A stretch of 64,000 nt of DNA, taken from contig OX424570.1 in assembly GCA_949152475.1 (NCBI GenBank), positions 3,026,181-3,090,180 of the forward strand. The letters run 5' to 3'. A model generated the notes under the pieces. The model searched no databases. It saw nothing but the letters and a program-made list of their open reading frames with translations, and had not been told where the DNA came from. This document shows, in pieces, positions 1 to 64,000 of this stretch (its first letter is position 1; the number at the start of each line of letters is the position of its first letter). Source of the DNA: Terebella lapidaria. Lineage: Eukaryota > Annelida > Polychaeta > Terebellida > Terebellidae. The position numbers and the translations under genes were made by a program.

Positions 1-3000
1 AAACCAACTTTAAAGCTTCATGAGTAACGAACTTTTTTCTCTGCAAGTTTACAAGTTTTATGTGTTTTCATCCACAAAATGACAGTCGGCTTAGGTTTGA
101 ATGATGGTCAAACACGCTGTCTGTATCTGGGATAGAGTAATACTGTTACAGTCGGCAGGAATAGATGTAAGTAAGTTCCTCATTGACTTTGTTACTTATG
201 TCAGCATTAAGCCCCTGTGCACAACGCTCTACTAAAACAGTGCTGTTGTTGAGACAACCGCAAGGAATTTCCATCCAACATTTCATTGTGTACCCTTGGT
301 AATGGTGAGTACTGGTTGAAACTGTAGTGCTAATTTATTTTTTCATACTACACAGCCATCATATGATTTACATAATCAAATATATGGAAATAATTAGAAA
401 ATGGACTACATAATTAAAAGCAAGCTACATTGATTAGGAGTCAGAACAGTTACTTTTAAAATCAAAGTCAGCTTTCCCTCAAATTCCACCAGCAATTAAA
501 CATGTTAGAAGTAGGTAAAACGTGAAGTTTAGCTATTTTCATCATGAAATTTGGAAAAAATTTCTACGTAATTTCTCATCAGTTTCTCAGCCATTTGGAA
601 AATAGAACACTAAATAATACTATTTCCAGGAATAGATCAATCATTTACTAGTATTCTTACATTGTTGGGTAGCATACATTGTGACTTGAACCAAGTTTGG
701 ATATCTGTCAACTCATCCATTCCATAGTTACATCACAACCCTGAGACAGTGCCCAGCATTGCATTACATCCAGTCTGTCTTTACAATTCCTCCGTATTGG
801 ACGTGAGCACTTTATGAGCACATTATGATGCATTAGATATGTGCATTATGACAGAATGTTCTATCTTGAATCATTCTTGGACACGTTATATGTTGTCTGT
901 TATGTACAAATATGATAAATACATTATCATTATCATATATTACTTATATTGTGCAATTTTACTTTCAGATCTTCGAACAATCATAACAAATTAATTCACA
1001 TTTATCCAGTCTTTGTCCTGCCTTTGTCCTACCTTTCAGTTATCCGGAAAGTTTCTCATGTTCATACTGAACATAATCAAAATACTGCAAATCATACATG
1101 GTATTTCATGTTTCCATGGTAACAGCTCATGGCGAGAGAGGCGAATTGAGAATATCTGGATTTATAGGTCACCAGATATATATATGAAGTACAAAATGTA
1201 CCACACATAGGAGTCTAAAACTTTGCAAAGTTATATTTTCTGGTGAGGAATGCAAAATCATGCCCTGGTGTTATCAGAGAAATATGGTAAGTGAAAAATA
1301 TTCCTTGAAAATTTTAACCCAAACATGGTATATAACTCACTAGTATAACTCATGCTTTACGAAACCTGTTGGTACAAAATTCAAAGCATGCATTAGTAAA
1401 CAAAAACTTATTCTTTCAATCTGTCATAGAGTAACATTTTAGTTGCAAAATTCAAGATGGAAAGAGCAGAGCTACTAAAAGTCTCAAAATATTGTGCCAT
1501 TGGAAACGGAAATCCCGAGTCGTCAAGCAACTACTGGTGACAGTGGGGAGCTTAGCGATGTGTTGACTGCCTTAATCAGTATAAATCTCTACTGTTGGCA
1601 AAACAAGCAATCCTCGCACAACATTATCAACTACGGCGAACAATTCTCCGCCTCGAATTATGCTGAGTAGTTGCCATGGAAACAGTTATACAGCATGGTA
1701 GTTAATTAGCTAATGCAAGCAAAAAACGCAGTCTGAATTAATTGAGTTCGCGACGTAGGGAATCTCATTTCCTCCGCCTAGAGGCCTCAATGATGATATT
1801 CGCACATCGCCGTCAGTTTCCTGTACAAATATGTTTGTGGAAAGCCGCCATAAATTCATGTGGCACTCCGGAGGAATTCCTTTTACGACCAGCTTTTGTT
1901 AAGCAAACTCTGTTGTCACTACTCAGCTTTAATGAGTGGCAATAATGAATTCCTTCCTAGATAGCAGCTCCTGATTGGCATTCAGTCATTACTTGTGACC
2001 TGCATATGTTAACCCTTCCTCTGGCTAGCCCTCATGTCTTTTATGGATTAAATGATTACTCTTCCTTGTGTCTTGTCTTTTGGGGGCTCAGATAATCTCG
2101 ATTTACATTTATCGGAAAAAGATTTCCCCTGCCCTGCTTTGACCCCAAGTAATCATTCACAAGTGCATCCATCGGAAGAAATGATAACTCTCGTTCGGAT
2201 TTGACATCTCTATTTTACCCACTGCTGATGCTCATTTTACAATAAAAAAGATATTCCAACCCAGCTTTTCCCTGTCGTTTCACTTCCATATAAGGTAGCT
2301 TTACGTACCCTGCCATGCTTGTGACGCTTATAAGCTGTTAGCGAGATGTCGCGGCACATCTTGTGTATATAGGTGCCTCAGGAGGGAACAGATAGACTCG
2401 AGTGAGAATGATGGATGGAAGACGAGAGATAGGGATATAGGGACAGTGGGGACTTTTTGTGTCGGGATTATATTGATTTTATATGCCTGCGGTGGAGCGG
2501 GATTTTGCATTTGCCACGCAGGGTTCCGTTTGCTCTGGTAGAAAGCTGTCATCACATCACTCGCGGAGGGGATGCTGCTAGAATGATGAGTGAGGATGAG
2601 GGGAGAAAATAAGGAAGGAGTCACCCCATTCTCCCCCCCACACACCCCCACACTTCCCCATAGACCACCCCACGTGTGTTATACCGGGCACGAGGCACAA
2701 ATACAACTCCCCTCCCCCACCATGCTCCCTATTCTATCCCATAATTATGTCGGTCACTCGTCAGTCTTAACATGCAAGGTAGAGAAAAAAGGGGGTAGCG
2801 TCTGACAAAAACGTGGGTAGCGCGATAAAAGCGCAGCATTGCTCGTGTATTGATGACATTGCCTTTGAAGGAAATGATCTGTTTATCGCCTGTTCTCTCG
2901 GCTTTGTTTAATGGCATCCTGCAACCTTCGAAGAGGATAATGCTCCTTGTCTTCGGGTTTTTTTTTGTCATATTGGTCATTGATGGATACATTCTGTAGA

Positions 3001-4781
3001 ATACCCTTTGGAAATACGACAGTCGTTCACAGTTTGCCTTCATGAAGAATCATTGCGCCTTGGTGCAATATGGGAAATGGTGACAGGAAATTTCATGATA
3101 TTTACCATGTAACTGGAGAGGGACAGAGCCAGTTCTGCGGGATTCAGAAGCAAGCAGGATTCTATCCACGAGGCTCGGAGGATAATCGGCTTTAGTGTTT
3201 GCACAGCGCTGTTAGTGTATAGTCTGGTTCTATATGTACCTGGAATCACTTGTGTGCATGGTTTATGCAGACAATGAGTGTACGCTGTGCTCTGAAGAAG
3301 TCTTGTTCAATTTGTAGACCTGTAGATTCATAACGACAGGTACATTATACAATTTATTTGAAATCCGAAATTTATAAACAAGTAGGTAAAAAAAAAACAT
3401 TGTAGTATTAATTTGAAAAACATAATATAAACGACCCAGAAATAAAAACATGAAAAAGAAAAACATATTCTTCATTGCACCATATATTATGTCACAGTTC
3501 TAGGTAAACTGCCTGAAGAGATCTATATGGTACAAATATATATCTGCGTCCCCTCTGCCCAGTGAAAATATGGAGATATATCTCGGTAGTTACTACATTT
3601 CATAATTGCCTTCTCATGTCCTGCCCTGAGCCCTTCAGGCACACCTCCTGGGGGTTCCATTAACAGTACACAGGCTCCGAGTCGGGGTCTTTGTCGCAAC
3701 TTGACCTGCAGTAATCATGATAATTAAACTAATTAATCACCTTCCAATGTCTCTAGGTTCCTAGGTAAGAGTGCCTACATACCTACCTACCTCCCCTTAG
3801 CCCCCCCCCCCCCCCCCATCCACAAAATCATTACCGACTATTATTAGGTTGTAAACCTAGTTTGACCTGATATAGAAGATAGAAGCAGACTTATATATCA
3901 GGGAAGATGCACGTGTCTTGAGGAAGCTTAGCGGAAGTTTTCCGGATGTTTGGAGGAGAGCTCGGCTGTTATTGTGCGTGATTATTTGTTCACCTGCAAG
4001 AATAGGAGCCAGTAGCCAATATTTATCGGTAGGTCAGTCCCCGAGCAAACCTTTTAACCCGCATTCAGACCTCCTGAACCAATACCCCCCCCTCCCCCCC
4101 CCCCCTTTCTCACACACACGCACACCACCTGAGCAGCGTAATGTTCCACCTGTAAAGGTAGAAACTGCAGAACAAGATCCTAATATACATCAGTCTTGAG
4201 GCAAGAGGAACAGTTTTACATTACCAGATTACAAATCATCTATTCCAGGGAGCGACATCTAACTCAGGACTATCCTGATTTTTTTGAGATTGGTATCGCA
4301 TTGGATTTTTATTGAGATTTGCAGAATTTCAATATTGTGACTTCTTCAGTAAAGGATTGTTTGAAGATATTGCGTATCCATAAAATTGGATGCAATATAA
4401 TTTTTCATGCAGGACAACGTCATAAGTCTATTCTTGCGTTTCCATGACTTGTGAGAGCTAATTTAAAAGCATCCAGGCACTTTGTGCAACAAAATCTTAA
4501 ATGTCACTTCAGTCATCCTCAAGAACAATAATTTTATGACGCAAAGCAGCAGGATTGTCATCACAGTACAAAACAGCAGGATTGAAAAAGGAATTGAACA
4601 TTCAAAAGGACAATTTCTACTGAGTTTCACTAATATACAAGCACTGATGCAAACTACGAAGTGAATGGTTACTCAGAGAAACCAAACTTTTCAAGGGAAT
4701 ACAAAGTGTGTTTGCTCAACATCTAGAAGGAACTTTGGTGGACCTACACGTATAAAATTCTGACTTCTAACCATCAAGATA
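1..4781. other. Upstream AT-rich stretch, no gene recognised
   Basis: Only short chance frames. Contains a poly-C tract at 3801-3818, purine/pyrimidine-skewed sequence at 2590-2740 and 4085-4125, and a lone ATG directly before gtaagt at 1284-1292 that is too short to interpret. Could be distal 5' region of the DPP-like gene. Confidence 0.4.
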
Positions 4782-4835
4782 ATGCCATCAGCCGAGAAAA
4801 AACTCACCAAGATGGAGGATAGCAGCGATGATTCC
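4782..4835 (+). CDS. Candidate first coding exon 1a of the DPP-like gene
   Basis: ATG followed by 17 codons ([18 protein letters not shown]) and then a gtaaat donor in phase 0, the phase required by the exon at 16980. A short, charged, acidic cytoplasmic tail directly before ELVGS is what DPP6/DPP10 isoforms have. The resulting protein would be 820 residues. The exon is short and lies 12 kb upstream, so support is phase, position and composition only. Confidence 0.45.
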
Positions 4836-7800
4836 GTAAATATTGCTTTCATTTTGCATTGTGTCATGTTTCTGATGATTGTGTGCTAACGTATCATATT
4901 GACTCAGTAGTTACTGACTCTCACAAAGAAGCATATATATGTACATGCACATTGGGATTCTGTTGTTTATATTCAAAAGAGTCCAGAGTTATATACCTAG
5001 TTGTGTATTTAACATTAATTCAGCATAAAAATGCCGTGACATCTGCCAAACAGCCTTTGAACAGCTTCCTACTGTATATACCGGTATACATGGTGTATGC
5101 ACCCGATATGCTAGATCCGAAACAATCGCAATTTTTGGTGAAAAAATGCTAGCCATTTATTTGTTTAGGGAAAGTGACATTTATCATGTTTATCGCAGGT
5201 ATGTTGCATTATGGGTAATGTTCTGGAGTAAATATGTTCTGACATCCTTGGTGCGGAGTGTTGTATCTGTAAGTCGTAGATATGGGATTATCATCTGTGA
5301 CTCCACATAGAGCTCATTGCTATGACCACATGGTTTCAGGTGGGTAAATTCCAGTANNNNNNNNNNNNNNNNNNNNNNNNNNNNNNNNNNNNNNNNNNNN
5401 NNNNNNNNNNNNNNNNNNNNNNNNNNNNNNNNNNNNNNNNNNNNNNNNNNNNNNNNNNNNNNNNNNNNNNNNNNNNNNNNNNNNNNNNNNNNNNNNNNNN
5501 NNNNNNNNNNNNNNNNNNNNNNNNNNNNNNNNNNNNNNNNNNNNNNNNNNNNNNNNATCCAATATGTTACAAATGTGTATATAACGTTTCAGTGTTCAAG
5601 CTTTCCAAAATCAACAGTCAATTCTATCTTTTAAGGTGATATTGAGTGTTTTCTTGCTTCGGTATTTGTGTACGTATCATAGCTGTACATATACACAAAC
5701 ACGAAAATCATCTAATGTTTACATTACTAAACTGTGCATATTGGTGATGCATTCAAATATTTCATTTTATATATATATATACAGAAAAACATTGCTGTCC
5801 TTCATGACCATTTTGATAATGGGGACAAACTGAGTGACCTTGAACATTTGCGGACATTTACCTCGGCTAATATTTGGGGAGGAAAGGATCAAACTCATTT
5901 TCACAGCCCATTTCCTTGCGTCAATCAGTCAGCCCTGATCGAGAGTAAATCAAGTGTATATCTTTGAACTAGATCTGTCGAGCTGACTGAAACCCAAGAT
6001 ACCATTCCATTCCTAAATGTGGCGCTGGGGCGGCACAATATCGACAGAAGCTGTTCTAAGAAACCTCAGACTGAGCGCCTCGAAGTTTGAAGGTCACCAG
6101 ATCGCATGACGGAATGTCAACCGCTGCTCGGCGGGGAAGAAACACTGTCACAGCTCCTTCGCTCCCCAGTTCAGCCCCCCTCTCCGCCCCCCCCCCCCCC
6201 ACCCCCCCCCCATTCCCAATATCATTGCCTCCTGTTCAACCGCACTCGATCCAAAACAAAATTGAGGGCATTCGCTCAAGATTTGACCACGTTTTCTTGA
6301 GGAAGAGAGAAAGGTATCATGAGAGCTATACTCTGCTGGTAAGGGAGAAGACAGAAGGGGTTGCAGGATAAACGGATTGAAGCCTGCGAAAAAAATGTGG
6401 GGGGGGGGGGGCTGTGAGGAGGTTTTTGGGGAAGTCTCCGGAAGTTCATTAGAGTCCAAGTGTCCCTGTCCCTCATGACTCCCGTTTAATCCCTCCAGGT
6501 CGCACCGCGGGACTCTGCTCAAGTCAGCGTGTCGGTGGCTCTCCCTGGTGGCATGATCACTGACCAATCAATAAATCCTACTCCGCATCTCTCCACGCGA
6601 CAGCTTTGCCAGTGTCCCGTTCTCCCCCGGAGGCCAGTTTCTTGTTCTATTGGTCGTTGACGTCTCGGCTATGGGGATGTTGGGCGTGGATTTGATCCGC
6701 AGTCAACATTAATCAAGTCCCAGGTATTGATGTCTCTGACCCTTTACGCTGTGTTAATTGGGTTAATCCCTCTGTGTCGACCCCAAGGTCGCTTATTTCT
6801 TACAGCAAAAAACACCCAAATTTGGAAGTTTTTCTGTTATAGTGGGGCTTTTGGTATGTTTTCTGAATCTATCATGTACTTGTTGAAGCTCAGCAGCATG
6901 GAACAAGTAATTGTTGGTTTGGGCACCTGCAAGGAAATGGGATAAAATGAGTTATTAATTGCCAAATTACTGTGAAACAATTCAACAATTCCCTGGTGGC
7001 CTAAAATAAGCAATTTCATGTGAATGCACATCCGTTTGTATGTGTATATGTTACTGTGGATGTATGATCATCATGATATTTAAAGATAATATATGAAATA
7101 CATGATGTGTGCGTACATGTACACATACTGGTATGTATGTGTACAATAATCATGTACGTCTATAGTATTTGGGATGAATTTGTATGTTTATGCATATTCA
7201 TGATATTTGATGCACATTTGTATTATTGGGATGTGGGAGGTTGGGGAGGGCGGACATCATCAATAGTAATAGATGCACTAACTCTGGTACACCGTAGACA
7301 ATAAAGAACTTTACATAACTAAATGAACTTAGCCAAAGTGAATTTGATAGTATAAAATGCTGAATTTGTGAGAGAAGCTGCATTAATTCTGCAGATAATC
7401 TTCTCAGATTTCCATTATCCATCGCAAAAAGACATAAAAGTGCTGTAAACCTGAATTTACCTGATCCTACGAGGGTTTTTGTCCATTTTGGCTGTTCACT
7501 GTGTTCAGCGATAATGTTTCAGCTTTCAGTCAATGTTGATGACGAAGCAGGAGACTCATATAAATATTGAAGTCATGGTGAATATCACACTCTAACCATT
7601 GTTTATACCGAATTACGTGTAATATGTTGCTTAATTAGTGAACAAATATTTACTGAAGGATACTTCATGTCAAGGTGAATATATGTACATGTGCACGTCG
7701 GGAATAACAAACGTACACAATACATCTTGGAGTATCATATTAAGTCAGTCCTGAGCGTGAGAAATAATATGTTCAAGATGTTAATTCTGTCCATTTATAT

Positions 7801-10800
7801 TCAAGATGTAGTGAATATTGTACAGATTCACCATGCTGCATGAATTATAGATGTGGGAAACAAGCTGGGAATCTTGTCAATTTTTGTTATTTGCAAGTCA
7901 TGTAACGCTGTTTTATCAATTAGAGTCATGTTCGTCCCACGTGGTTGTCATGTTAATTGACATAATTTCCAAGTTCCCCACCGATGCATGATCCAGACAT
8001 TTTGCAGATACGTGTATTCATGGTATTATGGATATGGTGGACTGATGTGTGACCTTGAAATGTTAACGAGTTTCTATCACAAAGAAAACATAATTATTCT
8101 GGTGCATGTATTCTCATGAGAAACATATTGGCATCAATTCCCCATGACCAAAATTTGAAATATTAAGATTTTATGTATAAAAGCCAATACACATTAGGCG
8201 ATATTATCGGCGATAAGCGGGTACGATATTATTGGCGAGCATGATCGCCGATGGAAAACCGGGTTACGATGTTATCGCTGATCCTCTGGGAACATGTCGC
8301 AGGGTTCTAGACAGTCTTGAATTCTGCGATATTATCGTCGAGAACTCTAGAGTTCAGCCAATTGCGGGCCTTCAAAATGTCACGTGATATTATCCGCGCA
8401 AAGTTTGGAATGCGGCGTGCCACGTGTGTAAACATGGAGTGGACGAGGCAGAAAGAGGACCTGTTAGTTCAGGAGTGTACACGAGAATCGTCCAGTATTA
8501 TATAATTCGTTCCTAAAAGAGTACAACAATAGAAATAAGAACAGGAGGGCATGGGTGGAGGTGACCGAAGTCCTTGGAACGACGTGACCAAACCCAAAAA
8601 TCCGCCTACATCCAAGTGACACTGTGTGGAATGTGTAGAGATAGGCCTAGAGGGGCATGTCATTTGATGCAGAGATCAGCTGCTAGGCCCGCGCAGTGTT
8701 TATATAGTGCATGTATCTCGCTCTGCATGCAGTGGCGGATTCAAGATTTTCATGGGGGGGGGGGGGGAGCACTGAACAGCGTTGTAGCATAAATTTTGTA
8801 AGAGGGGCACAAGCGAGCTGAAACATGCGGTCCGGGATTTGGGTTGGTTCAGTACTACTGTAGTGTTCTGGTTTCAAAGAGTGAGAAAGTTTTCGTTTTG
8901 GGCTCTGTGTGCATATGTCCATGTGCATTTCCATAGGAATACAATTTTTCGAGAATGTACAGTCGAAAATATATTTTTTGGTCAACTTTACAAGCTTCAA
9001 AGCTCACGAAAGTAATACATACTTCATCCCCACCCTTTTTGTAGGGGGGGGGGGGGGCGGGGGGGGAAGCTCACGAAAGTAATACATATTTCATCCCCAC
9101 CCTTTTTGTAGGGGGGGGGGGGGGGGGCATCCTCTCTATTAATTCGATCGTACTATGTTTCTATGGGGTCCGACCAACTCCAGATCTGAGAGTTGGTCCC
9201 ACAGCAAAGTGTTTATAGGCCTATATAGGCCTGGACAATCGGTTTCCAATGGTCTTTTTGTTTTGCGTGATTCCGGTAAAGTAATCTGTAGGTAACATGT
9301 CATATTACACCACGGTAATCTTTGTGTATGTGCCGTAGCCTATCGATTTTCGTTACGGTCATTTTATTCCCCAACTTTGGGGGAGCCATGGCTCCCCGTG
9401 CCTTCTCCACCCCTCCACTCTGGATCCGCCACTGTCTGCATATGCCTATACATGCATCTAATCCATCATCTTTCCGTGTCCTACCCTGTGTTTGCACTTC
9501 AAAGTAATATCTTGTAGATATTTGTGTTTAACCAAGGATTTTCCCACGAAAATAAATAAACAATTGAGAGAATAAATGAATGAGATTGCCGTACAGTATG
9601 GATGCGGCTCGTTCGGCTCATTTGGCTATAATACACACCATCGTTAAAACATTTTCGCCACTGCAAGAAAACATTATTGTTTTATTTTTTTGAGTTAATT
9701 TATTTTGTTTCATGCGTGTTAGTATCACAGTATATCGCACATCATGACGAGAACCGAATATTTAGAAAATATTGTATGACCAAACCGGGAATATGCACTT
9801 CAAATAATTCGCTAGGAGCAAAAATTTACATTTCGGTATTTTGCTCAGGATTGAGTTATTTGCTGGAGAAACATTTTGTGTTGAAATAAAATAATGGTAG
9901 AATTGGTTATATTCTATAGCAGCAAATATATCTACACTGTTTATTCATGTGTTGTAGGTATATGATCTTTTGATCATACAATATTTTCCCTATCTTTATG
10001 CATTCCCTATCTTGTGTTTGATTGGCGGGGCGCATGACTTACGTCATTCGGAAAATACTCATTTTTATTTGGAGGGGAATATTCTATTACCTGTGAAATA
10101 TGTTCTTTTATTTAATAACATCGTAAGAGGCGACTATTCACTCAATGAATAATAATCACTTATGGTCCACCTAATATCCACTCCTTGCCCCTCCCCCTGT
10201 CATTATTCTCTTAATTGTTTAATTGCATTTCCTTTCTCTATTTATAAGTTATATAGGGATAAACCTAACAGCAGCATACACTGACAAACAGGCCTAGGCT
10301 GCTGGAATTTTTGTAATTTTGGCGCCAAGATTTGAACACATGACCAAGCAGGTGTAAACAAGAGTATCACACTTGTTGCAAATCACAAAATGTAGGAATA
10401 TCAGGGTGCGCCTATATGTGAATAATAGTTTCAGTTGGAAAATTATTGTCTCTCAGTTATAGGCGCATGCGAATATAATGCGATATAGACGCATATTCAT
10501 CAATTTTAGACCCATGCACCTGCATAATCATCACGGCACATGTACATGACACCCAATTTTGGACATTGCAATATACAAACGTCTTCTCCTCTGATACCAC
10601 TTGATGGAATCTTCCGAAACTTTGCATATTGATACTATGGGATAGTCCCCCACAAAATTGTCTTTTGGAATTTTAAATTTCTCCTTTATTATTTTTTGGG
10701 GGGCGTCATCATGTTTGTAGCCGATAATATCGCCTGATGTGTATAAGAAACATCGCCGATGAATTAATCGCCGACAATATCGCAGCTACATATCGCCGAT

Positions 10801-13800
10801 AATATCGCTTAATGTGTATCGGGCTTAAGACATGTACATGATGTGCAGTGTTGAAATCTGGAAATGTGTATCCATCTTGCACATGTATTTTGTAGTGAGG
10901 AGTTTTTGCAGACTTACTTTATGGTTCATGTAGACCATCGATAACTGTCTTTTCTGATTTATTATAATATACACCAGGCTGACATTTGGACATGGAACTT
11001 GTGAGGCTTCAACATTTTTATCAGGAAATTGACTCCGGAGAATAGGATCATTTCTACTCTAGTAATATTTGGGAATGATATCTACATTGTATGAGTTAGC
11101 AACTTGCACTTGGGATCCATCTGAACTCTGCGAGAAAACCCCGTCCCCCACCTCCCCACCCAAATAACCCCAATACCAAACAGTCGCCGGAAATCCCCCC
11201 TGCCATATTTCTCAGGGTTCCGCGTTTGTCATCCGAGTGGCGGTGAAGAAGGTCGCCTGATTTTGCAATCAGCTCATGACTGGGACGATTCCATTGCTCG
11301 ACACCGCTGATATCAATGTCCGTGTCGCTTTGAGAAGAATAGCTAAAGACTTTGGTGTCGCGCTGAAGACGAGGAAACTGCAGCGGCGGCAACACCATAT
11401 CTTTTCTGCGACTCTCGACCGGTTACCAGGCTTGGCAGGCGACAGCGAAGAGGCTTAATCCGCTTGCGAACAAACTGTTGAGGCGTTGTTAATCACAGAT
11501 ACCGCGGGAGTGGATCGTGGCTGGATGGTCGCCGAAACGGACAAACAGATGTGGAGCGCTGAGGGGACACAGTGGGAACTTGTGGATCCTTCAGAGGCGC
11601 CCAGCAGTGGACAGGAGGGAAAATATTGATTCCGACGGAACGGAAAACACACTGGTGTTTGACATCCAAGGGCAGTGAAGTTTTTGTCTTTTACTGCGAT
11701 AAATTCTGGAGGAAGTTTCTGGTGCCACAAGGACATACCGCGTATTCTCGGTCGTAATACCACATCAGTGGATTTCACTTAATTAGGATAGAACCAGATG
11801 CCACATCAGACTTCAATGGACTTGTGAAGATAATCTGCCGCTTATTGCTTATGTTGATATAGTTCCTCTGTCAGCATGGTGACACTCAGTGCATTGCTTG
11901 TATGTGGAGCATTGCGTCATTCTTTGACATTTCCAAGTAATATATTTTTCAGTTGAAAACAGCCATGGTTCGAGTTTGTTTGCTCAGGTGCATCCAATCT
12001 TGAGAGCAATTTAATTTCAGTGAGGATCTCTAAGAAAGATGTTTCCTGGAGAAATGAAAAACACAGAAATGTTATTTCATGGATCACACAACTCGTATTT
12101 CGACTGATATAATAGAATACTCAGTGTTTAGAAAGTTTCGATGGATGATCCAGACAAACTCGAGGTAAGATTTTGAACAAAGCAAAAATCCAGAATTTTG
12201 TTGAAGTACATGTACGTGTATGGTACACAAAATATCAACAGAAAAATCTGGAGGAATATAACATCATATGCTTAATATGCATAATTTGAACATATACTTG
12301 TTCTATGTTGTGGGAATTCGAACATTGTGAAAATTGGTCCTGTATTTTCTGACTTTATCATGTTTATAGTTCCGTAAACATGATGCATGTCCAGGAATTG
12401 ATGAATTTGTATGAATTTGCGATAAGGTGTTAAATGACAACATACTAGTACAAGAAAGGCACATAATGTTGGAATGTTGTTGTACATAAATTGGTAATAA
12501 GATTAGCTTTAATCCTCTTCTGACGCGTCTGGGGTACATTCAGCTGGAAATCTCCGTCTTTCGTGTTGATAATTTGTGGGTCCGTAACGTAATCATCTTC
12601 AGCTTGGTTGCACGACAAAAGGAGATAGCGAAATCACAAGGATAGCAGCCAAGGATAGGGAAAACCTGATTGGAAACCTGCGAGCCGTAGCCCGCCCAAG
12701 GACACTGAGAAGAAAAGATAGTATGGCAGCTAAGCTGTTTCCATGGAAACGCAAAGCTGAGGCAAAAAAACAACTTATGTATCAATGATAGGAAAGGAAT
12801 TGATTCTTGAAAGTTTTTTTTTTTTCAGGGTTCCATCTTTCACGTAGAAGATTCCGAAAGGGACCTTTTGCTGCATACAAAATACAGGCATCTGCTATTA
12901 TATCGAGAGGGGGACATGGGGAAGGGGGGGGGGTATTCTTGATGCAGAAAAATTACTTTTGTATCTTCATTATTGCTTGGATTTATTGTGCAGATTGAGT
13001 TTTATATTGGAAAAGGTGTCACCATGCGGCTGGACAGTTGCTGGGTACAACTGCAATATTAGGAATTGGATGGTGGGGGGGCGGGGGGGGGTAGTCTGAA
13101 GGTCACATATAAAGCGAAGGGGCTTAAAGTCAATATTTTTGCGAGTGACATTTCAGCGGAACCAATTTATTTGTGGGACACATCGTAATTTCCCCTGGCA
13201 TTGAATGCAATCCTCCAGTCTGCTTCATGACTTCCTCGGTAAATATGGCACCATTCTGTAAATCAACGGCAATAATTATATTGACAATTAGCTTGATGAA
13301 TTGGTATAAAAATTTGTGTGGATGAAGTCATTTCGGTGGGGAGGTTTGGGGAGGGGGCGGGTGTTGGCATGCTACAGGCAGCAGGAGATCTTCCTTCAGG
13401 TGGTTCTCAGAGAACCGTTTATGTACACTACTACATGCATACAATGTTATTGCTTAAAAACATATACTATGGGAAATGATATTCCAGTTTGTTGCTTTCA
13501 GGTTATGATAAAATAATAATTCTTGTTGAAATTATCTGTACCTGTTAGTCATAGTAATTTGGTCATATTAGTTTTACGAAGCAATTACTTTAGCTATATG
13601 TATCGCAGGTACTTTTGTATGAAGACACTGTATATGTAACCATGGTAACTATCGGTAGGAGAGCGAGTCTTCCGTAGAGCCACAAGACGGAGAACTTGTC
13701 ACAACACGGCTTTAAGGCTTCGCAATGGTGGAGTTTCCATCCATTTAGTTGTCACTTCGCCCCGCTCAAAGACACTCTTTGTTCATCTTGTGGGGACCGA

Positions 13801-16800
13801 GGCCCTGAACGCAGGGGGTTTCCTGGGCTGTGCTGTACGGGTGACTGGGATGAAGATGTGATTATTTCTCGGAAAGATGGTGACTGGACTGAATGATTGA
13901 ATCAAGCTCATTTCATCAGAAACCCGAGTATTGTATAATATATACATTTTGACCTGAATTTTGTGTTTCTTTGTGTATCACACGTAACCATTTTTTTCGT
14001 GGAAATACATAGTGTATGCTATTTCACTGTTTGGTATGTACATCTATAAGGATCAACTACACAATATCGTCTACTCTTTCAAAAAATAGAAACACAAACA
14101 AAGCATATTATGTCCACCAGTAATAAACCGCATATAGTGGACGAGCCTGTTACATGACATTTTGCGAGAGACATAAGACTTCCAGTGTTGCTCTGCGAGC
14201 CATAAACATGCAACAATGGTCAGGGATATAATGCCGCAGACAAACTTTGATGTCTTTTTATCGAGCGCTGTCAGGAAATGTTCACTTTTTCACGTCAGCT
14301 GTGAAACTTGATGACAGCAGACAGGTCATATTGTTGGAATTATGTTCTGTCCAACTTGGAAATGGCAGAAAAGAATAAATCTGTTCACATGTATAAATAG
14401 TAGCCAATTCTATGTCACTGAACGCACATCAAGATCACAGGAAAGGTAATCTACCGTGATATAAGTATTGAACAAAATGCATCATTGGTGCTTGACGATA
14501 CATGTATTTTAGGAAAAAACGCTCCAAAATCCCCCATTTCAGCATTGCGAGTAACTACCATCCGTGCAAGATTCCGAGCGGATCGCACTTTGTGTCGTGT
14601 TTTCTGGTGCGAAATAAATGGATTTATACTCCCGTTGCATGCAGATTAAGGTGGCACAAGGCCATAAAGGGAATTGGTTGATGGGTTGGGGAGGGGGGAG
14701 TTTGATCAGGATAAAGTTACTGTAGCGAAGAACGGGAAATGGGCAAAATGATAGATTGCGGGTATTTTCTACTTTGTGCTAGGGGTTTCAATCACAGTGA
14801 TTTATCTGTTTTTGAGGGTATATGGAGTGGTTAATGGATAAAGCCATCACATTTTGTTGCGTGCTTTGCAAAGTCTGAAACAATCTCATGATCACATGAG
14901 CATAAAGGCAGCTCATGTAGGGCATAGCTTGTAGATCATATTTATCTCATATAAAAGATGGCACAGAGTGGCTTTGGCTGCCGAGATGATAGAGTCTCCA
15001 ATAAAAAAGATTCTGTTTCATTATGGATTATTATCTATGCACAGCCATTCCCTTGCACTTTGCTGTTTTTCTCCTCTATGTTTTGTATATTCCACATGTG
15101 AACTTGGATCAAATGAATGTTTGCTTTTTGTTTCTCAAGCAGGATTTAGACGTTTGCCATGCCGTTTATCCTTTCAGGGATACCCCTGCCCTTCTGTCTC
15201 CTGACCATACCCTCTAGTCTCATGTTCCATGTTGCTATGGTTACAGGAGCTGGTCGGAAGCAGCCCTAGGGTCCACTCAGGGATACTCCTGCCTCTGTTC
15301 CCTGACCATACCCTCTCGTCTCATGTTCTATGTTACTATGGTTACGGGAGCTGGTCGGAAGTAGCCCTAGGGTCCACTCAGGGATACTCCTGCCTCTGTT
15401 CCCTGACCGTACCCTCTCGTCTCATGTTCTATGTTGCTATGGTTACAGGAGCTGGTCGGGAGCAGCCCTAGGGTCCACTCAGGGATACCCCTGCCTCTGT
15501 TCCCTGACCATACCCTCTAGTCTCATGTTCTATGTTACTATGGTTACAGGAGCTGGTCGGAAGAAGCCCTAGGGTCCACTCAGGGATACTCCTGCCTCTG
15601 TTCCCTGACCGTACCCTCTCGTCTCGTTCTATGTTGCTATGGTTACAGGAGCTGGTCGGAAGCAGCCCTAGGGTCCACTCAGGGATACCCCTGCCCCTCT
15701 GTCCCCTGACCGTGCCCTCTAGTCTCATGTTCTATACTACTATGGTTACAGGAGCTGGTCGGAAGCAGCCCTAGGGTCCACTCAGGGATACTCCTGCCTC
15801 TCTGTTCCATGACCGTACCCTCTCGTCTCATGTTCTATGTTGCTATGGTTACAGAAGCTGGTCGGAAGCAGCCCTAGGGTCCACTCAGGGATACTCCTGC
15901 CTCTCTGTTCCATGACCGTGCCCTCTCGTCTCGCGTTCTATGTTGCAATGGTTACAGAAGCTGGTCAGAAGCAGCCCTAGGGTCCACTCAGGGATACTCC
16001 TGCCCCTCTGTGCCATGACCGTACCCTCTCGTCTCATGTTCTATGTTACTGTGGTTACAGAAGCTGGTCGGAAGCAGCCCTAGGGTCCACTCAGGGATAC
16101 CCCTGCCTCTGTTCCCTGACCTTACCCTCTAGTCTCATGTTCTATGTTGCTATGGTTACGGGAGCTGGTCGGAAGCAGCCCTAGGGTCCACTCAGGGATA
16201 CCCCTGCCTCTGTTCCCTGACTGTACCCTCTAGTCTCATGTTCTATGTTGCCATGGTTACAGAAGCTGGTCTGAAGCAGCCCTAGGGTCCACGCAGGGAT
16301 ACTCATGCCCCTCTGTCTCCTGACCATACCCTCTAGTCTCATGTTCTATGTTGCCATGGTTACAGGAGCTGGTCGGAAGCAGCCCTAGGGTCCACTCAGG
16401 GATACTCCTACCCCTCTGTCTCCTGACCGTACCCTCTGGTCTCATGTTCTATGTTACTATGGTTACAGGAGCTGGTCGGAAGCAGCCCTAGAGTCCACCC
16501 AGGGATACTTCTGCCTCTGTTCCCTGACCGTATCTCTCTAGTCTCATGTTCTATGTTGCTATGGTTACAGGAGCTGGTCGGAAGCAGCCCTAGGGTCCAC
16601 TCAGGGATACCCCTGCCTCTCTGTTCCCTGACCGTACCCTCTAGTCTCATGTTCTATGTTGCTATGGTTACAGAAGCTGGTCAGAAGCAGCCCTAGGGTC
16701 CACTCAGGGATACTCCTGCCCTCTGTCCCATGACCGTACTCTCTAGTCTCATGTTCTATATTGCTATGGTTACAGAAGCTGGTCGGAAGCAGTCTTAGGG

Positions 16801-19800
16801 TCCACTCAGGGATACTCCTGCCCTCTGTCCCATGACCGTACTCTCTAGTCTCATGTTCTATGTTGCTATGGTTACAGGAGCTGGTCGGAAGCAGCCCTAG
16901 TGTCCACTCAGGGATAATCCTACCCTCTGTTCCCTGACCGTACCCTCTAGTCTCATGTTCTATGTTACTATATTTACAGGAGCTGGTCGGAAGCAGCCCT
17001 AGTCAGAGGAACTGGCGCGGAATTCTGATCGCTCTGCTTGTCATCATCGTCGTGTGTGCACTCATCGTGGTCGCAGTTATACTTGTGACGCCCAGTAAAT
17101 ATATTATTGTATTAAAGTGGCATAATCATTATCGTTTACTAGTTTACTCTGTCTAGTATCACGAATAAAAGAACTAAGAAAAATTATACAAATATCTTCC
17201 TGATAGGCCTCGTATGATCTATTGGTTCTACCACTGGATATATTCGAGGCAAATGATCTAACAAATTATGTCATGCTCTCACCAATACATTATCAATAAG
17301 GCTACTTTCAGCAGTGTTCAGTAAATCTTCCAATGAATACAATTTCCATTTTCAACTATTTTTCAACTTGAACAATAACATGAGTAATGCAAGAACACTA
17401 GTCAAATTAATATCATGATTGGAAAAGTTTGGTATGAAAACTTTGTATTCACATATGTATATGAAGCAATTTTAACTTACTCTCCAGAAAATGAAGTGGA
17501 ACCCCTCGGAGAGTTGTTCACGTTCGAGGACTTTATCAATCGGCATTATGAGCCGAGAATGTTTGCCGCGACGTGGATCAAAGGTCAGTGATCAAACAAT
17601 ATTGGATATAAACATACACAGTGTTCATTTGAACATATACTTAATAACAAAACTTATACTGGCTCTGATATAGAGTGTGAAAATAAAATTTATGCAAAAT
17701 ATACTCATACACGTAAAGCACTTGGAATAAATTTGAGAATTATTTCCTCTATGTCTTTCTTGATGTATGCATGATATATTCTCGTTGTTCACCATTGTCC
17801 ACAGACACTGATGTCTTTGTTTACCTGTCAAAAGAGGGAGAAATCATCGAGTACAATGCTGCAGAGAATTCCACGTTCATCATCATGGACAACTCCACAT
17901 TTGTAAGGACGTTTTCAAAAATGGAAAATATGTGAAACAGTTCAGAACTTAGTCGTGTATGATCTAATTTTCCTTTTTGAAATAGACAGTGAAAATCAGC
18001 ATTTGAAAATGTTTTAATACCGGGTAGTTATAATCTTTCTTTTTTTGTTTTTTTTGCAGAGAACTCCAAAAATGGAGGCATTTTATGTGTCACAAGACTT
18101 GAATTATGTGCTAGTAGCATATGATGTTGAAAAGGTTTGTAAACAGTGTGTACATGTCGATCCAAGTATTGCCTAAAACCTAAAGAATATTTGAGTATGA
18201 ATGACTCATAAAATTTATAGCAATGACACAATTTTTGCAGACTTTCAGACATTCCACCAAAGCGAGGTACAAGATTTATAACCGGCGCGAAGAGTCATCA
18301 GAAAAGTAAGTCCCTGCCACTAAATAATATTTCCCAGTCTTGACATGTGTACTTATGAACATGAATCCGATAGTATCTGCAAGCCTAGGGCAGAAAAAGA
18401 TTGAAGCCTACTAGATTCAGCAGGCAGAACAAAATGTTTAACAGATTAATACCAAAATTTTAGTGTCAATCAATTTCAAAATGGCAGCTTCACCAATAAT
18501 TCATCACACAAATATAGGTAAAATACTGGGTTTTTTGCAGGAAGTTGCTCAAGTTTCCCATGACGCTAGACTCGGGCTGGGACGAGAAGAAACTGCAGTA
18601 CGCCGGCTGGTCACCGCGCGGGTGTTCACTGGTGTGTACTCGCTTGAATCCAATCTTGCTAGGTGATACATGTATAACATCATATTCTATCATATTCATA
18701 TTCTACAGATTAAACTCTGCAGTTCTTTTGTCTTGAAATTATCTTTTTTATCATCTGCACAACTTTTTTGTCATCTGTGTTTGTCTAACTGATTCACACA
18801 TTCAAGTCTATCGCTAGAAATAATATTCATTATTTATTCCTTATACTTGCAACATATCCAGGCTTTTTCAAAATTATATAGCATTGTTATCAAATATTCA
18901 CAACTCATTGTTGCTAGCACAATATCTCATATCAATGTGCTTCACTGGTGTACATAAAATGTTGAAAAGCACTGTACCTGCAAGGAAAAAATCCAGACCA
19001 TATTTTTTGTTTGTGCATTTTCCAGACTTTTGTATACGATAACAACTTATACTTCCAAAAAGACCCTTTCACAACCGCGACACGAGTCACAAATTCCGGC
19101 AAACTGAAATTTGTATTCAGTGGAATCGCAGATTGGATGTATGAAGGTACAGAGACTTTAATAAATTTCCCTTCGGCATAACTTCCCCTTACACATGAAT
19201 TACCATAAAATCATTTTGATATGGTCATTTCACGTTTTGTAGGCATTTGATATGGCATTTTGATATGGTCATTTCACATTTGTAGGCCTACTTTTAATAA
19301 AAAGTTTAAAGTATGTTTGTATGTGGTAAATGAAGACCGGATTGTGGTACATAACGCAAAAATTCCTGTTTGATTATCATAATATTTCAATATTTTTCAC
19401 TTCAAGCTACCGTTTCGTATGATGATCTAATGCCATCTATATTTTATTGACACAGAGGAGATTTTACGCAGCAGTGTTGCTCATTGGCTGTCACCAGATA
19501 GCACGTACATCGCGTACGCCGTCTTCAATGATACGAACGTCCCGCTGTACAAATATCCTATGTACGGAGATACTACCGACATATACGGGCATGTCAAGGA
19601 AATTGCCTATCCTAAGGTTTGTGGGTCAAACCATTCAATTGGTCGATACTAAACGGTATATTTGAAGAAATTTTGGAGCTTTTGGGCAGATTCTCCACTT
19701 CTGCAATTAAATTGCTTCACCAAATGGGTTATCATTTGTGGTAGAATATAAAGTCAAATTACATGTAGTATATTTATGTTAGATTGGATTGATACAAAAA

Positions 19801-22800
19801 AAAATTTTCATTTTTGCAGGCTGGAGATGAAAATCCAAACGTGAATCCATCCGTCCAACTGTTTGTCGTGAACACCAAGACTCTGAATGTCAACAAACCA
19901 CTGCTGCCTCCCAGGGATTTCAGAAATCAGTCCGTATAGGAATAAACCTATAGTTTCTTTGCAGAAGACATCATGCAAGTTTCAACAAAATTCGTTCATA
20001 TCAAATGAACTGACATTGTGTTGGTTTTCGGCAGGGATCACTATTTGTTAGACGCTACATGGAAGGATGAACGCTGGGTTCTAGTGACTTGGTCCAACCG
20101 GATCCAGAACAAAACCATTCTGTCTCTATGTGACGTCGTGGCTGCGGAGTGTACAGACGTAAGCATTCTTCAAATGTTCAGATGTTTTTGGGAGAATGCT
20201 AGGCTGGATTCAAATCCACATTCTATATCAAATTCATGTATTTTCACTACAGAATTATCAACCTATTTGTATTTATCGAATATGATATCATAATTTTGAT
20301 AGTGTTTCAAGTTTGAATTTTGTTCAAATATCGGCAGATCTGTATCAGATTTCATAAATACCGATGTACTGAAATTGGTGATAGATGAGATTGTTATATT
20401 TGATATAATTAAGGCATTTCAGCAGAAATGCCTTTATGGTTTTGTCAAAATTTTTTTTTTCTTTTTTTTTTTTTTTTTTTCTTTTTTTTTCACTTTTTGG
20501 TTTCCGCACGATAACTTCAGTTTGCCTCGATGTATCTTCGCCAAATTTTCACTGCTGGTCAGAAATGTTGTGTGGAAGAAGCCTATTGTTTTTAAGCCGG
20601 CTCCGGGGTCCGTGAGGTCCGTGAGGATGAAATCAATGTTTCTGGTTTCCGCACGATAACTCAAAAAGTGTTATGGCAATGACTGTGGAACTTTGCATGG
20701 AGGTTCATATATCACCAGGGAAGAAGCCTATTGATTTTGAGGCCGATTCGTCAAACGACCTTTGACCTAGGGCTCGAAATAATTTTAGCTGAGTCATCCT
20801 TGAGGCTCTCCTGCATATCTCGGAAACGGTGCGTCGTAGAGCGAAACGGACGTTATTTTCAGACTCGTCATCCTAGACAAACATGTCTAAGGGGTATTAT
20901 GGATGACCTTTGACCTTGACCTTAAATTTTTTCGCTGAGTCGGCATTTTTCGTTTATGTCGATATCTCGGAAACGGTGCGTCGTAGAGCGAAACAGACAT
21001 TATTTTCGGACTCGTCGCCCTAGACAAACATGTCTTAGGGGTATTATGGATGACCTTTGACCTTGACCTTAAATTTTTTCGCTGAGTCGCCATTTTTCGT
21101 TTATGTCGATATCTCGGAAACGGTGCGTCGTAGAGCGAAACGGACATTATTTTCGGACTCGTCGCCCTAGACAAACATGTCTTAGGGGTGTTATGGATGA
21201 CCTTTGACCTTGACCTTAATTTTTTTTGCTGAGTCGGCATTTTTCGTATTCGTCGATATCTCGGAAACGGTGCGTCGTAGAGCGAAACGGACGTTATTTT
21301 CGGACTCGTCGCCCTAGCTAACATGTCTTAAGGGTATTATGGATGACCTTTGACCTTGACCTTAAATTTTTTCGCTGTGTCGCCATTTTTCGTTTTCGTC
21401 GATATCTCGGAAACGGTGCGTCATAGAGCGAAACGGACGTTATTTTCGGACTCGTCGCCCTAGACAAACATGTCTTAAGGGTATTATTGATGACCATTGA
21501 CCTTGACCTTAAATTTTTTCGCTGAGTCGGCATTTTTCGTTTTCGTCGATATCTCGGAAACGGTGCGTCATAGAGCGAAACGGACGTTATTTTCGGACTC
21601 GTCGCCCTAGACAAACATGTCTTAAGGGTATTATGGATGACCTTTGACCTTGACCTTAAATTTTTTCCCTGAGTCGGCATTTTTCGTTTTCGTCGATATC
21701 TCGGAAATGGTACGTCGTACAGCGAAACGGATGTTATTTTTGGACTCGTCGCCCCAGACAAACATGTATATAGGGTATTATGGATGACCTTTGACCTTGA
21801 CCTTCAATTTTTTTCGCTGAGTCGGCATTTTTCGTTTTCGTCGATATCTCGGAAACGGTGCGTCGTAGAGCGAAACGGACGTTATTTTCAGACTCGTCGC
21901 TCTAGACAAACATGTCTTAGGGGTATTATGGATGACCTTTGACCTTGACCTTAAATTTTTTCGCTGAGTCGGCATTTTTCGTTTTCGTCGATATCTCGGA
22001 AACGGTGCGTCGTAGAGCGAAACAGACGTTATTTTCGGACTCGTCGCCCTAGACAAACATGTCTTAGGGGTATTATGGATGACCTTTGACCTTGACTTTA
22101 AATTTTTTCGCTGAGTCGGCATTTTTCGTTTTCGTCGATATCTCGGAAATGGTGCGTCGTAGAGCGAAACGGATGTTATTTTCGGACTCGTCGCCCTAGA
22201 CAAACATGTACATAGGGTATGATGGATGACCTTTGACCTTGACCTTAAATTTTTTCGCTGAGTCGGCATTTTTCGTTTCCGTCGATATCTCGGAAACGGT
22301 CTCATTGGGAACTTATCATGTCAGCATTTTGTTTTTTCATGCTTCACCCTGAAATGCCTCCAAGGCCTTTAGGCCTTGACGTCTAGTTATATTTCCGAAA
22401 AAGGCTACATTCATCAAAATGCAGCAAAAAATTGCAAAACAAATATCATTGTACTTTCAGAACTTGGTTGAAACCAGTAATGAAGGCAATGGATGGACAC
22501 AAGTGGTATGTCAAGTTCTTTGAGCAAATAATAATAAAATACATGGTTTTTGCCTTACTCTGTATGTGGCATTATGACTTGTCACTCCCAACATTAGGGA
22601 ATTTTGGTGCATTTCACTTTATAAATATTCAAAATGCATGTAACTCGACTCGACTTTATTCCTTCAGGAAAAAGTTCGCTTTATTAACGACGGTGAGAAT
22701 TATCTGACGGTTTTACCGGAGCTCAACGGAGACAGCGGTTATTGGAGGCACATCGCGATGGTCAGCTCTAAGGTGAGGCTTCTAGCTGGCGATGTGACGA

Positions 22801-25800
22801 TCACAAATATTTCCAATAGTGGTTTGTGTTAGTGCCTGTTGTATATCAGAGAAGGCCAAATTTTATCATAATGCCTCGAATCTGTTGTCATGATGTAACC
22901 ATGCTAACGTGCATTATGATTTACATAATTTTTAGGAAGAGCAGAGCTCTTCCTCTATGATGTTGGGTTTTTTTTGGATTTTGGAGAATTTTCCTTTGTT
23001 TACATTTCGGAAAGTCCGACTTGGAGCCAGAGCAGACCATTCAATTGTGGATAATTAGGAGGGCCCGGGGCCAGTTGGAAAGAATATGACACCCGTGTAC
23101 CCAAGTATGGTTACTGTAATAAGTTATAAGCAATAATAGCCACAGGAGACGTGTGTTCCGACCGTTTATTTTTTTTGTGTGTCACCGTTTCATCACCCAT
23201 CACCACTCCCGTTTTGATCTTCTCTGAAATAGGGCTTTCTTGTATCAGATGCACTCAAAATTTTGCATAAACATTCCAGACTACATAGATAGTACATAAG
23301 CTATTGCAAAAATGGAAAAACGCTTGATACGGCAACACAATAATTGAAAACTTGTGGCAAGAGCTGGTATGTCCAGTAGGCCAAATGCAAATGAGTGTGG
23401 CCCCCTCCTAGTGTTTGTTCGCGAGGCAGCCAGCCACACTCGACCCGCTTCATCCCCATTCCGCACCACCTCTCCGCACCACCTCCCCCCCCCCCCCCCC
23501 CCATCCGACTACGACCCAATCGTTATAAATGAAAGCTGGGCGCACCCGGGTAAAAATCAGGTCTGCTGAATGGTCCGATGAGTTTGTCGCATGAATATAT
23601 CGCTAAACTATCTGCAAGATCGCAATCGTCGATACTGATGGATTTCAGAAATAAGATCCACCTCGAGAGATCATATATGCCGATGACAACAAGTTCACTT
23701 TCTTCACTATGCCTCCCCCCTCCTCTTCCACCTAAACATCGCGGTGAGCGTGCCTCATAGCCTAATGAATAATTAATGAGATGACATCACGAGATACTGT
23801 TAATACAAAAATAAATCAGTTGATCATAGCTTATCAATCATCTTTTAAAATCAATGATTTGTTGGTTGAGTCATGTTTCAATTGCTCGATTATTTTGTGC
23901 ATGATAGGTTACCAGTAATTGGAATCGTACCCAAATATGCAGCAATCTGAATCACATCATCACGTTTGTCACAAATGCCAGTTCTCATCATAATGGACGG
24001 CACATCTTTCCTGTAGGGGCCTACTGCATGCTTCAAGAGCGCCATCTGTTGAATGTCACGTATGATCAGATAGGCCTGTTGTTGTTACACCACTAATATT
24101 GGTTGCATGGGAATCGTGATGTGGCATTCTGAGCTGTGACATTGTTTAGACAATTAACAAGACATATAACATGTCTACTGATGGAGATAAAAAATAAACC
24201 GATGGGTAAATACTAATTAGGTCTATTATTGACCACAGTAAATTTAATTAAGACATAAAACATTTATTATTGGGCACAATAAGGTAAAGGTTCTGTCCAC
24301 TACATATTTCATGACTGTAACCGAATAGGTTAACATTAACTTTACTAGTTGTGTCTACTAGGGCCTATTGACCACAATAAAAAATAGTTAGGACATGAAA
24401 CATTGACTATTAGGTTCAAGATAAAGGTTCTGGTAAATATTTATTTGATGCTTGTAGTAGGTATGGTCATAATATGAAAATAAGTTAACATCGATTTTTG
24501 CTAGTTGAATCTATTAATAGTTTGGGGGGGGGGGGGGACTTTTTAGGTTACCGGACCTATGGTCCGATAACCTATTGCCATGGCGTTGCGTCCGGCGTCC
24601 GTCCGTCGTCCGTTCGTAAACAATTTTATCTTTAAAGTTTACGATCCGATTTTTCTGAAATTTTGCACAAAAATGCCTAAATATATTTCGAGAGGGAGGT
24701 ATTTTTTAGTTTTTTGATTTTCGCATTTTTTTCAAAATGGCGGCCGTTTTCGTCGAAAAATGCCTGATTTTGGATTTTGGCGGCCATTTTCTCAAAAACT
24801 GTTCAGTAACTTTTTTTCTTTTTGATACACAACACTCCTCATATATACTCCTGTGATGTGTATAAGTTTCGTTGCGCTTGAATCGCTCGAAGTGGGCCAT
24901 TTTGGGCCAAACTCGGCCCAAATGGGACTTTCCCATGTTAAATTCTCCTATGCTTTATAATGGGACATATTATGTCTTATATCTCACTTAATATTGAGAT
25001 TAGAGACTAGGAATCAATTGTGGACATATAGGAAATCATATATGCTGAATATTGTCGTGACCTTGAATTTGACCTCTGACCTCGGTTTCAAGGTCAGAGC
25101 GGCCGTTTTCGTCGAAAAATGGCCAATTTTGGACTTTGACGGTCGTTTTCTCAAAATCTGTTCAGTAACTTTTTTTTGTATTGATGCATAACACTCCTCA
25201 TATGTACCCCTGTGACATGTATAAATTTCGTTGCCCTTGAATCGCTCAAAGTGGGCCATTTTGGGCCCAAACTCGGCCCAAATGGGACTTTCCCATGTTA
25301 AATTCTCCTATGCTTTATAATGGGACACATTAAGCCATAATATCTCACTTAATATTGAGATTAGAGACTAGAAATCAATTGTGGACATATGGGAAATGAT
25401 ATATGCCGAACATTGTCGTGACCTTGAATTTGACCTTTGACCTCGGGTTCAAGGTCAGAGCACAAAATGGCTAATATCTCGCTTATTATCGACTTTACAG
25501 CTTAGAAATCAATTGTGAACATATAGGAAATGATATATGCTGAATATTCTCGTGACCTTGAATTTGACCTTTGACCTTATTTTCAAGGTCACATGACAAA
25601 ATGGCTAATATCTCGCTTAATATCGACTTTACAGCTTAGGAATCAATTGTGAACATATAGGAAATGATTTATGCTGAATATTCTCGTGACCTTGAATTTG
25701 ACCTCTGACCTCGGTTTCAAGGTCAGAGCGGCCGTTTTCATCGAAAAATGGCCAATTTTGGACTTTGACGGTCGTTTTCTCAAAATCTGTTCAGTAACTT

Positions 25801-28800
25801 TTTTTCTTATTGATGTATTAACTGTACATATTTTGCATATTACTGAATATATGTTCTCTTTCCAGTTCTGATTGCGTTATACCTGACATTGCACATTCTT
25901 TCACATATACAATCCTTACCATTCGAAGTTAAGCCTGAGGCGAAGTGTTTGGGGTTCACTTCTTAATACGTCCCCCGAATGGTTTTGATTGCTATATGTC
26001 TATGTGTGTGTAGGTGTCTTTATGTTTCATTTAAGAAAACTTGTATTTCCCCTATTTAACTTCGTTAATTTTGGTATTAATATGAGAGAAAGCCGCGAGC
26101 CTGTGTATCTGTGAAAGATGCACACACAATCCCTTTAGCAGGTGGCACGCATCCACGCGACCGCAACAAACCGCAGATTGCTTTATGGCCCCATGGCGAC
26201 AAAGTTAACGAGTTTAAATGCCCTCAAAAGCATGCCTCAGGAGCATGAGCAGACGGTTTGGTGATCACTGATCAAGGTTATAAAAGACAGTTAACCGGTG
26301 TTTGACGGTTAACCGGTAATCGTTTGGAGATTTAACAGCCGGTTATTCGCGGTTATTAAAAAAATGCTAGCCGTCGGCGGTTAACCCATTAATCGTGCAG
26401 GCCCTATTTATTATTGACTTTACAGCTTAGGAATCAGTTGTGCACCTATGGGGAATGATGTGTACATGCCAAATATTTTGATGACCATTAATTCGACCTT
26501 CGACCTTATTTTCAAGGTCATGGAACAAAATTGCTATTTTGTTTTACTTGTTATTGAATTTACAGCTTAGCAAACAATGGACATATCGGGATTCCAAAAT
26601 GTTCTATTTTACGTTTGTTTTTGGCATCATCAAAATCTGACTATTGGTGGTAATAAATTGATACTTACTTTCATATCACTGAGTCAGTGTCACTGCTGGC
26701 GGACGTTGAATCTGTCCCCGAGGATACCATCAACTCAGTAGCCTTCTGGCTTGTGATTAGGTACTTATGTACTTGTCATATATCTATTCCATGGGGTTTG
26801 TTTCAGATTTCTAAATTATTTTCATAGGTTGTTGGGCAGTTGTATACTAATTCCATCAGGTGTACAGTAGAAACAACTACATTTAACACACTGTCTGCCC
26901 CTGATGACGCCAGTGTGTCTTTGGATAAACTATTTGGTCGGGCTTGTTTCTATTCCAAAATGTTCTATTTAACGTTTGTTTTTGGCATCATCAAAATCTG
27001 ACTATTGGTGGTAATAGATTGATACTTACATTCATATTACTGAGTCGGTGTCACTGTTGGCGGACGTTGAATCTGTCCCCGAGGATACCATCAATTCAGT
27101 AGTTTTCTGGCTTGTGATTAGGTACTTATGTACTCGTCATATATCTATTCCATGGGGTTTGTTTCAGATTCTAAATTATTTTCATAGGTTGTGGGCAGTT
27201 GTATACTAATTCCATCAGGTGTACAGTAGAAACAACTACATTTAACACACTGTCTGCCCCTGATGACACCAGTGTGTCTTTGGATAATCTATTTGGTCGG
27301 GCTTTGTTTCTATTCCAAAATGTTCTATTTTACGTTTGTTTTTGGCATCATCAAAATCTGACTATTGGTTGTAATAGATTGATACTTACATACATGTTTG
27401 CTGGATATTCTCATGACTTTGCATTTTGACCAGTGACCTTATTTTCAAGGTCACAGGAATATAAAACATATTTTGTCCGGTAACCTGTCTTAGCCCTTGG
27501 GCTAATTTTTTTGTGGGGGGTTGATAGGGCTACGGGAGATACACTCCAGCAGTCGCCAGTGACTGGAGAACATCTAGTTTGGAAGATGGGACTAGATGGA
27601 ATCAGTACCTTAATAATGGTATCAATCAATTTATATTAGGCCAAATCAACAATAAGCAAATGATTGGCCAGTACAATATCATGGGCTACAGTTACAATAT
27701 GGCCACAACATATATGTACCGAATAGGATACGATTAGGTTTTGAACTAGTTCTGTGCAAACATTTTCAAAGCTCTTCCTATGAGGCCAGTGGCCCTTGTT
27801 GTGTTCCACTTTCAGTCAACAAACCCTGCGGGAACCAAATCGTTCCTGACACAAGGAGAATGGGAAGTATCTAGTATAGTCGGCTACGATAAGGAAACAG
27901 AGTTCATGTGAGTATCAACCGCGTCCTGAATTGATATTTCTTCAAATTTTACATCACAGTTTGATTGCTTTCAAGAGTAAATATATTTATACTTCCATGC
28001 TTTTGATAAGATGACAGTGAATTGACGAAGCTTTCCACGTTTATTTCAGATATTACATCTCAACAAACAGAGACCCTAAGACAAGACATTTATTTGGGTA
28101 AAATATTTTTATATAATATATCTAAACCCAAAGTCACGCTTGATATTACTTTCGAAATATTGGCGATATTACTATAGTAAATGAGGAACTGAAATTTGAA
28201 TCTATGTTTACCATTTGGTGTACAAATTATTAATTTCACACAATTTTTCTGCAGATACGGCCCAAATACCCAGGGTCAGTCAGTACAGAGATGTCTAACG
28301 TGTGATTTGGGGAGAGATTGTCAATTTGTTGATGCCTTGTTCAGCTCGACTGGGAAATACTACATCCTGTCTTGTCAGGGACCGGGAATCCCGACATTCA
28401 CACTTAGGAACACAATTAATGATGACGGTACGATTTTATGACAAACGTTCGAATGGAATAAATCAAATATATTGAAATATTAGGTTGCTAAATTGTAGGA
28501 TCACGTTGTAATTTTAGCTAGATTCAACTTTTTTGTTCTGAGCAGTGTTCACGTTAGAAGACAATGCTGATATCAAGGAACGATTATCGACAAAAGCTTT
28601 GGCGAGCATTGAATATATACAGATTGAGGCCGATGATGGGGAATGTAAGTTCTCTTTATTCCCTGATTAATATAATACACCAGAAATTGCCACTTGCCTC
28701 TAACTCAACTGGACGTTTTGTGTTGAAACTCAAATTTTATCATGTTTGATTCATAGTGTTGTGGATGAGGGTCTTGCTTCCTCCGATGTTGAAAAAAGAC

Positions 28801-30611
28801 CACATCACACAATATCCTCTGCTGTTTTATGTGTAAGTAATTTTCAATTATATAAAACTGAAACTGTTCGTACATCTGTACACAAGTTCTGTTCGAACAC
28901 TTCAACGTTACTAAATAGCATTGGAATTATAAATATAATTGGTTATAAATATAATGTCCTGTGAATTTATAGGTCAATTCTCTCTCATCTTCTTGAAAAA
29001 AAACTGTTTGTACAAATATGTACATGTAAAACATATAACTACGTATTTCCATTCACCCTCTGACAGTTACGGCGGTCCAGGCACCCAGCTAGTGACACAC
29101 CAGTACGTGTCCGGCTGGGAACGCTTCCTCAGCAGTAACGCTAGCGTCATTTACGCGACGGTCGACAATCGTGGCACGAAGGGGCGGGGCGACAGGTTCC
29201 ACCACAAAACCTACAGGAACCTGGGAACGTACGAAGTCACCGACCAGATAGCAGCCGTCAAGTAGTAAGTGTGCAGATAGGAAGGGGTCGTCTCTGCAAT
29301 ATTTCTGCAAATTTGTAAAAAAAAAATTGTTGATTTTCATGCATGGAAACTCACACAAAAAAATACAAGCATTCATAAGTTTTGTTGAAAATGGCATAAT
29401 CATCATTCATTGAGATGTGATATATTATGATATTTCACTGGATTTTCAGCCTTCTCAAACAGACTTATGTGGACAAGGAACGAGTGGCCATTTGGGGATG
29501 GGTACGTATATCGATGAAAAAATTATATTCACCCATACATTTACATAACTAATCTCAAAAACCTTCAATGTTGTGAGAAATTCATAGAAACTGTTGTAAT
29601 TGCCCAGTCGTTCGGAGCGTTTGTGACGTCGCACATCCTGGGCGATGAGTCGAGGTATTTTACTTGTGGGATCGCCGTGGCGCCGGTCACTGACTGGAGA
29701 TATTACGGTATTTATTACTCTATTCGCTGCTTTTATATTCAGAGATACCCTCAATAAAATAAGTGGATGACAATCTGACACAAATTTAATTCATCAGCAA
29801 ATTTGAAGTTAATCATGTGGAGATATTGGATTGGCAGTTTTCATCGTTATGAATCGTTTTCCATTAACAAATGCCAGTGGTAAGAGTCACCTAGAAGTCA
29901 TTTGACTCTTACAGACACTGCCTATACTGAGAGGTACATGGGGCTGGCGCATAGCAAAGACAACTATCGCGGATATGATGTGAGTTAATGCTGATATATA
30001 ACTTCAAATCAATGATAGACTGATCAGATTTCTAGTCATTCTAATTGCCAAAAACATGGCATTCTCAATAAGCATGGATAGTGGAAATAAAAGTTCAATA
30101 AAAAATGTGATGTGTTTGTTTTCACAGAATGCTAATGTGTGTGCGAAAGCTGCAAACTTTAAAGACAAAAAATTCTTGTTAGTTCATGGCACAGCAGATG
30201 GTAAGATTGTTAACACAATTTTTAAAATATAACAAACATTTTAAAAAAGTAATATATTAAGTGCTGAATATTTAACACAAGTGGAACCTGAATACATGAA
30301 TCCTACTGATACTCATTATTGGCATTTCAATACTTTTATATAAAAAATTGGTCAAACTTGAACATGTCATTTGTTATTTTCCAGACAACGTGCATTTCCA
30401 ACATTCAGCTCACTTGATTCAAGCGCTAACAGACGCTGAAGTGGATTTTCGCATTCAGCTTTACACGGACAAGACTCACTCGTTACCCGGAGAAAAAACT
30501 ACGCGCCATCTCTACCAGACCATGACGCGCTTCCTACAGCAGGAATGCTGGGACGGAGGGAGACCCCGCGACGCAAAACCCGTTGAAAAGAAACAGTTCG
30601 GGAAATCGTGA
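4782..30611 (+). CDS. Dipeptidyl-peptidase-like membrane protein, DPP6/DPP10/DPP4 family (24-exon gene model)
   Basis: Single-pass type II membrane protein with an extracellular beta-propeller and an alpha/beta-hydrolase domain of peptidase family S9B. Coding exons read directly, all in phase: 16980-17094, 17488-17583, 17805-17902, 18060-18134, 18241-18305, 18541-18631, 19026-19146, 19456-19616, 19820-19929, 20035-20158, 22461-22505, 22668-22772, 27816-27907, 28050-28097, 28255-28427, 28546-28644, 28757-28832, 29067-29264, 29450-29501, 29608-29707, 29915-29979, 30128-30200, 30385-30611. They sum to 2409 nt, 802 residues plus TGA, the usual family size. The start lies in an upstream exon (candidates at 4782 and 12141). 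The motif [14 protein letters not shown] next to the membrane segment is DPP6/DPP10-like (family knowledge), but the catalytic residues are all present. All donors are GT; the donor of the 19820 exon (gtccgt) is weak. The large introns hold transposons. Whether it is an active protease, a Kv4-channel partner, or both is inference. Confidence 0.92.
4836..8180. other. Intron or spacer with assembly gap
   Basis: Holds an N run at 5357-5556 (exactly 200, probably a placeholder of unknown true size), C/G tracts at 6175-6212 and 6397-6412, and otherwise unique AT-rich DNA. Under the exon 1a model it is intron 1 of the DPP-like gene. Frames over the gap are artefacts. Confidence 0.45.
5357..5556. 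other. Assembly gap (200 N)
   Basis: Exactly 200 N, typical of a gap of unknown length in a scaffold. An exon could be hidden here. Confidence 0.99.
8181..10826 (+). mobile_element. Inverted-repeat DNA transposon with subterminal iterons
   Basis: Ends AAGCC(A)ATACACATTAGGCG at 8181 and, inverted, a near-identical end finishing GGGCTT at 10826; about 35 bp match with few differences. Inside both ends the motif cgatattatcggcgat and variants recur several times in both orientations (8196-8340, 10720-10810). No transposase frame seen. A 3-bp TAA flank is possible (Harbinger-like) but ambiguous. A hAT-like element is nested inside. Confidence 0.7.
8730..9434 (+). mobile_element. Non-autonomous hAT-like element, nested
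   Basis: Terminal inverted repeats CAGTGGCGGAT (8730) and ATCCGCCACTG (ending 9434), flanked by an 8-bp target duplication TCTGCATG (8722-8729) / TCTGCATA (9435-9442) with one mismatch, the hAT signature. 705 bp, no transposase. Contains two poly-G tracts and a 64-bp direct duplication (agctcacgaaagtaatacat at 9000 and 9068). Confidence 0.82.
10827..15169. other. Non-coding stretch around candidate exon 1b
   Basis: Apart from the exon candidate at 12141, nothing coding is supported. 11096-11780 is more GC-rich and has open frames on both strands without recognisable similarity; it could be a regulatory region. G tracts at 12926-12937 and 13075-13092. Confidence 0.35.
12141..12164 (+). CDS. 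Candidate alternative first exon 1b of the DPP-like gene
   Basis: ATG plus seven codons (MDDPDKLE) run straight into a consensus donor gtaaga in phase 0, again compatible with the exon at 16980. Vertebrate DPP6 and DPP10 use several alternative first exons with short acidic or charged tails, so two such exons here are plausible. Eight codons is little evidence; a chance ATG before a donor cannot be excluded. Confidence 0.4.
15170..16979 (+). repeat. Minisatellite of about 102-bp units built from a splice acceptor and exon start
   Basis: About 17 tandem units, with GAGCTGGTCGGAAGCAGC-type segments starting near 15249, 15350, 15450, 15551, 15650, 15753, 15856, 15958, 16058, 16162, 16262, 16366, 16467, 16568, 16673, 16774 and 16878. 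The next one, at 16980, is the true exon. Each unit has tctatgttgctatggttacag (a pyrimidine-poor but usable acceptor) directly before the copied 23 exon bases, then intron-like filler ggtccactcagggata... and ccctgaccgtaccctct. Units differ by a few substitutions and 1-3-base indels. Confidence 0.95.
16980..17094 (+). CDS. DPP-like exon 2: membrane anchor
   Basis: Encodes [14 protein letters not shown] followed by about 23 hydrophobic residues ([12 protein letters not shown] and on to VILVTP), the type II signal anchor. Both the juxtamembrane ELVGS/QRNW block and the anchor are characteristic of DPP6/DPP10; in vertebrates this region contributes to binding Kv4 channels. The acceptor is tatttacag and the donor is gtaaat in phase 1. 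The first 23 bases and the acceptor are shared with every unit of the adjoining upstream minisatellite; the true exon diverges from the repeat after CCCTAG. Confidence 0.93.
17488..28644 (+). CDS. DPP-like exons 3-17: extracellular beta-propeller region
   Basis: Fifteen exons encode the stalk and propeller. Exon 4 (17805) has two NST glycosylation sequons. Exons 6-7 read into [10 protein letters not shown], a family-conserved strand. Exon 8 ends DWMYE and exon 9 (19456) continues EEIL, giving the Glu-Glu motif that in DPP4 holds the substrate amino terminus. Exon 11 (20035) includes [16 protein letters not shown], and exon 16 (28255) has the paired cysteines [13 protein letters not shown] and LSCQGPGIP typical of the family's Cys-rich segment. 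The intron after 20158 holds a 2-kb tandem-repeat element, and that after 22772 holds 5 kb of repeats. Exon boundaries are all supported by phase and by GT/AG. Confidence 0.9.
20413..22386 (+). mobile_element. Helitron/HINE-like element with 147-bp tandem core (family 1)
   Basis: Left end GGCATTTCAG at 20413-20422 is matched inverted by CTGAAATGCC at 22349-22358. A perfect 8-bp hairpin CAAGGCCT-TT-AGGCCTTG (22361-22378) is followed by ACGTCTAG then T, the 3' form expected for Helitron-like elements. Between them is a poly-T tract (20450-20490) and a tandem array. No transposase frame, so non-autonomous. It sits in the intron between exons 11 and 12 of the DPP-like gene. Resembles the tandem-core non-autonomous elements known from bivalves and flies (pearl, DINE); assignment is by structure only. 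Confidence 0.65.
20755..22300 (+). repeat. 147-bp satellite array, about 10.5 units
   Basis: The marker TGACCTTTGACCTTGACCTT recurs near 20903, 21050, 21197, 21344, 21491 (variant), 21638, 21785, 21932, 22079 (variant) and 22226, a period of 147-148 bp. Units also share tatctcggaaacggtgcgtc and ggactcgtcgccctagac. Because 147 is a multiple of three the minus strand stays open over several units, giving repeat translations that I do not regard as genes. Confidence 0.93.
22773..24545. other. Intron sequence with minor repeats
   Basis: Contains a perfect 8-bp hairpin GGAAGAGC-aga-GCTCTTCC at 22935-22953, a poly-C tract near 23487-23503, an imperfect 150-190-bp duplication (24215-24500: gaccacaNtaaaNNtaNttaNgacat), and a G tract at 24524-24538. 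No exon. Confidence 0.45.
24546..27515 (+). mobile_element. Helitron/HINE-like element, family 2, copy 1
   Basis: Left end is a hairpin GGTTACCGGACC-tat-GGTCCGATAACC (24546-24572). The right end has the inverted TCCGGTAACC (27476-27485) followed by hairpin AGCCC-TT-GGGCT (27492-27503) and a T run. In between are repeats with gaccttgaatttgaccttt and ggctaatatctcgctta (24540-25860, 26405-26570), a unique segment at 25860-26400, and a 360-bp duplication at 26592-27400. No protein-coding frame. Located in the intron between exons 13 and 14 of the DPP-like gene. Same family at 44605 and 47139. Confidence 0.6.
26592..27400 (+). repeat. 360-bp tandem duplication
   Basis: attccaaaatgttctattt recurs at about 26592, 26952 and 27313; the two complete units between (360-361 bp) are nearly identical. 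Within each: ctgactattggtggtaata, ggcggacgttgaatctgtcc and aactacatttaacacactg. High identity means a recent event. No coding capacity. Confidence 0.88.
28757..30611 (+). CDS. DPP-like exons 18-24: S9B hydrolase domain with intact catalytic triad
   Basis: Exon 18 reads [17 protein letters not shown], and exon 19 starts YGGPGTQLV, keeping the tyrosine (codon 29068) equivalent to the DPP4 oxyanion residue. Exons 20-21 join to [14 protein letters not shown], so the G-x-S-x-G nucleophile serine is codon 29608-29610, the first codon of exon 21. Exon 23 ends HGTAD with the catalytic Asp at 30197-30199, followed by DNVHFQHS. The catalytic His is in [10 protein letters not shown] at 30477-30479. Vertebrate DPP6/DPP10 lack the serine (family knowledge). 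Stop TGA 30609-30611 after an unconserved basic tail [10 protein letters not shown]. Confidence 0.93.
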
Positions 30612-31680
30612 TAGTTACTTGAAATGTGTCGTGTGAAAGACTGTTGCGTTTTTATTATTTAGTCGAGTTCGGAGCAAGAGTTGCTGAGAATTCCTGCAAG
30701 AGTTAGATTTTAATGAAGTTATTGATTTGAAATTCATTGATATTTGTTTGAATGTCCAGCAGAGGAAAAATGTGTTTCCCTGTTTGTACTTGAATACAAT
30801 CAAACACCATGAATTAACTTTGACAATTGTTTTATTTGCTGGTATGCAATGCAAAAAATTATTGATACTATGCTTAGGAGTGAAAGTCGTGTGAATGCAG
30901 AAGAATTGTGACACAGAATAATAAAACGTATATTTCACGTTGTCACAATTTACGTTATGTAGTGTTTGTGATCGGTAAAATGTCTGAATCGTAAGCAACA
31001 CTGCCAGATATTTTCAAAACTATGATCTGACCACATATCAGTGCACACAATAATTTCAGCTCCACATTTTATAACCACGGTGACCGTCCACCATTCTCCA
31101 AGATTGCCTAGGTGTTACAATTTGTATCGTCCACGTAAGTCCAGATATGTTGTTTGCTTATCAATGCATGCTATTAGTCACTATTGTAGCTATATAAACT
31201 AACATATTCATCTAGCTTAGAATATTTTTGTGGCAAAGCAAGAATCTCTTTTGGTTTGAGCTAAATTTGTATCTTTGGTGAACAAAAAAGGCCACTTAAT
31301 TTAGTTATCGGGCATATGATATTTAACCACGCAAAAATGTGATGGAGTAGTACCAGAATAGTTACTTTTCTGGAATACTCAACACTGTCATTTGCTTGTC
31401 ACAATTTACTCGTCAAACTTTGCAGAAATTGTTGCCATGGTTGCAATCGATATTTAGTAGGATTCGATGATTATAGATGTAGTATATTGACCAGCGCAAT
31501 GAGTGCATATATTATACATTTGTTTGTCAATGCTCACGGTATTTAGTTGTTTGTTGATATTGTTATTGTACGTACTAGAGATTTATATATACTATGTTAA
31601 TCATGTCGTAATCATAATGAAATTTGTATGTTCAAATTTGTACGGACTATATACTGAATAAAATCAAAATATTGCAATTT
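30612..31680 (+). other. 3' untranslated region and poly(A) signals of the DPP-like gene
   Basis: No coding continuation. AATAAA is present at 30919-30924 (about 310 nt after the stop) and at 31658-31663 (about 1.05 kb after it), so a short and a long 3' UTR are both possible. The sequence is AT-rich and unique-looking. The oppositely oriented SEC61B gene ends about 550 bp further on, so the two genes converge. Confidence 0.5.
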
Positions 31681-32204
31681 ATTCCCGTCAATGTTTTCTT
31701 CTATTCACCGCCACAAGCATTCTCTAGTTATCAATATTCATTTAAAATTTCCAGTGCCAAGTACATTCGTATTTCCAATTTCAAACCCTTTTCATAATGA
31801 AGGTTGCCAGAGGAGTTTATTTTCTTCCACAGTTTACTCCTGAACAAATTTCTATGGAGTTGAAACATTCTACACTGAAGTTCAAAACATGAGACCATTG
31901 TTGGCCATAGAAATCGAAAATCCCCCCTACCAGTATATGAAAATGGTGATCAGTTATATACATGTACTACTAAACATGTTGTTATTGGATATTAGTTATT
32001 GGACATTCCCAAGATGTCATTCCCAACAAACAACTTGCCTTCGGAAAACATTGTTCATTTATTCATGCCCCTTGAAAACAAGAACGAATTCATGGACATG
32101 TCTATGCAAATCATAACGTTTCAAGTATATATTTTTGAAGCAGGCAGGTAGCGAAAGAAATGTATCGATAGTTCTTTTAATCTTCCATGACATGAATTGA
32201 CAAA
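31681..32204. other. Spacer between converging genes
   Basis: AT-rich, no recognisable feature between the likely 3' ends of the DPP-like gene and SEC61B. Confidence 0.4.
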
Positions 32205-32685
32205 ATTGAAGTCGACATGATTTATTTATTCTTCACAAATAGGCTACAATATACAACACTTATATGTACACATATTGCTGGACAGACATAAATATGAACA
32301 AAGCTGTTTATGGTATGATTAACCAAGGAATGATGAATTCATGAGTTCTGTACTTAAAATTGACAAATAATTCTCAAGCACACAAAGTTTTGATTCATAC
32401 CACAACAATAAAATGGCATCTTAGAAGAGTAAAACAAGCCATGCAGGACTTTCTTAACTAACTGTCCCTTAGTTTTGATTCAAATGTATCAACATTCTTT
32501 AGAGCAGGCATATTACTATTTGAATGCATATTCTTGTGACATTGAATTTTGCTTATGTATTATATGAAACAGTTGTTTAACAAACAATATTCCATGTGTA
32601 TTTACGTTGATAAAGTCTCTCTCTCAATTCCTGTTGCTGACTTGTTAGCGTGACTGATGAAGATATTGCAATGGAGGTAGGTGAT
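32205..32685 (-). other. Probable 3' UTR of SEC61B
   Basis: AT-rich sequence after the minus-strand stop. The plus-strand run tttatttatt at 32221-32230 gives overlapping AATAAA signals on the minus strand, about 460 nt downstream of the stop. No open frame of note. Confidence 0.4.
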
Positions 32686-34236
<1,551 letters not shown>

Positions 34237-34356
34237 CTTTTATGTTTGCGTGGAAAGGAAGTGACGTTGCGAGTAATTTGTGTTAATTTCGCCAGGTGGC
34301 ACTGTGACGTGGCCCAACTACAGGCCATGGTCAAAACAATGTGCCTTCACGGATCT

Positions 34357-34893
34357 CGTTATCCCCTAGCCCCAAAAGTGGCTCTCCAACCTGGTGATCG
34401 ATATGGGCGGTTGATGGAGCCACATGACACCCTTGGTTAGAAATCGGAAATCACAAGTCTTCATCGGTGTGGCTCTAAAATCAGCAATGTGACATTTCAC
34501 AAAATGATTATTTTGTTCCCTTGACAACTTTTGAAGAGTGTGGCACAGTTTGAGAGTGCCTGTAATCGTTCTTCATGTGATATCAATGTATTTATATTTT
34601 TCAGTGCTACAGTCCGAGAGACTAGAATTCAAGCAAAGATGGATGGGTTGATGCGTTAAAAGATGTAAATACAAAACGAACAACGATTATAGATAACCCG
34701 AACTATGCCACACTCTTCAGAAGTTGTCAAGGAAACAAAATAAACCATTCATGAGTTGCCACACCAATTAGCTTAGAGCCACACGGATAAAGACTTGTGA
34801 TTTCCGATTTCTAACCAAGGGTGTCATGTGGCTCCATCAACCGCCCATATCGATCACCAGGTTGAAGAGCCACTTTTGGGGCTAGTTATCCCC
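34357..34893. repeat. Fold-back element beside the SEC61B promoter
   Basis: Left arm (34357-34560) and right arm (34690-34893) are inverted copies of about 200 bp: gtggctctNcaacctggtga, gatatgggcggttgatggag, gaaatcggaaatcacaagtc and gttNccttgacaacttNtga appear in both. No coding sequence. Its left edge lies about 120 bp upstream of SEC61B exon 1. Confidence 0.88.
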
Positions 34894-35269
34894 ATCACCG
34901 AATAAAATGCTTTATAGGAATTCCATGTTCAAAATTATATTATGACACCGTGACTGAGTTATTTGACATTTGTTGTCACAATTTCCATGGCCCTGGAGAG
35001 TTTATGACAGCAAGACTCTCTCAATGTTCAAAAAACGTATCAAAAATAGATTTTTATCAAACTACGATTGTTAATCTAAAAAGAGGTATATCAATGTTAC
35101 ACACCAAAGTATTCTCATATTGTCAATGCTCCTTTTTTTTTCTCTTTTTTTTCAGTGTTGTTATAATTCTTGTTTTGGTGTCATGCAACTAATAAGCTCC
35201 AAGCTTCTAGCATTTCCCTTTTCACCTTTCATGTTTGTGATTCTGTACCACTATTGTCTGTATGAATGT

Positions 35270-35316
35270 ATTATTGATTGGTGAAATAAATTCAATTCAA
35301 TTCAATTCAATTCAAA
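35270..35316 (+). repeat. TTCAA microsatellite tail of a retroposon
   Basis: ggtgaaataaattcaattcaattcaattcaattcaa-type tail: a short pentanucleotide array following a unique stretch is the usual 3' end of LINEs and SINEs in invertebrates. The body would be 34915-35270; no RT motif seen there. Confidence 0.5.
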
Positions 35317-35494
35317 TCAAAACTTTGGATCATCGTAGGATCATTGTAGTGTGTCTTGAACAGGGGCGGATATAGAATTTGGGTGTTGGGGGGCCTGGGG
35401 GCAGGGGGTGGTGGGGGGATTTAGGGTAAAACCCTTGATCGGACATTGCGGCGAGAGCAGCGAGCCTCTGTCCGCCTTGGGTATGGGGCACGCA

Positions 35495-36135
35495 TCACGC
35501 GCTCAAGGGCCCCAGATGCTGAAGGGTTATATGTATCCCAATTGGTGTATCCCAACAGGGCTCTCCTTGGTCCAATTTTTATGGTCCTGGAGAGTTTCAT
35601 GATGAATGCCTGATCTGGGATGAATCCTTGGTTCTGAAGGAGAGCCCAGATGTGAAATATTGCAAAGTGAGGTGGTGAAGGCCGAGAATCTGGAGCTCGC
35701 TTAAGGGTCCCATGAGCTGAAGGTATATGCATGCATGCCAATGGTGTGTTTTAGAGGTTTTCCTTTTGTCCGTTTTACATTCTTCATGCTTCTGAAGAGT
35801 TTTTGCATGCCTGATTTGGGACAGATGTAGGATCTAGGCACGCTCAAGGGCCCCAGATGCTGAAGGATTATGTATCCCCAATGTGTTCTAGGGCTCTCCT
35901 TGGTCCAATTTCCATGGCCCTGGAGAGTTTATGAATGCTTGACCTGGGGTGAATCCTGGGTTCTGAAGGAGAGCCCAGATGTGAAATGTCGCAAAGCGAG
36001 GTGGTAAAGGCCTACAGTCTGGGGCTCGCTCAAGGGTCCCATAAGCTGAAGGTATAAGCATGCCAATGGTGTGTTTCAGAGGTTTTCCTCTTGTCCATTC
36101 TCCATGCTTCTAAAAAGTTTTTGCCTGCCTGATTC
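35495..36135 (+). repeat. Direct duplication of about 350 bp
   Basis: gctcaagggccccagatgct, tggtccaatttNNatgg, cctggagagtttNatga and ggagagcccagatgtgaaat occur in the same order at 35501-35760 and again at 35846-36090. Moderately diverged, non-coding. Confidence 0.75.
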
Positions 36136-36139
36136 GGGG

Positions 36140-36960
36140 CAGATCTATGACTTTGAGGGAAGGCCAAGTTGTGAAATGTCGCTTGCGAGTGTGGCGATTT
36201 TGCCCTAAGCACGCGGCAGGTGATTGTAAACATAAATGCCATTTATGTGGCCTTTTCGTACTTGGCCTTGTTTTGACATGCTCCGTTCGAGCGTGCGTTG
36301 CCACGGCGACGTATTGTAATTTACGCTCCAGTAAACTATAACAATGGATCGATTAAACCTCGCGTGCGCCTTACAGTTTCTGGTGTATTATATATACACT
36401 GGAAGCGACTCGATCGAGGAGATTGTCCAAGATCGAGAGACAGGACGCACGCAAGGCTCGCCATGAGCTTTGTGTTCCCTGTTTGTGAGTAGTGGGCTCC
36501 TAGAGCCCTGGGGACGATTTCCATGGGGAGGCCCGGGCTGGGAGAGACAAGTTGCTGACTCGGGGGCCTTCGGCCCTGTGGATCGCCAGCTCTCTCCCTT
36601 CCCGGGACGTGTGACAGAGGCTCTGGCCAGCATGTCGGACTGTACGGGGTTCCGTCCCCGAGGCAGACCGCGGCTCGCCAGGCCCCGCCAGTTAACACCG
36701 TAGGGATGAACTAGTTTCTGAACGGTGTCCGTAGGCCTGGGAGTGTCGGGTGGGCTGTTACCTGGTTACCGTTAATGCTGAAGTAGTTACCGTGTCCGCC
36801 GCGACCTCCGGTGAGCGGCCCTGCCGCAAGGATCCGGAATAGCGGATGCGCGTCCGCAAGGACTCGGATGAGAGAGGACTATCCTCGAGGATCCCGAAGA
36901 GCGGACGGTAGTCAATAACTTTACACGAGCTGAAACAATTCCCTGTCAGCAGGGGGTCTG
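36140..36960. other. GC-rich non-coding stretch
   Basis: Unlike its AT-rich surroundings, especially 36500-36690. Several short frames are open on both strands only because of the composition; none looks like a protein. It may be part of the transposon between the hAT-like ends, or a LINE 5' region. Confidence 0.35.
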
Positions 36961-37189
36961 GGGCCCGCTCAAGGGCCTGAAAAGCTGGAGGTATTCACAT
37001 GCCTAATACAGCACTCCAAAGCTCTCCCGGGTCTAACTATCAAGCATTATTTCGCACAGAGAAATCAATGCATGATCACTGTGGTCGAAAACTCTATATA
37101 CCTGGTATCTCAATAAATATATCTCAGTAAAAATCTTTCACATAATCGTGACAAGGCAACGGTCCAGAAATAGCACTGCAAACATGGTA

Positions 37190-37745
37190 CTGTCCCTCGA
37201 TGGCCAAATCGTACCTGACGAGGAAGAAGCCGCCAAAGCCTGGGCAGCCTACTTCCACTAACTGGGCACCACTAACTGCCATCCCGACTTTGACAAGGAA
37301 TGCAGAACCAAGATCCAGAATGACACCAAAACGATCGAGGCACTGTATTAGTCTGGCAAGCACGTTGCAGCTCCACTGAATGTGAAGGAGACTCTGGATT
37401 ATATAGACAAGCTGAATTCCAGCTAAGCGGCCAACCCGTCAGACCTCCAGCCCGGCTGAAGACTTCAAGCTAGGTGCCACCACGTTAGCACCACATTTGT
37501 CCAAACTCCTCACAAGCATGATTGCCCTGTGGTATATCCTCCAACAACTTCGATACGGAACTATGATACTCATACTGAAGAAGGGAAAGGACCCACCTAC
37601 ACACGAACTACCGAGGCATAACCCTCATCCATTGTACATGATCACCAAGACCTTTGAACACGTACTGCTGGCACGGGATGAACCCCTCATTAACAGACGT
37701 CAGAACGGACTACAAATGGGATTTTCTCAGGTTCCCTCCGATTCC
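37190..37745 (+). pseudogene. LINE (non-LTR) reverse transcriptase remnant
   Basis: Conceptual translation, broken by stops and frameshifts, gives VPDEEEAAKAWAAYFH (the segment that precedes RT in many LINEs), then LSKLLTSMIALWYI, MILILKKGKDPPT, MITKTFEHVLLARDEPLIN and RRQNGLQMGFSQVPSDSLF, which follow the order of early RT motifs. Clearly inactive. The family (CR1, RTE or similar) cannot be fixed. Confidence 0.65.
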
Positions 37746-37749
37746 CTTT

Positions 37750-37850
37750 TCAGGACTACAACAATTTCTCTGTGAACCTTCCACCCCAAAATAACCGGCT
37801 CAAGTTAAATTCTACCTGCCACATATGACCTTTCCACAAATAGATTATAC
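37750..37850 (+). pseudogene. Decayed copy of the KIAA2012-like exon 2 start
   Basis: tttcaggactacaacaattt, ctctgtgaacc, accggctcaagtt, ttctacctgcc and ttccacaaa occur in the same order as at 41975-42050, including the AG acceptor. Small indels and a stop (TGA after TCTACCTGCCACATA) make it non-functional. It directly abuts the LINE remnant and lies 4.2 kb upstream of the real exon. Confidence 0.75.
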
Positions 37851-38555
37851 CACAGCCAGCTAGGGCACTGTAGGCCTACTATAAACTGCAAAAACTGGGG
37901 AGGGGTGGGGCTTAAGGCATCCCGACACCCAAGACCGCACTTGTTCCGTTCACTGCGAAAGTCTACACTTTACAACACCACCCCCTCCCCCCCCCCCGCC
38001 CCGGTCAAATCCTGGATCCGCCCCTGGTATCTGGGCATATTCAATGAATTACGGTAGGAAGCACGTGCCCGCCTGATACAGTAGATTGTATGTCATGGAT
38101 TTAATTATATATATAGGGCCTACATATTGAAAATCTTATTAAGGTCTATTTTGAGGTTTTGTACAATATTTTTTTTTTATTATTCAATAACGGCGTCCAT
38201 ACGTTAGTGTGCAGTTTCTATTTTTTAGTACTGTAGCGTGTGTACAGCCGAAAAATGGCGGGAAAACTTTTCGTCACGGTTCATTAGATCCGTACCGGAA
38301 AAAGGATGTATTACGCGCTGAGCAACAGTAAACAACATGGCGATTTGTAGATGACAAGTGTTGAAAATGTTAACAAGTGTTTTCACTTTCAGTTATCTGG
38401 TCTTTGCAAAGCTATCCACATTATATCACGTCCATGAGATCGCTTAGATGGGGAGCTACAAGACGGATATGCGATAGGCCTGTATGTCTTCTGTGACTCA
38501 TGGATGGATTGGTCTAATATATAGATCTAGATCTAGTTTCAATAGACATTAGCAG

Positions 38556-38977
38556 ATTAGGGCCCGGACGAGTCGAAAATTTCCAACCCGGGTACCCGTG
38601 TGGTCTGACCCGACCCGCCCCGGGTAACCCATCCAACTATAGATGAAAATTTGAATGGAATCACTGGAGCAAATATGAGCAATATGTATCACGTAAACGC
38701 CAGTCTTCGATCTTTGACACCCATTATTTGTTTCATCGGTGTTTATCACTGTTTATTTTCGAGTTTGAAAGATATCACATGATCTCATAAAACTACTTCC
38801 AAATTTTTCCCGATGAATTTATTGTCATTCTTGTGATATTACTAGCGTTTATCGCAAATTTTCAAAACAAAAACTATATCATTATTCGTTTTCGGGTACG
38901 GGTAATGAAATTCCGACCCGGGTAATTGTTTGACCCGCCCTGAATTCGGGTACCCGTCGACTCGTCCGGGCCCTAAT
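38556..38977 (+). mobile_element. Short inverted-repeat (hAT-like) MITE
   Basis: attagggcccggacgagtcga (from 38556) and gtcgactcgtccgggccctaat (to about 38977) are inverted ends; gacccgggta/tacccgggt-type inner repeats are also mirrored. About 420 bp, non-coding. An approximate atagacat repeat lies near both flanks, but the target duplication is unclear. Confidence 0.75.
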
Positions 38978-38990
38978 AGACATGATAGAT

Positions 38991-39633
38991 CTATATTCTG
39001 ATTTTTCTAACTCGTTTACACCGTTTTTTGCCGATATCTTTGCGATGTTTAATGGTATCGTATTGTAACTTGGCATACTTCACCTGGAAATCGAACGGCA
39101 TTTTTCTGCAAACTTTCAGACTTCTGCTCATAGAACTGTGAGAGTTAGCAATCTACTGCAATGATAAATTTTCGCTGAAATCCTGTTGTTTGCATGTCAA
39201 CAAATATTGTTTTCCTCTTTCACGTGATGGGCGATTCTGTTCTGATAATTTGCATAGGGGCGACGGTTCGGGACCGCCCACGCAGGTAAACTGATTCGGA
39301 ATTACTCGCACGTGCAGGCACCTTGACGACAACTGACAACCCGATCACCCTATCATGACTAATTTGAACTTGTCCATTTGGATTCCGTCATCAGTTGTCG
39401 AGAACCAAGCAATATGTCTTCGCCCATGGTTCGAGCAAATCCTCGCTTGAATAAACATGATAAAACTTTTGTGTTTTGAAAGAAACAGATAGCGTTCCAG
39501 AAGACAGGTTTGTGTAAATTAATTGCCGTTTGTATCACAGATATGCAATATTCAGTTGAATAGTTCGCTCGAAGTAACTTGACTGAACTAAAGGCAAAAA
39601 ACGGTGTAAACGAGTTAAAAAATCAGAGTATAG
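38991..39633 (+). mobile_element. MITE with about 42-bp inverted ends
   Basis: ctatattctgatttttctaa and ctcgtttacaccgttttttg (38991-39032) return inverted as ggcaaaaaacggtgtaaacg and agttaaaaaatcagagtatag (39592-39633) with a single-base difference and one substitution. Interior is AT-rich and non-coding. Confidence 0.82.
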
Positions 39634-39793
39634 TTTATACACAAACTATATCACTATTATCAGTGCAAGTATTGTTTGGGCAGTGATGACATACATACAT
39701 TAAAATGTAACTCACTTCGAACCGCACTTCAATTACTCTTGGCTTGAACTTGTGGAATAGCTGATAAAGTGGTGCAGTTTGTATTGTGTTGTA

Positions 39794-40161
39794 ATACGAG
39801 CCATCCGTCCTAATTTCGCCACATCCCGAAAATTCGCCAACTCAATATTATTAGAGCTCATAGCTCATTTTGTGGAAAACAAATGGCTGGTAAAAAGATT
39901 GGATATCAGAGTCTCGATTGATGATAGACCTGGTTGGTTCCATTTGCATTACAATTGACCTATCGCCAAAGCCCCCAAAAGTTGTCCGAGTTTCACAAAT
40001 TACGTCGGCAAACTTCTCTTTGGCCGATAATAACGTTTTGCAGAATGCGTCGCGAATGGCGTAAAAAGACTCGGACAAATTGGTTCGGCGATAGGTCAAT
40101 TGCCTGAAAACACAGTTGGCGAAATTTAGAATGCGGTGAATTTAGGACAGGTGGCTCGTAT
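39794..40161 (+). mobile_element. MITE, 368 bp
   Basis: Left end atacgagccatccgtcctaa returns inverted as ttaggacaggtggctcgtat. Inner pairs (attcgccaactc / cagttggcgaaat; caattgacctatcgcc / ggcgataggtcaattg) make almost the whole element palindromic. Confidence 0.82.
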
Positions 40162-41607
40162 GGGTCTCACTTACAGGCTAAATTGCTAGAACACATGAAG
40201 AATACAGTGGGCAATTTTTTTTCGCCTTGTAAGGCTTGTTGCGCTCGATCGTAACATGGCCAAATAAATGAAAATAATTATGTACCCTATATGATAGGCC
40301 TAACTTACTTATTGGTGCATGACATATTCAAATAACCAGTTAAGTAACCACACAAAGCCAGAAAATGGGTTACATATGCGCTAATTTTTAAAATCACGGA
40401 AATCTGAGAATCTTGAAATATTCTAAGGTTCAGCACTCAGGTTGTGCCATACAGTGTATATCAGCTGTACCGGTATATCACAGTTGAGAATAATAGTACT
40501 ATGGAGTGCCTATTCTGGCGTGTCAGCATGTGCAGCAATTGCGTTTGCATTAATTAGCATGAACAGCTAAGAGTCAATACCACTTGTCAGTCCAGAGTCA
40601 CTGTCGACTTACAGACAGAACAGGTGATAAATTCTGCGGCAGGGAATAAGATAAAGCACCCTATCGTGCGCCAGCGATTATGCAAAACAAGCCCTTATAT
40701 TCCATATATCAATCAATACTGGCACTGGAAGTGGCGGGAAAAATACCAAACTGTCCATTAAGTGTCACTCCTCGCTTGAAAGTAGCCGCAGAATTATGGC
40801 CGATATGACCAACCTGTGGCGATTAGATCGCTGCCTATTGTCAGTGGACCATGTCCGCGGAAAAATCAACAGACTATTGATCAGGGCTTGAATTTCCCCC
40901 GTGTAAGTATGGATCTTTGGTGCTTGCAACCATAGAGCCCTTATCTTGCAGGCTTTGCTCCCCCATTGGCATCGGGAATAATCTACACCCCTGCGGGATT
41001 TACTTTCATAGCCCCATAGGGTCTGGTCTTTTCGTGATTGGTTGGGGGAGGGGTGGGGGGGGGGTGGAATGGGGGTGATATCATTGGATTCACTGGTGCA
41101 GATGAAAAGTGCGCAGAATCAATTCGCTGCTTGGTTACCCGTGAGCAGCTATACATGTTGCTTCACTGCATGCTCAATGGGGTGTCTCGAAGTTACCTCA
41201 TACGGGTGTAATGGATGTTACGTGTTTGATCAGTTGGATATGTTTTTAATTCTTATTTTTTCCCCTTTGTTCCTGTCTTTAATGTGATTGGTAAAAGCGA
41301 CAAGCGTTTATATTCAAGCTGTGAACTTCACTGGCTTACAGTGCTCCAATATATTGATATATCATGGATAAAATTGTGGCTTTGGCGTCATTGATCCACG
41401 CCAATTATTCTCACGTCTGTGCTATTTGAACATGTCTGTTTGCAGGAAGAAAAAAGTGTACGTTGCCTGAGTAACAACATGTTTTTCTTGGAATTTCCGG
41501 GAGTGATGTTTACCATCCCCCAAACTCACCATAGTTGAACGAAGGATTGTGTAATGTCGGATCTGCCGAAGAATGCTTGGACTCGAAGGATTTAAGCCAA
41601 AGACAAG
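40162..41607. other. Upstream region of the KIAA2012-like gene
   Basis: No coding sequence seen before the ATG at 41608. Has a G tract at 41044-41076 and should include promoter and any 5' UTR exon, which cannot be placed from sequence. Confidence 0.35.
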
Positions 41608-43876
41608 ATGACGAGTACGCTACATTTATCTCGCCTGGCTCGAGGGGTTGGCGAAGTCAAGCGAGGCTCGGAAAAAGTCGACGTTGTCTTGGAAAAATCG
41701 GTAAGTTTGAATGGAAATAAATTCTATCCCACAATTGACTGCAAATGATTTGCTTGATTAATAAATTTATAACATACATACATGTTTAATGTTATACCGG
41801 ATTTAAAATGTTAAATTTATATTGATATTGTTAAATTGATATTGTTCCATTGTTTTTTTTTTTTAAATGTAATATTTTTCACAGGGATATTTACATCCAT
41901 ATTCCAGTACATTATAGTACATCATATATTATTGTTTCTCCACTAACTTATTCAATTTTTTTTCCAACTCCCTTGCCAGGACTACAAGAATTTCTCTGTA
42001 AACCCCTCACCACAAACCGGCTCAAGTTTCTACCTGCCCCCTCTCCACAAACATCACACCGTTCCTGACACGCCGCGGTCAGGCGCGTCAAACTCCAATC
42101 GGGACGTACAAGAAATCCCGCTCCCAAAGACGTTCATCACTCGCAAGGGGGCGCTGCTGCTGTTCAGCGAAGACTACGCACAGCGGAGTCAAAACGAACA
42201 GGGCGAGTTTTCCAAGCGGGCTGATGTGGCGAAAAGCCTGGATGACCTTGAACTTCACACTGTGGATGACCTTGCCAAGTCGATTCTCTCGTATGGGACA
42301 CATGTAAGTCAAAATAGAACATGCTTCAAGTGAGTATGAACATATACAATGTTGGTATCAATTATTTGTTAATTCTTAAGTGAACATTCTGCATGTTGGA
42401 TTTTGCCCATGTAAATTATGTGGAATTGATGGAGAAAATGTTCACATGTAAACTTTGGAAGCTCCAGATCCAAAAATAACACCATAATTCCTTGATTGTA
42501 AACAAATTCAATACACCTGTATAGAGTACAGTGGTCTACCTCAGATAAGAACTACACTTCTTATCTAAGGTGGTGTCTTATTGGAGGGGGTTCATTCACA
42601 CGTAAATCTTAGCGCCACAAGAAAAATGCTTTACCGAGGGGAAGTCTTTAATGAGGGGGTTTTATCTGAGGGGGACCACTGCATTATGTAGTGCTATTTC
42701 AAGCCATCAGTGGATATGTTCATCCTGTTTTCCAGAACAAGGACAAGTTGAATTTGCTCGTGAAGGACAACAGAGGTCGTCGGAATGTCCGGCCAGGTTT
42801 TTCCGCTCGGCGATACCTGTCTCGTCTCACACGGAGCTTTGACGAATCCTTCCTCGACAACCTGCTCAAAAAAGGTTTCAAAATTAGCTAATAGTATACG
42901 CAGTACTAAATTTTCTTAACCATTCAGGTTACATGTATATTACTAGTAAATACAGCGTGATGGTTATTATGCCCATCAATAAGTTAGTTTCTTAGATTAC
43001 CAAATACACGATGTACACTGTACTGGAACTAGTACATGTCTACCATTCAATGTCGACACAATTCATAACGAAACAGAAATGAAGTGGAATTAAACTATTC
43101 TGTTATATTTCCAAACCCGCAGGTTACATCAATGAGAACACCCTGTTTCAAAACAGCAATGTTCTGCCGAGCCTGCGCCGTCGGATAAACGACGACCTAT
43201 CGTACATGCCCGCCCCGTACAGGATCATGAAGCAGATGCTGCTGGCACCAGGACTCTTGTCTGGGTTCTCCTTCCTACGACAAGACTCTGCCGCGACAGG
43301 TGACGCAAATCTCACATGAGTGCAAATCATATTTGCCTCATATGCATGTGACAAGTCAGAGCAACAAATTTGTTTCCAATGCCCAGTAACGTGTTGCCAT
43401 GAATCATGTAAAATGTATGATATTACTGAAGCTACGAACTACAATATACATGATAGATCTATACAATTGTCAATAAAATTGAAATACATGTAATCAAATT
43501 ATGTTTGGGATGGATACATGTATATATGTATTTATCATTCAATAAGCCTATAAACTTTACTTGGCTCAATGAATCAGTACGGTAATTATTACCGTACTCA
43601 GTAGATCAATGTAACATCACATACTGCAGTGCGTTGTAACCATGGTAACATGTATGTACCTCAGACCTGTCGACATTACACGAGGAGGATGAGGAAGGCG
43701 CACGTACCGAGGCGGAGCGCCACCTGGCCAACGGTGCGATACAAATCGTCGACTTCCGGGACGGCGTGCCGCATCCAGTGACTTACGGGGATCTGCCGAA
43801 AGAGACGAAACAGAACGTCCTGGCTGATCTACTCGTGAAAAGTGCGATCAACCACGCACTGGATAAACAGAAGGAG
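41608..43876 (+). CDS. KIAA2012-like exons 1-5: conserved N-terminal block
   Basis: Exon 1 gives MTSTLHLSRLARGVGEVKRG up to a gtaagt donor. Exon 2 starts DYKNFSVNPSPQ and contains LPKTFITRKGALLLFSEDYA and LELHTVDDLAKSILSYG, the strongest matches to KIAA2012. Exon 3 has RPGFSARRYLSRLTRSF. Exon 4 has GYINENTLFQNSNVLPSLRR. Exon 5 is acidic then helical (EEDEEGARTEAERHLANGAI and LADLLVKSAINHALDKQKE). The order of these motifs is collinear with the vertebrate protein. No signal peptide or membrane segment is visible, so a cytosolic or cytoskeletal protein is likely (inference). Confidence 0.78.
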
Positions 43877-46800
43877 GTACGGTCACCTGAGTTGTTATAA
43901 ATATATTGTGAACTGTTCTTTGTGACAGTACTTCAGTGCACTCGATAGCGTAGGAGAGTGCTTTTCACGCATAGATTTATATGCAAGTGCGTACGCTACG
44001 CATCTTGGAAATAGCAAAGAAATATTCATTAAACTTTATTTTCGCCGCTGAAAATCTGACAAGTGACTTCGCCGCTTGTTTACATATTAACAAACTTTGT
44101 GCCCGCGTAATCAAAAGCTGTGCACCATACATGCAGCGCAACCTGGCAAATTCAGTATGCTATAGTTCGCTTGGTGTCGCCTCAATCACGATACTTTTTG
44201 GGCAAACTTGGCATGAATGACAGACTGCATTGTCGGTGTGTTTGTACGAAAAACAGGCGAGCTTAATACAAAATATGTTTAACTTGTTCAGTAGTACATT
44301 TTCTTCTGTGAATGAAATTGTCATTGCCCTGGCTGTAGCTGTTTAAAGTGTTTTGTGACATGGACATGGTATTTTAATACTCTATTCCCTGTTAATGTAT
44401 TACAAAGTTCTAGATAAATTTCAGAGCTTACCCTTCTTTTTTCGAAGCCAATGGGTACAGCCAAAAATTACCCATAAATTTTCTAATTTACCCCCTTTTT
44501 TCGAGACCAGGAGTATGGTACTCCTTTCCGAAAATTCCTACCAAATGCTCTTTGATGTTCTTAAAGTAACCCATGCTCAGTTCTGTGAAATTATGAAAAT
44601 TTTTTAGGCTATTGCCATGGCGTTGCATCCGTCGTCCGTCAATATTAATATCTTTAAATTTTACGATCGAACTGTCTGTTCAGTTTTGATATTTTCATTT
44701 CAGAAGATTCCCCTTATGTACCTTTATGATGTGTATAAGTTTTGTTGCCCTTGAATCGTCAGTCTCCGTGTGGCGGCCATTTTGAATTTTTGACGAGTCG
44801 GCAAAAACATATTTTTTTCGCCCCAAATCACATTACTATCCATTTTGGGCCATTTCTAGGCAAAAAAAATATTTCACCCTTTGAAAAAAATGTTGAGTGG
44901 GAGCTGTCAGGACTGTACTCAAAGAACGCTTGAAGATAGAGCTTAGAAATTGGCACTTTCAAATGGGAAATCATATATGGCGACTTGTGTGGTGACCTTG
45001 AGTTTGACTTTGGATGACCTTGAAAGGTCAAAACAGCCATTTTGGGGTCAAAAAATGCCCAGATTTGCCTCTATTGATGAAATGCTTGCAGATCGAGCTT
45101 ATGTTTGCATTATGAACATATAAGAAGACAAATCAAAACATATATGGCACAACTAATGATGACCTTAAACTTGACGTCAGATGACCTTGAGTGCCAAATG
45201 TCTGACTCGGAATGTGTAAATTGACCTGAGCAGCCTAAACGATTCCACCCAGATATATCTTTTGATTATGACATATGAAATATCAAATGCCGCACACATA
45301 CATGTAATGGTGACATCGAAGTTCACACGGATGACCTTGATTGGTAAATCTCAAGGTCATATGTTCACACTGCGAACCTTGATTGGTAAATCTCAAGGTC
45401 TGTTACCTGCCAATGCTGCCATGGCCAAACCAAAATTGTCTGGTAACCTATCTTAGCCTTTGGGCTGATTTTTTTTGTATGGAAAGATGATTCACAATGA
45501 AAAAAGGGCTGAAATTTTATTGAGAAGCACTTTCTCTCAAATGGCTCAGTGGATCTTGATTGGTCGAATATAGGATACCTGCAAGGACTGCATCTTAGTC
45601 AAAACCATACTCTTCATATAGGCATGTCCTGTTGATCAATCCAAATAAAAAGCTTCTTGCTTTTCATGCCCTCTCTTGGGGAAACATTCAGGACATCCAA
45701 GTTTCATGGAAAACTGCTGTGCTGTTGGTCTACTGTTGATATTGATTGATATTATTTATGCCTGACTGACTTGCAGATCAAGACTGAGTAAGATCCATAA
45801 AGCTATCATTGAAACACCAAATTCAAATCTGAATTCAAGCCCCGTTGTCATGGATACATGCATGAGAATACATGTCAACACAGTATAATGTTATCACATA
45901 TTAAAGCAAGGTCAAGCTGTCCCTCAAAATGCTGAGATAGAGTGCGTAGAGATTTGGAATCTAGTGGTGTGGTGGTTGGTGCATGGGGGGCTTTAACCCA
46001 GTGAGCGTTAATTCAGTCTAGCTCGGGAAAATTTACTCAAAAATGATGTCCAACCTTTCACAGTCACATTAGAAATACATATCATGCTTTGATGCACCGC
46101 TAAATTTTCAATACAACTGAAGCCTATCATTGTGTACATAAATTTCCAGAGAATGGAGATGTCACGGCAGTCCCAGGCTCGTCTTGCAGAGGGCGACGGC
46201 GTTGATTCCTATGTCGGCGAAGAGGCCTCGATCGCTGGCCCAGCACCGTCAGGAGACGGGGAGATCGGAGAGTTCATGGCCCAGGCCGTCAGGGTGAGTC
46301 GTGGGCACCGGGGCAGGGCTTTCCACGCGCACAGTGCATCGGAAGACCTGAAACTTGTAACTTAGCCTATGGACAATATAAACTCAGATACTAGTAGAGC
46401 TTAGTTTCATATTTAGAGTGTCAAATATGGTGCATTTTTATGGTGACCTTGAACCAAACCCCTAACGACTTTGAATACTCAAACACAGTTATGTCTACCT
46501 AAAAATGGTGTAATGGCCAATGGGCACTAAATGCTTGAATATATAAAGCTCAGGTTTGTGTTATGTATGGTCAGGTCATACTATAGGAAATCACATATGG
46601 TACAAAGTATGTGACCTTGAACTTGACCTGCGATGAATGAATGCTCAATATACCAGGTTCACGGAAAGATCTGATTATAGGTCATTGAAGACAAAACAGC
46701 ATCAAATGATATAGGATGTATTATTGATGTCCTTGCATTTGCCCTCATGAATTTGAGTACTTCAAACTCATGATTATTTCCACCAGAAATGGCATTGGCC

Positions 46801-49800
46801 CCTGGACACTTAAGTATTTGAAGATAAAACTTAAATTTGTATTATGGGCCTATTTTAAATCATGGTACATCATATTTCAATTTTGAAATTGACCTCATAT
46901 GACCTTGGGTACTCATAGTTACATCCACATTAATTTGTATATTTGTATCAATTTGAAACAGCAGGTAAGTGCTAGAGTAGTTGTTTAGGTTTCTATATTG
47001 CATGGTCATATTTGAATTTGTTTATGGGTCATCTTATAGTGACCAGTGTTGCACCGGGGAATCTATTTAGAGGTTCGATGATCGATGTTGAATTTCTGGA
47101 CGATGATTGATGTCACAGAATGGCAACATCAACTTTTTTAGCTTACCGGACCTATGGAATATATATGATATATGCCGAATATTCTGTTGACCTTGAATTT
47201 GACCTCATTTTCAAGGTCAAAGCACAAAATGGCTAATATCTCGCTTATTATTTATTTTAAAGCTTGGGAATCAATTTAGACATATAAGAAATGATATATG
47301 CTGAATGTTCTTGTGACCTTGAATATGACCTTCGACCTCATTTTTAAGTTCAAAGCACAAAATTTCTAATATCTTGCTTATTATCGACTTTACAGCTTAG
47401 GAATCAATTGTGGACATATAGGAAATGATATATGCCGAATTTTCTGATGACCTTGAGTTTGACCTTTGACCTAATTTTCAAGGTCAAAGTACAAAATGGC
47501 TAATATCTCGCTTATTATCAACTTTACAGCTTAGAATCAATTGTGGACATATGGCAAATGATATATGCTGAATATTCTGATGACCTTGATTTTGACCTTT
47601 AACTTCAGTTTCAAGGTCAGAGCACGAAATGGCTAATATCTCGCTTATTATTTACTTTACAGTTTGGGAATCAATTGTGGACCTATAAGAAATGATATAT
47701 TCTGAATTCTCCCGTGACCTTGAATATGACCTTTGATCTCATTTTCAAGGTCAGAGCACAAAATGGCGCATATCTCACTTGTTGTCAACTTTACAGCTTA
47801 AGAATCAATTGTGGACATATAGGAAATGATTATGCTGAATATACTTGTGACCTTGTAGTTACCGGACAAGCGGTCCGATCACCTGTTGGCTTGGCGGTAA
47901 GCTACAGGCCCAAGTTTTTGTACATGTAGATAATGGAGGGGGCAGACAGACATTCGATGTCGCTTGACCTGTGGTGGGGATATCATTATAAACATAATAT
48001 TGATCACACTATTGACTATGTAAGATGATCAATAAGATTTATTGTACAGAGTGAGGACAAGTTTAGTTTATTGGTCGCAGGTGACCTCCGAGTACTAAGA
48101 TTACTAGTCTAACTAGAGCATTGATAGCCTCGGGGGTTAGTGATCTGTAGCAGATCAACAATACATCCATGTTTTTATCGTAAGAGCTTTATACTGTTGC
48201 CAGTCTAAGTCTGCTGCCAGTTGGACGATCGGTATTGATATATTCTTTAGGAGTATTTTGGGCAGCCGTTCAACCATAGGCCAAATCGCCCGAAGAACTT
48301 TGTTTTTGCCCATGAAAATAAGGTGAAAATGTCCTGAGCATTGTATTTGTGGTAACTAACTCGAGTTTAGGTCAATTTGTTATGCTAAGCGATACTTACC
48401 TCTGACTCTGGGGTCGTGTAATTGGCGAGCCCTCATTCGCCAACCACACATGAAATATGGGTGAAAAAGCTAAACGAAAGTTAGCCGGTCCGTTTAGACC
48501 CTGCGTTAGTAATGGTAGTTACCTGAGCAGTTCACCCTCCGTGTGGTAGCATAATCGTGCCGGTCCACTGCCTCCCAGTTCACTTTTGTTTTTGGCGAGC
48601 TCCTGTCAACAACAACTTTGCGTCGCTCGCGATTGCCCCTTTGAAGTTTGGATTTTGGAACTTAGCTGTTTCTACGATGGAATCGTCTTCTGTCAGGAGA
48701 TGTACCAAGTGTGGACACTTCTTGGTTCCTCTCGATCTCGATCCTCACGATCGCTGTCCGTCTTGCAGACCGTTTGTTTGCTGTGCGTCTCAGCGCTGTC
48801 AGATCTGCGAATCTTGGCCCGATGACAGATTCGACAGGATAGATCAGCGTAGGATCGACAGGGAGAAGAAGAGGTCGCGTTCTGCTGATCGACGATCTCT
48901 GGATTCCTCTTCCTCGTCTCGTCTTGATTCCCTCGAACAGACTGTTGGGAATTTGCAGACTTCCATTGCGTCCATGTCGGCGATGTTGTCGTCCCTGGTT
49001 GGGAAAGGAGTTGCGACACCGGCCACCCCCACGGTGGATGAAGTTCCGACGCCGCTTCTCTCTGGTGACCCGTTCGTCGGCGGCAACCCCCCGAGCCACA
49101 GTCCAGCTGACCAGCCTTCGTGTTCCTGGGGTTTGCCTTCGTTGGACCCGATCTTCTCGGAGCCAGTTGACTCGGCCACGGTGGATTCCCGTTCCCAGGC
49201 TGCCGAGACCGGCGAGTCGGTCTCGGAGGAACAGTCAGGTGAAGGCAGGGGCCCCGTCGGTCGTGCCAAGTGTGGCCCCCCCGACTACTCCACCGTCCAG
49301 CTCTCCGACGGCCCTGTTGATGTGCTTGTGGTGGACAAGTCTCTCGCTGGTAGCCCGGGCCGTGTTCAGCACCGTGACGCCTCTTCAGCCCAGGGTACCT
49401 CTTCTCCAGCCGCAGCGGTGCCGCGCGGGTGCTTACCCGACCGTGACCGTGATCAGCAGCCACCGGTGGCCAGCCCGGGGGTTTCTCAGCCCAGTGTTCT
49501 GCCCCGCGATCTTCCACCGTCCGTCAGTCGACGCGCGGACAGCCGGTCGTCTTCCTCCAGTGGAGATTCGCACCGCGGGTCAACAGCCACGGCGGATAGT
49601 GTTCTTCCAGCGGTGGGCCGCCCGTCCTCGCCTGACCGCCGCCACCGTCCAGCTCGGCCTGTGGATCAACACCGTTCCGGCGATTGGGATCGTCCGTCCT
49701 CCAGCCGCGCGGATCGGTTCCGTGATTGGGTTTATGATCATCGTCGTGAATATGACTTTGACCGTTCTTACCATGAAGAGTTGGATCGTTACTACCGTTC

Positions 49801-52800
49801 CGGCCGTTCTCGTGACGATAGGGACTACTACTACCGTCGGGAGCGTGCGGACCGCAGGGACTACTCCTCCAGGGATTCTCACGGTAGCCGTGGAGAGAAA
49901 AGTTCACGCTCGGACTACGACCGTGTGAGGGAGCCCAAGCGTCCCGCTTCAGACCACGCCCCTAGGTCTGAAGGTGAGCAACACGCGGCCGGGTCGTCCT
50001 CTGTTGCTGTTTTGGAGCCTCCAGTCTCGTTGCCTCCCCCCCCGGCAGACCAGATCTCGGATGAACCTCCAGTCAAGAAGCCGCGGGTGGCTAGCCCGGC
50101 TAGGTCTGCCGACTCCTCAGCTACGGCCGGTACCTCCAAGCCTTCCTCCTCCAAGTCTGACGACGACACCTTTGCCCAGGTCCGCGTTTGGGTTCAGGAG
50201 GCCTTCCCTGACGAGATTGAGCTACCTGTAGCCAAGGGGACTTCTTATACGTCGGTGGGTGAGCGTGTGCTCCACGCCCGTCAGCAGCCGGAGCCGGACG
50301 TGCGCTTCCCGTGGTCCGAGGGTATCTTGTCAGTACGGACTCTAGTGGAAGAGAAGATCGTCCCAGTCAATGGACAGCCCCTACGAGCTGGCAAGTTCGC
50401 CTCGTGCTTCCAAGGACAATTAAAGCACTACCAGTCTACGGATTGCGGTAGCACTCTGGAGGCAGCGGCGGTGAATGACGACCTGTCAGTCATCGCCCCT
50501 GGGCTCAAGTCCTCGAGTGTTACCGCTACACTTTCGGACTCAGATCTCAAGACCTGGGAATCTTACCCGCGTCGGGTACAACTGGTTGCCAACACCCTCG
50601 ACTGGCTCTCGGGCCTCCTCAGCGTGCAGGTCGACCGTCTGGCCCCCGGTTCGGTTCCAGCGGACGCCGATTTGGACACGGATGCCACTGTTCAAGTACC
50701 GGTGTCGGAGTTGCTGCGCATCAAGAGGACTCTTTCCTCCGTTAACAAGTGTGTGGGACAGATTACGAAGGAGTCGCACGTGGAGTGGGCCAACGTCGTT
50801 CTCAGGCGACGGGACGCTTTTCTCAAGAGATCTACCTCCAAGCTGTCGGACGCCTTCAAGTCCAAGTTACGCACGTCCTCGGTCTTTGGTCCTCGCCTCT
50901 TTGACCCGGATGTCCTGGCCAAGGCAGGCCAGGCGGTTGCCCAGGAAGCGGACCTTCTCAGCAAATTTAACTTAGTTAAATTGGTGGAACGCCAGGAGAA
51001 GAAGCCTGCGGCATCCTCTTCCTCGTCGTTCAAGATCCCGAAGGTCAAGGCCACGGAGTCGAAACAGCAGTCTCAGTCGTCTCAGTTTTCTAAAGGCTCC
51101 AAGTTTGACAAGAACAAGAAGTCGACTAACTCTTCACGTGGAGGTCGCGGCGGCAGTGGATCCTCGTCTTCTGCCAAGCCTCAGCCCCGCTCCTGATGTG
51201 TCCCAGACGCTCCCACGGAACCACGATTCGGATGTATCCCCCGTGGGAGCTCGTCTTCAGGCCTTTTGGCCAGTCTGGGATACGGAATTCGAGGACTGTC
51301 TAGTAACTACCATACTGCGTCACGGGTACCGGATTCCCTTCAGTCAGGCGCCTCCTCTCTCCCCTCTACCGATAGCGTTCGCATCCTACGCCCCGGGGTC
51401 GGAGAAGTTTGCGGTCCTGGGCGCCCTCGTGTCCGAGATGCTCCTCAAGGAAGCCACGGAGAAGGTGACCCAGAACTCTCCCGGCTTCTACAGTCGTCTG
51501 TTTGTCGTCCCCAAGCTCACGGGCGGCTGGCGACCGATAATCGACCTCAGTCCCCTGAACAAGTTTGTCTCCAAGGAGAAGTTTTCCATGGAGTGCCCAC
51601 GGACGGTTCTACTGTCTCTGCGCAGCGGGGACTGGATGACCTCCATAGATCTGAAAGATGCCTACTTTCACATCCCGATTCATCCCTCATCACGGCCCTA
51701 CCTTCGTTTCCAGTGGGGCAACGTGATCTACCAGTTCCGTGCTCTGTGTTTCGGCCTCTCCACCGCCCCGTTCCTGTTCACCAGGGTGTTTCAGCCGGTA
51801 TCGGCGTGGGCGCACCGCAGGGGGATTCGTCTCACGAGGTATCTGGACGATTGGCTGATTACGGCCACGGACCAGCAGACGGTGGCCGCACACACGGACC
51901 AGATCGTTCGGCTTTGTCAGCGAGTCGGTCTCATTATAAATTTCAAGAAGTCAGACTTGGCTCCTTCCCAGCGTGTCACCTACCTCGGGATGGACATCGA
52001 CACGCAGTCCTTCCTGACACGTCCGACGGCAGATCGTATTCAACGTTTGAACGGCGTTCTACGGTCTTTCTCCATCGGGGTTCCCGTCGCGGCGGTGGTG
52101 TTCCTGAGGCTCCTAGGTCACATGGTGTCGCTAGAGAAGATCGTCCCTGGTGCACGGTTGCGCATGCGGGCGATCCAGTTCCACTTGAAGGACCACTGGT
52201 CTTCCGAGCAGGACTTGTCAACTCTGGTTCCGGTGGTTTCCGCTCTCCAGCCAGATCTCCTCTGGTGGTCCGATCCAGTCAACCTGCTACGGGGTCATCC
52301 GATTCACGAGTTGGAGCCCGACTTTCTCCTGTTCTCCGACGCGTCTCGCCTCGGTTGGGGTGCTCACCTCGGCGAAAGTCAAGTCTCCGGTCTCTGGTCG
52401 GCGGCCGATCTCCGGCATCACATCAATTGGCTGGAGCTCAGGGCTGTCTGGTTGGGCCTGCGCCATTTTCATCAGACGGTTGCCGGGTCCACGGTACTGG
52501 CCATGACCGACAACACGACGGTCGTCGGCTATATCAAGAATCAGGGGGGGACACGATCAAGGGAGCTAAGCGCCTTGACTCGAAGAATCTTGGAGTGGGC
52601 GGAATCCCAGGATGTCAGTCTTCTGGCCCGACACATCCCGGGCTCCATGAACACCATCGCCGACGCCCTTTCGAGGAAGGGTCCGGTTTCCACGAACTGG
52701 TCTCTGAACCCTCAGGTTTGCAGTCACCTGTGGCGTCTTTGGGGTCAGCCTCACTTGGACCTGTTCGCCACGTTCCAGAACAATCGTCTACCTCTCTATG

Positions 52801-55800
52801 TGTCCCCGTTCCCGGACCCTCATGCCTGGGCAGTCGACGCCCTCGCTCAGGACTGGTCCATCCTATGGGCGTACGCTTTTCCTCCGTTCTCACTGATTCC
52901 CGTGGTTCTACAGAGGATTCGGTTAAGCTCGGCCCAGATCATCTTGGTGGCTCCCTGCTGGCCAGCCAAGCCTTGGTTTCCGGAACTCCTGGAGCTTCTG
53001 ACGGATCTTCCACGGTTGTTACCACCGATCCCCAGCCTGCTTCGTCAGGGACGTCAGTTTCACGAGCATCTGGGCGTTCTCCATCTTCACGCGTGGAGAT
53101 TATCAGGCGTTCATTCAGAAAGGCTGGCTTTTCGAAGAACGCTGCCAAGCGGATGTCCAGAACAGTTCGGTCATCCTCAGAGCGATTATATCAAGCCAAG
53201 TGGAGAGTCTTCTCTTCTTGGTGTGGTCGACGGCAAGTTGATCCACGCCGTCCCCCTCTCCCTACGGTAGCGGACTTCTTTGTCTGGTTGAGAGACAAGC
53301 GCAAGAGGGCGCTTACTACTGTCAAGGGATACCGTGCGGCATTGTCTAATGTGCTAGCTTCTCACGGTTTGGACATTTCTACATCACGGGAGATTTCGGC
53401 CCTGTTCAAGTCCTTCGCCCAGGATTTGCCTCCGGTCTCCCGCGCACCAAAATGGGACTTGTCATTGGTCCTTTGTAGCCTCAATGAATCTCCATATGAG
53501 CCTCTCGAGGAAGCGGAGCTTCGTTTTCTCACGCACAAGACTGTGTTCCTGTTGGCCCTTGCTTCCGCGAAGCGGGTCAGTGAGCTTCAGGGACTGTCTG
53601 CGGAGGTCTTACACCCGGAAGATTGGTCTTCTGTTACCCTCCAGTACCATCTGGGGTTTCTTGCCAAGACCGAAACTCCTTCTGCCCTGGCGGCTGGGAT
53701 GCGAACGTTCTCTGTCCCTGCCTTATCTCAGTTGGCGACTGACTGTGGGGATCTGTCCCTGTGTCCGGTGCGTGCGTTACGGTTGTATCTGAAGAGGACT
53801 AAGCCTTCACGACCAAGGGAATCTCACCTCTTTCTCCCGTTTTCGGCATCGAGAGGACAGGTCTCCAAGAACACGATCTCGCTTTGGATCAAGGCTGTTG
53901 TTACACGTGCTTACAGTAAGGATCGTCGGGACCTACATCAGCTCTACGGTCGTACGGCTCACGAGGTTCGCGCCATCTCCACTTCCTGGTCGTTTGCACA
54001 CAACATGTCACTTCAGGATCTCATGAAGGCAGCCACTTGGAGATCTCACTCTACGTTTTCCTCATTTTACCTGCGCGATGTATCGCTCCTCGCGGATGAC
54101 CTCTATCATCTGGGACCCATCGTCGCAGCACAAGTCATCGTGCAACCCACTGCTTCTTCTGCCAAGAGTCCGGGGGGGGAGCGCCGTCTCAACACCTAGC
54201 TACGGCTCATCGCCTCACAAGGGACTCGACGACAGGTATGTAATCTCAGATTCTTCTGGATTACAAAGTATCTCTCAGTATACTATTAACTTCCGAGCTA
54301 CTCTGTGGTTAATTAGTATTATAATTACTATAGGAAAGGAGCGGGTTCCTTATCCTTTATACAGTAATTATAGTCACTGGTATTATGCATAGTTCTCATC
54401 CTTCTACTTTCAGGGGATGATCTTGTGCAAGGCGTACTTTCTCTCTGAGGGGCCCACCACCGGCAGGCCATTCCCCAGAGTCAGAGGTAAGTATCGCTTA
54501 GCATAACAAATCAAAAGTTCTAAAATAACTTTTATTTTTATACTATGCATACTTACCTCTGACGTTGGATGGTCCCACCCTCCTCCCCGCTGATTATCTT
54601 CTTGTCTTTTCAGAAGATAACCTTCAGTGATCAAGTGTTGCAACTCAACAAAAGTGAACTGGGAGGCAGTGGACCGGCACGATTATGCTACCACACGGAG
54701 GGTGAACTGCTCAGGTAACTACCATTACTAACGCAGGGTCTAAACGGACCGGCTAACTTTCGTTTAGCTTTTTCACCCATATTTCATGTGTGGTTGGCGA
54801 ATGAGGGCTCGCCAATTACACGACCCCAGAGTCAGAGGTAAGTATGCATAGTATAAAAATAAAAGTTATTTTAGAACTTTTGATATTTGTCGATAAATAT
54901 GCAATATTTGGTCTCGTGAATTAATGCAAGCCCAAGGTAGATTTTCCGACTTTTATGGCAGCATCATTGTGGAAACGATATATATGAACATGTTCCGTGA
55001 ATACCACTTTATTTGCTATGATACAACATGCACAGTTCTTGTGTTTATCTTGTGAAAAGTCCACAAACAACACAAAAGGACATCGTGAAGGGGTATTGGA
55101 TTTTTGATGGAAGTTATTTTTGCTCAGTGCTACAAACATCAACATAACTTTCTTGCTGAAATTGATATTTGGATTATGGGCTGTGGCTTCAACAACTTTG
55201 TGATTCAGCAGCATTTTACTTTTGTCTTTCCACATATAATGCAAAAAGCATAAAGTTAAATGCTAAACTTGGATGGCCAGTGGTCAATGGGACGAATTAT
55301 GTATCAAAACAAGCAATTATGGATTTATTAGTCAATACATGTACTTAATTGCCATATGATGGCCGATTTAAATCGAGAATTTGCCAAAAACTCTTCTAGG
55401 GTGCTCTTGCATGGAACAATGAATTAAATAGGATTATCTTGACTTGCTGTGGATTATGCTGTGTGTATATGTTAAGTACTAGATTTCAGAAGTTAAGTGG
55501 TTGTCAACCTCGCTATTGGACATGGAACAAATAACGGATTTTGAACTTATGATGGAATAACTCGAAAGGAATGACAGGCTTACATATGTATATATTGCAC
55601 TGATAATCAGATATAACTGTCAAACAGATGTCTTCATTCAGTTCATTCTAGAAGATGGGCTAGGAATGTGAATTTGAATTCTTGAAAGAAAATTCATGTA
55701 CGAGAAAGTGACATTGTTGTCTTGAATTGTGTTTTTGGAATACCTCAAAAGTCAGCAGAATGCATTGGGTTTGGTTGTTGTTGGATAAATATAAACACAG

Positions 55801-58800
55801 CAATGACCAAACGGGGAAGATGGGATATCCCAGTGAACAGTTGCAGATCGATTTGCGTTCAACGAAAAACAAAGGTGTTCAGCCCAAAAAGGACGAGAGG
55901 TCAATAAGAGAACGGTTAAAATGTCCATCTCTCCCACAAATTGTTAATCGAAAAGATGCGGAGAAGGGCGAAAATGCTCTGGCATCCTCGTCTTGGTACC
56001 ATATCACAAGTTACAAAAGTGTGCGTCTACCGCGGATTGTGTTCGTTGATAGTTTACAGGTGGCTCAAGTCGAGGTCAGTTCTGTAGATCGAGTGGTGAC
56101 ACTATTAGTGATCAAACAGTACTGTAGGATATATAGATGTACATGTATGCACGTTGTGGAGAATTGATATATGTTTACTTGCTCATATTCAGTTGTATGA
56201 ACTGAAGAATTTTTATTTCGTTGAATCATGCACATTGCCTTATATTTAACTATCAACTTTTCCTTGATTATAAATCACATGTATGTGTCCATGCATATGT
56301 TTTTAATCACAATATCTCATATTTTGAACAATTTTGTCTGTTTTGAGCAGTCCTACCTAGAGAACCAGCTGTTACCGTCAGACCCCGGAACAAAATCAAT
56401 CAAGGGGTCAAAGGTCGCGAGTCATGCTTCAAGGGCGTATGAAGGTCAGTATGTCTGGGCGAAGTGACCTTCTGATGCAAAAAAGGAAGTAATGAAGACA
56501 TCTGGAATATAGTGAATGTTTGTGTCGTCATATATGGATTTTTGTCGTGAAAAAAAATTATTTATTTTAATTTTATTATTTGATTAATGTTTGTCATTGA
56601 TGGTTGTCGTGTTGTGAGATTTTTGTGTAACTCAATGATTTGAACTTTTTTTCCCATTTTGAATAACCAAACTGTTTGCATTTTGTTGTGTTTTGTTTTT
56701 GTTCGATCTATGATGGTTACAAAGAACATTTTGGCTGAAATCATATATGATTTTATACAAATATGTAGCCTTGAACACTCACATTAATATGTCATAAACC
56801 AGAGTGAATATCTGGGGTTTTGAAACCAGACATTTCTCAGTGAAATATCTGAAATTGGAAAGCTGAGATTTTTTTGTAACTATGAGACTACTGAATTTGT
56901 TGGAAGGTACATAATATACTACATTCATTATGCGCCTCTTCCTTTCCCGACCAATAGAATCAATTGACAGTCTGACATCGTATGCTATAAGTCAATATGG
57001 CCACCAGTTGCCAGGCATCTCTGAGGAAGAGGTTGACAGTTTCCATGGTAATCGAGGAATTACGCAATAGATAGAGCATGATTCTAGATAGTTTTCTATC
57101 AGATGTTAGGCAGTTTTCATTGAAGGTGCTGGTACTAATATCATGTTGTTAAGACTTGACTAAAATATTTCGGATTCTCAACAAATTTGTCAGGATTTCT
57201 GTAGGTAGATTTCAAACTTTATACTCTCATGATTTAGCTAGATACCATATGATATAGATCATTTTCAGTATATGTACATGTAGTCCACATCCGGGCACGC
57301 TGCTTCCTCAAATGCACAAAATATTGATTTCACAACTAGCTGAATTTAGCGTATTTACTGACAACTTATATCACATGTATGCTTTAGAGACTGTGTTGTG
57401 CAAGCGCATTTGAATTTTGTTGTCTTTTGGTGTCGTTCACTAACATTTCCAACACTTTAACCACCTTTCCCCGCTAGCGAGTCCCGTTTATGTGCGAACA
57501 ATCATGCTGCACGAGCGTGAGCATGCTGGTAAGATATCTATACAGCAGGGCAGCTGAAATCAGACATGGGATGAAATTATAAGTAAAATCAAGGCTTTAG
57601 ATGTGGACTTGTACAGGAGTTAGCACATTCAATAAACCCCTGCTTTGAAATAATTTAATTGTAAACTAAGATGACAGCCGAGCTTATGTCGGAAATGATC
57701 TACCGGTAGTACCCCTAAACATGCTAAAAGAAAAGATAAATCTACCCTGTATCATGATACCACTATACAATTATACAGACACGTACATACATGTATGAAT
57801 GTTAATTACATAACATTTATATGTTTTACATAGAAGCTGCCTTTAAAGCACAGACACTTACCTTTTACCGTATGTGTTGTAATACCTACAATAGTTTTAT
57901 AGAGAATTTTGCTTTTGCCAATGTGCATACATCTATAGCTCTATAGTTCTTTTTTTTGTGACATTTGGAATGCAGTTAGAAAGATATTCATATATTGCAC
58001 ATGCAGATATATGATTAATCTTTCTGGTGAATAAACTATATGATTTGTTGAATGAAATGGATGCCGTTTATGTTATATATCATACCGTGTTTCATACATG
58101 TCATTTAACCACTAATGGCTAACCTCTTTATCATGTTAATACTTTGTTACCACCCAACCCCATCCTGCGTGGCTTACCAGATGGACTAGTTTTACTAACA
58201 CCTAACATGGAAACATTCCCTGATATAAAAACCATTCCTGGTGAGTGTGAATCGATAAGGTGTAAAGCATCTGTATAACATTTATAATATTTATAGAACA
58301 AATGGCAAACTAAAACTACAATATTGTGTGTTGCCTTTTACCATGGCTGAAAATAAGACAGAGTGAAATCATATGCATGTTATAATAAGATAGTACAATC
58401 ATTATTCGTACATATAATAACCTGTATGATAAACATGTTCATTCTGGAGGGAAATATGTATACACTAGTTTTGATCTGAAATGTTAAAAATTCATCAAAA
58501 GTAAGATGTTGATCATCATTTGGTTCAGAAACAAGATTGAGTTAAACTTTTATGAATATGATTTATAAGACGGGTTTTATTATGTTTACTGAGCTTAAAA
58601 ATAAACAAAAACTTTTTTTCAAACCCACCCCAAACAGCACGCCAACAAATCCTGCCGGAGACAGTGGGCAAGAAGGAGTACGTGAACGGCGTCCCCGTCG
58701 TTCAGATCAAAGAGACTCTGCCGTCACTGGACGGAAGTCTCGGCCGATCCAGTCGGTACTCGGGCGGCTACGCTCAGTCCCAGTGGGCGGGGCAGTCAGG

Positions 58801-61559
58801 GGGCGGATCCCAGTATTCCCACACACAGTTCCATTACCCCGGCTCTGAACAGGTGAGGGAGGGTGACATAGCAATGATACGTATAATGATGACTACAAAC
58901 TAAGAAAGCCAACTCAGGTAAAATAAGTGGTGACAGTTTGAATGGTGTTGATCTTTTGTAAAGTTTGTCATATTCTCATTGTGACGGCAGTTTTCATTTA
59001 TAAAATGGCATTTTGGTATTCATTGAAAAATATGCAAATCTGTTAATTCAATAGACCACCAGACAGGGGAATTGTTTGCTTCCGTTTCGGTGTGGGTTGG
59101 CTATCTTAATACATGTATTGAAAATCTTTGCTACGAATGTGCCCTGTGGATCACCATGACAATGTTTGTGTCCTGTGGATTCTGTAGTACCCGATGCCGA
59201 CAATCCGCGACGTTGATGGCTGGAGTCCCGAGTACGACTTGAATGGTAACCCAGTGCTGCCCCCTATCCGGGCCGGGGACTTGGATGAGGCAGCCAGTGA
59301 GTATAAATATATAGATATGAATAATAGTCTATTGTGGAGTAAAATAATTGATTAAAATCTCTCTCAGTATTATGTATTAGTACATGTTTTCCCAGAAATG
59401 CCTAATAGATACAGAAGTATACAATACCTGCATACATGCTCTGCTTATTTCCAGCCTTGCCAAAGATGACCGTTGAGCCTCCCACACCGGGCCGTGGCCG
59501 CAGGGAGCGAGGTCGCCATGGTGACGGAGAGGGCTCGGATGACGGTACTACTTCGGGTTTGCCATTGCAGCAGCTCTTGTTGAAACATTTTTAGCAACAA
59601 TAACATTTTGTACTGGGAAGTAGCATTGAATCACACAGATATAAATTGAAGATTATCAAATATCACCTGTTGAATATCATGTTTACTAACTGGTATGCTG
59701 TTTAGCAATATTTTGATTTAAAAAAATATCTGTCTCTGTACCATACCCTGTTCCATGACTGACTACCCCAGACCTAATCGTCTCGCCTTATCCCGTTTCT
59801 GTTCAAGATTACTCAGATGATGGCTCGTGGCCTGGGAATGACCTCAATGAGTCAGATTACCTGTCACATCCAGGAGTCAAAGGTCGCCGGCGGCGGCGGG
59901 GCCGGGGTAGAGGCGGAGACGGAGCTGGCGGGGATCATAGTCCCAGCAGTGCTAGAGGTCTGTATCCATGTGTGTATGACTGTGTGAAAACAATAAATGT
60001 ATGCAAATTTGTTGTAATATATGAATAAATATAGAAAATATACATATATATATTTGTGTCTCTGGACGACAAGCCAAAGATACAAATGTACTGTCGTATC
60101 GGCCACTTCACTGATGCATTTGTGTTCGTGTTGGCATTTGTCTTGTAATCGCACTACAGAAGGGTTGTATATATCATTTTAGGAGCACTAGGTCTAAATG
60201 ACACAGACAGTGTTTCCAGCGATTTGATACAAGGAGCCGGGCCAAAAATGGGTAAATTCAGAGGCAAGGCGCTAACAACGGGACGCAAGAAAACTAGACA
60301 AGGTAGGAGCTCTTTCGAAGTTTGTGCTGTGATTATTTTGTGGTGTTGTTAAAATTGATTTGCTTGTGCCGTGCTTATAAATAATGTGGAATTGTCACAA
60401 TTTTGAAGTATCAAAAGTGAATAAAAATAAACTGGTAAATTTCAACTTCATATTGTATTATAGGAATGGATGAATTTTATTTGGAAACTGTCATTGTCTG
60501 CCATCGTGTGCTGTCTAACATGGACTCATAAATTTTACACTTTTTGTCAAAGATGTGATGCACAACTAATACGATTCTGCCTGTGTTCCGCTTGCAAACG
60601 TTGGCTTGTAGTTTCCCCGGCTAAGCCGAAAGGAAGCGTTATAATGTTCGGCGGTGAGGCTGTCAGTGTCGGGGGGTCAGTGACGGACACTCCGGCAGAC
60701 CCCCTGGAAACTATGGTGTTCAAGTATCGTGGTAAGATATCAGTGGTGTAGGCAGACTAGGTACATTCAGAAATACATAAAGAGTCTTTTGTATTTCTGG
60801 TATAATCAGTAACAATAGCTTATAGCAAGATTTTGACATTTTGTTTTGTTCATGGTTATCTTAATGTTGTTAATGTTTGAATATATACATGTAACATGCA
60901 TCATAATTCGCTAACTAGCAGGTTATCATAGTTATTTCTGCGTTTGCTCAGATTGTTTAAAGTGATCGCTCAGATTGCAAAGTATAGCACATTAATTGTT
61001 CAAAAATAATGAAATTCAGACAATTATTTTGGTGCTGGGGATATTATTTGGGCTGCAATCACTGAATCAAATGGGAAATTGATGGTCTCATATGATTCAC
61101 TTTACGCTATTATCTCAAAATATTTTGTCCTAAAATGTTCTATTCCGTGAAAAATGTTAAAGATTACTTCTAAAGATGTTGAGGTACAATATTGCTTGCT
61201 TCACTTAAAAAATACTATACATTGAACTCATATGTGATGATGTGTTATAATATCAATATAATTCATATGTGTTATCAATATAATATCTGTTAACCAATTA
61301 ATTGAATGCTGTTAGGGGTAATGTGAATGTTTACATTTTATTTGCATAACAGCCCTCACATTCGCTACATGTACAGTATAATCTTAAATCAACATCTAAA
61401 ACATAATGAAAAGATATGCTAACCCGCTTGAAGCTTCAACGTTTAACCCTGTAACAGATGGACAATCAACGTCAGAATACGACTCAGATACCGACGGCGG
61501 TGGCAGAAAACGTGATGGACGTCGCGGCAAGAAAGACAAGCGACATCGCAGACACAAAG
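41608..61559 (+). CDS. KIAA2012-like protein (18 exons, incomplete at the 3' end)
   Basis: Exons read with consistent phases: 41608-41700, 41980-42303, 42736-42874, 43123-43299, 43665-43876, 46150-46293, 55847-56074 (start could instead be 55801), 56351-56444, 56958-57047, 57478-57528, 58181-58240, 58638-58852, 59188-59296, 59455-59544, 59808-59957, 60183-60302, 60612-60731, 61458-61559. About 839 residues so far, no stop before the window edge. Exons 1-5 resemble the conserved N-terminal region of vertebrate KIAA2012, as I recall it; the function of that protein is not established. Later exons are hydrophilic, low complexity, and not recognisable. The 9.5-kb intron after exon 6 holds a complete DIRS element, and the last visible intron holds a second one. 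The link from exon 6 to exon 7 is the weakest join; an intervening exon may be missing. Confidence 0.75.
42529..42681 (+). mobile_element. MITE, about 153 bp, in intron 2 of the KIAA2012-like gene
   Basis: Ends CAGTGGTCTACCTCAGATAA and, inverted, TTATCTGAGGGGGACCACTG. Non-coding; target duplication not clear. Confidence 0.7.
43877..46149. other. Intron 5 of the KIAA2012-like gene
   Basis: Besides the family 2 element (44605-45478) it holds unique AT-rich DNA. No further exon recognised. Confidence 0.45.
44605..45478 (+). mobile_element. Helitron/HINE-like element, family 2, copy 2 (decayed)
   Basis: Starts ttttttaggctattgccatgg without the terminal hairpin present in copy 1, followed by the shared cgttgcatccgtcgtccgtc. 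Ends TCTGGTAACC near 45439 and hairpin AGCCTTTGGGCT (45454-45465) plus T run. The interior has diverged copies of the gtgaccttgaNtttgac unit. Lies in intron 5 of the KIAA2012-like gene. Confidence 0.55.
46150..46293 (+). CDS. KIAA2012-like exon 6
   Basis: 48 codons, phase 0 at both ends, between acceptor tttccag and donor gtgagt: RMEMSRQSQARLAEGDGVDS, then an acidic, Gly-rich stretch ending GEFMAQAVR. Flanked on both sides by decayed repeats of the AGGTCA-rich family, from which it stands out by GC content and codon-like composition. Phase agrees with exon 5 upstream. Confidence 0.7.
47139..47900 (+). repeat. Family 2 copy 3: array of about 130-bp AGGTCA-rich units
   Basis: Begins ttttttagcttaccggacct. 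Six units marked by tgaccttgaatttgacct or variants near 47189, 47317, 47449, 47580, 47713 and 47850, each with tttcaaggtcaNagcacaaa and ggctaatatctcgcttatta. At 47859 a second left-end hairpin (GTTACCGGAC-aagc-GGTCCGATCACC) starts, so two insertions abut. More decayed members of the same kind lie in 46420-46930. Confidence 0.7.
48390..48596 (+). repeat. DIRS left inverted terminal repeat
   Basis: Begins cttacctctgactctggggt and runs to about cagttcacttttgtt; almost exactly the reverse complement of 54645-54846. Contains the 5' leader of the gag frame. Confidence 0.9.
48677..51196 (+). CDS. DIRS ORF1, gag-like protein
   Basis: 839 codons from ATG 48677; the frame is open from ATG 48557, but that start lies inside the inverted repeat, so 48677 (MESSSVRRCTKCGHF) is preferred. 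The N-terminus carries paired CxxC knuckles (CTKCGHF, RCPSC, CQICESW). Residues near 360-460 are packed with Arg, Asp, Ser and Tyr (DRYYRSGRSRDDRDYYYRRE), resembling RD/RS-rich RNA-binding domains. The C-terminal third is more regular (KHYQSTDCGSTLEAAAV; ESHVEWANVVLRRRDAFLKR) and ends in a Ser/Gly/Lys tail. Ends TGA 51194-51196, overlapping the RT frame. Confidence 0.8.
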   Translation: MESSSVRRCTKCGHFLVPLDLDPHDRCPSCRPFVCCASQRCQICESWPDDRFDRIDQRRIDREKKRSRSADRRSLDSSSSSRLDSLEQTVGNLQTSIASMSAMLSSLVGKGVATPATPTVDEVPTPLLSGDPFVGGNPPSHSPADQPSCSWGLPSLDPIFSEPVDSATVDSRSQAAETGESVSEEQSGEGRGPVGRAKCGPPDYSTVQLSDGPVDVLVVDKSLAGSPGRVQHRDASSAQGTSSPAAAVPRGCLPDRDRDQQPPVASPGVSQPSVLPRDLPPSVSRRADSRSSSSSGDSHRGSTATADSVLPAVGRPSSPDRRHRPARPVDQHRSGDWDRPSSSRADRFRDWVYDHRREYDFDRSYHEELDRYYRSGRSRDDRDYYYRRERADRRDYSSRDSHGSRGEKSSRSDYDRVREPKRPASDHAPRSEGEQHAAGSSSVAVLEPPVSLPPPPADQISDEPPVKKPRVASPARSADSSATAGTSKPSSSKSDDDTFAQVRVWVQEAFPDEIELPVAKGTSYTSVGERVLHARQQPEPDVRFPWSEGILSVRTLVEEKIVPVNGQPLRAGKFASCFQGQLKHYQSTDCGSTLEAAAVNDDLSVIAPGLKSSSVTATLSDSDLKTWESYPRRVQLVANTLDWLSGLLSVQVDRLAPGSVPADADLDTDATVQVPVSELLRIKRTLSSVNKCVGQITKESHVEWANVVLRRRDAFLKRSTSKLSDAFKSKLRTSSVFGPRLFDPDVLAKAGQAVAQEADLLSKFNLVKLVERQEKKPAASSSSSFKIPKVKATESKQQSQSSQFSKGSKFDKNKKSTNSSRGGRGGSGSSSSAKPQPRS
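51105..53270 (+). CDS. DIRS ORF2, reverse transcriptase / RNase H / methylase-like region
   Basis: 721-codon frame that overlaps the gag end by 92 nt; the true start is unclear and could need frameshifting or a spliced message. RT motifs in order: WRPIIDLSPLNKFV, SIDLKDAYFHIPIH, LCFGLSTAPFLFTR, the catalytic YLDD at 51840-51851, and LGMDIDT. RNase H follows: LFSDASRLGWGAHLGE, NWLELRAVWLGL, MTDNTTVVGYI, and HIPGSMNTIADALSRKG. After it, PHLDLFATFQNNRLPLYVSP and WAYAFPPFSLIPVVLQ match the Dam-like methyltransferase region usual in DIRS1-group elements; I did not check its active residues. The recombinase frame starts before this frame ends at 53270. Confidence 0.92.
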   Translation: MTRTRSRLTLHVEVAAAVDPRLLPSLSPAPDVSQTLPRNHDSDVSPVGARLQAFWPVWDTEFEDCLVTTILRHGYRIPFSQAPPLSPLPIAFASYAPGSEKFAVLGALVSEMLLKEATEKVTQNSPGFYSRLFVVPKLTGGWRPIIDLSPLNKFVSKEKFSMECPRTVLLSLRSGDWMTSIDLKDAYFHIPIHPSSRPYLRFQWGNVIYQFRALCFGLSTAPFLFTRVFQPVSAWAHRRGIRLTRYLDDWLITATDQQTVAAHTDQIVRLCQRVGLIINFKKSDLAPSQRVTYLGMDIDTQSFLTRPTADRIQRLNGVLRSFSIGVPVAAVVFLRLLGHMVSLEKIVPGARLRMRAIQFHLKDHWSSEQDLSTLVPVVSALQPDLLWWSDPVNLLRGHPIHELEPDFLLFSDASRLGWGAHLGESQVSGLWSAADLRHHINWLELRAVWLGLRHFHQTVAGSTVLAMTDNTTVVGYIKNQGGTRSRELSALTRRILEWAESQDVSLLARHIPGSMNTIADALSRKGPVSTNWSLNPQVCSHLWRLWGQPHLDLFATFQNNRLPLYVSPFPDPHAWAVDALAQDWSILWAYAFPPFSLIPVVLQRIRLSSAQIILVAPCWPAKPWFPELLELLTDLPRLLPPIPSLLRQGRQFHEHLGVLHLHAWRLSGVHSERLAFRRTLPSGCPEQFGHPQSDYIKPSGESSLLGVVDGKLIHAVPLSLR
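53153..54199 (+). CDS. DIRS ORF3, tyrosine recombinase
   Basis: 349 codons from ATG 53153 (MSRTVRSSSERLYQAKWRVF); it overlaps the end of the RT frame by 118 nt. The N-terminal core-binding part reads FFVWLRDKRKRALTTVKGYR. Catalytic residues of the family are visible: Arg in ASAKRVSEL (53573-53575), the HEVR box (His 53960, Arg 53969-53971), then WRSHSTFSSFYLRD with nucleophile Tyr at 54068-54070. This enzyme would integrate the circular cDNA. The frame stays open far upstream of the chosen start (see findings). Confidence 0.9.
   Translation: MSRTVRSSSERLYQAKWRVFSSWCGRRQVDPRRPPLPTVADFFVWLRDKRKRALTTVKGYRAALSNVLASHGLDISTSREISALFKSFAQDLPPVSRAPKWDLSLVLCSLNESPYEPLEEAELRFLTHKTVFLLALASAKRVSELQGLSAEVLHPEDWSSVTLQYHLGFLAKTETPSALAAGMRTFSVPALSQLATDCGDLSLCPVRALRLYLKRTKPSRPRESHLFLPFSASRGQVSKNTISLWIKAVVTRAYSKDRRDLHQLYGRTAHEVRAISTSWSFAHNMSLQDLMKAATWRSHSTFSSFYLRDVSLLADDLYHLGPIVAAQVIVQPTASSAKSPGGERRLNT
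54480..54560 (+). repeat. DIRS internal complementary region
   Basis: Holds agtcagaggtaagtatcgct, then cttagcataacaaat (reverse complement of the left outer end), then caaaagttctaaaataac and atgcatacttacctctga (reverse complement of the right outer end). This is the hallmark that lets DIRS cDNA close into a circle. Confidence 0.88.
54645..54846 (-). repeat. DIRS right inverted terminal repeat
   Basis: Runs from caaaagtgaactgggaggc to ccagagtcagaggtaagt, the reverse complement of the left repeat. The outermost 38 bp beyond it (54847-54884) are unique to this end and recur inverted in the internal complementary region. Confidence 0.9.
55847..57047 (+). CDS. KIAA2012-like exons 7-9
   Basis: Exon 7 (55847-56074, phase 0-0, or 55801 if an unseen exon supplies phase 2) encodes QIDLRSTKNKGVQPKK..., ending SVRLPRIVFVDSLQVAQVE. 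Exon 8 (56351-56444) encodes SYLENQLLPSDPGTKSIKGS. Exon 9 (56958-57047) encodes ESIDSLTSYAISQYGHQLPG and ISEEEVDSFH. Each has a good donor. I do not recognise a domain. Exon 7 is the first coding sequence after the DIRS insertion. Confidence 0.65.
57478..61559 (+). CDS. KIAA2012-like exons 10-18: modular, disordered, basic/acidic region
   Basis: Exons 10 (57478-57528), 11 (58181-58240), 14 (59455-59544), 15 (59808-59957), 16 (60183-60302), 17 (60612-60731) and 18 (61458-61559) are all phase 1-1 and multiples of three; exons 12 and 13 together also are. Exon 12 is Gly/Ser/Gln-rich. Exons 14, 15 and 18 each pair an acidic stretch with an Arg/Lys-rich one: GRGRRERGRHGDGEGSDD, GRRRRRGRGRGGDGAGG and GRRGKKDKRHRRHK. 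These are RGG-like and probably unstructured, suited to RNA or filament binding (inference). Each exon can be skipped without shifting the frame. The next exon lies beyond the second DIRS-like element, outside the window. Confidence 0.68.
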
Positions 61560-61689
61560 GTTTGTCGGGTGCTGTGAAAGTTTGGTTTGGTTTGTTTTTC
61601 CCCCGTGAAATATTATATTTATGTCCATACTTCTACCTCTATAATAAACACTTTGGGTAATCTTACCTTGACATTCAAAGAAGAGGAGA

Positions 61690-64000
61690 GGATTAGATGT
61701 CACTAAAAAATTTAGAGAAAAATTTCCGTGACATCAATCCTTAACTTTTTTGAAAAATTGAACCAAAATCCCTTCAGATCCCATGCGGTGATGTTTTACA
61801 TCACGGGTCACATGACCCTAAACCGCCATTATTTTTGCTCCTCCATCTTGGATGGTTGTGTTGCAAGTCTTGCTTAGACATTCAACTGAGGATTTACTTC
61901 TTCACGATCGTTTTCTACGATCTCTTGTGGTTTTTTCACTACTGTACTACAGCTAGTTTAGTCTAGATTGTCTTTAGTGCAATTTTTTTGGGAGGAAATG
62001 GTGTAGTCCTCCCCAGGCCCATTTCTTCCCTTATTTTCGCCCACTGCATGTTCTGTTTCAGATGAAGTGCAGTGGTTGTCACCATTTTCTGCCCAAATGG
62101 GAACGTCACGCTACGTGTTGGGTGTGCCGCATGGCGTATTGTCGGCCGACTGACACTTGTGAGTTCTGTGTGGACTGGTCATCGGATGTGTGGATCGACA
62201 CCCTGGCTGGCCTCAAGCAGGTTCTGGCGAAGCGCCAGGCAGATGGCCCGCCCCTTGGGTCAGGATCCTCCGCGTCCTCTAGGTCCCGACATAGGCAGGC
62301 AGTAGATAGATGGAACCGGCAGGATGTTGTCCTCGCCAGGATAATTCGAGATGTTAGTTTTGACTTATGTCTTTCTTCCACAGGTTCCCGGGTCCCGGGT
62401 GCCGTTTCGGCGGCCCCCGAGACCCCTCTTGGTGTCTCTGCTTCGAGCTCTCTCGTAAGCCCCTCAGGCTTATTTGGAGTTTCGGTTGCTTCCTTTTCGG
62501 CTCACCTTCTCCCGGTGGCTCCCGGTTCTCGCGCTGCGCAGGCCGAGCAATTCGGGCCCCGGTTCCCAGGTGTTGTCTCGCGGGTGGCGGGAGCCGTGCC
62601 TTCGGCTCCCGGGTCCCGGGACACTTTGGGCAAGGTGGAGGCTTTGTTTTCCCCGGGTCTTATGCGACCTCCCGGGGGATTCTCTCGCTTCCCGAGCTGC
62701 CGCCCGTTGGGGTTCTCGCCTCCCGGGCACCACCTGGGTTCCGGGTTCCGTTTCCCGCCTGCCGGTAGGGGGGTATTGGGATCCCGGGTTCCAATTGCTA
62801 CGTTTCTGGGCCGAGGGGCTTCCGTGAGAGCTCCCTCTCTTAAGAAATCGGTTTCTTTTCGCCTTACTTCGCCTTGTCGGTTTCAGATTTCCGAAGACAC
62901 TGGCGAATCTCATCCGGACGTGCCGGCTTTGACCCCTGCGTCGAAAGCGGCTACTGCGGACTCGGAATTGGCGACAGCCTCGGTAGTGGCATCCCCGCTT
63001 CCGTCCCCTTCTCGTCCTGCCCCATCCTCGGATGTAGCTGGGCTCAGGCGGGAGTTTGCCTCCTTCACTCGAGAGATGTGTGACCAGTGGAGCACGTTCC
63101 TTTCGCGTTTCGCCCACGAACGGGAGGCGCAGCGTCAGGGTGTGCCCCCTCCTCCTCCTGTTCAGCGCATTTCCCGGGAGTCGTCCTCGGAGGACGGTGA
63201 GGCTCCCGCTCTTCAGGAAGCCGGGATTCGTCCCTTGACGGAGGACTCGGACTTGGAACCTCAGCCCTGTTCGTCGGGTCTCGTCAGGCCAGCTAAGCGC
63301 CCGCGAGAGGACGACGATTCTGCTCTGGCTCCTCCTGCCCCTGATGATGATCCGTTGTCGTGGCCGGAGAAGATGGAGTTCGTCCGTAAGATCTTGCCCC
63401 AGGAGTGGCCCGAGGGCTTCGCTCAGGAGCCGCCCAAGAAGAAGGCCCGCTCTATGATTGCCGGTCTGAAGGAGAAGCCGAGACCATCTCGAGACTCTTT
63501 CCGCTTCCCGCTGGCAACCGGGGTCCGGGGCGCGATGGCTGAACGCCGGGATGACTCCCTAAACTCTAACAGGATTCGTCCGGGTTCCTTTCCTGCTCGT
63601 CCTTCCATTGGGGACTTCTACTCCTCGTCGGAGTTAGAGGCAAAGCCCACGCAGTTATTGAAGGGCCAACCGCACGCGGCTTTCTTCTCGGAACCAAAGA
63701 CGGTATCTGTGCAGTGGGATTCGTTGGCACAAGTTCAACACTCCGTGCGTTTGGGCCTGGCGACCGATTCTGCCTTGGATTGGCTGTCTATGGCGGCCCG
63801 AACCTCCTTACAATCCTGCTGTGATCAGGTCCTGAACAATCCCGAGCTTGACCGCGATGATCTGGCGGATGCCCTTCAGGCTTGTGCTTCGTTGGTGACG
63901 TCGATAGGCCTCGGGGTAGCGGATAAGGCGGCTCTCGACTCCCATGCTCTTTGGGTTACGGAGCTGTGGAGACGGGACGCGTACCTCCAGTCCCTGCGGT
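61690..64000 (+). mobile_element. Second DIRS-like element, left part only
   Basis: After the exon ending 61559 the sequence turns GC-rich from about 62060 and carries a gag-like frame of the same type as in the element at 48375, though a different subfamily. A perfect-but-one hairpin (arms 61690-61703 and 61728-61740, GGATT(A)GATGTCAC) precedes it and may lie at or near the element's left end. The right end, RT and recombinase lie outside the window, so class assignment rests on the gag alone. Confidence 0.6.
62062..64000 (+). CDS. DIRS-like gag frame, runs off the window
   Basis: ATG 62062 opens a frame with no stop up to the window edge (646 codons). The N-terminus MKCSGCHHFLPKWERHATCW, then VCRMAYCRPTDTCEFC, is a set of CxxC knuckles like that of the other DIRS gag. 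A long Pro/Ser/Gly-rich stretch follows (to about codon 270), then a Lys/Arg nuclear-signal-like PPKKKARS, then helical segments (VQWDSLAQVQHSVRLGLATD). Codon use is strongly GC-rich. Alternative: gag of another retroelement class. Confidence 0.65.
   Translation, partial: MKCSGCHHFLPKWERHATCWVCRMAYCRPTDTCEFCVDWSSDVWIDTLAGLKQVLAKRQADGPPLGSGSSASSRSRHRQAVDRWNRQDVVLARIIRDVSFDLCLSSTGSRVPGAVSAAPETPLGVSASSSLVSPSGLFGVSVASFSAHLLPVAPGSRAAQAEQFGPRFPGVVSRVAGAVPSAPGSRDTLGKVEALFSPGLMRPPGGFSRFPSCRPLGFSPPGHHLGSGFRFPPAGRGVLGSRVPIATFLGRGASVRAPSLKKSVSFRLTSPCRFQISEDTGESHPDVPALTPASKAATADSELATASVVASPLPSPSRPAPSSDVAGLRREFASFTREMCDQWSTFLSRFAHEREAQRQGVPPPPPVQRISRESSSEDGEAPALQEAGIRPLTEDSDLEPQPCSSGLVRPAKRPREDDDSALAPPAPDDDPLSWPEKMEFVRKILPQEWPEGFAQEPPKKKARSMIAGLKEKPRPSRDSFRFPLATGVRGAMAERRDDSLNSNRIRPGSFPARPSIGDFYSSSELEAKPTQLLKGQPHAAFFSEPKTVSVQWDSLAQVQHSVRLGLATDSALDWLSMAARTSLQSCCDQVLNNPELDRDDLADALQACASLVTSIGLGVADKAALDSHALWVTELWRRDAYLQSLR

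Follow-up and report, generated by a model that had tools for sequence, protein, structure and literature searches.

The DPP4/FAP-like gene and its paralogue

The window, that is the whole stretch of 64,000 nucleotides of Terebella lapidaria DNA that was analysed, contains a DPP4/FAP-like gene which consists of the following parts:

4782 to 4835, forward strand: probable exon 1, phase 0, with the donor gtaaat; its sequence and phase agree with exon 2
16980 to 17094, forward strand: authentic membrane exon (exon 2), its final exonic a followed by the donor gtaaat; supported by the sequence and by the exon of the paralogue
17805 to 30551, forward strand: downstream exons with introns between them; supported by comparison of open reading frames with the paralogue and by the Pfam families PF00930 and PF00326

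The downstream exons carry the DPPIV_N and Peptidase_S9 domains that characterise the S9B dipeptidyl peptidases (DPP4/FAP/DPP6/DPP10). Of six exon pieces, five give a match to PF00930 or PF00326; one of these matches has 21.3 bits and is thus under the curated cut-off of 22, and for the piece at 19456-19620 no Pfam family was found; in a separate Pfam run two exons of the window exceed the cut-off. The exon at 29062-29262, the sole one compared with solved structures, is closest to FAP and DPP4, while DPP10 and DPP6 are weaker matches. GWSxG is the serine motif of the active S9B members and is not known to occur in DPP6 and DPP10. Read by eye across an exon junction, GW is followed by SFG in this gene and by SYGG in its paralogue, and the deduced motif of the gene has the GWSxG form of the active members.

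The paralogue is located about 14.3 Mb from this gene on the same contig and has most of the exons found here in common. Its membrane exon shows 80% protein identity to the one of this gene over 40 residues, its acceptor occupies the corresponding position and so does its donor, which identifies the membrane exon of this gene as real. A tblastn search did not detect a membrane exon in either of the remaining DPP-like loci, C3 and C5.

A tandem array across the boundary of intron 1 and exon 2

Directly at the acceptor of the membrane exon, Tandem Repeats Finder (TRF) reports a single tandem array at 15174-17002 with a period of 103, 17.9 copies and 91% matches. A fuzzy search detects 18 junctions in it, namely 17 upstream copies and the true junction at 16980, and the mean pairwise identity among the 18 units is 92.1%.

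15174 to 17002, forward strand: minisatellite whose units, about 18 in number, measure 99-103 bp each (TRF, junction search and alignment of the 18 units)
15247, 15348, 15449, 15550, 15649 and 15752, forward strand: decoy junctions 1 to 6, first exonic base (junction search)
15855, 15958, 16061, 16162, 16263 and 16366, forward strand: decoy junctions 7 to 12, first exonic base (junction search)
16469, 16571, 16674, 16776 and 16878, forward strand: decoy junctions 13 to 17, first exonic base (junction search)

With the exception of the first one, every unit comprises 76-80 bases from the 3' end of intron 1 and the 23 bases with which the membrane exon begins. The exonic part is present in all 17 decoys with 14 of 391 letters changed, and the decoy consensus does not deviate from the true exon at any of the 23 bases. 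The initial annotation had therefore recognised correctly that an acceptor and the start of an exon were multiplied, that the last unit is the real exon and that this exon ends at 17094. Its count of about 17 decoy acceptors stands for the 15 copies that keep the AG and are credible by their local score, but not for those at 15348 and 16162, which read GG instead. Likewise, the motif ctatggttacag given there as the acceptor applies, with variants, to the decoys, whereas the true acceptor reads ctatatttacag.

At the membrane-exon junction of the paralogue TRF finds no array but an ordinary intron end, and the array is thus specific to this gene copy. A gain in this copy would be a simpler reading than the alternative, namely that the paralogue lost an array. 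For a search of the genome DNA (an assembly of 761.6 Mb in 438 contigs) the last unit plus the exon were used as query and the best candidates were scored. Among these are 19 matches, 18 at the DPP locus and one at the paralogue, the latter covering the paralogue's exon and nine preceding bases; a second haplotype of the DPP locus does not appear among the best candidates from this one assembly.

An error of assembly, affecting the copy number or the existence of the array itself, has a precedent in an amphioxus array of related kind that was once misassembled, as the available text reports (PMC3087553). Here it is very unlikely, since the units vary in length and in sequence, unlike a repeated misassembly of one unit, and the flanks of the array run on without N.

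Strength of the true acceptor and of the decoys

Acceptors were compared by a position weight matrix, which yields a local sequence score without branch points and was derived from 35 acceptors belonging to this gene or to the paralogue. Most of these acceptors were defined by an AG whose offset is identical in the two genes, and two pairs with differing offsets were placed by eye. The next exon downstream of the membrane exon was omitted, its acceptor not being placeable in both genes. The real acceptors have a leave-one-out median score of 3.0. The true acceptor of the membrane exon reaches 6.12 as against 1.78-3.50 (mean 2.61) for the 15 AG decoys, which correspond to the 40th-57th percentile among the 35 acceptors. 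Among the 520 AGs elsewhere in intron 1, 18 attain the decoy mean and a single one attains the score of the true site. As judged by local sequence, the decoys look like ordinary acceptors and the true site like a better one. The gap between them comes mainly from two positions:

16972 to 16973, forward strand: the -8/-7 positions, with AT in the true acceptor and GG in all 17 decoys (alignment)

Altogether four differences are private to the true unit, the other two being located at alignment columns 0 and 16.

An AG at 15178, where the array has its left edge, has a score of 5.62 and thus comes close to the true site, which counts against a simple rule that the best score wins. The idea that 15178 represents the ancestral acceptor, with the array inserted behind it, was considered and rejected, as the left flank resembles the paralogue's intron end no more than expected by chance (62 of the 520 intron AGs score as high). 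For the true site and the two decoys that were tried in the same comparison, 29 to 62 of the 520 AGs score as high; since left flank, decoys and true site are all at chance level, no ancestral state is readable.

Reading frame and fate of decoy use

The initial annotation had assumed units of roughly 102 bp that keep the reading frame, so that use of a decoy could insert additional residues before the membrane anchor. The junction spacings (101, 101, 101, 99, 103, 103, 103, 103, 101, 101, 103, 103, 102, 103, 102, 102 and 102) contradict this, as they range from 99 to 103 and equal 102 in only four of 17 intervals. Six of the 17 decoys are separated from the true acceptor by a number of bases divisible by three, and among these six the copy at 15348 has no AG. 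Translations that start from the decoys hit a stop before the membrane exon in 17 of 17 cases, after 3 to 75 residues. The membrane exon's own frame contains 17 stops inside the array, the last of which closes the read-through from every copy:

16935 to 16937, forward strand: TGA, in frame with the membrane exon and 45 bases upstream of it

Residue insertion by read-through is thereby ruled out by the frames and by the stops from all 17 copies. The copies do encode the start of the membrane exon's protein, but an insertion before the anchor could be rescued only by a second splice inside the array. None of the GTs of the array matches more than six of nine donor consensus positions, and such a rescue is therefore unlikely; insertion by any route is hardly credible. 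Use of a decoy, unless a further splice follows, would result in truncation before the anchor.

The same poor donors and the same stops after all copies bear on the idea that the array is an intermediate in the birth of an exon or intron, with one copy being recruited as a small new exon. A model for amphioxus globins, given in the available text, provides for this, since the exonic part of a repeat may turn into an exon when cryptic signals on its flanks come into use (PMC3087553). With the array as it stands here, this fate is highly improbable.

Relation to known boundary-spanning repeats

Tandem repeats of this kind have been described in amphioxus as 'mirages', in the genes for Adh3 and the globins BflGb6 and BflGb9 (PMC3087553), and further lancelet examples are named for PGBD5, Adh and TnC (PMC3902484); both accounts are taken from the available portions of these papers. 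They have in common with the present array that tandem repeats extend across an intron-exon boundary beside the authentic one and that splice signals occur in many of the units. The array is arranged head-to-tail and of minisatellite size, its boundary-spanning unit abuts the authentic junction, the AG is present in many but not all units (15 of 17 decoys), and the inner units, with the edge units excluded, are homogenised. The closest parallel is BflGb6, where, as far as the available text goes, the unit likewise joins the 3' intron end to a 5' part of the exon and the outermost units are the most divergent (PMC3087553). In the array studied here the two outermost units rank first and third of 18 in mean divergence, the second rank being held by an inner unit. 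The differences concern size, as the two haplotypes of BflGb6 have 6 and 3 units of 150-160 bp (PMC3087553) versus about 18 units of 99-103 bp here. They also concern phylum and gene, since the present case is an annelid DPP gene. The mitochondrial genes of the assembly agree with an annelid: on contig C438 Pfam places nad3, a Proton_antipo_M gene at the site of nad2, cox1, cox2 and cox3 one after another, an atp8-like frame was read by eye between cox2 and cox3, and cox1 reads best with AGA as Ser and TGA as Trp. A table for two siboglinid annelids lists an identical arrangement (PMC10815697), and most annelid groups are described as conserved in gene order (PMC4866719).

Other systems are less similar. 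Human internal tandem repeats at exon-intron boundaries of duplicated genes are also of minisatellite size (mean unit 30 bp, 4 repeats) and located at gene boundaries, but according to the text available they changed the exon/intron structure (PMC2812944), whereas the true exon here appears unchanged. Intron gain by tandem duplication, in the accounts available, likewise involves splice signals duplicated in tandem within a gene; there a new intron results, whereas here an old intron, common to the paralogue, has received additional copies of its own end. An annelid example of minisatellites in intron 1 is the earthworm metallothionein gene, whose duplicated fourth exons are absent from the transcript (PMC12783039). 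These repeats may be related to mirages; the available text differs from the present case in that it does not state that the repeat units span a splice site (PMC12783039).

In the open-licence literature no array called a mirage was found outside amphioxus and none in annelids, nor a comparable array in the DPP gene family. The earlier statement that no case quite like this was known in the gene family agrees with this search, but the kind of array itself has been described; the phylum is probably new for mirages. A curiosity known from lancelets now appears in an annelid, and boundary-spanning minisatellites may accordingly occur widely without being annotated. They can lead gene prediction astray, and they offer ready-made tests of how the spliceosome chooses among near-identical neighbouring acceptors.

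Origin and maintenance of the array

The best explanation, which is considered probable, is a neutral mirage minisatellite that is tolerated because the true acceptor is stronger and lies closest to the donor. A founder segment composed of the 3' end of intron 1 and the initial 23 bases of exon 2 was presumably duplicated in tandem. Slippage or unequal exchange would then have expanded the copies and made them homogeneous, while the authentic junction at the right edge of the array would have been kept intact under selection. The copies are most likely ignored by the spliceosome. The authentic acceptor may owe its advantage to a better polypyrimidine tract (AT for GG at -8/-7) and also to its nearness to the exon's donor, as the authentic exon measures 115 bases and an exon starting at a decoy would measure at least 217. 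A transcript spliced to a decoy would contain a premature stop and would probably be degraded. We infer the mechanism of duplication, the normal splicing and the decay of decoy transcripts from these features. Normal splicing of the gene, an expectation borrowed from amphioxus, would be the most likely state; there, Adh3 data and RT-PCR of globins suggested, according to the available text, that splicing is undisturbed by mirages (PMC3087553).

Selection that keeps the decoys functional was considered as well but finds no support. Changed letters among the decoys amount to 16 of 425 in the AG plus exon part and to 63 of 1297 in the intronic part (Fisher p=0.42). Because the former is not better conserved than the latter, the copies look unselected, which fits a state of turnover.

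The decoys score like average real acceptors, and some use of them is plausible on this ground. If they act as poison acceptors, transcripts that use them would be truncated and decayed, and expression would be lowered according to the copy number. The 15 AG decoys within the score range of real acceptors, the stops encountered from all 17 copies and the varying length of such arrays in amphioxus, noted in the available text (PMC3087553), are in line with this proposal. It is nevertheless unlikely, as every decoy junction is outscored by the true site, the AG and exon part of the decoys is without a sign of selection, and amphioxus mirages are reported, in the portions available, as normally spliced (PMC3087553, PMC3902484). 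Should the decoys be used even slightly, copy number could alter expression between individuals or cells.

A second case in a kinesin gene and the frequency of such arrays

Self-repeats overlapping coding sequence were surveyed in this genome with 79 of 151 kinesin matches, derived from 20 loci picked on long contigs, and with 39 exons of the two DPP paralogues. Five of the 79 kinesin matches overlap self-repeats, as does one of the 39 DPP exons, the latter being the array studied here. Among about 120 exons, two cases are thus clear and two more are weaker candidates.

The clear kinesin case (locus L043) is an acceptor mirage with 11 decoys and the true site, that is 12 junctions, at a spacing of exactly 67 bases and with the AG present in 11 of 11 decoys. 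Its exon, YGQTGTGKTFTMEGE, is presumably KIF11-like. Three of the 11 decoys are in phase; ten run into a stop after 36 residues, and the last one reads through the exon in the wrong frame. A genome search with the unit gives six matches, all in a single place. The authentic unit differs from all decoys at only two of 67 bases, located at -5/-4, and these changes bring the acceptor score to 6.11, as against 3.98 without them.

The authentic site thus scores about 6.1 in each of the clear arrays, and the decoys reach at most 3.5 (DPP) and 4.0 (kinesin). A tentative and rather doubtful generalisation would be that mirages recur in this genome and that a mirage persists only if its authentic acceptor has a better polypyrimidine tract than the copies, owing either to a weak founder copy or to an authentic site strengthened later. 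If this holds, the arrays would represent natural competition experiments on the choice of 3' splice sites, with a dozen or more near-identical losers per winner. The acceptor differences themselves are not put forward as a significant pattern, because only one tract event per array remains if adjacent changes count once.

For 19 arrays and 120 exons, four crossings of an array with an exon edge were seen versus a mean of 9.9 by random placement, and 5.2% of the random placements have four crossings or fewer. A special mechanism targeting exon edges was rejected on this comparison; none is needed, because the crossings do not exceed random placement. Mirages look like a by-product of a frequent birth of minisatellites, as far as these placements indicate.

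The other kinesin overlaps are of diverse nature. Two of the five are due to a pair of exons at locus L042 that resemble each other; locus L045 has a degenerate array on the donor side, and L048 has a 16-bp array adjoining the end of an exon.

Clear and possible mirages in kinesin genes

Among the kinesin loci surveyed in the same assembly, the array at locus L043 is clearly a second acceptor mirage, that is, a minisatellite whose units span an intron-exon boundary next to the authentic one. It lies at positions 1871-2675 of the locus (contig C9, minus strand) and comprises 12 junctions with a spacing of 67 bases and matches of 98%, in a KIF11-like kinesin gene. A donor-side mirage is possible at L045 (828-872 and further; contig C7, minus strand), whose array consists of units of about 20 bp with the donor region repeated (8.9 copies, 59% matches, relaxed TRF). 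The kinesin exon end of this locus, ggcaaggtcatcag/gtacata, leads into the degenerate array.

At L048 (1-295; contig C13, minus strand) the apparent end of a kinesin exon is ctcag/atatcctt, where ccttgacaaccagg-like units begin to form a 16-bp array. The sequence atatcctt resembles the consensus of a minor (U12-type) donor.

Other features of the window

At the left edge of the DPP array, the AG at window position 15178 (tttatcctttcag) has an acceptor score of 5.62, only a little below that of the true site. Further arrays and open frames are:

20815-22300, 25338-25729 and 47165-47855: TGACCTTTGACCTT-rich arrays, 147- and 134-bp units
48527-54196 and 61978-63999: long GC-rich open frames

Period-134 arrays are also present in regions B and D, two other DPP loci, and period-147 arrays in D. 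The GC-rich frames, which have no Pfam match, possibly represent a retroelement.

Possible ciliate contigs

Small contigs of the assembly, including C417, C414, C351 and C182, contain a Cox1 frame of 703 residues and kinesins with in-frame TAA/TAG, as the ciliate genetic code allows. The Cox1 frame and these kinesins suggest ciliate contamination.
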